A DNA stretch of 64,000 nt from Romanomermis culicivorax (Eukaryota > Nematoda > Enoplea > Mermithida > Mermithidae): NCBI GenBank assembly GCA_963922205.1, contig CAWUHX010000538.1:1-64000 (forward strand), given 5' to 3'. The notes under the pieces are model-generated. The model was not told where the DNA came from and did no database searches. It saw only the letters and a list, made by a program, of their open reading frames with translations. The number at the start of each line of letters is the position of its first letter. Position 1 is the stretch's first letter. A program made the position numbers and the translations under genes. Positions 1-64,000 of the stretch are shown here, piece after piece.

Positions 1-25
1 AGCAGTGGTATCAACGCAGAGTACT
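1..25 (+). other. PCR amplification adapter remnant
   Basis: Bases 1-25 match, apart from one missing leading A, the template-switch/PCR adapter used in SMART cDNA kits and in ultra-low-input genomic amplification (key string GGTATCAACGCAGAG). The sequence after base 25 has no relation to it. This is a technical artefact at a contig or read end, not biology. It implies that the DNA was PCR-amplified from a very small specimen. Confidence 0.9.
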
Positions 26-2201
26 AGTCTTCCGGCAAGAAAATGGGGCGGCAGCGTGGGAAAAAGAAAAAAATGACGTCATCCGGTGCCGGATTGCCGG
101 ACTGCCGGATGAAAAATCAAAAAATAGACTTTTTTTCGGATGCCGGACGCCGGATGCCGGATGAAGTATGAAATCCGCCTTTAGTATTTTTGTTCACCAA
201 CATTATTTATCCGATTTGTGTTTTGTATTACATTCACCATTTTGGCATTTTGTTTGGCCATTTTCTCAATAATAATTTTATTCACATCAACACCCAACCA
301 TGCTCTGAAAATTCTCCACTTGGCAGATTTACTTAGTCCGTCGAAACTTGTAACTTTGGGACTTGAAATTCCAAGCACTACGTACAAATTGGGCTTCTAA
401 AGATGTGGACTTGTAACTGTGACTTCTCATTATGATTCGATTCCAATTTTTTTTTAATCAAATCGTCTTGCTATCCTGTAATATAACAAGCGTGACTCGA
501 AAAACGGCAGCTTAAAAAGCCTGTTGCACCCAAGCTAGTATCAGATAGCCTATCTACTCTAATTTTTCATCAAGAAATTTCACATCCATAGCTATTTATG
601 CCATGAGCAGCACTCGATCATATTATACTGTAAGTGAAACTGCGCGTCTCAAAACATTTTCAAGAAATATGGATCATGTATGTGTTTAATAAATTTAGTC
701 TTCACTACATCATTCTCCCACATGAAGTTCGTTTAATGGCTCATCATCAAACTCATCAATGGTCCGCAATGCCAGCACTCCTATTTGTTAGGGATGTTCT
801 TAGGATAGGACTTATTATCCTATCTATGCAAAAATTGAATTGTCCCTATCTTTACTGGACAAGGAGTAGTGTGAGTATATCGCCGGAGGCTTGCAGGGAT
901 CCACTTGGGAAAACCCTTCACGCTTTTATACGACGAGCCTGTGTCTACCCATTTCGGTTACATCTGTGACTGAAAGTTGCGTTTGGTCTACTGAGACCTG
1001 TTGCATGGTGCTGTCTATTACTTACACGAAAGTATTTTGAGTGACCGACAGTAATCAGTCATGTAAAATTATTAGCCCTTTAGTTATATTGCTGACATCA
1101 CTCGACCTGAGCAAGGACTACACATTACATATCACATTTTTGCCTGTCAGCGTTATCTATATTGCAAGGAAAATCTCATTCAGCTCATCAAGTACATATT
1201 TATGTATTAAACTCCATGTTCCAGGAATCGACCATGTCGCTAACTTCCCTACAGACTTGGGAACGATTATTTCCGCGCAAAGTATTGATGCTCAAGCTGG
1301 CAGCATTGTGGGAATGTTCATAAACCACATCCTACGTTTACAGATGAATACGGCAAAAAGTTACCCAAGCCACTTTGGCATCCTTGATGATTTGAAAATA
1401 GACGCTCTTAGCTACACCTAAACGTATTATATGATTTATAATTCAATAGTTTTCGAAATAAAGTCAGAATGGAGTGCTTAGTGCTGTAATTTATAATGAA
1501 TGAGTAATCAAATGACCCTCGAAACAGAAACAGATGCCAGGCAAACTCTGCTGCTTCCCTTCGTAAATTGATTGTAGCAATGAGGAAAATATATCAGGGT
1601 AAGGGATTGGGGCTCTGACCTCATCCAGATCCAACAAAATAATTGCTTTTTAATGTGAGTAGGAATTTTTCTCCCAAAATGCAACGAATTTGGTATCAAC
1701 ATATAGGTCTCGTTGAGATTATATTTAGAAACATGACTTCTACAAAGCTCTGGGGTACTGTAGCTTTAACTTTTGGGTTTAGACAAAGGAAATACACATG
1801 ACTTATGTCTCACGTTCGAACTCATAAGGGCTTAACCCACGAACACGTCAGCTAGGCAGCCTACTCACATCTTCAACCAAAGTTCAAGCCCAACCACTAA
1901 CTCAAATCAAAGGCTAACTACTGCTTTGAGCTTGTACTTTCTGTGAATCAAAATACACAAAATACATAATAGAAAATGGGCACCAGCGTCCCATACCGCG
2001 TCCAGTAAACTAATGCCAAAACAATAATGAATAAACCAAACTGCGGACACAAAGCCAAGAAGATGGTGATACATGCAGATCACAAATAACCAGGTTTTCT
2101 ACCTTCTTCTGCTTGCATATATTCTGCTAAAATTGATCAAGTGACTGTCACCACAGTATAGTATAATTTCAAATGATCAACTTCATGTCTGACGGAATTA
2201 T
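26..2201. other. Non-coding, no recognised gene
   Basis: Mostly AT-rich sequence without a gene I recognise. Bases 80-165 carry a short GCCGGA-type direct repeat, about seven imperfect copies in two clusters. An open frame at 1041-1421 (plus, 126 codons) has no recognisable domain, and its coding status is doubtful. A 70-bp stretch near 1670-1740 resembles 12555-12620, so it belongs to a dispersed repeat. Confidence 0.5.
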
Positions 2202-2450
2202 TATAGTCTGTTTGTCTTGAAATGCTTCTAGATAATGAAAGTGGAAAGCAAGTAGTATTTCAGATTTTCACGATTTTCTAATAAACAGTATATTATATAG
2301 GACTTGAAATTTGTGAGCATACTGATCTCACCTTTAACAATTTTTCGAGTGAAAAATTTTACGGTAATAGCTCTATGTAAACGATTTTGAACAGAGTACT
2401 GATTTATGTCAGTTTTGTATTTGGAAGCATTTTATAAAAAACAGACTATA
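2202..2450. repeat. MITE family A, copy 1
   Basis: A 249-bp non-coding unit bounded by imperfect inverted ends: TATAGTCTGTTT at the left and AAACAGACTATA at the right, each continuing into an AAATGCTTC-type core. A second copy, alike over its whole length, lies at 40772-41021, and a fragment of the left end occurs near 18911. The TA at each outer edge fits the TA target of Tc1/mariner-type elements. It has no coding capacity and is probably mobilised in trans. Confidence 0.7.
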
Positions 2451-2745
2451 GTAATAAAGGCTTAGCAAAAATTTGGTCAATTTCCACCAAATTTTCCTTA
2501 CTTCCTGTCAGCAGAAAATTTTAAAAATTAAAATGAAGCTTTATTTCTAACTGTATCATTTGAAAGCATTTCAAGAAAGTAGGCCATAAATTGAGAATTA
2601 TTTTGGAAAAAAGTAAGACAGAATGTCAAAAGTCAATCCATGCCTCCAGTCTATTGAACGTTTTTCCCAATTTATTTTAGCTTTTGGGTCATAAACCTCC
2701 AACTTACAGAATAGTGGCTTCTAGAAAACGTTTAATTATCATGAG
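2451..2745. other. Non-coding, nothing seen
   Basis: AT-rich sequence without a supported feature. Confidence 0.5.
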
Positions 2746-2982
2746 CTAAATAGAGCACATGACCAAATTTTCATCAATACAAATTATCCGCGCAGGTTCC
2801 AAGGTAGAATTTCCCTTATTAAATGACAGAATGCCTGATGTAATACCTTCCATTGATATGAGGTCAAATGACCGATGATACAATACTGTGTAGCGGACGT
2901 TATCCGCATCGTTCTTAAATCGGTCAATGTAAGACTCAAGAAGGTCATACTGGGACAGAGGATCTGAAGCGAGTAATTGCAA
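2746..2982 (-). CDS. Unrecognised possible terminal exon
   Basis: An open frame of about 78 codons on the minus strand, ending in a stop at 2746. The composition is protein-like (mixed charged and hydrophobic residues, one N-glycosylation-type NST site, a terminal CIDENLVMCSI segment). An acceptor-like CCCAG lies just inside the frame near 2955. I do not recognise a family. It could be the last exon of a host gene whose other exons I cannot place, or a chance ORF. Confidence 0.2.
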   Translation of the reverse strand: MQLLASDPLSQYDLLESYIDRFKNDADNVRYTVLYHRSFDLISMEGITSGILSFNKGNSTLEPARIICIDENLVMCSI

Positions 2983-3877
2983 AACAGGTACTTCCTTTAT
3001 AAGGGCGTGTCCTTACAAGAATTTTCCAAAAACCTGATCACGAAGATAATAATTAAGTGGGGATTGAATCTGTGAACCGAGCTACAGGCTTTAGTCTGTT
3101 ATTTTATAAAATGCTTATAAATTGAAAAACGACATAAAAGAAGCACCGCCTTTATAGTCGTCGACACAAGGCTTTTATCGTAGGATTTTTTACAAAAAAA
3201 AATGGTAAGCACAAAGTTCATGTCCCCTATAACATATGATTTGGCAAGGAGTAACGAAAATATCAAATAGTACTTACTTTCCACTCTTGATATTTTCAAG
3301 CAGTTTTACTCAGCATGGCCTGTTGGTTCGACTTCCGCTTCAAATCAACCTTCAAAAGCATAAAAACCGTGGTATTCAAATTTGAAAAAACATATGGACT
3401 CTTCCACCACAAATAAAAAGAATCAACCCCCTTTGAAGATCTTAGTCTATCCTTCAAAATGATAGGTACTTAAATGTGTAAGGACAGTCTTGAAGCCGAC
3501 CATTCACTGACAATGAAAATCTTCCAGGCTTGCATGACAGTCCAATTGCTGAAATTGCAACAGTCTACAAGAGGATCTTATGTCAACTTCAAAGACCTTA
3601 GTCCAACATACAAGGATCATAATACATCCTTGAAGATCATTCACAAGACTCTGTGTAAGACAAATTCCAGGAGATCTTCGCGGGATCCAATGTCCTAATC
3701 CACTAATCCACCTTTATGAATATAGTCGTTACGTCCAATCACTTGTGTGCAGCTGAGAAGCAAATCTATGACTTCAGACTTTGATATGACTACAACATAA
3801 CAAAACACTTTGTTTCTTTTACTGAGCAAACGACATTTTCCCCATAATAATTGGATAAATGAATCTGTGATTTTTTA
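2983..3877. other. Non-coding, nothing seen
   Basis: No convincing exon, repeat or RNA gene. The open frames here are short and have biased composition. Confidence 0.45.
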
Positions 3878-5423
3878 TCACGGAAATTGATCGTCAAGCA
3901 ATATCTTCGCCCAAATGCTTCTTTCCATCTGGGAAAAATTGGCAACTGTCGCCGAAAACTGTGTTCCCTTCAAAACTTCGACATAAGTTTGGACGCAACC
4001 ATTATACTTTTGCAACAAAGATGACGTTTGTGTAGAGTTTTGATCGGCTAACATTGCGTCGTAGAACCACTTATTGGATTTGGCGTATAGTCTATAGTGC
4101 AATAGACTGGTCCAAGTTGTGAGGGCATATGTCTGAAGAAATACAAATCATTGGTTACAGCAAACATCTTTGTGCCAATTACACGTTACCAAGAACCTCA
4201 AACTGAAAGCTTGCGATTTGAAAAAAGCGCGAAATAGGCAAGTTCCTTATCTGCAATATTTTAGGTATTTTAATTCTACAAAAACTACCAACTGATGGTT
4301 CATGATCATAGGATACTGGGGGATGAGAAGCCTTATACTGTCTTCATTTTGAAATGATCGATGCAGCGAAGTCGCAGCAAAACTTTTATTCGAAATTATG
4401 GAAGACTTGCTGACTTTAATCAATAAATTTTTCCTTAATGATACAGAGACCTTGATAATGACTCTTTTCAATCATTTGAAGATTATTGAAATTGATTTCC
4501 TGATCTGTAGTAAGGCTACGTTTGCCAAAACTCCGCCTGCTGTATCGATCATTTTAAAATTAATGGAGAATAGTGTTCAAATTTTTCTATTCCAAAGAGA
4601 ACTGATTCAGATATATGACTGCTTGCTACATCGTGTGAATATTAATTATAATAATATATAATAATAATATAATAATAGAATATAATAAATGAATTAATTA
4701 CCGTTCCGGTGCTGGTCATTTCGGTGCAAGATAACCTTCTTCATTTCATTATTAATATCGAAATGATGATGAAAAAGGGGTTATTTGGAAATGTAACTCA
4801 AGTCATCATGATTGTTCTTTGAGTATCGAACATGCTGATGCTTGCTGCCCAGAACAGAATCTTAGTGAACTACACCAGAGTGTAATTTTTTGAATTTTTT
4901 CAATTTTTTTTTGAATTTTTTGAAAATATGATTCATAACTTGACCATGGCTGGTGCTAAAACCACGGAACCAAAATAGTGACAGTGCTAAAACGTTCCAT
5001 TCTTCAAAAATCTTTTTTAAATACATTCTGTGGAAGTCTACAATCGAAAATAAACAAGCAAAGGTAGAACAGGTTCCAATCAAAATTATTAATTCTGGTC
5101 CACTTTTCATAGTTTCTCCTTTTCAGTCGATGTTTTGCTCAGGATCATAGCAATATCAGCTCATAATCTCAGTACAGCTGGATTTCTGGAAAACGCACAA
5201 CATGAACGTAGATTTAGAAATCGCTTAGAAAACTCACTCGTGATCGATAGTTTCTTTCAAGCTGAGTATTATTCTGCGTTTGATTGTACAAAGTTAAGAA
5301 TCTGTCCTTCAATTTAGGCACCAATGTCGAATTGTACATCAAATCTAATTGCAAAAGTCGCGCTTTTAGTACACTGGTCAACGATTTGTGGCAATTCGTG
5401 GCTGCCGATAATACTGCGAGATA
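3878..5423 (-). CDS. Two-exon gene of an unrecognised family (copy A)
   Basis: Two minus-strand exons: 5423-5238 (62 codons, after acceptor ..TTTACAG, before donor GTGAGT) and 4132-3878 (84 codons plus stop, after acceptor ..TTCTTCAG). Both junctions are phase 0. The product has NCHKSL and LDLMYNSTL segments in the first exon, and NSTQTSSL, GCVQTY and a Trp/Tyr-rich start in the second. The several N-x-S/T sites suggest a secreted or surface protein. The true start is probably in an upstream exon that I cannot place. A paralogue with the same exon split and matching motifs lies in opposite orientation at 11881-12963, and the conservation supports real coding. I do not recognise the family. 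The intron contains MITE family B copy 1. Confidence 0.6.
4317..4575. repeat. MITE family B, copy 1
   Basis: A non-coding unit of about 255 bp similar along its length to 18571-18794. Both begin with an AAATGATCGATGCAGC core after a CATT-rich end and finish with an inverted version of it (GATCATTT..AATGGAG). It sits inside the intron of the 3878-5423 gene. The ORF at 4398-4661 overlapping it is a chance reading of repeat sequence. Confidence 0.6.
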
Positions 5424-6989
5424 CTGTAAATGCGCTTTTAGTCAGTTAACATCGTTTTTTGAAAGTTTGAATTTCGCATATATGTTAGCATACAAAGTCT
5501 TGGAAATGGAAGGTCAATCAAACTATTTCTGGTTTCATAAAAAACGGAGGCCCGCCAATTTTCATCGTATTTTTTAAATAGATATTGTAGGTCAGTGAAC
5601 ATCAACGCTTCTGATGGGTTACAACAAAAAACACAAAAATTTCTGACAAATCCTTGTGACCCTTTTATAGGGCAACTAAAAAGTGCAAAAGTCAATTGAC
5701 TTACATCTGGTGGCGCCAAGCAAGTCCCATAGTATGGCGTTTTGCACGGGCATTTGTTGTTACACTATGGTATATACGATCCTGTGAAAACGGACTATTA
5801 TTATTTTACGATGAACCAATGATTGAGGAATAAAATTCTGCAAATAACTGCTTCCAATTTTGAGTAAATAATGACTTATTTCTACTATTGGTATTTACAA
5901 AATATCCAATGCTAAATTCACGAAATAATGTCATCTCTTTTTTCAATGACTGAAATCCACAAGAAGTTGAATTCAGAAGAATGATCGTGCTGCCGTTTAT
6001 TTCACAAAATAAATTTGGATGGAGAAGAATCAAAAGTTAATGTTTGAAAGCTCAGCACGCACATGGATATTTACCAATTATCCAGAGGCTGATCTATTTT
6101 CAACTTGGTCCAGTCGTTATTCAAGACACAACACCAACGGAGTCAAAAATATGGTCTGACAATATTTCAGTTGATGCTGATGACTAGAGGGGAGTCGACG
6201 TGGTTCGGGATGAGGATTTGACTTCAAAGAAATCAATGACGTATACATTCCATACAAATATACAGTATATACGAGATGTATATTTGTGTAACATGATGGA
6301 AGGTATTAAATTAGGAACTTTAAAAAGCTTGAATGTTACTCATAAGATGTCCTGGAGAAATTTCTGACTAAATCAGCAGGTTTTGCCTGATTGGGTTTAT
6401 GAGGTACAATTGGTGTAGTTTTACTGTGGTCAATGGTCGGGTTGGGATTGCCGACTGGAGCTGCAGCTCCTTCCATGTGAACCCCTGTTTCTGTTAATAT
6501 GAATATCATAGGTGGCGCGACAGCGTCAACCTATAATATACTTGGCCCCCAAATTTCATGTCCCCCCCCTCTAGAGCCAAAACGGTCAGAGCTAGAACCT
6601 TCGGGTTTTTTGCATAATATCGGGCGTAAGGGCAAACTATGGGGTGCCTTTTGTCATTTCGCCTCTATCTGCAAGTGGTGCTCGGTGGGGCCCCAAAAAT
6701 AGGTAAAAAACGCACTTTTTAAGGCCCCCCAGTTCCACCATGCCCAGCAATCGGTGTGCCATATCCAACCTCCATACTTCGGACTAAGTATCTTGGGGGT
6801 GTAATCTCAAATGCGAATTTTTCTTTTTTTGAAATATGGCCTCAATTCAATTATATGGTTGTCCAAAGTCCCGGAAAACGCCAAATTCCCCAATTTTGTT
6901 ATATAATACTTATGGGTTCAAAAAAAAATTTTTTTGCAGCATAATGCACTACCAATTTTTTTGCAGTTTCAAATATACCTGTAGCCTTA
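5424..6989. other. Non-coding, repeat-like in its second half
   Basis: 5424-6480 holds no supported gene; an open minus-strand frame at 5438-5719 directly upstream of copy A might contain an earlier exon, but I cannot fix its borders. From about 6500 the sequence becomes GC-richer with poly-C and poly-G runs and reads as satellite-like non-coding DNA leading into the tandem array. Confidence 0.45.
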
Positions 6990-7850
6990 TTGGGATTTTT
7001 GGGCTGCAAGGGTTTTCGACTATTGGGAATTTGATGGACACGGTCACTTTACACGAAAAATTATCCCGGGTGTGAACAAGCGTATTTCCGTGATTTTTCA
7101 GGGCGGTAGTTTTCGACCGCGGGGAATTCAATAGACGTCCTCACTTTACACAAAAAAAATTATCCACAGTGTAAACAAGCGTACAGCCGTAATTTTCTTG
7201 TGGAGGGGATTTTCGACCTCGAGGAATTCAATGAATGTGATCACTTTACACCGAAAATTATTCCGTGTGTAAACAAACGTATTTTCGTGATTTTTTGCTC
7301 GAAGGGGTTTTCGACCACGGGGAATTTGATAAATGCGATCACTTTACACAAGAACTTATCCCGGTTGTAAACAAACGTATTTTCGTGATTTTTTGCTGGA
7401 AGGGGTTTTCGATCACGGAGAATTTGATGAATGCGATCATCTTACAAAAAAAAAATTATCGCAGGTGTAAACAATCGTATTTTCGTGATTTTTATGGAAG
7501 AGGTTTTCGACTGCGGGGAATTCAATGGATGTGTCACTTTACACAAAAAAATTATTCCGGATTTAACCAAGCCTGTTTTCGTAAGTTTTTTGTGGGAGGG
7601 GTTTTCGACCACTGGAAATTTAATGAAAGTGATCACTTTACACACTAATTCATATTGAGTGTAAACAAATGTATTTCTGCGATTTTTGAGGGAAGATGTT
7701 TCTGACCATGGGAAATTCAATGAACGGAGTCAGTTTACACGAAAAAAGTCATTTGTGTAAACAAAGATATTTCTGCGTTTTTTTTTATGTTGAAGGATTA
7801 TGAGGAATTCAATAGATATGGTCACCTTTCAGTATCTTTACAACGTTTTT
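6990..7850. repeat. Tandem array, about 97-bp unit
   Basis: Eight to nine consecutive copies of a unit containing GGTTTTCGACC, GGGGAATTCAATG, TGATCACTTTACACA, a TTATCCCGGGTGTAAACAA-like stretch and GTATTTTCGTGATTTTT. The TTCGA core recurs near 7016, 7110, 7213, 7309, 7406, 7504, 7601 and 7698, giving a period of 93-104 bp, mostly 97. The last copies decay towards 7850. Open frames across it (for example 7265-7648) only reflect the absence of stops in the unit and are not genes. Confidence 0.9.
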
Positions 7851-8014
7851 TAAGTACTATGCGGTTTACACATCCTTTACTTTTGCCGGAGGTGAGAATT
7901 CGTTGCTTCAAGTTTTTTTTATTGTTTTTTTGAAGTGCAGATGACCAAATTTAAAACTTCAATGTGCTTCTATGAAAGTTTTCGTGCATGGTTGAGACCC
8001 ACTAAAAAGAGGTG

Positions 8015-9656
8015 AACTAGTTTATTAGAAAATGCCCCGATGGGGCAGAAAAAAGGAGAATATACTTGCTTCGACAGTTGCCATGGTAGAAAAAGAAGTG
8101 GACTAGATTTTTGAGAACTTGGGTCAAAGTTGGAAAAAATTCTCTTCCTTTATATTGGATTTTCATTCTTTCTCAAAAAAATTGTCTATGTCTGTGAAAA
8201 AGTATATTCAGCAGCTGAGTGCATCAACACACTTTCCAACCAAACATGTGCGTCTCCGAAATTTTGAGGAGGGTACAGGGTGGACCTTGGTGTTTTAGCA
8301 CTTTGTGAGACAAAAAATTCAAAAAAAGTTGACCAAAAATTTTTTTGCATAACAAATTTTCCAGTTTCAAAACCCTTGTGGAAGTTTATACCCCCATGCC
8401 CCCTCTATGTTTGCTTCCAACTGTGTTAAACATTTTTACTGAATTTGGTGTCAACAAAAGGAATCAACTGAGGGAAAGTGGCACATTAAATCCCATTCAG
8501 CTTTTTTAGAAAAAGAGATACTGCACAAAGTCTTCTAAGAACTAAATCGATTGTGCAAGATACGTTTCATTCACTCATTTTATATAACATATCATATAGA
8601 ATTCACTCCGTAAGTTCTACTGATTACAAGCTACAAACAAATTTATTCTCTTCTATTTAAATATTGAACCAAATAGCATCATTCACAGTTTTTGGATTTA
8701 AACTGAAATTTGCAGAAAGAGCGCTTTTTGCGGGATTGCAAATGGGAAGCAATTTCACCCATCTTTGTCACTTCGATTAGAGTCGGGGAGAACCGGATAC
8801 GGGATTTGGCGCACACCCCTAATATATGCATGGCTGAATTCCATTTACAGATCGGTGCCCAATCACTGTAACCAAATCCCAGTTGCACTAAAGGGGTCTG
8901 AGCTCAAGCTCAATCTCGAACAAAAAGGCCACTCGGTTTGATCTCAAGTTCGGTATAATTTGAATGTCATCGAGATCATAACGAGCTCAACGTCGAGATT
9001 ATCCCCAGCTCGAGCTGTCAGGTTGCACTAAAATTTTCGCATAATTTTCTTATCTCTAAAGCAAATAAATATAAAAATTTCTGCAATTCCCTAACCCGAA
9101 CTTAAACCTCAGTTTTAGTTAATCCTGAAGTGAGTATGATTTGTGCATTGGAAGAAAATAATTTGGACATTGTGAATAGCTTAAACTGAGGATCATCAAT
9201 TTAATCCCGAGGTTGAGATTATCCTCATGTTGGGTTAGTGCAACGAACCTCAGGTTCCTTTATAGTTCTGAAAATGACTATAATGTGCCTCCCTCGCTTT
9301 TTTTCGGCTAGAGCCAGAGGCAGGAGCTTTGAATCGGTCGGGAGTTAGAATGCTATTGGTTTACCATTTCTTTACACTTGAAGTCAGGTGCATATAATTT
9401 TCATATAGAAAAATTTTACTGTAGTTGATGCCAGTTGAAGGACAAAATGCACGATGCTGCAGAATATACTTTTTCACAGACATAGACAATTTTTTTGAGA
9501 AAGAATGAAAATCCAATATAAAGGAAGGGAATTTTTTCCAACTTTGACCCAAGTTCTCAAAAATCTAGTCCACTTCTTTTTCTACCATGGCAACTGTCGA
9601 AGCAAGTATATTCTCCTTTTTTCTGCCCCATCGGGGCATTTTCTAATAAACTAGTT
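8015..9656. repeat. 1.64-kb element with 200-bp inverted arms
   Basis: The left arm (8015 to about 8214) and right arm (about 9457 to 9656) are nearly perfect reverse complements over about 200 bp. They begin with AACTAGTTTATTAG and carry GCCCCGATGGGGC, itself a small palindrome. The 1.24-kb spacer contains no convincing ORF. I see no clear target duplication at the edges. It could be a fold-back or non-autonomous DNA transposon, or an inverted duplication. A transcript through it would form a long hairpin. Confidence 0.85.
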
Positions 9657-10254
9657 TTTGATATTATCGAATAGATGTTTGTGATGATTATAGGAATTTA
9701 CTTAGGCTTAGGCCTAGAGGTGTATCGCCCAAAGGGTGTATTGTTGGAGCCACATAGGCGAGTGCAAAGTGCTCATCCTCTTGATGATGTTCAAAAATGT
9801 AGGTTGTTACTTGAGATATTACAAAAGTTTTCAATGGTAAATAATTATCTGGAGTCATTGTTCAGCACAGCGGTATGATGAACATTAGATCAAAAGATTG
9901 GTAAAAGTTCAACTCCTGAAGACATAGTTTTTTTGCATGGCATGGAAATAGGTGTATATGGAAATGAGCATAAAAATTATACAAATCAGCTTGGGTTTGC
10001 CTTTCCATGAGGAGTTTATATCTGATTTGACTTGAATTCACCCTATGGAAGTCGAAAAACGAGGTTTAGAGCAACTTTCGGTTACCACGATAAAAAAAAA
10101 TTTTCTATACCTTTTTCACAAAATGCTCCTGATGTTCCTGGATAGCAACTGCACGTGGCACCATCAGTCACTGGCGTGCAAGCCCCGAAATTTTGGCACG
10201 GATTCACTAGGGCGCAAGCCCCTAAAAAGACATCGATAAATCATTTCATCACAC
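9657..10254. other. Non-coding with two TTAGGC units
   Basis: No gene supported. Two adjacent TTAGGC units lie at 9702-9713. A GCAAGCCCC motif occurs twice around 10180-10230 in otherwise unremarkable sequence; I do not see a tRNA there. Confidence 0.4.
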
Positions 10255-11085
10255 TCATATCCTGCCTATCTCACATGACATTTCGCAGACGTAGGCATTC
10301 TGCATCGAATAGTTCATTTCTTGCAGCCGCCAAGGCTTGGTTTTCGTATTCGCGGCCGCACATCCACTGACGTCAAAGGAGTAGGTGACGTTGGGCAAAG
10401 AAACGTCGTCGCCCACTTGCTGCATGCTGGCGTTGAGCCAGTGTTTGTTCCCAGCACCGATCCACGCCACGAAAGAACCAGCCGACCCCAACTTGGACTT
10501 GATTGCGTCCAGGAACGATGATTTGAACGGCGAAGCGAAATGGGCCAAACGACCGTAAGGATAGCCTGCATCGTAGGACGCCCTGAAAAAGACCCAGTGC
10601 GGCGAGTTGACACTTGTGAACAGTGCATTGACAGCAAAAAACATCATTTTTGTCAAAGTTTGACAACTCATAAAACTGTCAAAAATTGAGATATATATAT
10701 AAAATTTTAAATCATGTTTCTAGAGATCCCTCTACAAGATCTGTCGTTTGGTACCAACTTGTTGTATTTTAGAATACAAAAATTCTAGGTCGACGTGAAA
10801 GTCACTAGAATTTACTTGTTGCAAGCTTGGTAAGCATCCGTCCAATTTAACGGGCTATTTTCCAGCCAAAAACATTGGAACTGCCTGGTCAACGTTGAAT
10901 AGGGCTTCCCTTGACAATTGCCTATTCTAGTGGGTGGGTCGAACAAGACACCAATTAAATCTTGCAGCGATCTATACTGTGGATCCCAATTCGTCCTGTC
11001 GATTTGTATGTTCGTTGAATGACATGCGACAGCTCTGTTCAAAAGGGCCAAGCAAAGCAAGCTTTCTGTTGAAACCTGCAGACGA
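10255..11085 (-). CDS. C-type-lectin-like protein, secreted (two exons seen)
   Basis: Minus-strand exons 11085-10816 and 10675-10255 are joined in matching phase (two bases carried over) across a 139-nt intron with donor GTAAATTC and acceptor TTTTTGACAG. The first exon starts with a hydrophobic, signal-like stretch (LLCLALLNRAVAC) and ends with QCFWLENSPLNWTDAYQAC, typical of the start of a C-type lectin domain. The second holds FVAWIGAGNKHWLN and, at the end, NAYVCEMSC, the usual W-x-G..C..YVCE pattern. No canonical Ca2+-binding EPN/QPD plus WND set is visible, so sugar binding is uncertain. The family is strongly expanded in nematodes as secreted immunity or recognition proteins. The start Met is probably in an upstream exon not placed here. 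Confidence 0.7.
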
Positions 11086-11110
11086 TGCTTAGATCACACG
11101 AAGCTCCTTA

Positions 11111-11424
11111 TTAGCAGACGAATGATCTAAGAGTCGAAGAATCATAGTTGTTTTCGACAAAAGTAAATTCACTCGAATTGACGCTGTCACTGCCGAACAA
11201 GTGATTTGGTAATGGTGGCTTATACGTTCTTTGATCGGTACAGTTCGAAAAAGCAACCAGTTGACCTTGGACGACGAGCCATAGTGTACCGTTGCCCAAT
11301 TTCAAATTGTAATTGAATTGTAAGATCAACGGGTGCCAAATATTTAGCGAAATAGGTTGAGCCGATTCGGCATACCATTGCGTGTCGTCGTTCATCCAAA
11401 CGTATGCCGCTAATCTGCCATTAC
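11111..11424 (-). CDS. C-type-lectin-like gene, last exon
   Basis: Minus-strand exon from an acceptor (TTTCTAAG) before 11424 to a stop at 11113-11111. It begins GNGRLAAYVWMNDDTQW and ends SSTLRSFVC, matching the second half of a C-type lectin domain (WIGLND-like strand, closing FVC). Upstream exons were not found with confidence. It lies just upstream of the 10255-11085 lectin gene in the same orientation, so this is a tandem pair. The last cysteine is immediately followed by stop codons. Confidence 0.55.
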
Positions 11425-11880
11425 CTTAGAAAGATCATTATTTCTTTAAATAAATTTGATTATGAAAATGTGCTGCTACAGCCAGATGATACGATAATAA
11501 ATCCAAAAATATTGCTCTCCGATTGAATGCTGTATGTCCAAGACATTCAACGCAATCGGTTTCAAAACTTTCAGTATACCATGTGAAACGGAATAGAAAA
11601 AAAGAGAAGAAAAATTCTATTGCTCATTTTTTCATCATAAGAAAAATTCTTTCGCAAAACTAGAAAGAAAAAAGTTTTAAAAAATTTTTATTCAAATGTG
11701 GTGCTCGGTATTTTACAAGGATGCATGAAAGCCAGTGAGAGTTTTTCGACGTTCAACTTTTTTATATGGTTTTCAAGATAGTTATGAAGAAGAATCAAGA
11801 AATACCAGCAGCCGGTTTCTGTAAGGCCCTTTCACCAGTAAGGGAACTACATGAAAAATATTTCCACTTTTTCGCAGCAG

Positions 11881-12963
11881 TATGCACTTTTGCTTTGAGG
11901 TTGTCACTGCTTTGACCAACGCTAAGAATTGTCACAAAACTTTGACCGATCAACTGAGAAGTCAACTTTTGAGCTTAAATTTGATGTACAATTCGACTTT
12001 GGAAACTCAACTGCAAAGCACTTTCGAAACGAAATACAACTCAACTTATGCAACGATGACCCTCGAACGCCCTTACACTTCAAGGGTTAGTGATTGCTAA
12101 AACTATGTGCTAGGAGCACACATAAAAAACAGATTGTGGCCAAGTGATGTGGAAATCATTCTGGAAGTTTGGTAAGCTAGATTTGACATCTTTCGGCAAT
12201 GAGAACTGCTCAGGCACATTACTTCTACATTACTACAGGCTTGACCATCAAAATCAAAACTGAAATACTTGATTCAATTGCAGTTTGTTCGATGAATACA
12301 TATTTATTCTTACAATACACAGTTTTTCCGTCATTATTCATGTGAATTCTAGATGTCGTGACTTCACATCTTGCCCCAGATGAGGCTTAGGCACCACCCT
12401 GGTGTTAGGCCAACATCACTATCTCGAAGGTTCATGCTCGAGGAAATATTCGCTATGGATGAGAAGAGGTATTCACGGGTTGTACCTCATCTAGCAAAGT
12501 ATTTGACCCCAGTCAGTCAAATGGTGACTTTTCAAGACAAACAAAAATATTTTTGCCAAAACGCGACAAATTTTGGTATCAATCGATAGATCTTGCTGGG
12601 ATATTTTTGAAATTATAACTTGAAACGCTTTATCTCAATTTTTGACGGTGTTATAGTTGTCTGAAGTTTGGCTGACCTCCTCCAGATACTCTTTGCTCAA
12701 GGAAAAATTAAATTTCAAAATTATTTTTGTAGCTATACGAAAATACCACTTGGATAGCTTACTTGAATTATCGTTTGAGCGCCAAGATCAATGTATAGTA
12801 CACGAAAGCCATGATGATCGATAATTCCACGCAAACGACTGCACTGATGAATCAAGTTCAAGGGTGCATTCAAACATACGAAGAACAGAAAATGAACAGC
12901 GATTTCTTGAACGCCTTAGCTAAACGCAGTCAAGCGGAAAAAGATGATTGGAGCGCGGTCTAA
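11881..12963 (+). pseudogene. Broken paralogue of the 3878-5423 gene (copy B)
   Basis: Two plus-strand exon-like blocks, 11881-12085 and 12733-12963, match the two exons of copy A: KNCHKTL and LNLMYNSTLE in the first, and TTW..LNYRL, NSTQTTAL and GCIQTYEEQ in the second. The second block contains an in-frame TAG at 12796-12798, where copy A has TGG (Trp). The reading frame at the start of the first block does not connect cleanly to its acceptor (..CGCAGCAG). The donor is GTTAGT instead of GTGAGT. I read it as a pseudogene in inverted orientation to copy A; an alternative exon structure that avoids the stop is possible. Confidence 0.55.
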
Positions 12964-13284
12964 TATTTGACAAAAGTACGCTTTTTTGAAGTAAAATATA
13001 CTCAACTAAACATTGATTAAACTATATTACAGTCATCAAAATCGAAAACTGTTTTACACCAGTCACGAAATAAAAAATTCTTCGAATGTAAATTCCAAAT
13101 GTTTGCATTTCCGTAGCCTATCCTTGTTACACTAAAACTTTTACCTGATGGACCACGTTTTCACTGGAATTTTCATAAATGCGGCCCATGTTAGTAAGTT
13201 CATCTGTTGTCAATCTCAGCAACGGTGGAACTTTAAAATATGTCGAGATGTGCATATAGATTGAAAACGATGCCAAATTACAGT

Positions 13285-13343
13285 TGTAACGACCAGTTTT
13301 GAGAAGCACTTTACTTTATCCTGAAGGGATGGTTGAAACGGCA
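13285..13343 (-). repeat. TE1 3' LTR remnant
   Basis: The last 59 bp of the LTR, matching 17204-17262. It joins the env reading frame without pol in between and supplies the last few env codons before the stop at 13316. Confidence 0.65.
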
Positions 13344-13807
13344 AGGACGTATTTCTGCTGCATTTGTGCCTCACGATGATTAGCTAATTCTAAGAGAGCA
13401 TGGCCGAATGATGGGGGAATGGTCTCATGTAAATGTCTGTTGTGTGATGGTATTTCGTATGCATGTTCATTTGTGGCATGATGCTTTGGAGAAGGGAAAT
13501 ATTTTCGAAGAATGAGAAAAGAATAAAAGACGCCTGCAATAACTATGGTAATAAGGGCTAGATTGATAATGATTTGCAGAGGTCCTCTGAGTAAATTTTT
13601 TAATCCGTCTGTGAGACTTTGGGTAGTACGGGTTATTACATGTTCTATGCCTTGACCGGCGCCAGAGAGGGTATTTCCAATTGCTTGGCCGCTGCCTGAG
13701 ATCATATTGTAAACTGTATCTGAATTAAGAGACATTTGGGCGGTGTAATTGATGAGTTTTTTAACAATGTTTTCGAGTGTATGAGTTTTGTAAATGTATT
13801 GTTTCAA
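13316..13807 (-). pseudogene. TE1 envelope C-terminus with transmembrane anchor
   Basis: The -1 frame continuation of the preceding ORF (4-bp overlap at a T5 homopolymer). It holds the membrane-proximal region (small Gly/Ser-rich helices, SGSGQAIGNTLSGAGQGIEH) and a transmembrane segment (IIINLALITIVIAGVFYSFL), matching TE3 around its residues 620-690. The last codons (from about 13343) are LTR sequence, the product of the pol deletion. The frame change is either a one-base indel or a former programmed slip; the T-run fits both. Confidence 0.65.
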
Positions 13808-16404
13808 AAAGAGTAAGTTTGTCGAGATTGTTGTGAGTTGGTCATGAAAAATTGCGGGTGTGTTAAAATGGAAAAAGAGAAATTTTGGCTCCAGACGATT
13901 TCTAAAGGTAAATTTGTGACAAGCGGCGATCCTGTTTCACTGACCCATGTATTATTCTGTCTGTAAAGGGCTACATGCATATGATGGCAGTCAACAGTTT
14001 GTGAAAAAGGGGTCAAATCGTTGCCTCCAGGGTTCGAAAACATGAGTTCAGCTCCTACGAGGATGGGCAAAAGTTTGTAGCATGTTCGGTTGATTTTGTG
14101 GTTGTAAAAGATTTTAGATGCATTTACCTGCTTGCAGGGCCAGACTGTGAGGGCTTCTCCTGTGAATTCTTCTATGATGTCGGTTCGTTGTAGGAATGCG
14201 CGCGCCCCAAGGGTTGCATCAAGGCGTAAAATTTGCCATACGAGATCAAGGTGATGCTGTGCCTGTCTGCATAATTCATTCCATATGTTTTTGAAATTTT
14301 GAATTTCGAATTCCTGGATTTTGTCTGCTAGATAATTTAGTTTCGCATTAATGGGTTCAAAATCATCAAAATCGTATAGTGTAGTATGAGTTTTGTTGGT
14401 TTTTGGGGTTAAAAATGCGTTATGATGTGGGGTGCTTTTGTCTAATTGTACAATAATGCCTTGTTCGGTTAGAATGCTGTCTTGGATTTCTGGGCAATTG
14501 GGGTTCGAAGAGAGTGTGTTTTTAACCGAGAATGCACCTTGTAGCTCTTCTATTATCATGTGGGTTTGCGTGAGTTTGATGGGATGTGTATTTTTGTATT
14601 CGAAGGGGCATAAGTTTTCAAATGCTGTTTCATTCCAGATAATGGATCCATCAGTTGTTACACAATGACCTGATGTCGGTTTGCATGACCCCAGGTCACC
14701 TAATGTACCTGTCATAGATTTTCCATTCCAAGATGCTATTTGTCCGATTTCTATGATGACGTTAGTGACCGAGGTACAGTGGTCTGTACAACACCATGTG
14801 TATTCTACGCTTAGGGAGTTATTTGTTGACCAAAATCCTGGTTGGGTTTCGTATAATTTTTGACCGTTGTGTTCTTTGTCTATAACAATTGCCTTACAAA
14901 CATGCGGGGTTAGATTTTGCATTTCGGTTTGGTCGAAGACAATACCTTTTGAGCCAAAAAATCCTGTATTAGTACAAATTTTCTGTTTGCGAACACTGCA
15001 TTTGTATGCATCTGTAATGAGGGGCTTAGTGGAGGGGATATAGATTTTTCCGAATGTCTGTACGGGTTTGTCTACTGTGGAAGGGGGCATGCATGATACA
15101 AGTTTTGGTATGCTGACTGAGTGACCGCTCAATGAAGTTCCACACATCTGAAATTGGGCACCACACGATGTGGGGATTATTATGCATAAAAATATACAAT
15201 ACAACGGCCAATATAGTGTTTTAGTGGAGGCGGCGGGGTACTGTATATTTTCGTTCTGGCCGGTTTGGTGTGGCGGCTTTTGGTGTTGTTCGGTTTTGGG
15301 CTGAGGGGGTGGCCGGTTTGCAATCTGAACAGTCTGTAAAATTTTAGAAGTTGAGTCATGGGATGGGGTTTGGACTCTCGTACTTGCAGGGGTCGGTAGG
15401 AGTGTTTGGCCGGGGTGGAATTGGTAGGGTTCGGGGGTCAGGCCATGGAGAAGGGATAACAAGTTGCGGCCTGCTTTCGACGAGGTTTCGGGGGCCGTGG
15501 GTGGCGTGGTGTCTTGCTTTCGGGAGATCTTGTAGCATACAGGGATGGTGGGTGGCGATTTTTCGATTTTTGCAGCTTCAGGGGTGGTGGGTGGTGACAT
15601 GGCGCACCAGTCGGGTACGTCCAGGTCGAGGACGTATTGGTCACTACAGCAGTGGGTAGTGGGCATAATGGTTCCTAAAGTAGTCTGAGGGCCGTTAGTT
15701 ATGGCGGATAATTTTGAGTAAAATGCGGGGTCATCAATGTCCATTAGGGGTTGGGGTTGCATGTACTCAATGCAATTTTGAATATTAGGACTCTGTTGGT
15801 TTGGGCAATACCTACTTGTATGACCTCTCTGCTTGCATAGAAAACTTTGAAAATTTGAGTAGGGTTTTGAAAAGCAGTTATCAGATCTATGCCCTGTTTG
15901 GGGGCAGTGGATGCATCGGCTTTTACAATCATGCGTACTGTGATTATTACGAAAACAAATTTCACATGGTTTTTGGGTGCCTACTGATTTACAATTGCGA
16001 GCTACGTGTCCAAGTTGTCCACACTGAAAGAATGTGGTTTGCCTAAGAGTAGTATTGTTCCTGTAAGCATTATTCCTGCTGAAAGTGTTGTTACTGAAAC
16101 CGTTGTAGTTACTCTGTTGTGGGGGTTGAGATTTTTGTTTGATCTGCAACTGTAAATCTTTTACTTGTTGTTTCAATTGATGCAGAAGATCCTGTTGGTC
16201 TGTATTTTTGGTTAGGGAAAAGATGGGTTCGGGTTTTGGGGGTATAAATGGAAGGGTGTTGGACTTTAGCTCATTTCTAAGAATTTGCTGTTCAATGTAA
16301 GCTGCTTCATCTGACATTTCTTTTAGGGTCCCGAACTGTCTATACTTAATTGCTTCCCTGATTTCGTTTTGCATGCCTTCTACAAAAAGGGGTTTTATGA
16401 TCAT
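13804..16404 (-). pseudogene. TE1 gag C-terminus (zinc knuckles) fused to envelope-like glycoprotein
   Basis: 866 codons in one frame. It continues gag (VEGMQNEIREAIKYR), then four CCHC-type knuckles around residues 125-205: CEICFRNNHSTHDC and CIHCPQTGHRSDNC are complete, while CGQLGHVARNC and CKQRGHTSRYC lack their first Cys. A Pro-rich linker follows. Then come a hydrophobic signal-like segment (about residues 398-417) and a Cys-rich ectodomain with ICTNTGFFGSKGIV, YTWCCTDHC, a GHCVTTDGSIIWN block and LDATLGARAFL, each with a counterpart in TE3. Several N-x-S/T sites are present. The ORF stops at 13804 in a T5 run; the rest of env is in the -1 frame. Envelope class is not certain; a mononegavirus/chuvirus-type glycoprotein is one possibility. 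No pol follows. Confidence 0.7.
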
Positions 16405-17088
16405 TTCTCATGCGTCTGTGTTAAAGTTAGGGTAGGCGAGGGTTGCGAGGTGTTCTAAATCAAACAAGAATTCAGTTACTGTTTCTGATCATTTTTGTTT
16501 TCTCTCGCATAAAAATTGTTGATGTAGCTCATTATCTCGATTGTTCGGGAAAAAGGCCTATAATGCGATTTTATACTGCACGTATGTGTGTAGAGGGTTT
16601 TTGGAATTGGCTAAACTTTTGAATTTTGCTAACGTGGCTCCTCGTAAATGAATCTCTAAACATGCTAACTTTAACTGTACGTCTGTGTCTTTCATGCCTT
16701 GGAGTGCCATGAATTGTTCTAATCGTTTATTCCATTCACCAAAATGTTGGGTCACGCCGCCCGTGAATACTGTAGGTTTTGTGTAAAAATTATTTGCCAT
16801 GTTATTACGAATGTTTGCTGTTCTTAGATTGTCAATTAGGGTAGGGTTTACTGTATTCTGATTCAATTGTGTGGGTAGAGTACGAAAATGTTCTGAAAAT
16901 AAATCGTTTATCTGTTTTCTAATGATTTCTCCTAAATGATCTTGTGTTTGGTGGGTCATTCTTGGTTTACGCTGTGATTTCTGCTTAAATGCTTCAATTT
17001 TTGCTTCACGCTGTATTCGTACAAATGTATCGCTTAATGTTTTGTTGGAGGGGATTTCCAGTTTGCTTTCTACGAATATTTGTCTTAC
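16405..17088 (-). pseudogene. TE1 gag, N-terminal half with three in-frame stops
   Basis: The frame is open from an acceptor-like CTACAG ending at 17089; the first Met is at 16959. It has retrotransposon-gag composition: an FGEWNKRLEQFMAL segment, then ETVTEFLFDLEHLA, then VEGMQNEIREAIKYR in the continuation. The same frame continues into the gag-env ORF and is interrupted by TAG at 16560-16558, TGA at 16491-16489 and TGA at 16410-16408. Each is one C-to-T change from CAG or CGA. There is no frameshift across this stretch, so these are point nonsense mutations in an old copy. Confidence 0.7.
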
Positions 17089-17184
17089 TGTAGGAAATAA
17101 TTACTACTGTATTATCTACTGCTTTGGGATGCCAGGGATAAGAATACACCTAATTGGGGCAGGGAGTTCCAGTGGTTAATGGTA

Positions 17185-17198
17185 CGGTACAGTCACCA
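17185..17198 (-). promoter_or_regulatory. TE1 candidate primer-binding site
   Basis: TGGTGACTGTACCG on the minus strand, five bases after the LTR end, begins with the TGG expected to pair with a tRNA CCA tail. TE2 carries the same GGTGACT heptamer just after its 5' LTR. The tRNA was not identified. Confidence 0.4.
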
Positions 17199-17203
17199 AA
17201 ATA

Positions 17204-18091
17204 AGTAACGACCAGTTTTGAGAAGCAGTTTACTCTATCCTGAAAGGACGGTCGAAACAGCATACAAGGGAAGGGGGGAACGGGTAATACAAGGGGGATA
17301 CGGATAATAATCGACAGCTGCTTTGAGATGTCGACAACAACAAATGGGAACAACGCAGTCTCAGCTTGCAAATAATTAACGGCCTCGGTTTAACTGCTTT
17401 CGTAAAAATGGCACTTGCAAATAAGACGAAAGATCGCGGAAAAACGAGAATTGGGAATCATGAATAATCACAAAATCACGCTTTGCTTCTCTTTAAATAC
17501 GACGTTTTTGGGCACTCCCTGGGCGTCGCGGGAGGTCTTGCTTCTGTCCATCTTCTTCGGCCAATCGCCGCTTCCTGCTTTACTATTCTCGCTAATTTAG
17601 TCACGCCCTTTAATGCTTTTCTGGTACTGCATGCTTTCCGTGCCTTGCTTGCTTCCTACAGTGGGCTTAGCCACACCTCTGTGCTTCTGTGTATGCTTCC
17701 TGTATCTGTTTCTCTGTATACACATGTTTTGTGGGACTGTCGCTACCATTGCACTTGAGACTACTGTCTGGCCGGGCTTTTACTTTTTACTGTGTGCAGG
17801 TGTTGTTTACGATTTTTACGGGGGATTACGGTGGCCGTGGAATGTGTGGTTTAGTGTAGGTTCTATGGGACCAGCTGCTGTTTGTGCAAATTAATTGGGG
17901 CATCTTAATTGGGCTACGGGGGTGTGAAGGGATCAAAATAAAGTACTTCACATAATTTTACAGGAATGTTTGGGTGGGAATCCCAGACACCCTTGAGACG
18001 ATAAATTATGGAAATGAATTAATATTTAATAAATGACGATCACATACAGTATGCTATAAATTTACAGTACTGCATTAGCAGGTACATTACA
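17204..18091 (-). repeat. TE1 5' LTR
   Basis: An 888-bp LTR on the minus strand. Its start (TGTAATGTACC at 18091) is set by the terminal inverted repeat and target duplication. Its end (about 17204) is set by a 59-bp match, with 7 mismatches by eye, to the 3' terminus at 13285-13343. The open frames on the plus strand across it (17415-17894) are not genes. Confidence 0.65.
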
Positions 18092-18125
18092 CAGTTCATC
18101 CCAATTTATTTCCCACAAACTTCTC

Positions 18126-18227
18126 GGATCTTATTAACAATTTTACCGCTACAAGTTTTAACTGAATTAGGCTTAGGCTTAGGCTTAGCCATAGGGAATC
18201 GTGGTGGTAGAATTGTTAATAAGATCC
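18126..18227. repeat. Hairpin enclosing TTAGGC telomere-like units
   Basis: Arms 18126-18147 (GGATCTTATTAACAATTTTACC) and 18206-18227 are reverse complements with one mismatch in 22. The loop contains three TTAGGC units and one TTAGCC at 18167-18190. TTAGGC is the nematode telomere repeat. Confidence 0.8.
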
Positions 18228-18570
18228 AACCTTTCGTATGTTTAGCGATCTTCATCGGCGTCAAATTTTTTAGCACATTCTTGCAAATTTCAGTTTAGAG
18301 ATGACTTGTGGGCAAAATTTTCTGTGTATACAACATCCCTTCAAATTCTGCAAGAGCACATGTAATTCCATAATTTACCCTTGAAGGCCCTCTTGTCAAA
18401 ATGCACGCCTTTTAATTTTGGTTCTTTTTGAATTTTCCGTGTTGAATTTAGTTGTTAAATTTTATAGTTTTTCTAAGTTTTGAACTTTTGAATTTCTCTT
18501 CCTTGAGCAAATCGGGTCCAAAAGTCCAAAAAATCCAAAAGCCGTATTTATGGAGGTGGGTAAACAAATA

Positions 18571-18794
18571 CTATACTCCATTCATTTAGAAATGATCGAT
18601 GCAGCAAGGTCCCAGCCAACTTTTTATCTAAAACTATGGAAGGCTCGTTGACTCTAATCAATAAATTTTTCCTTCATAGTGCAGACTCCTTGATGATCAC
18701 CCTTTTCAATCATTTTAAGATTGATTTCTAGAAAGACGGCATTTGCCAAAACTTCGACTGCTGCATTGATCATTTCAAAGCAAATGGAGTATAG
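18571..18794. repeat. MITE family B, copy 2
   Basis: A 224-bp unit with inverted ends CTATACTCCAT / ATGGAGTATAG, extending inward for about 30 bp with mismatches. Similar to 4317-4575. Non-coding. Confidence 0.65.
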
Positions 18795-19312
18795 TAGGTA
18801 GTTTTCCTGCCTTTAGATAAGAAATCTACCTGCAGGTAGAAATCGTATTCATAAACTTGGGTAGACACTACACACTGTAAGATTTTGTATATACAGGTTG
18901 GAAAAAATTTTATAGTCTGTTTTTTCAAATGCTATTTTTCCGTGAAGAATTGGAAGCTTTGGCTGTCTCTACTGCATTATATGTTCGTAGCGATTTCTTG
19001 AATTGTTATAGATGGAAAATTTTTTCAAAATGTGGCAGTTTGGTCAAAAGCACTCGCTCTAGAAAGGCACCAAGTTGGATGACAATATCGGCATTTATGT
19101 TTTGAGTTCAAATAGGAGGTGGCAGAGTATAGTTTATGTGCTAATAATTGGAATATAATCAATATTTATGGGAGAAAAGCTTAGTTTTTTGTTCGAACAG
19201 GAAGCAAAAAGTCTGACCATTCAAATTATAAGATTCATCTGGAAAAATTATGTAAAAAACAAAATCAGTATATTTTTCATTCTTCTGTTTATGGCAATTC
19301 ACCTGCTTGCTG
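18795..19312. other. TE2 left flank, possible disrupted exon
   Basis: Mostly AT-rich. A fragment of the MITE A end lies near 18911. The frame from 19168 is open up to the TE2 insertion point at 19316 and stays open on the far side (from 33985, through DHPVAIALDVAQVLRQKR, to about 34086), so TE2 may have landed in a coding exon. I do not recognise the protein. Confidence 0.35.
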
Positions 19313-19316
19313 ATCA

Positions 19317-19938
19317 TGTTGGGCACCCTGTTGATGGCAATTCCCGTGGGGAAATTGCCATGCAAATCGAAGACATGGACGACCAGCGGCGCAGACATTT
19401 GCACAGAAGTGGAGCACCAAAGAAAGACCAAAAAGATATGGTGAAATTCATTGTTCACTATTATCCTTAATTTTATAATATTCTTGATATTATTTTGCTG
19501 GCATCTATTAAAAACTTCCCAGCACTTTCATCTTGTTTTGTATATTTTCGACTGTGGTCAGGCCACATTCTTTTTGATATTGCGTTGGAATTATTGTTTA
19601 ATACATTCTTCTTTTATTTAGATTATTCTGATCGTTGAAGGCCGAGGGCCCGTGGCCCAGGCGCCAGCTTGCACCCGGCAAGCTTTGGGAAACCCTTTAA
19701 GGGTTATACTCATGTAAGTTTATCCCTGAGGGGATTCCTTGTCTCAGCTAGGAGACTGCAGAGCTCTTTGGTGAGGCCCCCCATTTAGAGTAAAGTTTAT
19801 CTTTGTTGTTGTAGGTCATGGATAATCGGACTGTTGCACTATCACCGAGGCTTAGCCAAGGGAGTAGTTCTAACAGGTCAGATCAGACCCGAAGCCTCCA
19901 TCTTTTCTTACCCCTCTTAAGAAAAGACCTGCACAACA
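19317..19938 (+). repeat. TE2 5' LTR
   Basis: 622 bp, TGTTG...CAACA tips. It is preceded by ATCA and followed three bases later by GGTGACT, a candidate primer-binding site that recurs after the TE1 LTR. The LTR carries the CAAGCTTTGGGAAACCCTTT block and a GTAAGTTT/TTGTAG pair near 19706-19814 that could splice the leader. Confidence 0.95.
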
Positions 19939-20034
19939 AGAGGTGACTTTTAACTCCTCACCACGGAACTTTGTAGTCAGACTAAGAGAAAAGAATATCC
20001 TCCAGGTTTCTACAGAAAGTTAGCAGGATTTAAA

Positions 20035-21000
20035 ATGCCTAACGAAAGGATACCGAGAGGTAATACTTTGAATAGATCACCACCCAGAGTGGCGAGTGCT
20101 GGGAATCTTGTTGATTTGGGAGATGGAGATCAGCAAGGGCATGCTGCTCCAGACCCAGTGATCCCGGATCAAACTCCCCCGAGGGTTCAACCATTGCAAC
20201 AAAATGCAATGCATTTTACGCCGCAAGATGCAGGCGTACTGATTGACCGCCCACCAGCAATTGCCATATATCAGCAGGAGGCAGGCCTGGCGAATCCAAA
20301 CCCAGATGCCGATAGACCGCCGCCGCGAAATTTGAAAAGGTCACCGCCGAAGGTCGAATCAGCAGGACCGAAAAGATACGTAATTATGCTCGAATTTCGA
20401 CTGAATTTGGAAGAAAGGGACCCCAAAATTGATGGCCGATTAGAGAGGATCCCACAAGATCAAGAGCGATTCCAGCCACAGGAAAGAGCTCCCGAAATGT
20501 CCAATCAAGAGTTGGCGACACAGCTACAGGAATTGAAAGGGACCGTCAAAGCTTTATTCGACATCTTCGCAAATGCCGCCTTCGAGGACAATAAAAGGGA
20601 AGCCGACAAGCGCCGACAGGAGCCGGATAGACAGGTTAGACCATGTGTTAGGGGTGCAGAAAGAGACAACCGTCTCGCTGCTGAAATGAATGCAGGAGCA
20701 GGGCCTAGTAATAGGCCTGAAGTTGATGAAGGGCAAAGGCTTAACTTTGAGCCCAAAGGTTGGAGAGGTCCAGCTAGAGATTTTCGATTCGAGGGAGCTG
20801 AGCAATCAGCAGACTTCAGGAATCCAAATCAGATAGCTTCGCAGCATCCAACTTTAACAAGAGTGGTCTATGATGGTAGAGGAAATATAGTTGATCCAAA
20901 TACCCTTAGACCAGATCAACTGGCATGTTTCCCATATAGGGATTATAGGTTTGACAAAGACAATATGCCATCATATCAAGGAGGTGTACCACCTCAATGA
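20035..21000 (+). pseudogene. TE2 gag, N-terminal segment
   Basis: ATG at 20035, about 97 bp after the LTR end. Low-complexity N-terminus (Pro/Arg/Gly/Gln), with [10 protein letters not shown] and SPPKVESAG repeated segments, then a charged helical region. It ends at TGA 20998-21000; a second TGA follows in the same frame at 21010-21012, after which the frame is open for 2.86 kb. Both stops are one C-to-T step from CGA. Function: virion-like particle formation, by position. Confidence 0.75.
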
Positions 21001-21015
21001 GATCCAAATTGAGTT

Positions 21016-23874
21016 ATGCTGCAATCCCTGAACTCTGATATTGATCCAGTGTTAACAGCAGCTTATGATCAGAGGGAAATGCCAACAAATAATTTGGCAC
21101 AAGAGATTGTAGTTAGGAATATCTTTAAAGGTGTGTTACCCAAACTTTTAGATGAGGGTATGGTAAATCAGCAGGTGCTTAGCTTCTTAACAGCACTTGA
21201 AGGGGAATTTCATAGGGATACACCCGAATCAGCTAAGTATGAAGCACTGCTGAGGCTTTCTAAGGGTAGACCGAAGGCTGTTGCAGGAGACAACATGACC
21301 TATAGGGAGGCCAGGAGAGCCATCATAAATGTCTTTGCACCTGAGTGTAACCTGGAAATGTTAACCAGGGAATTATTTGAGATCCAACAAAGACCCAATG
21401 AGCAGGCCATAGAGTTTTTAAAAAGGGTCAGTATATTAGTGGAACTAGTCAAAGGTGATTTAGACTATCAGTCCAAACAGAGGCTGATTATTGACACCTT
21501 CATATACAAGAGTGATCCCACGTTTCAGTCTGAACTTAAGAATTCAAAGCATACCTTTAGAACCTGGTATGATCTAGCAGTAGAGGTTCATGACATTGAA
21601 CGTAGGTACAAAAATGCCTTTCAAAGATACGGACCTAAGGGTACACAACAGGATCCTATTGTTATTAATGAAGTAGGTATGCCTAGTGGGCATGATCCTG
21701 AAATTGCCCTAGTTGCTAGAAATCAGTCAGAGGGATATCAACAAGGCCAGAGACAAAGGTTTCCACAACCATATCAAACTGTAGGTAATCAGGTACCGGC
21801 CCAAACCCAAAGTTCAAGGAGTGATTCTCCTGAAATAGAAGAGATTCCAGTTCGGGAAGTCCCTAGGGCTCAGACCGAAAAAGGTAAGAAGGAATCCCTT
21901 CTATTAAAAACTTCTAAAGAGATGGTACAACTGGTTGAAAGATTCGATCAGCTCCAGCAAAAGGTTGATAATAGGCAAAAGGAAAATTGGTCTGATGTGG
22001 CCATACCTGGCACCAGCCAGAGAGGTCAAATTTCCCGAGATTCGACAAAGCCATGGTGTGAGTTCCATAAGAACATAACACATAATACTGCAGACTGTAG
22101 GACATTGAGAGTGTTGTCTGAGCGCAGGAGCAGAGGCAGAGCCAGCTTCCCTACCTTCAACAGGGGAGGCTTCAACACTTTTGCTAGAGGTAACTATAGA
22201 GGTAGAGGAGGTTACCCTAATGCCAACTTTAATAGTAGGGGTAGAGGTGCATATAACATAGGCTATTCAGGTTATCAGGATAGCCATGAGAGTTATTTAC
22301 AGAATTCTGACTATAATGAGTTTCTAGAATTCAAAAAGGAAAAGGAGCTGCAGAAGCAGTTCCAACAGATGCAGCAATACCAACAGCAGGCTGCAATACA
22401 GCAACCTCAGCCACCTCAGGCTATTATGGGTCCAACTCAGACTCGTCAACAGGGTCAATTCACAAATCAGCCACACCAGAAGGATTATTCGAGTGTAATG
22501 GTTGCAAGGCAATCACAAATGAGTCCTTTAGGTGAAGTAAATCAGAGAGTGAACTGCCCACACATTGTATTAGGTAGCATTGTGCAAATGAATGCAATTG
22601 CACCACAAATGGTAGTACCATTGATACAAGTAGTAAAGAGGGGCACACCAGCTAGTCCTCAGGAACAACATTTGCTGGATACGTACCCCAGAACAGCCCC
22701 ATTCCATATTGAGGTTGTTATAGGAGGTCGTAAGACATTGGCTTTAATTGACACAGGAGCTCAGTCTACTGTTATGTCAGCAAAGTTTCTGAAGGAAACT
22801 TTGGGCCCAGATTACACTGAATATCCGAGGATATTAAATGTTACTGTAGCCAACAGTAAGACAGTCCAAGCCCATGGGTATATCCAATTTAGGATGGATA
22901 CATTGTGTGGACAGTTCCCCGTAAAAGCAATTGTAATTCCTGAAGCAGGTGAAAATGTAATAGTAGGAACAGACTTTTTGGCTCATCCTCAGGTAGGAGC
23001 CATAATAGATTTCAGGAATAGGACGATGACGCTCAACAACCATCAGCAACGGATATATGTGACACCGGACCAGCCCCAATTGAATTGTGGAGAGATCATG
23101 ACCACGAGCGCCATGGAATCCACGACGAGCGCCGCCGACCAATATCAGCCAAAGATTTGCCTGCTAGAGGTTTCGGTGCCAGTGGTGAGTGTAAATCCCA
23201 TCTACTTACCTAGTGGTACTGATATACTTTTGAGAGCAAAGCTTTGGGATAAGGTTGGCGAAAATCGCCTAAATGGAATCATAATAGAGTCTGAAGAAAA
23301 TGAAGAAAGGTTCCACATAGATAGTACCATAGTAGATGGTACAAAAGATGATTTTGTTGTTATGGTATCCAACAACACAGGATCAGGATGCCATTTGAAA
23401 AGAAATCAAATAATTGGCCATACTAATTCAGTGTTGTGTGATACTGAGAACCAAGATCAACTCAAGGGGAAGATAGTTGAGGATCTGGAGAAGCTGCAAA
23501 CTTGTGCAGTTCAAGCTAGACCTGAAGCTCCTCAATCGGATGAGAAAGCATTCAAGGAAGCTTTGTACAATATGCTGGCTAAACCCAACATACCATCAGA
23601 ACAATTGGAACAAGCTCTTCGATGTCTCGCAAAATATAGAGACGTGTTCAGCTTGCCCAATGATCTTCCAACTACTACACCCTATTTGACCTGTAAAATA
23701 AATACAGGCGATGCAGCCCCTGTGGCGAAAAGGTACCACAGGACTGCCATAAATTTACGGCCACATGTTCGTGAGCATGTCCAAGATATGCTCAAAAAGG
23801 GTGTAATAGAGCCATCAAAGTCGCCTTGGGCAGCTCCGTTATTCCTTGTAGGTAAAAAGGATGGTACCAAGTGA
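21016..23874 (+). pseudogene. TE2 gag C-terminus, protease and start of RT
   Basis: The same frame as the upstream segment. Gag capsid-like part (LTRELFEIQQRPNEQAIEFL), then a CHHC-type knuckle CEFHKNITHNTADC near 22057, a variant seen in other Ty3/gypsy gags, an RG-rich stretch (GRGGYPNANFNSRGRG), and a Gln-rich linker. The aspartic protease follows, with LIDTGAQST near 22747 and VIVGTDFL as the second conserved block. RT begins with VIEPSKSPWAAPLFLVGKKD. The segment ends at TGA 23872-23874, exactly where the motif KKDGTxRxxVDYR has an essential Arg. A CGA-to-TGA mutation explains it. Confidence 0.85.
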
Positions 23875-23880
23875 CCAGTA

Positions 23881-26868
23881 GTGGACTTCAGGGGTATAAA
23901 TGATGTTACCAAGGATGATAAGTATCCCATTCTTAGAATGGATGACTATCTAGACTGTTTAGGTAAAGCAAAGTTTTATACCACCTTAGATCTCAAATCA
24001 GGGTATTGGCAAGTGCCAATGGATGAAGAAAGTAAGGAAAAAACTGCTTTCATATGCCAAGAAGGGCTTTATCAATTTAAAGTCATGCCCTTTGGCCTAA
24101 AGAATGCGCCAGCTGAATTCCAGTGCATGATGGAAAGAGTTTTGCATCAATATGTGTGGAAAATCTGTCTAGTCTATATAGACGATATTATTGTGTTCTC
24201 AAATACGTTTGAGGAACACCTAGTTAATCTAGAGCTAGTCCTGCAAGCTCTAAGAAAGGCTCATTTGACCTCAAAGCCGGAGAAGTGTGAACTCCTGCCT
24301 GAGAGAGTTCATTTTTTAGGACATATCTTAAATTCAGATGGAGTTTCCCCAGATCTGAAAAAGGTCAAAGCTATAAATGATTTCCCATTCCCAGAGTCTA
24401 AACGTAAACTGCAAAGGTTTCTAGGAATGTTGCAATGGTGTAAGAAATTCATACGAGGGTTAGCTAAACATGCCGAAGCATTGTATAAATTAACTGGGAA
24501 GAACTCTGTTTGGGAAATCACGGAGGTTCACCATCAGGCTTTTAGGAGCCTGAAAGAAGCACTATTGTCAGTGCCATTCCTTAGGTATCCGGTTTTGGAC
24601 ATGTCTGCGGACTTTGTCCTTCAGACAGATGCCAGCGGAACGGCACTAGGAGCAGTCCTTTACCAGGAGACCAAGTCAGACCGCTGGGTAATTGCTTACA
24701 ATAGCAGAATTTTAAAAGCGGACGAGAAAAAGTGGTCAGCCAGGGAAAGGGAGTGCTTGGCGATAGTGTATGGCTTAAAGTTATACAAGCACTACTTAGT
24801 AGGTCATAAGGTGATCATAAGAACTGATCACAAACCTTTGTTGTCTATGAAGGTCAATGCCATGACCAATGGTAAGTTGAAGAGATGGTACTCATTCATC
24901 TCTCAGTTCAACCATAAGCTAGAGTATGTGCCTGGAAAACAAAATGCCATGGCAGACTTTTTGTCCAGGATGGATGAACCAGACGATCAAGCGGAAAAGA
25001 TACCGCCAAAATGGGAACACATGTTCTCAAAGGATAAACGAGAGTCCGAAAATCTGAAAGATCTTGAGGCACAGCTAATTGAGAAAAAGCATCTCAATTT
25101 GGTAAAGAGATTCAGAATTCTGACAGATCGGAATCTTGAAGACGGTACTCCGTTATATCCGGAACCTAAAGGTAAGAAAAATCAGAGGACTGATACGAGT
25201 CCGAGATTCACTCAAATTTATCCGGAAGATTCTGAGGGTGATCCAGAATCAAACTCGCCTGCAGACTTGATAAATGCCGTAACTACAAGGAGCATGGTGA
25301 AAGAAGCGGAAAAGAGTGATCAGGCACAGATCCAGCCTGATGGCAATCAGGATAATGAAAAGGTAAGTAAGGGAAACCAGGAAAAAAGTAAGGAAAAAAG
25401 AGTTACCTGGTTATACCCAGAAAAAGAACCAGAGTTTACTTTGGCAGATCCCAAAGAAAATGAGTTGCCAAAAGGGCTAATTAGAGACGATCTCATGGCC
25501 CTCTTGCAGAGAAAGGATGAGGTACTACGACCATACTTTGATAGATTGGGTCCAAATGGGACAATCAAGTATCACAGTGGATTTTATATCCAAAATGAAG
25601 TGTTATACCGCGAAGCCGGACAGGGATCGGATGATCAAGTGGTCGTCCCATCCTGCCTTAGGGACAATACTTTGCACCAGTACCACGGTGCCGTAATGAT
25701 GACTCATCAGGGGTTCAAGAGGACCCTTGCTATGATTAAAAAACGGTTCTGGTGGCCTGGAATTGAAAAGGATGTCAGGCACTGGATTAAATTTTGTCCA
25801 GTATGTCAAATGGCTAATCAGGGAAACACGGAAATTCGGCCACTGATACCAATTATTCCACAAGGTCCTTTTGACATAGTATCAGTGGATATCGTGGGTA
25901 TTTCTCCACTCAGTGAGAAGAGACTGTATGTCATAGTCTTTCAGGACTATTTTACAAAGTGGGTTGAAGCTGAGCTGATCCCGGATCAGTCAGCTAGCAC
26001 CGTTGTAGATACTTTTCTACAAGCTGTTGTATTTAGGCAGGGGACTCCACGGAGACTACTCAGCGACAGAGGAGGTTGTTTTACCTCAGATCTGATGAGG
26101 GAAATCTGCAAGTTATTAGAGTGTCAAAAAATTTATACAACAGCCTACCATCCACAAGGTAATGGTATGGTAGAAAGGTTCAATCAGACACTCATTAAAC
26201 AGCTCAGAAAGGTGGCCATTGAGGAAAAGGATAATTGGCCGAGATACTTGAGAGCCGTGGTGTTTGCATATAATGCCACACCACATGCAGCTACGGGGCA
26301 ATCCCCATTTTCATTGCTTAGAGGTCACGAGGCAACCTTCGGGTTAAACTTATCAAAAGCATATGATATTGTAATGCCGGACAGCAATGCAGAGGCATAC
26401 AAATTTGTGTTGACCAATCATTTAGTCAACCTTCACGAGGATATTGCTAAAAATATCCAGAGTGCTGCCGAAAAATCGAAGAAATACTTCGATAAAAAGT
26501 CCAAGCAAAATGGGTTCAAAGAAAAGGACTGGGTTCTGCTCAAAGTAGACAAGCAGAAAAAATTAGGACTACCATGGTCCGGTCCGTTCATAGTTACAGA
26601 CATTTCGCGAGAAGCGGAGAACGTTGTGACCATTGTACATTGGGACAACCCACTAAATTGCCAAACTGTTTCAATCAGCAGGTTGAAACATTTTCGTTAC
26701 GAGACCACTAGGGTCTTGCCGCGAATAGCGCGAGCCAATCAGGACGCGCCACGTGACAAAAACACGTCACTTTCCAATATGGCACAAACAGTTACGACTG
26801 GAGCGCCAAACCAAATGAAATCATTTGGAAATTCGCTCGAGGCGAATCTATGCACGATCTCGCGCTGA
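23881..26868 (+). pseudogene. TE2 reverse transcriptase, RNase H and integrase
   Basis: 995 codons continuing the gag-pol frame. RT: VVDFRGIND, FYTTLDLKSGYWQ, MPFGLKNAPAEFQ and the catalytic YIDD at 24174-24185. RNase H: QTDASGTALGAV, ARERECLAIVYGL, RTDHKPLL. Integrase: His residues in TLHQYHGAVMMTHQ, then CPVC (HHCC zinc finger), catalytic Asp in VSVDIVG, Asp in LSDRGGC and Glu in MVERFNQ, then a GPY/F-type end (LPWSGPFIV). All catalytic residues are present; only the single TGA upstream breaks the polyprotein. The RT-RH-IN order is that of Ty3/gypsy, not copia. About 100 residues of unassigned tail follow the integrase. Confidence 0.93.
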
Positions 26869-27294
26869 TTTTTTTTTTAATTATGTACATATCTCGCGCG
26901 CGTAGGTACTAATTTTAATTAAATATGTATTAATTTGTAATATTTATTGCGTTTATGTAGTGTTTGTATTAATTTTGTAAATTTTTCATATTTATATCAG
27001 ACTTTGGGAAAAATTCTTCGGAATTTTAGACCAAAGTGACAACCCAAAATATTTCCGATATTTTTTCCAAAAAATTAATTTTCAAATTTTTCATTTTTTC
27101 TAAAATCAAATTATAGCTGCCCCGCTTATCTGAATTCTAAACTTCCATCGGAAGGAAGAAGTAAAACATTCCCCGAATCGCTATAAAAAGGAAATTAGCA
27201 GAAATGCTATATTAAACTTTTTCAGCGTTTGAAAAATTTTAAATTTTTACAAATTTATTATTCGAAAAAGAAAAACATTTCGAAGTAAAAAGAA
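26869..27294 (+). other. TE2 spacer between pol and ORF3
   Basis: AT-rich, non-coding sequence with no supported ORF. Probably the intron or leader region for a subgenomic ORF3 transcript. Confidence 0.5.
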
Positions 27295-27514
27295 ATGGGA
27301 AAAGGCGCGCGGAGCCGCCAACAAGCTCCGACGGGCGAGTGGTCACACTCAGAGCGCCACGTCGAATTTGGCAGGGCCCAGCACCGCCAAGATAATCGTT
27401 TTTTCTTCATTGACGGTAAGTTTCGAACTTATTTTTATCAAATATTCTTGGAAACCGCAGGTAATGCCCAGAAGTCACTGGAAGACCAGCTCGGCGCCCC
27501 AAAGGGCAGACGAG
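27295..27514 (+). CDS. TE2 ORF3 leader exons (predicted)
   Basis: ATG at 27295 opens a basic, Gln/Arg-rich leader. A donor at 27416 (GTAAGTTT) and acceptor ending at 27460 (CCGCAG) would remove a 45-nt intron, which is also a multiple of three without stop, so either form keeps the frame. The second part ends at 27514 (GAG|GTTAGA, a weak donor). Joining it to the acceptor ending at 28094 (AATCTTTAG) keeps the frame into the exonuclease ORF. The phase agreement across both junctions supports a spliced ORF3, but there are no transcript data. Confidence 0.45.
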
Positions 27515-28094
27515 GTTAGAACTTAGAGGGAACAAAAAATGGGAGTACTGAGAAGCGGAAGCTCGAAGCCAAGCAGAGAATTTCCAAACTTGGAAATATA
27601 CCTGATACCACCGAGAGCTATACGATTCAAGGGAAACCTAGAACCTTGGGTTCAGCCCATTTAAAGTTTTATCATAAAAATTTATCAAAAATTATCCTTT
27701 TTCAAATCAAATTATATCACTTTTTTGATATCTAAATCATTTAAAATTATCAATCTCGAGTGCTATAAATATTGTAAATACAGCGCCATAAATGGAGCGT
27801 AGTTGGTCGCTCAAGCAGCTGGTCAGAGATTGGTGTCCGATCAAGTGGTGGGCAATTGGATCAGGTCTACCCTCCCCAACATATAGAGGTAGCAAGGGTA
27901 AGATTTGGTAAGGTGATAGTTGCCTACCAGCTCAATGTTTGTATATCAGTGGCTCACCTAACAACCCTGAACTAAATTTATTTTCTGCGAAACTTAACCT
28001 GCTTGGTGTTGTGGTGCTGGTGTAGTATAGACCCGAGAAATGCGCTGAAAAAAGGGGAATAATCACAGAAATTAATAGTATGTTTAATCTTTAG

Positions 28095-28531
28095 ATTACA
28101 ACGTCAAAAGGGTCATGAGGATTCACGAACTGGACCAGTGGTTCAAAGCCACTTTTGGATACTGGCCGGCTAATCCCAAGGTACCTCGAAAGGTAGACAT
28201 TGGGAAAGTCAGCCAATTACTCCACTTCATCCGAGAAGTTTCAATCTTCAGAGGACAGCAAGTTTGTGGATTCGATGTTGAAAAAGTCCATCAGGATAAG
28301 GTCGCCACCTTGTTCAAAATGAGAGAGGTCGACAATCCGATGGGGAAACAATTCGACCATTACGTAAGCTTCGGGCTAACCAACGGTCAAACCTACGTTA
28401 TCGATACAACGACCTTGATGCTCAAGGAATGGACCAGCCTCCATGACTTCCTCAATTCCGACATGCTATTCGCCGGATATTCGGTACTGGTGGACTTGGT
28501 AAGTATTTATAACGTATGTGGTTCAGGGTGA
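28095..28531 (+). pseudogene. TE2 ORF3 part 1: DEDDy exonuclease domain, first half
   Basis: Starts after acceptor TTTAG at 28094; first internal Met at 28115. Exo I is CGFDVEK near 28265-28285 (the D-x-E pair intact), followed by a strand-like FGLTNGQTYVIDTTTL and then Exo II in MLFAGYSVLVDLVSIYN (Asp retained). This is the order seen in RNase D, WRN and Mut-7/Nibbler-type 3'-5' exonucleases. It ends at TGA 28529-28531, in frame with the next segment. No exonuclease domain belongs to the core set of LTR retroelement enzymes; captured DEDDy domains in retrotransposons have been reported in bdelloid rotifers (from memory). Confidence 0.7.
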
Positions 28532-29335
28532 GACAATAAAGACAGGGACAAAACAGTCCCCTTAAGGGAATATCTTAGGAAGACCAAAGGTCGTTACTTT
28601 GATTTAGACTGTTTCGCCTTAACCATGGTAGGGGTTAACCTGGAGAAAAAGTGTTTTCAAACAGGTATCTGTCCCGAAACCTTTCGGCTAAAGGGACTGT
28701 TCACGGAATTTTATCTAATAGACGTGGGCCCCTATCAGTATGATTTTTCACTGAAGGCGAACCGTGATCGGTTTGCCAAAAGAGGAATATTGCCGGAAGA
28801 GCTTAGGTACGCAGCTCTAGACGCGTATTATTCCTTATTGGTTATGTTTGCCGCGATTCACTATGGCATGGCTGATCAACTGCTGATGCAAATGCAGATT
28901 TTCGACCATGACAAGATTGATCCCAAACAGATCAATAATGTTGCCTTGCATTTTTATCAGCAATATCTAATGATACGGGGCAACGTAAATAGAGAAATGG
29001 GGCTAGGCTCCCCAGTAATGGAAACCGATCAGGTACAGCCTAATATGGTGTACCATATGACGAAGTGCGAAATGTACAACCATTGGGCAGTACAAATGCA
29101 GGGAAATAACACAGGTTATTATACCGCACCTACAGAGTGTAACCCCATCTGTCCTCAGGGAGTTCCATTACCAAGTGGTTTTTACCCATTGCTCCCGAGG
29201 GATAATAAACCGATGAAGGACGATGGGTACACTGAAGATAGCAATCCCGACGAAATCCAGGAGGTTCAAATACCAGACTGGGTAAATATCGCCAAGGATA
29301 TCCTGGAAAATCTCAAGTCAGGTGGAACCTATTGA
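28532..29335 (+). pseudogene. TE2 ORF3 part 2: exonuclease second half and linker
   Basis: In frame with part 1 beyond the TGA. It contains [15 protein letters not shown], then Exo III as [20 protein letters not shown], the Y-x3-D motif of DEDDy enzymes. Unassigned sequence follows, ending in the TGA at 29333-29335, again continuous in frame. With FDVE and the Exo II Asp upstream, all four acidic residues and the Tyr of the DEDDy site are present apart from the nonsense codon. Confidence 0.7.
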
Positions 29336-30133
29336 GATTTAGACGGTAAGATTTCTTTGACGCTGTATGAAAACGCTAAGCTATACTGGCAACAGGCCGG
29401 GAAGCCCGATGAAATCCCAGAGGAAGTGTTTTCAGCTAATAACCACTACCCAGTGGGTATAGAAGGTCATAGGCAGGCCTATAAAGCAAATTTTTATACA
29501 CCAAATTTGGCCAAAATTTCGGGCATGTTGGATGAGCGAAACTTTCCAGAGTTAGAGGTCATCTGTAAGTTCATGCCATTGGCCTATCACTTGGCATGGC
29601 CTCATTCAAGAGCAGAGTGGGACTATGAAACTAGCGCACTGCTAAATTATAACTTTTTAAATAGTTATACTAAAGAAGGCCAGGAGATGATAAAACCCAT
29701 GTCCTGGAAGTCAGGCGACCGCCTGGCTTATTATTTAGAATTAGCAGCGACGTTACCGTCGTTGGATGAACCCCGTTTTCCATCCAAAAAAGGGGTATAC
29801 GCCTGGCAAAATCAGTTTGCATTCGTCCCGCTACGATTTAAAGAAGCCGAAGAAATATTGCAAATCGGCAATGACAAATCGTTATTAAAGGACGAAGCTT
29901 ACAAGGTGAATCCTTACTATTATGTAACTTTTTACTATGTAGGTTTCGAGACTTTGACACCGGGACTGCGGTATCTGATGACGGAAGATGCACAGCTGAC
30001 TGATTATCCAATGACTTACGCACCGCAAAACCCGCTTGAGCTCAGACCGGAGTTTGTCAGCAAAAGCTTCCGGGAGAGAACAATTGCTTCAGAGATGCCT
30101 GGGTATATGCTAACTTATACCCCAGCTGGTTAG
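29336..30133 (+). pseudogene. TE2 ORF3 part 3: unassigned domain
   Basis: About 260 codons rich in Tyr, Trp and Pro (for example [35 protein letters not shown]). No transmembrane segment or signal. I do not recognise the fold. It ends in TAG at 30131-30133, a CAG-to-TAG type change; the frame continues. Confidence 0.5.
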
Positions 30134-31130
30134 TTGATATCTAAGGTACCAGTAAACCGTCCCTCTACTTCCCAAACGGCGCAAGCTGGAGGGTCGAGAC
30201 AAGTTAAAACCCAGCCGCAAGCGCCAGCGCCAGTGGTCAAAGCAAAACAACCAGCTTTGGACACCAATACTGCGCAAGCAGCTGCAGTTGTAGTCGTGGT
30301 GCCGCCGCCAACGCAACCTGCAGTGGCACAGCTGACTCAAATTACTCAGGTACAGCAGTCGGCCGAGCCTGAGCCAGAAGTCGTCACTATCATGCAATCC
30401 GTACCTCCGGCACCAGCTGTTTTGCCAGCTAAAGTAAAGCAACTTTTGCCGAAGATACGAAATTCAGACTCTGAGTCCAGTTCAGAGGAGGATGTTGAAG
30501 AGGAAGAAGAAGAAGGTGAGATTCTGGAGTCTGAGGGCCAGACATTGGAGAATAAAGATGCAATGGAGGCCAAAACTCAGAAACAGGCTGTTGAGGAGGA
30601 AAAGATCCAGACTCAAATAGATGAAGCAGTGACTAAAATGTAGGAAATTGACGTCAGACTGGAAAAGATGCAAGAGGCATCCCAGGAGATACCCGTAAAA
30701 CCTAAAGATCCTAAGGATCATGATCAACAAGCGAAGCATGAGGCCCTACAGGCAAAAATTCAGGAACAATGAAGGCTGACGCAGCAGGAATTCCTGCCTC
30801 AGAGGGCACTTCAAAGAAAGCTGAAGGAGCAGGCTTTAGCCGATGACAGCTCAGATTCAGCCATTGCAGCAACAGAGCTGATGAAGAGGGGAAAAATAAC
30901 TGAGGAAGGAATCCCTGGAGTATATTCCCCAGATAAAGTTCAGCAGATGTTAGCTGAAGGTATGTCGGAAAAATTTATCCGACACTCGGCCAGAGAAAAG
31001 GTAAGGCGTAGGAAAAGGCTAGGTAAGGTCAGAGCAGGCAGACTTGCAGCTCAACGTCAGCAGCAACAAGGAGCGGCCGCCACCGGTTCCGAAAACGACA
31101 CTTACGACATGGCCGAGGAAAGTACGACCC
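30134..31130 (+). pseudogene. TE2 ORF3 part 4: low-complexity and coiled acidic/basic linker
   Basis: Pro/Ala/Gln-rich stretch, then a strongly acidic patch ([18 protein letters not shown]) and Lys/Glu/Gln-rich helical sequence likely to form a coiled coil, then a basic patch ([17 protein letters not shown]). Stops in frame: TAG 30641-30643 and TGA 30770-30772. Around 31100-31130 the reading passes to another frame, the only frameshift I find in the whole element. Confidence 0.5.
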
Positions 31131-32607
31131 AGAATATTCGACTACTCGAAGTCAAACGAGGATGGAGACCACCAAAAGTCAAACGCAAACGGAGACCTCC
31201 AAGGGCCAGACGAAATCGGATAGGACAACAGCGTCCACTGCATCGTACACTCAGACACGAACGGTATCGAAAACCGGCGGAGAGGTTAGTACGGCATCTG
31301 GTAAATCCAAGTCCGTTCCCACCAGCTATACCGCAAAAAGTAGTAAACCTGCGGGAAGCGTAGTGGTAAAGCCCGATCTTGAATCGGAGGAAAAGTTGAT
31401 CAAGAAGGTCAAACTGAATGTGGTGGTTAAAAAACCCGAAAGGGAGCCACAGCAGTTTGTCACTCCTGGTCAATTGGCTGAAACTCTGATTGATTATTGG
31501 GAGTGGCAGAGAGAACAAAGGTGCCTAATTGGGCCGATCTCATTCGAAAATCCAGAGGTCGCCAATTATTTCGCCTTTGACCGCCAAGAAGGGCCTATTA
31601 TTTATAGGATGGTCAATGATGCCATGGCCGAGATTCATGATAATTATACCCAACAATTGGAAATGCAGGGCGGATTCATGTTTAATGGAGAACGCGTCCC
31701 CGAGGAAATTTGGGAATGGATTATTTTAATTCTTATTCCCAGATGGCTTCAGGACTATGACGCTTCAGACGTCTTTACGGTCATTAGGTATGTGACCCTA
31801 ATGATATTTTTACAGTTGGATTTCGCGCCGATCACGCCGACGTCAATTGGTAGGTGGTATGCCCAGGCGTGTTTGTTTGCGAACAGACAACTAGTCGTTG
31901 AGGCCCAGGGAAACTGCGTAGAGGAGGTCTACATTGCAACCTTTAACCAGTACATCTTTATGGGCTCCCAAAGGTTAAACCAGATGGGTGTTAAGAAAAA
32001 GGCACCAGGTGATGACAGATCGCAAGCTGATATATATCAGCGAATGGCTGCCAATAGCCCAAGTAAGTTTAAGGTGCCTAGACTCCCTCCAGCTAAGAAA
32101 CAGCCGCCGACGACACAACATTTGTCTACTGCGACCAGCCAGAGGTCGTATAGTGAGGCTGCTAGCACTTCTTATAAAATTCCGCTTTCTCGATCAAAAT
32201 CAACATCATCAAAATCTCTTAATTCAACTTTCCGGACTCAAAAACCACAGCGCAGCAGCTCCACTAGCAGTGGTCCAGCACAAAGGCAGCAGGGGAGAGA
32301 CGATATGTTCTCAAACCCGGCCCCATACAGGGGTAGACCGGGGTATGACTGAGGTCAAGCTAGAAGAGGCTTCAGAGGGCGCCCTCAGCGACCCTACAGA
32401 GGCCGACGAACCTGGCAACACCAAGGTCAAGACCCGGATGCTCAGTTCTACAATCCGAACTTTCAGCTGCTTGGTAGACGCGGCCGAAGCCAGCAAGGCC
32501 AAAATCAAGGCCAGGATGGAGGTCAGACCCGAGGCCAACCTGGCCAGAGGGGATACTATCGAGGAAGACCTCGAGGACGTTACCGAGGCGGCGGGCAGCA
32601 GCAGTAA
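31131..32607 (+). pseudogene. TE2 ORF3 part 5: helical domain and Arg/Gly-rich tail
   Basis: Ser/Thr-rich linker, then about 180 residues of helical, Trp/Tyr-rich sequence ([17 protein letters not shown] through [18 protein letters not shown]). A low-complexity Ser/Pro region follows, and finally an Arg/Gly-rich tail (RGFRGRPQRPYRGR, RGYYRGRPRGRYRGGG) ending at TAA 32605-32607. A TGA at 32350-32352 interrupts the start of the tail at a position where Arg (CGA) would fit. A helical domain plus RG-rich nucleic-acid-binding tail is the layout of a Gag-like or RNA-chaperone protein, but the helical part is not recognised. A related tail lies at 52050-52513. Confidence 0.55.
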
Positions 32608-33358
32608 TTAGCCGCACAAATTTTGGCCCAAAAATCATCTTTTCGCAAATATATTTTTATTAATTTTATAAAATACAAAATCCAAAAACACTAATAAAAT
32701 CACAAAAATCCAAAAAAATCAAAAAATTATAAAATCCAAAAATATTATTTAAATTTCGGTGCTGCTGGCCAACTAAAATTTTCTTTTCGACAAAACCGGT
32801 GCAAAACGCAACCGTAAAAACATTTTCAAATTTTTGGCCACAATTTTATGCTCAATTTTTAGTGCATTTTTATTTTGTGATATCCGTACATTCCCGCGTC
32901 GTCTTTGTTGTATCGTACAATATAATCTCGTATTTTGATTTTAATTTAGAAAAAATAGAGATGTGGGAAAACGATTTGCATGCGGTTAGACCCACGGCCA
33001 ACGAATTGCCACAGCATGCAGACCGAGCAGCCGAACCTGAAATCGACCAAATTCGGCGCCGACGTCAACATCATACTCCTTAGGACGGGAGGTTATTCCA
33101 TCAAGGCTGAGGTCAAAATGGGTGTCACTTGCCAGCCATTGCGGCGAAGTCCATGGTATTCATTGTGTCCAACGACCAGCACAGGAGTCCAATTAGGACA
33201 GACTGTGAGATGGGAGTCAGAGTGAGACAAACTGTAATAACAGGAGTCAGCTGGAGTAGTAGATTTTTCCTTTTGATTAATTCTTTTTTAATGCCGGGGT
33301 AACCTGGCCGAAAGTTTTTTTTTCTACCTCCAGTAGGTCAGTTTCGACGTGCGAGGGA
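32608..33358 (+). other. TE2 3' untranslated region
   Basis: AT-rich (repeated AAAATCCAAAAA-type strings at 32665-32750), then an unassigned stretch and the purine-rich GCGAGGGA just before the LTR. The short open frames here (for example 32799-33083) are not supported. Confidence 0.6.
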
Positions 33359-33980
33359 TGTTGGGCACCCTGTTGATGGCAATTCACGTGGGGAAATCGC
33401 CATGCAAATCGAAGAAATGGACGACCAGCGGCCCAGACATTTGCATAGAAGTGGAGCACCAAAGAAAGACCAAAAAGATATGGTGAAATTCATTGTTCAC
33501 TATTATCGTTAATTTTATAATATTCTTGATATTATTTTGCTGGCGTCTATTAAAAACTTCCCAGCACTTTCGTCTTCTTTTGTATATTTTCGACTGTGGT
33601 CAGGCCACATTCTTTTTGATATTGCGTCGGAATTATTGTTTAATATATTCGTCTTTTATTTAGATTATTCCGATCATCGAAGGCGGAGGGCCCATGGCCC
33701 AGGCGCCGGCTTGCACCCGGCAAGCTTTGGGAAACCCTTTAAGGGTTATACTCAAGTAAGTTTATCCCTGAGGGGATTTCTTGTCTCAGCTAGGAGACTG
33801 CGGAGCTCTTTGGTGAGGCCCCGCATTTAGAGTAAAGTTTATCTTTGTTGTTGTAGGTCGGGGATAATCGGACTGTTGCACTATCACCGAGGCTTAGCCA
33901 AGGGAGTAGTTCTGACAGGTCAGATCAGACCCGAAGCCTCCATCTTTTCTTACGCCTCTTAAGAAAAGACCTGCACAACA
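33359..33980 (+). repeat. TE2 3' LTR
   Basis: 622 bp, same length as the 5' LTR, with about 26 mismatches. It is preceded by the purine-rich GCGAGGGA (candidate polypurine tract) and followed by the ATCA target duplication at 33981-33984. Confidence 0.95.
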
Positions 33981-33984
33981 ATCA

Positions 33985-36515
33985 TCCAGTGGCTATTGCC
34001 CTCGATGTTGCTCAAGTCTTGCGTCAAAAGCGACCATTGATTGTGTGTCTATTTTACATTAAAAGAAATAAAATGAAAATTAAATGAAAATTTTTAAATT
34101 TATTCTTATATCTTTTAATTTTTGCGGTAAAGTTAATCACAAAAAATTCCGGAACTGAAATAAGACAGTAAATAAGTCTTAGCATTTGAATTTAGTCTTA
34201 CCAGTCTACACTGGAAAATTTCTAATGCACTGCACAACCAACAGTTCACTAACAAAGTGTTGGTTCGATCGTCAATGAGCTACTGATTTCCTTCAACAAT
34301 AGCATATTGATCAGGAGCTGAAATGAAATCATACGGTTTATTTACAAAAAATGATTTATTAATTGCTGCACATTACTCCATCTGAATTACTGACCTGAAC
34401 ATTCTTTTTTATGGTTCATTTTCTCAATTTGGTCAAAATCTTAGCTTTTCTACACTCAGGTTGCCAGAGAAGCAGCCATTTTATTCAACCATTGATAGTC
34501 AACAAACTTTGTTTACATGAATAATTCAGTCTAGCGTCAAATTAAATCACTTACCCTGCATAAAACGAGCGACTACTTCATTTAAATGAAACACATAACA
34601 GCCTCCAAAACTTGATGAATTTTTCACCGATATCACATAAGTGTTCCAACAATGTGTTAAGATAGATAGAATAGTTGAAGTATTCAATTAGTATAACTGG
34701 AGCACATTGAAAAATCCGATTTAATGGAAGAATCAAATTACTTCAGAGTATACATGCACTGCATAGAAATTCTGCTGGGGTCAGCCAGTACAGGGAGTGG
34801 GACGGAGGTGGGAAAGAAAGGTCCTCAAACATCCAAGCAACATAGTCTTCAACCTATATTAGTCAAATATGTAAAATTATTTGCTTAGAAAATATTTTTT
34901 AAAGTTTTAATATTACTTCTTTAGAATCAAGTATGCTTCGTTTAGAAAGATCGTTTGACTACAATATCCTTTTCATTCTTATGACGACTTTCTCTTCTCT
35001 CCTTCTCATTTTCTTTTGTCATCTTCTCAATCATTGCTGAGGGAGTCAAATCTGTCGGGGCTCAATCGAAATCTGCTAGGGGCCAATATCCCCAAACCCC
35101 CCATGTGCATGTATGTTTAGAGCATATCAGACTTTCACCGCCTATGCCCAGACTACTAATTAACACTTTTCACACATCATTACTTGATTTGTTGGAGAGT
35201 CTAATTGCAAATCGAAAATTGATGGGACATGTATCGTCAACAACTTGACATTTATTCACTGCTGCTATAGTCTTATTTTTAAATTTGTAGTAGCTCTACC
35301 CCCACGACAGAGAAATTTCACAAACAGCAAATGAACGAAAAACTTGGTCCAATTAAAAAACTGTTTACTGTTGTTCTGTTGCTGTGCGGTTTACCAGGAG
35401 TATGCAAAGATCACATCTAATGCATTTACACATATGAACGTTTGACACAGGGAAACGATGGTATAAGGGCTAACTGAAAAGACGCAAAGCTGGTTACAAT
35501 CTATTTTTTGGATCACATTGAACTTTTTCTCTCTGAAACACTCACATGATAACTTAAAAACAGTTGTTACTACTTGAAAAATTTGTTTGAAAAAATGGTC
35601 AACATAGTGTACAATATTTTTTCAAAATGCATCCCAAAATTTCAAGATGCTCCACAAAAAATGAAAATGTAGGATTTTTCGATGTTCAACTTTCTTTCCA
35701 AGTGCATCGCATTTTTTTAAGATGATCTTTAAAAAAATCAAGATCACATCTTGAAGAAAAATCCAGATCCCATCTTGGAAAAAATCGATGATAATAAATT
35801 AGTCTCAAAAATTTGCAGTTGTTCAATGAATACTCTTTATCTAAACGATCAATATTTAATGGGAAGTTGTCCCCTCAAATGCAGTGGGTGAAAATTCGAA
35901 TTTCTCATTCGATTCTAGTCATTAAGGAATGAGATGGCGAAAAAAATTAAAAAGCTCCTCTCAAAATACCTTTCCAAATCACGACTTGATATTTCTCTCC
36001 CAAATCATAAATGTGCGTATAGTTTTTTCTTTAATACAAATCAGTGACTTGCTACAACTAAAACTTTAGACAGTTGTCAATCCTGTTAGGGGCCACTACT
36101 TTTAAAAATGGGATTCTGGTTAACTTAGAGAATAGGGGAATCAATCGCTACTCCACTATTGCACACCTATGCAGGACAAGTCCTGAGGTATAATTGGCGT
36201 GCAACAGTTCGGTCTACCCCAATCTCAACAAATAGATCTCTGAATTACAGTTCAGTTAACCCCATGGGACCCAAACAATCTCTGAGTTTGCAGACTTCCA
36301 ATCAGCGGGTAATAACAAGAGCAAGCCATAAGAACTGAGTTGTAAATGTAAACTTGCACACAGAGTTGGCGCTCCTGAAATCTGGGGTTCTAAACTGCAT
36401 TCTACATGGGGGCGTTGCATTGCTGGCAATAATGCCACGATAAAATGGCCAATCCGCCCTATCATTTTTCACTTATAAAATACAAAGATCAAAATGTACA
36501 GCAAACACAATATTT
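33985..36515. other. Non-coding, nothing recognised
   Basis: About 2.5 kb of AT-rich DNA after TE2. The first 100 bp may complete a disrupted exon (see the TE2 left flank). No other supported gene, RNA or repeat. Confidence 0.45.
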
Positions 36516-36550
36516 ATACTCAACATCCATGCAAATTGGATGTTGAGTAT
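36516..36550. repeat. Perfect 13-bp hairpin around ATGCAAATT
   Basis: ATACTCAACATCC and GGATGTTGAGTAT are exact reverse complements separated by the nine bases ATGCAAATT, which include the POU-factor octamer ATGCAAAT. It may be chance or a regulatory palindrome. Confidence 0.6.
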
Positions 36551-37477
36551 CAACAGGCAACAGAGGCAACAGCTCTGCTGCCATTCAAGGAACCCTTCGA
36601 TACTAGTGGCCGTACCATGGTTATCGTGCTGCTCTAAGAGTGGACGTAAGTGTGGAATGTTGAATTAATCTAGGCGCTCTCGTACCTGGAATTCAGATAG
36701 TAGTCAAATGTGAGTAGGGCCTCTGATTGTTACAAGGGAATCCTTCCCTCTCTGACCAATAGAGAATGAAGTCAAAAACAATCATGTTGACGTCGAAATA
36801 ATTGCAATTCATACAAATGTTTCGGCTGTAATAGGGGGTAGCTGAAACGAGACAATCCAAACCTTGATGCAAGGTTAAAAGATTTCCATAACCGGAAAAT
36901 GTCGACAGAAAACCAAAGGTAATTTGAATATTTATTGTCGATGAAATGGTCAGTAATAAGGTACAAATTATATAACGAAATATACACTGCGGCAATGCGC
37001 CACAAAAAGTGCAAAGCTTTTTGGCTGGTATCCAGGATGACAAGAAATCGGTAAAGAAAGAAAAGCGAAATGGTCAAAACACACTAAACCTCTTCTAAGA
37101 TCAACTTTCTTGTGCATGCTAAAATTATAACCAGACAGAGAAGGCTGCGTAGCATTGTCACAAAAACTGGAAAGACCAAAAATAACAACAAAAACAGGAA
37201 ATATAAAGTGTCCAAAAACTAAACACATTGAGTAACAATCAATTGCGAAAGCTCACATGCTTCAAAGATGTACGCCAAGATTTTATGAGGGAGATTATGG
37301 AATGTTTTGCCAACTCGAACACTTGGAACGCACAGTATGAGTGAAATTCAGTAAAAAAATTAATGTTTTTGCTGAGCCGCCAGACTTTTCGATTTCAACA
37401 TTTTTGGGAGGATCTGAATGACTACGTTCAGAAATCCAGACAGATAAAGTTCATGTAGGTCGGCTTGACCTTTGATA
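36551..37477. other. Possible membrane-protein gene remnant
   Basis: On the minus strand 37228-36693, three overlapping frames each read as hydrophobic, membrane-like stretches. This could be a frameshifted serpentine-receptor pseudogene, given the intact receptor 2 kb away, but no family motif is visible and AT-rich DNA gives hydrophobic frames by chance. Confidence 0.2.
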
Positions 37478-38189
37478 CAGGGTGAGCCGAAAAATGGCGA
37501 CCGGCATTGACTTTCTTTTTTAGAATTCCAGTTTGTCTTTGTTACAAGGGCGAAATTTTATGCTCCTAGCGTTTATGGTTTTTCTACAAACAAAAATTTT
37601 GTAAAAGTGGTCATTTTTCAAAAAGTAAAAAGTTGTGAAATCAAAGTAAAAGTTGTCCTAATGTGAAAAAAGTTTTTTAAAGCTGTTTACACACAATAAA
37701 ACTCTAAAAATCACCCAGATTTGTAATTTACACATAATTTAAAGTCGTCAACTTCTTGTTTCAATACGGGCAAAAGCTCGCCAAAATCGAACTTTTCTTT
37801 CGAAACCGGAAAAAAAATCAAAACAAAATCTATTCTGTCATTGACCAGTTCGAAAAACAATCAAAATCATTGATGAAACAGATAATAGAACACACTAAAA
37901 CGGCTCTCTTGTAGTTTTCAGCTGTTATATTGTTCCTACGATTGAATCTATTGTACTTTTTCTGTTGTAAGACATGTCGATTTTTGTCCATTTTTTCTTG
38001 TTATTCGCAAAAAAGTTGACGTTTAGTGTTTTTGATTCTAGTCAGTCGATATTTGAGAAATATGGCTGAAACTTTGCAGTTTTCATGTCAAAAGTTTTAT
38101 CTATCGGCGGCAGCAAACTACATTAAAAAGCTTCACTCAATGGAAAGCTATAAAAGTCGGTACAGGTCGCCTTTTTTTGGCTCATCCTG
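37478..38189. mobile_element. 712-bp Tc1/mariner-type non-autonomous element
   Basis: Inverted ends: CAGGGTGAGCCGAAAAATGGCGACC at the left reads against the reverse complement of the right end (GGTCGCCTTTTTTTGGCTCATCCTG) with few differences. TA duplications sit at 37476-37477 and 38190-38191. No transposase ORF. A similar left end (CAGGGTGAGCCAGAAAGA) occurs at 46733. Confidence 0.75.
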
Positions 38190-38998
38190 TATATTATGCT
38201 TTCCAATACCTCGTAAATTCGTTTTCTCCAGCTGTTCCGTTATTGTTACCCGTTATTTGAATTCATTTGATGAAGAAAAACGCCACATTCTCAAGGGCAT
38301 GATAGAACAAACTTGTGTTTTCATAAATTTAGTCAAGACATAAATAGGTAGATTAAAATTGTCCAATTTCAAACTGCTTTTTAAATCTAATTCTTCATCA
38401 AGAATTTTCTTGGACAACTCAAGGCTGTTTTTATTAAATGTTTGACTAATTCATTTTGCTTTTGTACCTTAGCCAGAATCCAATTCAGAAACTCATTATT
38501 ATGTTTATCCGTCTCAAGACTCACGTATTGCGTCTTTCAGGTCTCATTGAGCAGAAAAAATAAAAATATTTGGGTATTTGAATAAAAATGAAAAATTAAT
38601 TACTTCCAGGTGAAATGAAAAAGTGTCTGAATTGAGACAGTGGCTGAAAAGCCTCACTGACTGAATCTAGCGAGTAGCTGAATCGACACTCTATATATAA
38701 ACCTGGTGGTTGAATCACTACAGACTCGTCAGTGGTGCGTGTCACCATAGAATCCTGGCCAGCACGACTCAAGCGAGGTGGGCAAGCCCATAGCCACTTC
38801 TTGGGGATTTTTACTAAAAAATCGTAGTTCATCTGCGTAGTATGTAAATTAAAAAGTCAAACAGGAAGCAAAAATCGTAATCCTACAAAATTCAAAAACG
38901 CAGATTTTAGAGACAATGTTATGTTAGTCAGAGAAAAACTTACCCAGCACAAAAAAACTTTGACTACTAGATTTTTCTTTTCTAAAATGCAATCCGGT
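38190..38998. other. Non-coding, nothing recognised
   Basis: Downstream flank of the receptor gene. No supported feature. Confidence 0.45.
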
Positions 38999-39976
38999 TT
39001 AATGGAATAAAGATTCAATGTAATTTTTGGCCCATGCTTGTTTCATTATTACGAATATGGGTTCCAATATTTTGTCCAAAGCTAAAATCAACATCAAAAA
39101 CGACATCACCCTCTCCCATGTGACGCAAGTCGGAATAGGTTGACTTTTCATGAAAAAGTACATGCCGACGCCTTCCAATAGGAAAGTCAAGACTCTAAAG
39201 GTCAAAATGACCCGAATCAAAATTTCTATGTTGTCCACGCCGTCGTTTTGTTGCCGAATGCTATTTGTAGCTCTATTCAATCTGGCCAATTGATTCCGTT
39301 TTCGCCTTATAGTATACAAACTCCAAGTGTACAGTAGGATGCTAATAATTAATAACGTAAACATCAGACAACCAATGACGAAAGCGATCAAAGGGTTCAT
39401 AGGAGCGTCGTGTATCAAACAATAAATACGAGTCTCCAAATCCATATTCGTATACCATAAGGAGCAAATGAAAATGCAAGTTAAAAATTGTAACCCCAAA
39501 AACCTTAAAGCGTGCTTTTTAGTGAAAGTTAGAAATTTTTCCGGGCAATATGTGGCCAAAAATCGAATGATAGAAATGGTGAAAATAAAACAACAATAAT
39601 TGGTTTCCGCGAAAACCAAAATTTCGAACAGTAAGTGACATTTCCATTTTTCCATGTACAATAAGTAAACGTTACTCAAGAATGCCAATCGTAACAGTCT
39701 TCTATAGATGTAAGATAGTGAACATAATATATTATTGACGATGTAAGCCGAATAGATCAACACGAAATGATCAAACATCTGCCTATTGGAAAATACTGCC
39801 AAAAGCAGTGTCAAATTGACCACTAGTGCCACGATGGCTGGAATGACTATGGCTAGGGTGACTAAAGTTTGTTCGGTCCAGGATGACAGCTCTGCTGTAA
39901 CGTTGATCATTATAGTAAATGAATCTTCACGCCTTATGTTTGTATGGCTTATATATAGTTTCGGGAAATTTCCCAA
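38999..39976 (-). CDS. Serpentine (7TM) receptor, nematode chemoreceptor-like
   Basis: An intact single-exon ORF of 325 codons. Seven hydrophobic segments are visible: about residues 40-65, 72-100, 113-145 (ending IIRFLATYCP, in the place of a DRY-type motif), 153-175, 195-225, 250-275 and 285-310. A basic third loop (TIRRKRNQLARLNR) separates segments 5 and 6. The N-terminus carries an NVT glycosylation site. An internal Met (MINVTAELSS, about residue 23) is an equally good start. Length and layout fit nematode chemosensory receptor families; the exact family is not assigned. It acts at the plasma membrane. No introns are seen, which is unusual for such genes and allows an origin by retroposition. 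Confidence 0.7.
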   Translation of the reverse strand: MGNFPKLYISHTNIRREDSFTIMINVTAELSSWTEQTLVTLAIVIPAIVALVVNLTLLLAVFSNRQMFDHFVLIYSAYIVNNILCSLSYIYRRLLRLAFLSNVYLLYMEKWKCHLLFEILVFAETNYCCFIFTISIIRFLATYCPEKFLTFTKKHALRFLGLQFLTCIFICSLWYTNMDLETRIYCLIHDAPMNPLIAFVIGCLMFTLLIISILLYTWSLYTIRRKRNQLARLNRATNSIRQQNDGVDNIEILIRVILTFRVLTFLLEGVGMYFFMKSQPIPTCVTWERVMSFLMLILALDKILEPIFVIMKQAWAKNYIESLFH

Positions 39977-40771
39977 TAAAAAATTGACATTTTTAGATAA
40001 TTAGCTTCTGCCCCTTGTAAGAAATTTCCATGGCTTACGTTTGGAAGGCCGAAAACCGATTTATGCAGTGCTATAGGGCACATATCTAGTTGGAAGTTAG
40101 AAATTGAAAATCGAAAATTGATCTGACATAAGAGCAGTTCATTCTTTGGAAATGAATTTCAAACAGAAAAGCTCAGATTCATCTGATTCTCTAATACCTC
40201 AGACCGCGACAAATGAAGAATAATAGACATTCTACATTTCGCTCCCTTGTAACGCCTTCTCGTGAGAAAAGAAGTAAATGCGGAATTATCATGGGATTAC
40301 TCGTTAATATTAATGACATACAAAAAATGCTGATTGATTTGAACGGTTGATTTGAAGAAACGCCAGAAAATTAGCATGCATTAAATATTTCGAAGTAGAG
40401 AATGAGGGCTGTATTCACCATTGTGTTTTATATTACTGATGTTTAATGCATTAAGCATGCCTTGCTTGAATGATAATTAACGTTAGTTACGATTAGTACT
40501 AATTGGTATTTTTGTTAGGGTGCTGTGGGTTTGGCAAGATGAGACTGACCTTTCGGTCTATACGAAAGAAGTTGCAACAGTTAATGTAGCAATAAACAAC
40601 CACTTCAAAACTCTCTCGGGACGTTCAGATACCTCACCAGGAAACGCCCTAAGCCCCAGGCAGAACACTATGACTTCTGACCAAGAAGTTCCTACCCTCG
40701 TCTCCAATTTCCTCATCCTACTGAACCTCCCACATGCTCACAAAACAATACAATTTACCATGTTGGGGTTG
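39977..40771. other. Receptor upstream region, nothing recognised
   Basis: Probable promoter side of the receptor gene. No motif I can support. Confidence 0.4.
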
Positions 40772-41021
40772 TATTAATCTGTTTTTCTTGAAATGCTTCT
40801 AAATAATGAAAGTGGAAAGCAAGTAGTATTTCAGATTTTCACGCTTTGCTGATAAACAGTACATCGTATTGGAATGGAAATTTGTGAGCTTAATGATCTA
40901 ACCCTTACGGATTTTTCGAGCAAAAAAATTTACAGTAAGAGCTCTATGTATAGGATTTTGACGACAGTACTGATTTGTTTCACTTTTGTATTTGGAAGCA
41001 TTTTATAAAAAACAGACTATA
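40772..41021. repeat. MITE family A, copy 2
   Basis: Matches 2202-2450 along its length. The right end AAACAGACTATA is intact and the left end is slightly degraded (TATTAATCTGTTT). Confidence 0.7.
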
Positions 41022-42590
41022 GGTATCCAATAAGATAACGCCAATACAATAAAGAATAAATACAAAATAATAATGACAATGGGGCGTTGCATAAAATCTC
41101 ACCAAAAATACATAATGAAAAGTTACCAAAAAACACAGGAAACAGTGGCAATATAAATCCGTGTAAATTTGTTACTTCAACTACTTTCGCTGGTTTACCA
41201 TCTGCACACCTACACACATGGTGTGCAGGTGGTAAACGTGCACCTACAGTAACCCCAACATTTTAATGTAATTTCACTTCAACTGCCGAGGCATCCAATT
41301 TTTCGTTGGAATTTTCCTCGTTTTACTGTGAATCCTATATTCTGTTTTTTAAATGCAATCCCTCTGAAAAGAATTGAAAAGCAAGAACGAAGTGTATTTT
41401 GACAAAATTCTGTAATTTACTGTAGAACAGAAACTTTTCAAAATAAATGAATTCTACTCTACAGCAATGCAGTGCAGTGCACATTTATGATTGAGTTTAT
41501 CCGATAGACACATTTGATTTGGTGGTGTTCAGAATATTAAGTGATTAGATTTGATTTCAGACTAATTTATCCGAGTAAATGCGGGTTTGTTGCTGTCAGA
41601 GATTGAGTATCATGCCCATTTTTTGCGAATTTTGACACAAATGTTGTGATATAGGCCTCCATATACCCTCGGGTACCTGGATACGGTTCGTGGGAGATCC
41701 TAACCGGTACTAACCCTGATGCTGACCCAGCGAGACAAGACAGAGAAGGTCAGATATGGTACCTAGCCAAAGACGTTTGATGAGAACGAGATTATTATTT
41801 GTAAATAACAAAACACCAAATAAAGTTAGAAAAGAATTACGAATGTGCCAAATAAATGCCTAACACCTCCTCCTAGACCTGCACTGAGAGTCGCGGGGGA
41901 CTAGGGAAATCACGGGAGTCCTACTCCATCCCTTCCCCAAGGAAGCACAATATTAAATACTATCAGAAAAATAAGAGACAGAACAACTCTTCCTCTTCCT
42001 CAAATGTGCCGACGGAAAGCCCTTTTCTGCCAGTGTAGGACGCCACAACGTTGATACACAAATATCACGAAAAATATGAAAAAACAGAGCGTTTTGCGGC
42101 CCGACGAGGCGTCACCTCTCCAAGAAAAAAAGTGGCGTGCGTTGCCAAACAACGACAGCGATCATCTATGCAAAACAACATCATCCATTTTTATTTTTGT
42201 ACAAAAATAATGTGACACAAACCGTTTGGAAAGTTTTGTTTACCTAAAAAAAGTGAACTTACTTTAGCAACAAAGAATTCTAGAAAATGAGAATGATAAT
42301 AAATAGAGGACCAAAGGTCAGAGGAATTGACCCTCTGACACAAAATAGAGAATAAATTATTCAGTAAGCAGAACGAACAAAATTAACTTTAAAGGCAAAT
42401 TTTTGGGTCAGAAATTAATGATAAGCCATGAACAGTTGAGGCCCTGCCATATTTCGTCGGATAGTGTCAGCCGACACTGGCTGATGAAGTATAACAATAG
42501 TCGTCTATATATATTCAAATGTTTTAATTGAACAATTTCGTTATTTTTTTGTGTTCTATGCTCCAATATTTTAAAAGATTGTGTCGCAAA
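41022..42590. other. Non-coding, possibly old repeat sequence
   Basis: 41650-42150 is GC-richer than its surroundings and without ORFs; it could be a decayed LTR or other repeat, but I find no second copy in the window. The rest is AT-rich. Confidence 0.35.
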
Positions 42591-42692
42591 TTGGCACTCA
42601 TCTTACTTTGGTGCCGGCCTTACTTTGGCACCTTGTTTCACTTTGGAACCTAAGCTGTGTCTTACTTTGGCGCCCATCTCACTTTAGGGCCC
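42591..42692. repeat. Short degenerate tandem repeat (CTTACTTTGGCGCC type)
   Basis: Five imperfect copies of TCTTACTTTGGTGCC-like units spaced 17-24 bp. Confidence 0.65.
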
Positions 42693-43801
42693 ATCGTGCA
42701 AATTTTAGGAGTAGTTTTAAATTTTACATTTTGCTTTACGATATAAAATATCTGCTATACTTTCCTATATGTTCCTACGTTCCTTTCCTACTATGTAATT
42801 TGCTGGAATCTTTTAGTAAACTGCTACATCTTGCGCCAATTATCTATATGCTAATTCAAATCATAAAATCAACAGTACGTAGTGTGACAACATTATGAAA
42901 ATCCTACATTAGAAAAATGACGTGAACACTAAAAAATCATTTTGTTAATCCTTTTACCTTATTTTTTTATTTTCTGTATAACATTTCTTTTGTTTCCCTC
43001 TTCTTTTGTTCCATCTTCTTCTTTTCTATTCTCATCATTTTGAATCACACAATTTTATGTCCCACTGCTTTTCTGTTTTATCTTCATATTGTGTTATTTC
43101 CATTTGTTTCTACACTTTTGTTTACATACATTTTTTCCATTTCATTCTATCCACTATTTCTGTTCCCCTTATTATTTTATATTTGTTTGTGCTTTTCTTT
43201 TTTTGCATTTCATTTTTTGTTTTGTACCTTTTTCTTTCTGTATAGTTTCTTTCCCTTCTTTGCCTTCCTTCCTCTTTTCCTTTTCTCAAGAATCACGTTT
43301 GGGGCATGGTCGTTCACGTTACTGTAATATATCTCTTAAGTCTGCTGATTTCTGAGCTATCTTTAATTTGTTACAAATCTTTGTGTTACACTATGGTCTA
43401 TAGCAGACACACATGATATTTTAGGTCCAATGCAAAGCAACTCCTATCGACAGGCTTTTTTTTGGTTTTCTCCTCATTCCCAAATTTTTTCCCACAAAAG
43501 ACCTCATTTGAGCAAAAAAAGATGGCAAATAGACGAAGAAACAAAAAACAAAAAAATCCAAAATACAGTAATTATTTTGACTAAGCAGCAAAAAGCAAAC
43601 GCCTTCATATCACTGCTAATCACAAGTATTAATTCGTCAATGATCCAAAGTTCGTTGACAAAATCCTTGACGAGATTTTGTCAACAAATTAATTGTGGTT
43701 CGTAAGCTTTGATAAACCCAAAAAATGAGGCTCCCAAAATCTGGTCAGCGAATTGGAAAATTTCGCCAACGAACTTACTTTGCTGAAGAAATTGGCGTAT
43801 T
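42693..43801. other. Polypyrimidine tract and non-coding flank
   Basis: 42950-43290 is almost pure T/C on the plus strand. It opens all three forward frames and gives hydrophobic, Phe/Ser/Leu-rich fake ORFs. Nothing else is supported. Confidence 0.6.
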
Positions 43802-45695
43802 CCTAAAACAGTGTTTCCTAAAACAGCGTTTCCTTAAAGAGCGTTTCCTAAAACAGCGTTTCCTAAAACAGCGGATTCCTAAAACTTGAATGTTATTGTT
43901 TTCTCATTTTGCGCCGAATTGTTGTAGTACAAAATTGAATGTTATCGTTATGTGCTCTCATTTTGCGCCGAAAACCATGCACATAGCTTTTTTGGTGTTT
44001 ATTTTAAACGTTTAAGCATCTACAAACGTTTGCATTTGAAAAAACAGTTTTCTTTCAAAAGTGTACAAAAATCTGCATTTTTTGCCCAAAAAAATAAAAA
44101 GCTACTAAAATTTTGCTTCGCATCAATTGACACTTTTTCCATTTTGAATGAAAAATAGCGAATACCGCAATGATTAAACCCCCATGCATTTGCATACGGA
44201 TTAGACACGTCGTTGGAGAACAATTGCAAAGATAGTGGATATACGCCAATGACTACATATTTACGGGCCCGTCCCAACACCGCCACCATCCCAACTCCGC
44301 CACCGTCCCAGCTCCGCCACTATCGTGTCCCAACACCGCCACCGTCCCAACTCTGCCACCGTCCCAACTCCGCCACTGTCCCAACTCCGCCCCTTTCTTG
44401 TCATAACTTTCGCAATCTTTCAAAAAGTTTATTTTTTGTAACGCGTTAAACTTAACCCTTAATTGCATGCGGTCGCGACCGAGGCAGTGAATTCTGAATA
44501 TATTTACTCACAAGCAAGTGGCTAAATGCTATTGTGACCCGATAATTTGATAAAATACTCCACAGTCATATTTTTCACAGAAATATTTAGAAGTCCTCCA
44601 TTTTTCTTATATTATTAAATATACGATACGATTCATCAAAATTCGTATCTCACCGTAATGGGGCTACCCCTTCACTTGAACATCTTTGTTTAGCCTCTCG
44701 TGTTAGTTTTAAGCCCTCGATTGCACTTTTCGATTTCGGAACACAAACTGGCAAATGTCCAATAAAAGGATCGGATATGAATCTTCCATTTCGAACAGTA
44801 GTTCTCGCCGATACAGCATTTCCATCTTCAGAGCAGAACATGCACACATAATAATGCGATGTTTCATTGTTTGACAAACGTTTAGAACTTTTCTTCCGGA
44901 ACAGAAAATACAAATCTGGATCATTACGCGCCGCAATTATCACTAAATTACTCTTTAATTCCTGATTCATAAAATTTTCAATAGGACCAAAGTCACCCAT
45001 GATTTGATTACACAAATTCGAATCAATTGACAACAAGAAATGAAAACAGACACATATATTTGTATTTTAATGTGCAAAGCACACAGTTATTTTGGTAATA
45101 TGCTAATGAAGTAAATTCCAGTCTCACGCTCGTTGTTCTATTTTTGATTATTTCGGCAAAATCGTTTGTATAGTTAAGTACGACTATACAAACGAAGATT
45201 GTATAGATATACCATGTATTTATTGTTTTAATGATAATATCAGTTTTTGCCATCCTATGAATTAGCAATGTCATGTTGTTAAGTAAAAAAAAAACTTTGT
45301 TACAAGAAACAAACTTTTTGAAAGATTGCGAAAGTTAGGACAAGAAAGTGGCGGAGTTGGGACAGTGGCGGAGTTGGGACGGTGGCGAAGTTGGGATGGT
45401 GGCGGTGTTGGGACACGATAGTGGCGGAGTTGGGACGGTGGCGAAGATGGGACGGTGGCAGTGTTGGGACGGTGGCGGAGTTGGGGCACGATCATATTTA
45501 CTAAGTTAATGGTTAGTCAATGTTCGTTTATTATGTAACAAAAACAGGCACTCTTCATTTATAAAAGCACGATCTGAGCAAAATAAACTTTTTCAACAGC
45601 GATCTAGTGTAAAGAAACTGAATGACAAATTGTGCCCATATATCATATACTAGGAACCGCTGTTTTAGGAACCGCTGTTTTAGACCTAAACCAAG
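43802..45695. repeat. Nested inverted minisatellite structure, possible DNA transposon
   Basis: The outer repeats, CCTAAAACAGCGTTT (15-bp unit, about five copies, 43802-43885), reappear inverted at 45650-45690. The inner arms, a 17-bp minisatellite GTCCCAACTCCGCCACC (seven to eight units, about 44270-44395) followed by CTTTCGCAATCTTTCAAAAAG, reappear inverted at about 45310-45486. The 0.8-kb centre contains one minus-strand ORF (44650-45036). Long arms built of tandem repeats suggest a Mutator-like or fold-back transposon. No target duplication was identified. Confidence 0.65.
44650..45036 (-). CDS. Zinc-finger-like ORF inside the inverted-repeat element
   Basis: 128 codons with YYVCMFCSEDGN followed by GHLPVCVP, a possible C-x2-C...H-x3-C metal site, and many charged residues. 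The pattern recalls DNA-binding N-termini of Mutator-like transposases or FLYWCH-type fingers, but it does not match well enough to assign. Its position between inverted arms supports a transposon origin. Confidence 0.35.
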   Translation of the reverse strand: MLSIDSNLCNQIMGDFGPIENFMNQELKSNLVIIAARNDPDLYFLFRKKSSKRLSNNETSHYYVCMFCSEDGNAVSARTTVRNGRFISDPFIGHLPVCVPKSKSAIEGLKLTREAKQRCSSEGVAPLR

Positions 45696-46732
45696 AAATT
45701 TTCGTCAGATTCGAGAAACTGGCCCTTGAGTTCATTTATTTGGTCAACAGTTGGTCGTCCAAGCATTTTCTCGAACATGTCGATTTATTTTGTTTGTCGG
45801 ATCAGCCGAAAACCATCCACACTTAATACTTTTTGTCTTATATTGTTTATTTGTTCTATCAAAATAAAGTAGTGCACCCGAGTGCCAGGGGAGCTTTACT
45901 ATGGGTTCAATCATTAGGCCTAAAGTGACAGTGGTTGACCTTCATGTTTGTTGTATTCATGTTATGTTGTGTTCATGTAGGACTTCGGCCTAAGTTACAG
46001 TATTCTCTGTAGATGTAGATGCAGCTTTACCACGAGGCTCCTTATTCTGCCAAATTCTCCTCGCGATACGTTAGATGATAAATGTTGAAAAATATTCGCT
46101 ATTGTTTTTCAATAATGTGATATGATAACAACTTTGGTGCCAACAAATGAAAATTTTTCAGAAACTTGTTTGATGTGTTGGTTAAAATTTTTTTGTATGT
46201 TTTTTATTTGTCATCGATTACTGTACGTGGACAGCCTCGGCGCATTGCCTGGCAGGGTGTTAGATTGTGTCACAAGACTTCTAGCGTCCCATTAAGGTCT
46301 ATTCTAGCGTCCCATTAAGGTCTATCCAGGCTCGATTTCGAATAATGTGGTGGCTTTCAGGCAGTTCATTAATACAAAGTCACAATCGTGAAATCGTACA
46401 GAAAAGGTCAGGATAATGGACGTAGTATTTCTATCCACAATCCACATTTTCTGTGATTTTCTGCATTGCTGCAATCAACATGCTTCCCTGTCATCAGACA
46501 TCAGGAGACGAACTGGTCCGTGCTCTATCTAGTTGCTCTGCATCAGGTTGGTGCACCCCGAATCAATTTTATGTGGTTTATCTAGCATGATTTCGAAGTA
46601 TGGATGGGCCATTACTTCTAACTATGCTTTCGATTATAAACATCATTTTTAGTTACACCTGTTTCGGCACCTCTAATGTCCTCTTACTTCTAACTTTTTG
46701 TTACTTCTAATGCAATATAAAAAGGCATTATA
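45696..46732. other. Non-coding; one 23-bp tandem duplication
   Basis: 46279-46324 is an exact two-copy repeat of TTCTAGCGTCCCATTAAGGTC.. (23 bp). Otherwise nothing is supported. Confidence 0.45.
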
Positions 46733-46846
46733 CAGGGTGAGCCAGAAAGATTGGGTGGCAGATCCGCTACCTACTGACTGCATATCCGCTACCTTGTGCA
46801 CATCCGCTACCTAGTGCATATCCGCTACCATAGTCAGATCCGCTAC
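46733..46846. repeat. Transposon end plus ATCCGCTACC repeats
   Basis: A mariner-type end CAGGGTGAGCCAGAAAGA after TA (46731-46732), followed by five ATCCGCTACC motifs at 17-22-bp spacing up to 46846. The matching right end was not found nearby. Confidence 0.55.
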
Positions 46847-47277
46847 TAGACAGCAAAATATGTTAAAAATGTTTTGCTATTGTTTTCATGAGGGTTTTCC
46901 GAAGACAAAAGAATAAAGGAAAATGGAATACGGTAGGCGTTCTGCGTGGTAAAAAATATTTTGTTTGCCACTTTTATGGAACCGCAAGAATGTTGAAAAA
47001 CGTAATACTACAGAAAGTCTACCTAAGGATAAGTCGCTAATGAGTAAAGATACGTAATAAAATCATAAAAATGACCACGCAACCACATTCTAATGCGTGA
47101 AAAATTCTTATTTGCATAACAAAATGACCACACAAGCACTTCGAGTGACAGAACAATGAGCCTAGGCGGCCGTTTTTCATTCTTTACCTGTACCAATCCG
47201 GGTGATGAAAATATCGTTTTCGTTTTGTTTTTTAATTTTTTTCAAAACTTTTTTTAATTATTTTCAAATATTTCATC

Positions 47278-48424
47278 ATGTCGAGTTTAAAATTTAAAAA
47301 ACACGAATCAAACATGGCCCATAAACATGTGGAATTTAGATTAGTAGAACTATCATTGCAAAATATTCTTGACGATATGAGCAGGGATCTTTTAATTAAA
47401 AAAGATGTTTCATCCAGTGCTGACTATTTGGACGTGATAAGACAATTTTTCAAAATGCATGGCATTCGCAATACAGAACGTGTCAAGGTCTTCTCTCTGG
47501 TATAGTTGTTGACGATACGTGGGGCACGTATCCGCATCTGCGTGGGTAACACCTTTCCAATTGAATCTATATATTTCCAACATGAAGCATCCAAAATTTT
47601 GCTCACTTTCAATGACAATGATGCAAAAAATTTGTCGAAAAGTGAATCAGATGGACGACACAATGACATTTTTCAATTGAATTTTGAAGTGGAAATAAGT
47701 GATGCCGTTGACTTCCAAATTTGGACATCATATGCCTCATCAACAGATATAGAAGAGAAGTGTAAATTTGTAGAACGTAGAATGTTTGAATTTAATCAGA
47801 TTATTTGACAAATGATCAATGAATCCGATGCTGGAAAAAACACGGAACTGGCAATGTACCTGGAAAAGTGGATCAAATAGCCGATAAAATACGATCCATT
47901 CTGGAGGATATGGAGCAAATAGCCGACCAAACAGAATCCATTCCCGGGGATATCCGAAATGAAAAGTTCGATTATGTTGAAACCATATTGAGACATGGGC
48001 CATTTTTTGCATTCAAAACTGTAGATGCATTCGGCCTAGCAAGTACAGCATATTCTCCAAGATCACATTTTCTTGTGGCCATGAAAACGAGACTACTTCT
48101 AGAAACAACGGAGAAAGCAACGGCTTTTTCTATGATCACTGAACGAATGGATTCGACCACTGAAAATAGAAGCTTGGCCATATAACTTGACTATCGAGAT
48201 CATCGTAGTCTACTCCGACTTCCTATCACTGGAATAAAAATCTTAAACAGAATATGTTTTTCTTATTTGATGGCTCACACAATGTGATCGGTTTTCAAAA
48301 TGCTCGGAATATTTTCCATGTGGGAAATGGCGAAAAGTTTGTTCGAGGTAGTGACAAAATGGATTATTTTAAAATTCCAGCTGAAACGGTTGTTGGCTTT
48401 TTCGATGGTGGCAATGATTATAAC
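47278..48424 (+). pseudogene. Remnant of a large toxin-like protein, left part
   Basis: Protein-like reading passes through all three plus frames (47278-47805, then 47868-48182, then from about 48254), with stops and at least two frame changes. The last part has FDG..N.VIGF..A.N and VGNGEKFVRGSD patterns, reminiscent of the glycine/aspartate repeat tail (RTX-like, DUF3491-type) of large TcdA/TcdB-pore bacterial toxins. The sequence is cut at 48424 by a hAT element and resumes at 50474. Such genes are known as horizontal acquisitions in some invertebrates. The identification is tentative, and the copy is clearly non-functional as it stands. Confidence 0.4.
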
Positions 48425-50473
48425 TAGAGACCGGAAAAATATGTTCCGCACATGTTTTTTTTATTGACGGATTCGGATTCTACATGTTTGAAAACGTAGG
48501 TTGCACATGTTTTCCCCTCATTTAGCCCCCCCTTTTCAGCACATGTTTGCACATATTTTCGCATTTTTTTCAAATTTGCACATATTTTGCAATTTTGTGA
48601 TTTTTTGCACATATTTCATTAATTTTCAGAAAATTTACCATTTTATTATTATTTGTGATGTCTAAAATCGGTGCGTCGAAAATAAGGTCGTTGGCAGAGA
48701 GCTATAAGAATGAATGTATAGTCACCGACGGATCTATTCTAAAATGTGAAGCCTGCGATTCCGTGTTGAAAGTTGATAGTAAACATCAAAAACCGCTGAT
48801 CGACCAACATATACGTACACAACGGCATCGGGACTGTGTGAAAATTCGCCATTCAAAGTCATCATCATCATCATCACAATCTTTTTTGAGTAACAGTTTT
48901 GCAAAGGCAGCTGAAAACAACAACGCGGCTAAAAAATTTGAGTCTGATTTAACAAAAGCTTTGATTCAATCGAACATTCCATTATTCAAAGTTAATTGTG
49001 CGCCGTTTCGAAAGTTTTTGGAGGAGTATACGAAGAAAAAAATTCCTGATGAAAGTTCTTTGAGAAAATCTTACGTCAACCCAGTATATTTGGAAACCAT
49101 CGACAAAATACGTACGATAATTGGCGACAGTGATATTTGTTTTATTGTTGACGAAACAACAGACGCAACACAACGCTTTGTTTTCAACGTTTTGGTGATG
49201 CCTTTAAATGGTGCTTTTGTAAAGCCAATGTTGATCAAAGTAAATTATTTGCCAGTAGTTTCCAAATTTTAAGTTTTCATCATAATACTAATTTCTAGAT
49301 GTACGATTTGGAAAAAACAAACAATTCAACTGTCATGCAATCGATCAACGATGCTTGTATGTTCTTGTGGCCGAACGGCGTCAAATACGACAAAGTTGTG
49401 CTCATTGTGAGCGATCAAGCGGCATACATGAAACTTGCAATATCAAACTTAAAAGCACTCTATCCAAAATTGCATCACGTTACGTGTTTGGCACATTCTC
49501 TTCATCTCGTGTGCGAAGCAGTACGCGATGAATACGACGCCGCCAACAACTTTTTGAGCTGCTTCCGGAAATTGCTCTTAAAGGCTCCAGCACGTGTCCA
49601 GCTATACAAAGAAGTTACCGGTACTTACATCACAATTTTTATCGATGTATGCATGCATAGTGTAATGTAAACTTTGTATTCTTAAGAGCTGCCTCTACCA
49701 CCTGATACAATAGTCACCAGGTGGGGAAGTTGGATAACAAGTGCGACTTTTTTGTGCGAAAATTTCAACAAAATCAAGACGTTTGTGCAACAATTACCCA
49801 ACGATGGTAAAGCTACGAACGATTGTAAGCGGCTTGTTGACGACGATGTTGTTAAAGATGAATTGTTCAATTCAGCAACGTACAAATTTTTGGTAACATT
49901 TTTAAATTTATGAAAATTTCATTTTAAAGATAGAATTTGTTTCCAATTAATTAATTAAATTATTTTCTTTATATTTCTTATAGACGGTGGCAATTGAGAA
50001 GTTGGAGAAGAGTGGACTGAAGAAAGAAGAACAGTGGCAAATTTACGACGAAGTCAAGGCTTTGTTGTACGGATTTGCACGTGAAAAGTTGGATTCCAGT
50101 TTGAACAATAACCCTGACGTCGTCAAATTTGTGAAAGAAAAGGATCCGGAATTTCGGCTGACGACGATGTATGCGCCCCTAGTTTCGGTGGACGTCGAAA
50201 GATCGTTTTCACAATATAAGATGTTGTTGAGTGATCGTCGTCGAAATTTCACTTTCCGGAACATTGAAATGATTAGTGTCGTGAATTACAACAGTTTCCT
50301 ATTCGAATAAAATGTGTTGTGTTATGGAATAAAGTTTGAACAATAAGTTATTTTAGCACATATTCTTCCAATATAGCACATATTTTAGCACATATTTCGA
50401 TAATATTTGGCACATATTTTAGCACATATTTCGATAATATTTTGAACATATTATTCCGGTCTCTAATTATAAC
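48417..50473 (+). mobile_element. Complete hAT DNA transposon with 8-bp target duplication
   Basis: The element spans 48425-50465 (2,041 bp). Its terminal inverted repeats begin TAGAGACCGGAA and agree at 21 of 22 positions. ATTATAAC is duplicated exactly on both sides (48417-48424 and 50466-50473), the 8-bp size diagnostic of hAT. Subterminal GCACATATTT motifs recur at both ends in inverted orientation, likely transposase-binding sites. It encodes one spliced transposase and interrupts the toxin-like remnant. Confidence 0.95.
48658..50310 (+). CDS. hAT transposase (four exons, intact)
   Basis: Exons 48658-49239, 49299-49620, 49687-49892 and 49984-50310. All junctions are GT-AG and in phase, giving 478 codons plus stop. 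Domains: an N-terminal C-x2-C..H-x4-H finger (CEACD ... HIRTQRH, about residues 30-60, BED/U1-like), first catalytic Asp in FIVDETTDATQ, second in VLIVSDQAAYMK, the C-x2-H of HVTCLAHSLHL, a conserved Trp in TRWGSW, and the C-terminal dimerisation block with catalytic Glu (VSVDVERSFSQYKMLLS). The start ATG at 48658 opens just after a TTATTATTTGTG leader. It acts in the nucleus, excising and inserting the element. All catalytic residues are present, so the copy may be active. Confidence 0.9.
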
Positions 50474-51728
50474 ATTTTAGACTTGACCGAATTTTGTTCA
50501 CATTGGACCAAGTGTTAGTGATCGCAAAGTCGAAAATATACGGTATGCAAATATACAACAGATCATTGGGACTGAAAAATCCATCGAATATTTGAACGTG
50601 TGTAACCAGAGTTTTATAGATCTGGGCGGAACAAAAAAAATTGCTTATTTTGATGTTATAGACATTAAACAAGATGATCGAAATAGTTGTCTATCACCCA
50701 GCCCGCTGAAAATTTATTTGCGATCAGGTACGAAAGTTGTTTGTCGGCACCAAGATGCGAAATTGACTTATCTGGTACCAAAATCCTCATATAGCGTTAT
50801 CGAAACTGACAACGGTGTACATCACTTCTACTTCCCATTTCAAGGTATAGACAATATCAGAAAGTATAGCTCTTCCGGTGATAAGATATCACTCAAATTA
50901 ACGGCAGTTAATTGGAAATTGTCAAAATTTCCGAAAATGTCACTTTTGAATTTGAAGACGGTGTCAAAGCAAAATTTATCGGCCATACTTTGACGGCTTA
51001 TTTCCAAACAGGCGGTCCTATTCACGAAACTTTATAAAAAATTGGCCCATATTTAGCAGACTCTAATGACTAATATTTCGATTTAGTAGCCGAAACGGGT
51101 CAGGGAGAAATTATTTTATACCACAATCCTACTCCAATTGACGTCAGCGAATTGATGAATTCATTTATCAATGACACTGACTATGAACAGGTTTTAAGTA
51201 AAGTCAGCAACTACTTTCATTCATGGCCCACCGATTCTCCGCAAAAGCTTGATGTGAAAATCAGGGCTCAAAACTCCATTTCCTTTATTGATTTGCATGA
51301 AATTTCCGAATATACACACTCTGCAAGGAATGCTGAATGTGGCTTGCATGTTGTAGTTTTGAAAGTTTGTGTGGATATTGTACTAAAAGTTATAGAAATG
51401 CCAAATATACAGCAAGACAAGCAACCCCTGGATTATGATACAATAACAATAATGGGTGGCCCAAATAACATACAAAATATCTTTTTTTGGAATCTACGCC
51501 ACGAACTATTTACTCCTGAATGATGGCGGAATAAAACTCCAACCTTTCCCACAATTTACAAAATCCAGATCAATAATCGCTATTTTGCCGGGTCAAATAG
51601 ATTTCTACAGCAATATTATCATCAGGCATACCATGGCTCATAATTTGATACCCTATTCAGTGAAGAACACTTTGATGCTCACAAATTTCCCCATAGATGA
51701 CGAAACATTGATGACGAAATGCCAATGA
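50474..51728 (+). pseudogene. Remnant of a large toxin-like protein, right part
   Basis: Continues the left part after the hAT insertion. Open stretches at 50524-50992, 51152-51523 and 51456-51728 lie in different frames, with stops between. Patterns such as VENIRYANIQQIIG and ILPGQIDFYSNI fit the repeat tail suggested for the left part. No catalytic or pore-forming region is recognisable in this piece. Degraded, not expressed as one protein. Confidence 0.35.
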
Positions 51729-52049
51729 TGACCATTTTTCTCTACGATTTCTATACTTGAAAAAAACAATTTGATGTTCAAAGATAAGACGTTGAGATTA
51801 AAGGAATATTATAATCCATTGCCGGTGAAGTGGGTAGAGTGATCAATTTTTTGGGAAATTTTCAACAATGACGATTTCGATGTGTTAAATTGATGCTTAA
51901 AAAGATGATGTTGTATTTTTGTGGTTCTTGTTTTATTATTTTTTGGTGCACTGGTGATGTTTTTTTCTATTCGGACTTCTTTCTTGGGTTTGTGCCCTAA
52001 AATAAATAATAAAGAATTTCAATTCTTGGAAGCACCAAAAATATAATAT
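51729..52049. other. Non-coding, nothing recognised
   Basis: AT-rich spacer. Confidence 0.4.
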
Positions 52050-52740
52050 ATGAAAAAGTCAGCGAGCCCCAGTCTGATAACTACTGCTAAATTTGGCAAA
52101 GTTCAGAATGACACGGGTCAGACCTTTCATGCATCCGGACTCGTAGGTAGTCAGGGAGCCATAGCTGGGATGACCAGCCAGGTCTCAATTGACTCCAGTG
52201 CTGTTAATGGGCTAGTGTCTGAAACAGTTCTTAAACAACAGCAACCTATACAGCATCCACAAGGTGCTAGGGGAGCTCGTGGAGGACTGGGAAGGGGAGC
52301 CCAACCAGGCCAGTTTCATTTTAATAATCTGAACAGGGGTGGAGCTGATTATGTTGGCGGCCGAGATAAATACCGTGGAAAACATGCTCGTCTAGCATTC
52401 CGAGGTGGCATGCTGGTGGACAACAAAGTCAAGTCAACTCAGAGTCCTCGATCCATTAGATGCTGGATCAATGATCAATCATGCTGCAGAATCTCAGTGA
52501 ACAGACCTGAGTAACCTTGTAAAAAAACTTGACATTGGGGGTAATCATGAACTGTACACTCTTCAGGGTCAGGTCATGATGGTCATGATCCATACCCCCT
52601 TCGAGGTCTGGTCATAATCTTTTATCGAGTTAGGATCCAGTAGAAGGTCACCTCGTAAAAGGTAAATGTTCTGGACACGGTTTCCTTCTTCACCTCCCAT
52701 TGGCCAGTTTCAAGACGCGAGGAATGTTGGGGATGTACTT
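52050..52740 (+). mobile_element. 3'-end fragment of a TE2-related element
   Basis: The ORF at 52050-52514 has an RG-rich segment (GARGARGGLGRGAQPG) like the TE2 ORF3 tail. The sequence before the break (ACCTCCCATTGGCCAGTTTC, then GCGAGGAATGTTGGGG at about 52721) parallels the TE2 polypurine tract and LTR start (GCGAGGGATGTTGGGC). It stops matching right after the LTR start. Truncated relic, probably from a different subfamily. Confidence 0.45.
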
Positions 52741-54349
52741 AAAGTAGCAGTTGTCCACAAAGCAATTTTTCTCAATGTAGAAAGTATATTTCCTCAAGTT
52801 TTGGCATTTTTTGGTCGAAAAATGATCAAATTTAAAACATTTCAACGGATTTATTTTTTTTTTCAAGTAAAAATCAAAGAATTTCCTAATATTTTGGCAT
52901 TTTTATTTCGAAAATTCATCAAATACACAAAATTTCAACAAATTTTTAATAATTTCCCCACTAAAAATTATCAAAATTTGACAAAAAAGAAGGAAAAATA
53001 GAATTTTCATCAAAAAAGTGGAATTTTGACAAGCAAAATTTTTAAGTTTCACGAAAAAACTGAACTATGATTAGAAAAAATTGAATTATGTTTAAAAAAT
53101 TTGCATTTTGACGAAAAAACAAAATTTTGATGAAAAAACTGTATTTTCATGCAAAAAATTTTAACAAAAGCAAATTTTCATAAAAAAAAGTCGAATTCTA
53201 GCAGAACAATCCGAATTTTAATGAAAAAATTATAATTTTGATCAATGACTTCGAATTTAGATTTTTTAAAATTAGAATTCGGACAAAGAAATGAAATTTA
53301 GTTTTCAAAAATTAGAATTTTGATGGAAAAAAAACGGAATTTGGTTTTCAAAAATCGGAATTTCGACAGAAAAATTCGAATTTTATCAAAAAATTCGAGT
53401 TTTGATCAAAAAGTTTAGAATTTTGATCAAAAAAATTAGAATTTTGGTTTTTAGAAATCAGAAATTTGATGAAAAAATTGGAATTGGCTTTCAAAAATTA
53501 TCATTTTGACCAAGTAAATTCGAATTTCGATTTTTAAAAATTAGAATTCTAATTCGAGTTAAAATTTTGATATTTGAAAAATTAGAATTTTGATAAAAAA
53601 TTAGAATAATTTTGATGAAAAAATTAGAATTTTGATGAAAAAATAGAATTTTGACGAAAAAATTAGAATTTTGGTTGAAAAATTAGAATTTTGATTTTTT
53701 AAAAATTAGAATTTTGATTTTTGAAAAATTAGAATTTTGATGAAAAATTATAATTTTGAGGAAAAAATTGGAATTTGTTTTTCAAGAATTAGAAATTTGA
53801 TGAAAAAAATTTTTTTGATTTATTGATTTCCGAAAATGAGAATTTTGATTTTAAAAAATCAGGATTTTGACTCAAAAAATTTCAATTTTGGTTTTTACGG
53901 ATTTTAGTAGAAAAATTTGAAGTTGGATTTCAAAAATTAGAATGTTGATCAAATAAATTCGAATTGTCATTTTTAAAAATAGAAATTTTGATAGAGAAAA
54001 TCTTATTCTCAATTAAAATTCGAATTTTAATTGAGAATAAGTCAACTATGGACATTATATATGGCACAAAAAGTACCCCCAAATTTTTCACGTCAAATAC
54101 AAATACGATTTAAAAAAAAATCGCGACAAAGCAACAGATTTTCCATTTCTTTATTTTTTCGTTTACATTATTTCTTCTTTTTTAAAGCTACATCAGTAAA
54201 GTTGTCGCGTTATTGCTGACACCGAAATATGAAATGGCCGCCACACCCAAATTGTTCGATGGGACCCCGATGTCCCCAGGCATGTGACCCAATTTTGGAA
54301 ACTTTGACCTGGACCACCGTTGAACCACTGCTGTAAATTCTCAAAGATT
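52741..54349. repeat. AT-rich degenerate minisatellite
   Basis: From about 52990 to 54030 the sequence is a degenerate tandem array of AATTAGAATTTTGATGAAAA-type units (about 16-20 bp, several dozen imperfect copies). The flanks 52741-52990 and 54031-54349 are unassigned. Confidence 0.75.
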
Positions 54350-54359
54350 CACAATGCAG

Positions 54360-55054
54360 CGAAGTCTTAGAACAGATTCTCAAAATTGTGGGACCTCAGT
54401 GGCAAAAACTGAACTGGATGGGTAGGTACACACTTTAAAGTTACACTGGGTTACTGTAAATGCTAGGTTACACTACTTATTAACGTTTTGTGCTTCGTTC
54501 GTGTTTATGTTTCAGGTGTTGGCGGCAACAAACGACGGCAACGAAAACGGACGACGTCAGCAAGCGAGCGGCAAACAGAGAAGTCGGTAAGTTTCTCAGC
54601 TCAAAAGGTAAAGTCTCAGACTAATCTTAAGTCCTACGATGTGTCCAATGGGTGAGTTTCCTGTTTATTAGGGTGACTCTGGTAAACGCGGTAACCACTC
54701 AAAAATATATATAAATCGGCGGGTTTCTATTTACAGGTGACGAACACGAAAGCGAACAAGCGCGACGATCTGGATGACGAAAACGACGAAGATTATACAC
54801 ACCAAAGTAAGTTTTACATGTAGTATATATATAAAATGTATGACATAAAAAGTAGCGAAAAAACAAAAATGTTTCTAATTTATTTTCTTATTTTTTCGTC
54901 TTTTTCTTCATAGGATTCCATCGAATGACGCAAATCAGCGTTCGAGCTGACCTTTTGGTGAGTTACTATCTTAAATTTTATCTATTTTTATGTTTCTAAT
55001 CTTTTTTTATTCATTTAGGCGGCATTGCTTTTCAAGAAGCGAAGGCGGCGATGA
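54360..55054 (+). CDS. Small multi-exon gene, basic/acidic protein (unrecognised)
   Basis: Consecutive exons with good splice sites: about 54360-54421 (donor GTAGGT), 54516-54586 (TTTCAG / GTAAGTTT), 54737-54806 (TTTACAG / GTAAGTTT), 54914-54957 (TTCATAG / GTGAGT) and 55019-55054 (TTTAG, stop TGA 55052-55054). One frame stays open through all junctions with matching phases. It reads a Trp-containing start (IVGPQWQKLNWM), a basic block (KRRQRKRTTSASERQ), an acidic block (DDLDDENDEDY) and a basic end (LLFKKRRRR). The 5' end is not fixed; more exons may lie upstream. No known domain. It runs opposite to TE3 and may overlap its 3' LTR. Confidence 0.45.
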
Positions 55055-55139
55055 CGAATGCGAAGAAGAACGAAAGTCGGACGATGACGTCAAGGAAAAA
55101 CAGGTTGGTTACTGTAGCTTAGTTTCTATGTTTCTTACA
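54455..55139 (-). repeat. TE3 candidate 3' LTR (boundaries tentative)
   Basis: On the minus strand, a purine run AGGGGAGGAAAA (55151-55140) is followed at once by TGTAAGAAAC. A TTACA that could be the other tip lies at 54455-54459, giving a TGTAA...TTACA unit of 685 bp, the same tips as TE1. The matching 5' LTR lies beyond the window, so this rests on the polypurine tract and tips only, and it conflicts with the plus-strand exons in the same interval unless those are antisense to the LTR. Confidence 0.35.
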
Positions 55140-55151
55140 TTTTCCTCCCCT

Positions 55152-55576
55152 AAGAGCGGATCTCCTGGGACGCAAACAGAATTCTCTGCTTCTAAATATA
55201 GTTTCTTCATTCTAAAGTCTCTAATCTCATTTTCAGTATCTCCTCAAGTTGAGTTTCTTTTCGAGTTTCTCTTTTTTTCAGTAACTCCTATTTAGTTTCC
55301 TCAATCATTTCATAAGTTTCTTTTTCTGAGTTTCGGTTTTCCTATGCTCAAGTTGTCTCTCTTTCTTTTCTTCGTTGTTTCTATTCCTTCCTTTTATGTC
55401 TCTTTCTCAGTGGTTTCAGTTCCTTGGTAGACGATCAAGCGGCATAATTTACTTAAGGCGGCTACTCACTAAAAAATTAAATAAAATAAAATTTCGGTTT
55501 CATAAAAATACAATTTCATAAAAATATATATATATTTTTTGTTTTTCTTTTTCTTCTTTTCTTTTCGCCGGTTTCT
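55152..55576 (-). other. TE3 3' region, purine-rich
   Basis: On the minus strand this stretch is rich in GAAACT-type purine motifs (about ten copies) and ends in the candidate polypurine tract at 55140-55151. No ORF. Confidence 0.5.
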
Positions 55577-57508
55577 CTAATACGGGTGCTGGCGTCGACC
55601 TTGTCGTTCCAGTCTCTCACAGTTCCAGCGATTTGCGTAAAAGCGCAAATGTGCGTAGGCGTAATCGCGGAGTAGCGGTTGCACTTTGTCGTCCGGGAAT
55701 TGTCGGGCGATGTCGTACGATCGCGAAAAACAAAATAAGTCGTGGATCTTGCACCACGGGTTCACTTCGTTGGCGAACCGAATCTTGAAGGCGTTTAAAG
55801 CCTCGACGGTTTCTCGTTCGACGCGGGCCTCCATTTCTCGTCGTCGGTCTCCAGCGCGTGGCAACGGTTCACGCGGTGTCTCATTTTGTTGCAGCGACTG
55901 TTGTTGTTGTGGCTGCGGCTGGGGTTGCGGTTCCTCGGGGGCGCCTTGATAATTGCGCGGCGGTGGCGGAAACATCCTCCCAGCGGGCGTCGAAACGTCC
56001 TTCGGTTGCTGTGATAAGGCGTCAAAAATTCGATTATGCAAATGAGGGGAAATTGATGAACTTCTGTGACTAGGTGACTGTAGTTTCCAATCCTCATTCT
56101 CAGTTAAACTAAATGATTCTATCTCTGTTTCTTTTTCTTCCTCATTTTCATGCTTCCTGATCTTTCTCAAACGTTTTTCATTCAGAGGGTCACTGATCTC
56201 ATGACTGTTCTCAATTGAACTTTGCTCAAAGTGCCTCTTCCTTGATTCGGTTATTGATTCATCAATTTGAAAGCCTCCTTCTGCTCGAGTTTCAGGTGTC
56301 TTGTGTCTGAACTCACGGTTCCTTGCTGACTTCAATTCAGTATCTGTCTGATCTCTCAGTTTTCGATTAACTACAGGAATTCTGTAGGAATTCATGTCTG
56401 TGGTTTCAATAAGTTCTAGATCTGTTTCTTTATTGACATGCTTTCTTAAGTTGGTGACTGTATCACTAGTTTCTCTTCTAACAGAGGTTTCATAAATTCC
56501 GATTGGTTGGGGTAGCATTGGGATTGCTAATAATCGTTTCTGATCAGCTACTAGATGTTGCAAGTTAGAAAAAATTGGATAATAAGCATCTAATGCCAAA
56601 TAAAGATCTAAGGTGACTAGTGATTTTAATGCAGCATAATGAATATGTTTCTCAGTGGTTTCAACAGCTGGCCAATTTGGTTCTTCCTCAAAGGTTGGGC
56701 CGAAAATGTGTTGAACCATAGAGGGAAGGGTTGGTTTCACTGTTTCAGGTGAAAAGGGTAAACCTAAGAGCTTGCAAAGTGTGATGTCTTCTGGGGTGTC
56801 AAATTTAGCATATTTTTCGTGCAAAAATTGCTTAGTGTTACTGTGTCTCAGTGCAGTCCAAATTCTTTTTGAATCGGCTGATGTTTGATAGGTTACTATA
56901 TCTTCTGTAAATGTAGATATTGCACGGGCATCCTCTTGGGCGCCAAAGCCTACTGTCAACAGGGTATCTGATATCAAATGTGCAAGTGGAGTAGCTATGC
57001 AACGCATTTTGGTAATATCAAAAACAACTGTGGTTCCATCAAATCGGGTAACTTGAATTGTAGCTAGAATCGGATTCGTATGCTCAGTTCCTGCTTCTAT
57101 TTTGTACAAAGATTGAATGCCTTCTGGCCAATCCTCATAAGGTCTCTTGTCTCTTAAGCAGGTTGTGCTTATGGCGACCAAACCAGGTCGGTTAATGTCT
57201 CTTAGTAACATGTTACACAAAAGGTTACACTGATCTACTGTAGTACAGTGTGTGTATCTTCCTTTCAAAGGGGTACGACCAAGCTCAGTTGCAAAATAGT
57301 CTAACATGTTGCTCCTCATTTCTAATAAAGATAGGCCTACTTCGGGTAACACGGCGACGTTCAACTGTAAACCTTCGTCGTCGGACGAATGGTTGCTGTT
57401 GGCCTCGTCCGGGCTGCTGCTGCTGCTGCTACTGTGGGCGGCAGCAGTCGACGGTCCCGCTTTTTCCAATCGTCGTCGGCGGTTGCGTTGGCGACGTAAT
57501 CGATACAT
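55577..57508 (-). CDS. TE3 ORF3: degenerate DEDDy exonuclease-like protein
   Basis: The frame is open from 57571, but ATG 57508 is preferred: it opens a basic segment (MYRLRRQRNRRRR) and an acceptor-like TTTACAG lies upstream. About 643 codons. The exonuclease fold can be followed: Exo I position LVAISTTCLRD near 57180 (Ser and Thr where Asp and Glu are expected), strand ATIQVTRFDGTTVVFDITKM, Exo II LLTVGFGAQEDARAI near 56930 (Asp retained), Exo III LYLALDAYYPIF near 56590 (Y-x3-D retained). The C-terminal half is low-complexity (Arg/Glu/Gln/Pro) and ends in a Cys/Trp/Tyr-rich region. With Exo I lost it is probably not catalytic but may bind RNA or act as a decoy (inference). TE2 has the intact version. 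Confidence 0.65.
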   Translation of the reverse strand: MYRLRRQRNRRRRLEKAGPSTAAAHSSSSSSSPDEANSNHSSDDEGLQLNVAVLPEVGLSLLEMRSNMLDYFATELGRTPLKGRYTHCTTVDQCNLLCNMLLRDINRPGLVAISTTCLRDKRPYEDWPEGIQSLYKIEAGTEHTNPILATIQVTRFDGTTVVFDITKMRCIATPLAHLISDTLLTVGFGAQEDARAISTFTEDIVTYQTSADSKRIWTALRHSNTKQFLHEKYAKFDTPEDITLCKLLGLPFSPETVKPTLPSMVQHIFGPTFEEEPNWPAVETTEKHIHYAALKSLVTLDLYLALDAYYPIFSNLQHLVADQKRLLAIPMLPQPIGIYETSVRRETSDTVTNLRKHVNKETDLELIETTDMNSYRIPVVNRKLRDQTDTELKSARNREFRHKTPETRAEGGFQIDESITESRKRHFEQSSIENSHEISDPLNEKRLRKIRKHENEEEKETEIESFSLTENEDWKLQSPSHRSSSISPHLHNRIFDALSQQPKDVSTPAGRMFPPPPRNYQGAPEEPQPQPQPQQQQSLQQNETPREPLPRAGDRRREMEARVERETVEALNAFKIRFANEVNPWCKIHDLFCFSRSYDIARQFPDDKVQPLLRDYAYAHLRFYANRWNCERLERQGRRQHPY

Positions 57509-57571
57509 AATCCAAAAAATAATAAATTCGTCGAAATAGTAAACAATTTCTGTAAACAAAAATACAAACAA

Positions 57572-57908
57572 AAATAAAATTTACAGTATACAGTGGCGAT
57601 AATTAATGAAGATGTCTTATTAAATTTCAAAAAGTATTTTTGGATGATGAATAATTACAAATAAAATATTTAGCTCAACGGAAAAATAACTTGGTGGAAA
57701 AACAGAGCAAAAATAACTTGGTAAAAACGAAGCTACTCGCAACAGGTAAAAGTAATAAAAATGAGAAAAATATGGGCGATGCTCCTGCAAAAAGTTACTT
57801 TAGAGGCATATGAAAAATGACTAATGGACAGGGAAAATGAAGATGAAAAGTTACACGGGCAAATTTTTCATGCAAAATATGTACAAGCATTTTTTTTCAT
57901 ACGTAGTT
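57572..57908 (-). other. TE3 spacer between pol and ORF3
   Basis: 337 bp, AT-rich, no ORF. Probably contains the acceptor for a spliced ORF3 mRNA (TTTACAG near 57550). Confidence 0.5.
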
Positions 57909-60900
57909 TCACAAAGAGCTGGTGCTCGTTCTGCTGCGGCAGAATGGCACCGGTGTATAAATCGAAAAGATGTGAGCCTCTTTTTGCATATTTTGTTTCA
58001 ATGTGGGGTCTGTTGCATTCCTTATGGGTTTTTCTGTTTCTGTTACTTTATTCGAATGTTTCTCAGCTAGGGCACTTTTTTTCTTAAGTAGATTCATATG
58101 TACCCACTCAGCTCGTGTTTCTCGTCCATTAGGTAGATTTATCTGCACTATCGGGGGTTTCACATCTAAAACTTTATAGGGGCCTTGCCACGGAAAGGTA
58201 AATTTTGGTGAGTGGCGTAGTTTCACCGTAGGATTATATTTGAAAACTTCATCTCCTTTCTGCACATGTAGTTCGTGTTGTTTCTTATCATACTGTAACT
58301 TTTGGGTTTCTTGAGCTTTCTCAATGTTTTTTCTTGCAGATTCCCACGCCTCGGCCAAAAATCGTTGGAATTGGTCGCCGTATTCGTCGAGATCAATACG
58401 ATAGCGGCTCGGTTGGAACGTCAATGCGGCGTCGATCGGCAAATTCGGATGGCGCCCAAATAAAAGAAAAAAAGGTGAGTATTTTGTTGATTTTTGTGGC
58501 GTACTATTGTATGCAAAACAGGCATACGGTAGGTATATATCCCAATCTGTATGCTTGTTATTGACATACATGGAAATCATGGTAGCTAGTGTCTTATTAA
58601 ATCTTTCTGTAAGGCCATCTGTCTGTGGGTGATAAGGGGTTGTGTTGACTTTTCGGGTGCCACATAATTCACAAATTTTGAGCACTAATGCTGACAAAAA
58701 ATTTGCTCCTTTGTCTGACAAAAGAACAAGGGGGGCACCAAAGCGCAAAACGATTTCTGTAACAAAGATTTTTGCTGTAGTTTCTGCTGTTCCATCTGGT
58801 ATGGCTACTGCGGTTGCATACTTAGTTAGATATTCTGTGAAAACAATGGCATATTTGTTTCCATTTTCTGTCATTGGTAAGGGTCCTAATATGTCAACAG
58901 CTATTCTATCAAAAGGTCCTGTTACGGGTATGGGTACCAAAGGTGCCTTTGTTCTCTTCCCTGTCGTTTTCTTCATTGTGCAACTGATACATTTTTCACA
59001 ATGTAACTGGGTTTCTTTATACATTCCTGGCCAAAAATAATGAGTTCTTATTCTGGCTAAGGTTCTAACAAATCCTAAGTGACCGGAAAAAACATCATCG
59101 TGACAAGCTTCTAAAATTTCTTCTACCATGCTTCTGGGTATGACTAACTTAGGTTCGGTTTCTGGTGCCTTAGGTATACGGTACAAAATATTTTCACTGA
59201 TCACGTAATCATCACTCGTGAGTTGCACATGTTGCATTTCTCTGAACTCAACTGGTAACTGATTAAATAGTATATACTCAAGGTACTTTCTACAAAATTC
59301 ATCTTTCTGTTGTGCTTCTCGAATCTTTGTTAGCATCTCTTGAGTCTCATTGGCACTGGTAACTGCAGCACAAATGGGGTTTCTTGAAAGGGCATCGGCA
59401 TTCTTATTCACTCGTCCAGGTCTATGCTTAATATTGAGTTCCTGAAATTCTTGAAGGGCTAATCCCCACCTTGCAATTCGTCCAGAGGGATTTGGTTTCG
59501 AAAAGACACTACTTAGGGCTGAGTGATCTGTGTAAACGGTAACTCTCTGTTGATAAAGATACTGTCGGAAATGTTTCACTGCCCAGACGACAGCTAAAGC
59601 TTCTTGTTCGGTAACTGAATAGTTTCTTTCTGCTTTGCTCAAACTTCGACTAGCAAAAGCGATAGGTTGCTCTCCATTTTTGGTCTGTTGTGAAAGCACT
59701 GCACCAATACCTTCTATAGATGCATCAGTGTATAGTATGAATGCATTGTGAAAGTCTGGGTGAATAAGTAAGGGTGATGTAACAAGGGCGTTCTTCAAGG
59801 TTTCAAAACTTTCGTGACATACTGATGTCCAGTCATATTTCTGATTAAGTTTCAAAAGTTGATGAAGAGGGTACGCTTTTCTGGCAAAGTTTCTGATAAA
59901 TCGGCGATAGTAGCTTGCTAAACCTAAAAAACTACGTAACTGGTCAACATTTTTTGGAGTCGGAAATTGTTTCACTGCTTTTATCTTTTCTTCATCCGGT
60001 CGAATTCCAGTTGCTGAGATTTGGTGACCAAGGTACGAAATTTCTGACTGCAAGAAGTGACATTTCTCGAGTCTAAGTTTCAATCCTGCATTTTGTAATC
60101 TTTGAAAAACTTCTTCCAATCGTTCAAGGTGTTCCTCAAAAGTTCTTCCAAAAATTAATACATCATCTAAGTAAACTAAACAGGTTGACCACTGTAATCC
60201 ACTCAAAACTAAATCCATAAGTCTCTGAAAAGTTGCGGGTGCATTACATAATCCAAATGGCACTACTGAAAATTCAAATAGTCCATTGTAAGTTATAAAT
60301 GCTGTCTTTTCTCTGTCTTTTCCAGCAACGGGTATCTGCCAGTATCCCCATGCTTGATCAAGTGTCGAGAATAGGGTGGCTCCATGTACAGCATCAAAAA
60401 TGTCATCTATCCTAGGTAACGGGTAACTGTCTTTCTTGGTGACACTGTTGAGTTTCCGGTAATCTACACAAAAGCGAAATCCTCCTGTCTTCTTGGGCAC
60501 CAGAACCACTGGGCTGGCCCACGGACTTTGTGAGGGTTTGATCACTCCTTTCTCAAGCATCTTATTGATTTCCTCATCAATGGCTTCTCGTTGCTTGTAG
60601 GGTACTCTATAGGGTATCTGCCTAATTGGTCGGTTGTCTCCAGTATCAATCGTATGTTCTGCTAAGTTAGTTTTTCCTAAATCTGTTTCATCTCTGGCAA
60701 AAAGTGAAGAGAATCGGGCGAGTAACTGTCGAAATTGATGACCTTGCTTAGGGCTAAGTTTCGCCTGTTTGATTTCCTCATTGATCACTTCTAAAACTTG
60801 TTCTGGTATCGTACTTTTGTTTCTTGTTTCACTCTCCTGACCTATAGTCGAAGCAATGACCTGACATTGGGGTGTTTCAAAGGTTTTGTTGCATGACCAT

Positions 60901-63900
60901 GGCTGTCTATATACTCGAACTTTCCCTACTTTAGTGTTTCTATACAGAATAATGGGTGTATTGGTGACATTCAGTACACTGACTGGTATGATTCCATCAT
61001 CTGGTCGCACTAAACATGAAGCGACTTGTAACTGAAATCGATTTAAAAATTGTGGGATTGGTTCAAAAATTAATGAGTCAAATTTGGCATATGGGGCTTC
61101 TAACCTAGCTGTAACAAAACTAATCGATCTGGGAGCCAAAGTTATGGTCTCATCTAGAACAGCGATTCCACGTGAGGTCTCTGGTAGATAGATCTTAGTG
61201 TTTTTCATGGGTACTGATATGTTTCCAAAATCAATCTGAGCTTTCTTCCACTGTAAATCAGTTTTAGCAAATCGACGTAAATAATCGGTTCCAAGCAACA
61301 AATCATATGTCGAATCTTTAACTACATGAACTCTTAAAAATTCTGCTGGGGCTACTACAGAATTTGCGATATTAAGTGACACTTTGATCCAACATGATGC
61401 TACAACCTCAGTAGTGACGTTATTAAACACTCTAAATCCTGGTATCACAGCGGGTAACAAATTGTATCCTCTCCGAGTAACTAAATCTAAACCTATCAGT
61501 GAAATATCTGATCCACTGTCAATAAGGGTTGTAACTGGGACTTCAAAGTCTTCATTAATCCAAACCTCGATAGTTGGGCATCGATCTTGACACAAACCGC
61601 TGTGGTTAGCGACAGTTGGTAAATTATTCCTCATCTTGGGTTTCTTTGGGGTGACTATCGGTTCAAGTGCCTGAACTATAACTTTTCCTAATGAATCAAG
61701 TTCAACGTCCTCATAATCTGTTCCTTTCGCCTGTGACACATTCTGAATCTCGGTTACATTATCATTCCTGTTGGTTTCTTTCACATGACTGATCTGATCG
61801 GTTGCTCCTTGGGTTTCTACACATTGTTTCAAGGTTGAGAACTTTACAATAGGTTGTTTCATTCGTTTTGGGAACCATTTTCTTTGGGTAAAATAACTCG
61901 GACATGCACAAGTCTTTTTCCGCAGGTATCTTTGTAAAATAAGCCAGGTTACTGTGGCAACACCAGCTAAGATCAAAAGAACTATCAACACGTTGAGTAT
62001 CAATTGTAGTGGTCCTGATACCAAGTAATTAGTGAAATTAATCAGATTATTGGTTCCAGTGGTGGCAATGTGTTCAAGTGAATTGGTTGCTCCTTCTGTG
62101 ACTTCTGCAATGGCCTTCCCAGTACCAGCCAAAGTTTGATAAACTACTGATGGATCAAGTGCTAAATTAGCTGTATACTTAACTAGTCTATCTAAAGTTC
62201 CTTCAAAAACGCTCAGTTTCGAAAAGTAACTCCTCATGAGTCCAAAAGTATGAAGAATTCCAGTCTGTTGATCATGGAAATATGATGGTGAATTAAACGT
62301 TTGTAACTTATAGCTTCCTGTCCATGAGATGTCGAATGGAACACTGGTTACATGTACCGGTCCTGAACTAGTTTTCCAACCTTCTTGAGGGTCATTATAC
62401 AATCCTATAGTATGGTGGTTGCAGTCTACAATGGGTGCTTGATCTAAAAGATCATGGGAGCCGGGTACAACAAAGTAGGTGAGGTTTCTCGCTAAAATTG
62501 GTAGATAAGCGTAGCATGTATCGTTGATTCGGTAATCCCAAAAAAATTGATCGGGTATGATTTTAACACATTCCCATATCATGAGAGCTTGACCAGCAAA
62601 AGTAGCAACTATGTCATTTCTCATGAGTAAAGCACGAGCACCTAGAGTTGGATCTAACTTGAGTAACTGCCAAATCATCTTTAGGTGTCTCTCTGCAGAA
62701 TGACAAAGTTCAAGCCATACTGTTCGAAATAGCTTTGATTCTTGTTCCATGATCTTATCATACAAATACTGTATCTTAGCATTTTGCGGGTCTCTATCAG
62801 TAGGTTCAGCTTCTCTCTCTGGGGTGACTATTGAAATAGAATCCTGAAGTTCACTAAGGTTTCTTGTAAACTGTAAAATCGGACCTTGTTCAGTTTCATA
62901 GGCAAAGGTCAAGTGGCATATATTTGTAGGTCTAAATAAAGTAAAAGCTCCTTGTATCGCCTCAATAATTATATGGTTTCTGATTAGGTGACCAATATAT
63001 TCTCCAATCTTCTCAATCGAACACTGTTCCACTAAAATAGTTGAGTTCCAAATTATAGTTCCTCCTGAATTCACGCATTGTCCAGCATTTGGCGGACATC
63101 CTCCTGTATCTCCTAGGTCGCTGATAGTGGTTTTCTTATCTACTGTTGCAATGGTGCCTACCTCAATCAAAAAATTAACTATCGATTGACAAAAATCTTG
63201 GCAACACCATCTGTATCTCAAGTTGAGGGTGTTATTGGTGACCCAAACTCCATGCTGAAGTTCTCTCAATGGTTGACCTCTATACTCTTTATCATCCCAT
63301 GCCTGTCGACAGGTTCCAGGTGTTACTGTTTCTTGTTCTGTGGAATCGAGAACAATTCCTCGTGATCCAAAAAATCCGGTGTTCGTACAAATGGTTCTGT
63401 TTCTCAACAAACATCGTACTGCTTGAATTCTGCTCATATGGCCATTAGCTGACCAGACGCTCAATTCGAGTTCCTTCTTTTCTGTGCCGAACAAAGGCGG
63501 AGGGCGACAAGGTACATGTTTCGGTATAGCAATTGCTCGGCCTCCTCGTGACATTCCACACTGATAGTAAGGCTCAGAAGTAGCTCTACCAATCAAAAAT
63601 GAAAGAAAAATCAAAATGACTAAAATAAAGAAATTACTAGCTGTAGGTAGTCTGAAATTGGTTAAAAATGGTTTCATAAATCTTATAAAAGATCTCCAGT
63701 TAACTGATCTTCTAGGTCTGGAAATTCTTCCATTCCTCCATCTATGTCTGTTTCTGTTTCTCCTGCTCCTTCTAATTTGCATAACGGGACTAAATGTATT
63801 GAGTGGCGCTCTATAAGATCCAAACTGATCATCATTAGTTTCATTCTCAGATTCCGAGTTATGATCAAAATTATAGTTTCCTTCTCTGTATGGTAACATA

Positions 63901-63998
63901 GGTGGAACATGAGCTAATAAGCGTCCAAAATTGTCCCGGGTGTCTCGTCTTTCGCTGTGACCTTCAGTATCATGTAACACATTCGATTGCCTGCCCAT
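57909..63998 (-). CDS. TE3 envelope-protease-RT-RNase H-integrase polyprotein
   Basis: One uninterrupted ORF; the first ATG is two bases from the window edge, so the real start may lie further out. Residues 1-115: Arg-rich. About 120-137: signal/anchor (FFILVILIFLSFLIG). About 142-650: Cys-rich ectodomain (CGMSRGGRAIAIPKHVPC, CTNTGFFGSRGIV, YRWCCQDFC, DPTLGARALL) with several N-glycosylation sites. About 661-686: transmembrane (LNVLIVLLILAGVATVTWLI). Then a linker, protease LIDSGSDISLIG (about 824), RT with FRFCVDYRKLN (1179), LFSTLDQAWGYWQ and catalytic YLDD (1275), RNase H YTDASIEGIGAV (1424), integrase HHCC (..CEKCISC.., 1669), D1701, D1760, E1797 and a GPY end (PWQGPYKVL). Pol belongs to Ty3/gypsy. 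Envelope placed before pol and in frame with it is highly unusual; normally env is a separate gene after pol. Confidence 0.92.
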   Translation of the reverse strand: MGRQSNVLHDTEGHSERRDTRDNFGRLLAHVPPMLPYREGNYNFDHNSESENETNDDQFGSYRAPLNTFSPVMQIRRSRRNRNRHRWRNGRISRPRRSVNWRSFIRFMKPFLTNFRLPTASNFFILVILIFLSFLIGRATSEPYYQCGMSRGGRAIAIPKHVPCRPPPLFGTEKKELELSVWSANGHMSRIQAVRCLLRNRTICTNTGFFGSRGIVLDSTEQETVTPGTCRQAWDDKEYRGQPLRELQHGVWVTNNTLNLRYRWCCQDFCQSIVNFLIEVGTIATVDKKTTISDLGDTGGCPPNAGQCVNSGGTIIWNSTILVEQCSIEKIGEYIGHLIRNHIIIEAIQGAFTLFRPTNICHLTFAYETEQGPILQFTRNLSELQDSISIVTPEREAEPTDRDPQNAKIQYLYDKIMEQESKLFRTVWLELCHSAERHLKMIWQLLKLDPTLGARALLMRNDIVATFAGQALMIWECVKIIPDQFFWDYRINDTCYAYLPILARNLTYFVVPGSHDLLDQAPIVDCNHHTIGLYNDPQEGWKTSSGPVHVTSVPFDISWTGSYKLQTFNSPSYFHDQQTGILHTFGLMRSYFSKLSVFEGTLDRLVKYTANLALDPSVVYQTLAGTGKAIAEVTEGATNSLEHIATTGTNNLINFTNYLVSGPLQLILNVLIVLLILAGVATVTWLILQRYLRKKTCACPSYFTQRKWFPKRMKQPIVKFSTLKQCVETQGATDQISHVKETNRNDNVTEIQNVSQAKGTDYEDVELDSLGKVIVQALEPIVTPKKPKMRNNLPTVANHSGLCQDRCPTIEVWINEDFEVPVTTLIDSGSDISLIGLDLVTRRGYNLLPAVIPGFRVFNNVTTEVVASCWIKVSLNIANSVVAPAEFLRVHVVKDSTYDLLLGTDYLRRFAKTDLQWKKAQIDFGNISVPMKNTKIYLPETSRGIAVLDETITLAPRSISFVTARLEAPYAKFDSLIFEPIPQFLNRFQLQVASCLVRPDDGIIPVSVLNVTNTPIILYRNTKVGKVRVYRQPWSCNKTFETPQCQVIASTIGQESETRNKSTIPEQVLEVINEEIKQAKLSPKQGHQFRQLLARFSSLFARDETDLGKTNLAEHTIDTGDNRPIRQIPYRVPYKQREAIDEEINKMLEKGVIKPSQSPWASPVVLVPKKTGGFRFCVDYRKLNSVTKKDSYPLPRIDDIFDAVHGATLFSTLDQAWGYWQIPVAGKDREKTAFITYNGLFEFSVVPFGLCNAPATFQRLMDLVLSGLQWSTCLVYLDDVLIFGRTFEEHLERLEEVFQRLQNAGLKLRLEKCHFLQSEISYLGHQISATGIRPDEEKIKAVKQFPTPKNVDQLRSFLGLASYYRRFIRNFARKAYPLHQLLKLNQKYDWTSVCHESFETLKNALVTSPLLIHPDFHNAFILYTDASIEGIGAVLSQQTKNGEQPIAFASRSLSKAERNYSVTEQEALAVVWAVKHFRQYLYQQRVTVYTDHSALSSVFSKPNPSGRIARWGLALQEFQELNIKHRPGRVNKNADALSRNPICAAVTSANETQEMLTKIREAQQKDEFCRKYLEYILFNQLPVEFREMQHVQLTSDDYVISENILYRIPKAPETEPKLVIPRSMVEEILEACHDDVFSGHLGFVRTLARIRTHYFWPGMYKETQLHCEKCISCTMKKTTGKRTKAPLVPIPVTGPFDRIAVDILGPLPMTENGNKYAIVFTEYLTKYATAVAIPDGTAETTAKIFVTEIVLRFGAPLVLLSDKGANFLSALVLKICELCGTRKVNTTPYHPQTDGLTERFNKTLATMISMYVNNKHTDWDIYLPYACFAYNSTPQKSTKYSPFFLLFGRHPNLPIDAALTFQPSRYRIDLDEYGDQFQRFLAEAWESARKNIEKAQETQKLQYDKKQHELHVQKGDEVFKYNPTVKLRHSPKFTFPWQGPYKVLDVKPPIVQINLPNGRETRAEWVHMNLLKKKSALAEKHSNKVTETEKPIRNATDPTLKQNMQKEAHIFSIYTPVPFCRSRTSTSSL

Positions 63999-64000
63999 TC

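What the first reader, a model, noticed from the sequence alone, without database searches (positions are those of the whole stretch)
57909..63998. Envelope glycoprotein encoded upstream of, and fused in frame with, pol (TE3)
A single intact frame reads signal, Cys-rich ectodomain, transmembrane anchor, then protease, RT, RNase H and integrase. Retroviruses and env-bearing Ty3/gypsy or BEL elements make env from a separate, spliced ORF after pol. Here a membrane-anchored protein would carry pol on its cytosolic side, so the element must solve topology, processing and stoichiometry in another way (protease cleavage after the anchor, internal splicing that skips env, or alternative starts). All catalytic motifs are intact and the coding sequence has no stops, so this arrangement appears functional.
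Basis: partly seen in the sequence, partly recalled or inferred. Interest (0 to 1): 0.9.

Follow-up and report, generated by a model that had tools for sequence, protein, structure and literature searches.

The report
Gag-Env-Pol order in an animal retroelement
A virus-like mobile element in an invertebrate genome encodes its membrane-fusion envelope protein in the middle of one long reading frame, between the shell protein and the copying enzymes, whereas retroviruses place the envelope last.

The parts
57909..63998 (-). Env-Pol part of the single Gag-Env-Pol frame; continues past the window to contig C538 position 66020 (Gag)
   Evidence: open frame 2703 codons on the contig, no stop
63588..63644 (-). 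internal signal peptide, hydrophobic core, preceded by a strongly basic stretch
   Evidence: hydropathy; 12-residue mean 3.52; net charge +16 in the 43 residues before it
61992..63578 (-). Env ectodomain, 529 residues, 16 Cys, 7 N-glycosylation sequons, no R-X-[KR]-R site; class III fusion glycoprotein
   Evidence: Pfam PF24664 60.7 bits, cut-off 27; fold match to herpesvirus gB; Cys and sequons
61935..61991 (-). Env transmembrane anchor, followed by a basic tail (net +10 in 32 residues)
61506..61526 (-). aspartic protease DSG motif (about 135 residues after the anchor)
   Evidence: conserved across families. My cut between 'env' and 'pol' query pieces (61499/61500) falls inside this domain, just after the motif
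60018..60500 (-). reverse transcriptase, YLDD at 60147-60173
   Evidence: PF00078 E 7e-36
59445..59756 (-). RNase H
   Evidence: PF17917 E 8e-40
58626..59141 (-). integrase: H2C2 zinc-binding and rve core
   Evidence: PF17921 E 1e-18, PF00665 E 3e-8
55577..57571 (-). ORF3, 664 aa, function unknown; acceptor-like sites upstream suggest a spliced mRNA
   Evidence: 69 genome matches, many broken; no database relative; acceptor-like sites in 3 of the 6 copies fetched, the other 3 not scored
54386..55139 (-). 3' LTR; the 5' LTR is at C538 66163-66918, 99.3% identical over 756 columns
   Evidence: TGTAAG...CCCACA ends, target duplication not exact
13286..18091 (-). TE1: internally deleted copy of a second Gag-Env-Pol family (5' LTR, gag, env, last part of 3' LTR; pol missing), flanked by ACTG on both sides
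13319..16407 (-). TE1 C-terminal gag with zinc knuckles fused in frame to env (13807-16407), env end with anchor in another frame (13319-13936)

Best explanation
It is an LTR retroelement with Ty3/gypsy-type enzymes in which a class III envelope gene lies in frame between gag and pol. Shown: a single open frame Gag (zinc knuckle), internal signal, 16-Cys ectodomain, transmembrane anchor, basic tail, protease, RT, RNase H, integrase; the same order in several families; purifying selection on env. Inferred: the frame is translated as one polyprotein. Gag is made first in the cytosol; the internal signal opens the translocon; signal peptidase cuts before the mature Env start and so frees Gag; the anchor stops transfer, and protease-RT-integrase are made on the cytosolic side, where the element's protease frees them from the Env tail. 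This is the logic of flavivirus and alphavirus structural polyproteins (recalled), applied to a retroelement. Pol would be recruited to the budding site because it is made joined to Env. Gag, Env and Pol would start at 1:1:1, so excess Gag must come from another step (turnover of Pol, early termination, or a minor spliced Gag mRNA).
For: One 2703-codon frame between LTRs. Order gag-env-protease-RT in 28 of 28 loci; one open frame across all four in 11 of 28 of them, from at least three subfamilies by the env distances. The TE1 family copy at C370 has nothing else: LTR, a 2486-codon frame, LTR (901 bp, 2 differences, CATC on both sides), with no room for another gene. Small residue before the mature Env start and a hydrophobic core in the families compared although the sequence differs. 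Basic residues before the signal and after the anchor put both flanks in the cytosol. dN/dS of env 0.205 (60 pairs), 0.148 (32) and 0.096 (18) in three dS classes. In 11 copies no acceptor-like site in the stretch 450 to 60 nt before the first ectodomain Cys. The env-less relative C146 keeps a hydrophobic stretch between gag and protease in the same frame.
Against: No RNA or protein data. Acceptor-like sites do occur inside the signal-coding stretch in the TE3 subfamily, L011, L014 and L019, though using them would cut off the signal, and inside gag. Donor-like sites (7 of 9) lie upstream of env in 3 of 4 TE1-family copies scored. A methionine lies 17 (TE3) or 9 (L011, L014) residues before the signal core, so a separate Env start is possible there; elsewhere it is 45-134 residues away, except P0004 (8), whose record begins at the signal and shows no Gag. 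The splice scan used a general consensus, not this host's.
Confidence: 0.6

Rival explanations
1. The order is real but Env and Pol are made from different mRNAs: splicing joins the leader or gag start to env, or removes env in frame to give Gag-Pol. The uninterrupted frame then reflects that env is both exon and intron.
For: Env of insect errantiviruses is made from spliced mRNA, in one subclade from a donor within gag (passages of PMC12992720). The one-frame plant element BARE makes a spliced Gag-only mRNA (abstract of PMC3735527). Some acceptor- and donor-like sites exist.
Against: No acceptor-like site before the signal in 11 of 11 copies scored and no shared pair of sites around env among families. 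A frame kept open across both joints in families with saturated silent sites is not required by splicing.
Confidence: 0.27
2. Env is started separately by internal initiation or reinitiation near its signal, giving Env-Pol, while Gag stops or is processed elsewhere.
For: Methionine 9-17 residues before the signal core in TE3, L011, L014; P0004 begins 8 residues before it.
Against: Nearest methionine 45-134 residues away in the other families scored, including the young TE1 family.
Confidence: 0.08
3. Env is a relic or a passenger: the order arose once by recombination and copies spread without using Env.
For: Env-less relatives exist (C239, C146), so the enzymes can spread without it.
Against: Purifying selection on env close to that on protease; 16 ectodomain Cys in 14 of 16 sequences scored; same order in families with RT 54-60% identical to TE3.
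Confidence: 0.05

Closest known systems
Insect errantiviruses / envelope-carrying Ty3/gypsy elements (gypsy, ZAM)
   Same: LTR element, gag, protease-RT-RNase H-integrase, envelope gene
   Different: Env after pol as a spliced ORF with an F-type protein in the insect clade (PMC12992720 passages); here env is between gag and pol, in frame, and class III. Class III env in some gypsy elements is mentioned in PMC13172572 (passages).
Atlas virus (hookworm belpaovirus)
   Same: single Gag, Pol, Env polyprotein frame between LTRs, captured virus-like fusogen
   Different: order Gag-Pol-Env and a phlebovirus-like class II fusogen (PMC9094657 passages)
Anakin (mosquito BEL/Pao with chuvirus glycoprotein)
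   Same: envelope of the same broad class III, chuvirus-like kind
   Different: BEL/Pao element (PMC7642597 passages); the passages seen place known BEL/Pao envelopes downstream of the polyprotein and do not state Anakin's own order
Cer1 (C. elegans gypsy)
   Same: gag and pol in one frame plus a further ORF made by splicing
   Different: no Env between them (PMC10309623 passages)
Bdelloid rotifer LTR elements (Juno, Vesta, TelKA)
   Same: varied extra ORFs after pol, including an envelope in TelKA
   Different: extra ORFs follow pol; TelKA envelope is paramyxovirus F-like (PMC5408684 passages)
Flavivirus / alphavirus structural polyproteins
   Same: capsid, internal signal, glycoprotein, then (flaviviruses) enzymes in one frame; signal peptidase frees the capsid side (recalled)
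   Different: unrelated RNA viruses; resemblance is of layout and of the inferred working, not of descent

Membership tests
Ty3/gypsy (Metaviridae) | pol order protease-RT-RNase H-integrase with Ty3-like domains | tested here: met
   a profile holding the protease-RT start of relatives finds Ty3 Gag-Pol first among solved structures
Ty3/gypsy (Metaviridae) | LTRs with TG...CA ends and 4-6 bp target duplication | tested here: met
   TE3: TG...CA, duplication inexact; TE1-family C370: CATC both sides; TE1: ACTG both sides
Ty3/gypsy (Metaviridae) | RT groups with reference Ty3/gypsy clades in a tree | not tested
   the RT tree held only relatives and TE2, with a weak base
Errantivirus (insect) | env downstream of pol | tested here: not met
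Errantivirus (insect) | F-type (baculovirus F-like) envelope | tested here: not met
   PF24664 class III match; no F-type Pfam match
Errantivirus (insect) | env made from a spliced mRNA | not testable with these tools
   no RNA data; motif scan only
Class III viral fusion glycoprotein | sequence match above a curated cut-off | tested here: met
   PF24664 59.5 bits against 27; TE1 64.6 bits
Class III viral fusion glycoprotein | class III fold | tested here: met
Class III viral fusion glycoprotein | fusion loops, trimer, fusion activity | not testable with these tools
   needs experiment
Belpaoviridae (Atlas, Anakin) | BEL/Pao-type pol and Gag-Pol-Env order | tested here: not met
   order differs; no BEL/Pao Pfam domain reported among the matches
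Retroviridae | gag-pol-env order | tested here: not met

The most novel reading that the evidence does not exclude
A lineage of animal retrovirus-like elements, spread over several families and probably several host species, has a third genome plan, Gag-Env-Pol, in which a captured negative-strand-virus-type class III fusogen sits inside the polyprotein and a single pass through the ER membrane with signal peptidase cleavage replaces the spliced env mRNA. It works like a flavivirus polyprotein and has been kept by selection through at least one recent burst of copies.
Probability: 0.5. Interest if true: 0.9.

Novelty: new variant of a known kind. Interest (0 to 1): 0.8.

Why it matters
Gag-pol-env with a separately made Env is treated as the basic plan of retroviruses. 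A stable, repeatedly intact Gag-Env-Pol plan shows that Env can be built into the polyprotein, and turns long-standing questions (how Env and Pol amounts are set, how Pol is packaged, how an element gains or loses infectivity) into direct tests: the enzymes would be made already joined to the envelope anchor. It also warns that surveys that look for env only after pol will miss such elements.

Tried and rejected
Assembly chimera: rejected. Two elements nested by chance: rejected by shared order, frame and LTRs. Relatives in IMG/VR viral contigs: two scans, none confirmed. ORF3 as a DEDDy exonuclease, first suspected from an 'ALDAYY' motif shared with a TE2 ORF: not supported. BLASTP of the two finds only that short stretch (E 0.015 for one comparison; nothing), no relative in the protein database or solved structures, and the single-sequence model is unusable (pLDDT 35). 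Whether env was lost or never present in C239/C146: not settled; the RT tree has 5 of 12 inner branches well supported, long branches and no sure root. P0003 fills only 39% of its columns. Host identity: the nuclear cox1-like copy reads under code 5; no SL1 22-mer; the telomere pattern search did not complete. Literature: ten paper searches showed no paper on a gag-env-pol order; the library lacks most subscription journals and bioRxiv, and the closest survey, Chary and Hayashi 2025 (title seen in a reference list), is not held, so novelty against it is untested.

Limits of the counts: the 28 loci were chosen because they hold env. The ten were chosen by me from 147 RT matches, most of them because they were absent from the env lists. 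Genome match lists are capped. dN/dS pairs share ancestry and include decayed copies; for gag the medians were 0.551, 0.318 and 0.333. One open-frame value (24354) is implausible and lies outside what I used. One search failed half way and was replaced. L010 and P0005 could not be scored.

Full report
What is there. The minus-strand frame at 57909-63998 is stop-free for 2029 codons. Its first part holds a hydrophobic signal-like stretch, a 529-residue ectodomain and a transmembrane stretch. It matches Pfam PF24664, Monjiviricetes fusion glycoprotein, at 59.5 bits against a cut-off of 27. Its second part holds RT, RNase H, H2C2 and integrase core, with a protease DSG motif at 61506-61526. The window lies at C538:1-64000 of a 359-Mb assembly in 595 contigs. 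There the open frame is 2703 codons, because the frame runs on upstream through Gag, with a CYRCGRSGHYIANC zinc knuckle, and opens at contig position 66020. LTRs of 756 bp, 99.3% identical, lie at 54386-55139 and 66163-66918. The ends are TG...CA; the target duplication is not exact. After pol and before the 3' LTR lies ORF3 (664 aa, 55577-57571).

Is the order real? In 28 of 28 loci fetched for holding env (L001-L008 with 1.5 kb flanks, L010-L029 with about 2.6 kb; L001 is this copy), the order is gag, env, protease, RT. In 11 of 28 a single open frame holds at least 150 aa of gag, 500 of env, 250 of protease region and 150 of RT. I then chose 10 of 147 RT matches, most of them not in the env lists, and fetched only the 1.6 kb where env should be: env was there in 9 of 10, in families with RT 58-83% identical to TE3. 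The tenth, C239, has gag there instead.

A second family. TE1 (13286-18091 in the window) is an internally deleted copy flanked by ACTG on both sides, 92% identical over 3373 columns to a family member. Its env is 37.5% identical to that of TE3. Its family gave 91 scored genome matches, 55 of them in open frames of at least 2400 aa. Of 8 loci examined (TE1 included) 8 have gag before env, 7 have protease after it, and 5 are one open frame across the 4.4 kb fetched. The copy at C370 is LTR, one frame of 2486 codons, LTR: 901-bp LTRs with 2 differences and CATC on both sides. No other gene fits between its LTRs, so the frame is all it has.

Elsewhere. Two proteins from public data, P0001 (2293 aa) and P0002 (2294 aa), read gag with a zinc knuckle, env, protease, RT, RNase H, integrase in one chain; P0003 and P0004 read env, protease, start of RT. 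Their hosts are not named by the tool. RT of P0001 and P0002 is 58% identical to TE3.

How it may work. The signal core is followed by a small residue just before the conserved mature start in the families compared. In TE3, strongly basic sequence precedes the signal (+16 in 43 residues) and follows the anchor (+10 in 32). By the positive-inside rule (recalled), Gag and Pol are then cytosolic and Env luminal. Signal peptidase would free Gag from Env, and the element's protease, about 135 residues after the anchor, would free Pol. These cleavages are inferred. Splicing is the main rival: in 11 copies I found no acceptor-like site between 450 and 60 nt before the first ectodomain Cys. Acceptor-like sites inside the signal-coding stretch occur in the TE3 subfamily, L011, L014 and L019, and donor-like sites before env in 3 of 4 TE1-family copies. 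For contrast, ORF3 has acceptor-like sites upstream in the 3 copies that could be scored, of 6 fetched. A separate Env start is possible in TE3, L011 and L014 (Met 9-17 residues before the core) but less likely in the other families (45-134), save P0004 (8), whose record starts there.

Env-less relatives. C146 reads gag, then in the same frame, after at least one stop, a basic stretch and a hydrophobic segment, then protease and RT, with no env match. I read the hydrophobic segment as a possible remnant of the signal or anchor, which would mean loss of env with the frame kept. The RT tree does not settle loss against prior absence.

Comparison. The passages I read give gag-pol-env for retroviruses with a spliced env (PMC10309623), spliced env in insect errantiviruses (PMC12992720), Gag-Pol-Env in one frame for Atlas (PMC9094657), and a chuvirus glycoprotein in BEL/Pao Anakin (PMC7642597). 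Rotifer elements carry extra ORFs after pol (PMC5408684). PMC13172572 (passages) notes class III envelopes in gypsy and BEL elements. None of the ten paper searches showed a gag-env-pol element; the survey by Chary and Hayashi (2025) is not held. I therefore call it a new variant of a known kind.

Noticed in passing
window 19316-33981: TE2: a 14.7-kb LTR element (624-bp LTRs, 95.8% identical) with gag and pol at 19954-26865 and about 5 kb of further ORFs (27233-33080) of unknown function.
   Followed up: partly
window 55577-57571 and genome relatives: ORF3 after pol is shared by several TE3-like subfamilies at 29-44% identity but there is no room for it in the TE1-family copy at C370; no relative was found in the protein database.
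   Followed up: partly
C239:226900-228500 (L055), C146:184000-188400 (L058): Env-less relatives with RT about 65-70% identical to TE3; C146 keeps a hydrophobic stretch between gag and protease.
   Followed up: partly
own genome: A recent burst: 91 scored copies of the TE1 family at 92-95% identity to TE1 env, 28 with open frames of exactly 2484 or 2486 aa.
   Followed up: partly
window 52951-54041: AT-rich array of diverged repeats, about 20-bp spacing, directly beside the 3' LTR of TE3.
   Followed up: no
window 8015-9656 and 44269-45492: Two inverted-repeat pairs: 210 bp at 98% with 1.2 kb between, and 174 bp at 93% with 0.9 kb between; possible DNA transposons.
   Followed up: no
C117:992573-993922 (L046): A cox1-like stretch in a 519-codon frame that reads well under the invertebrate mitochondrial code; probably a nuclear copy. 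The host was not identified.
   Followed up: no
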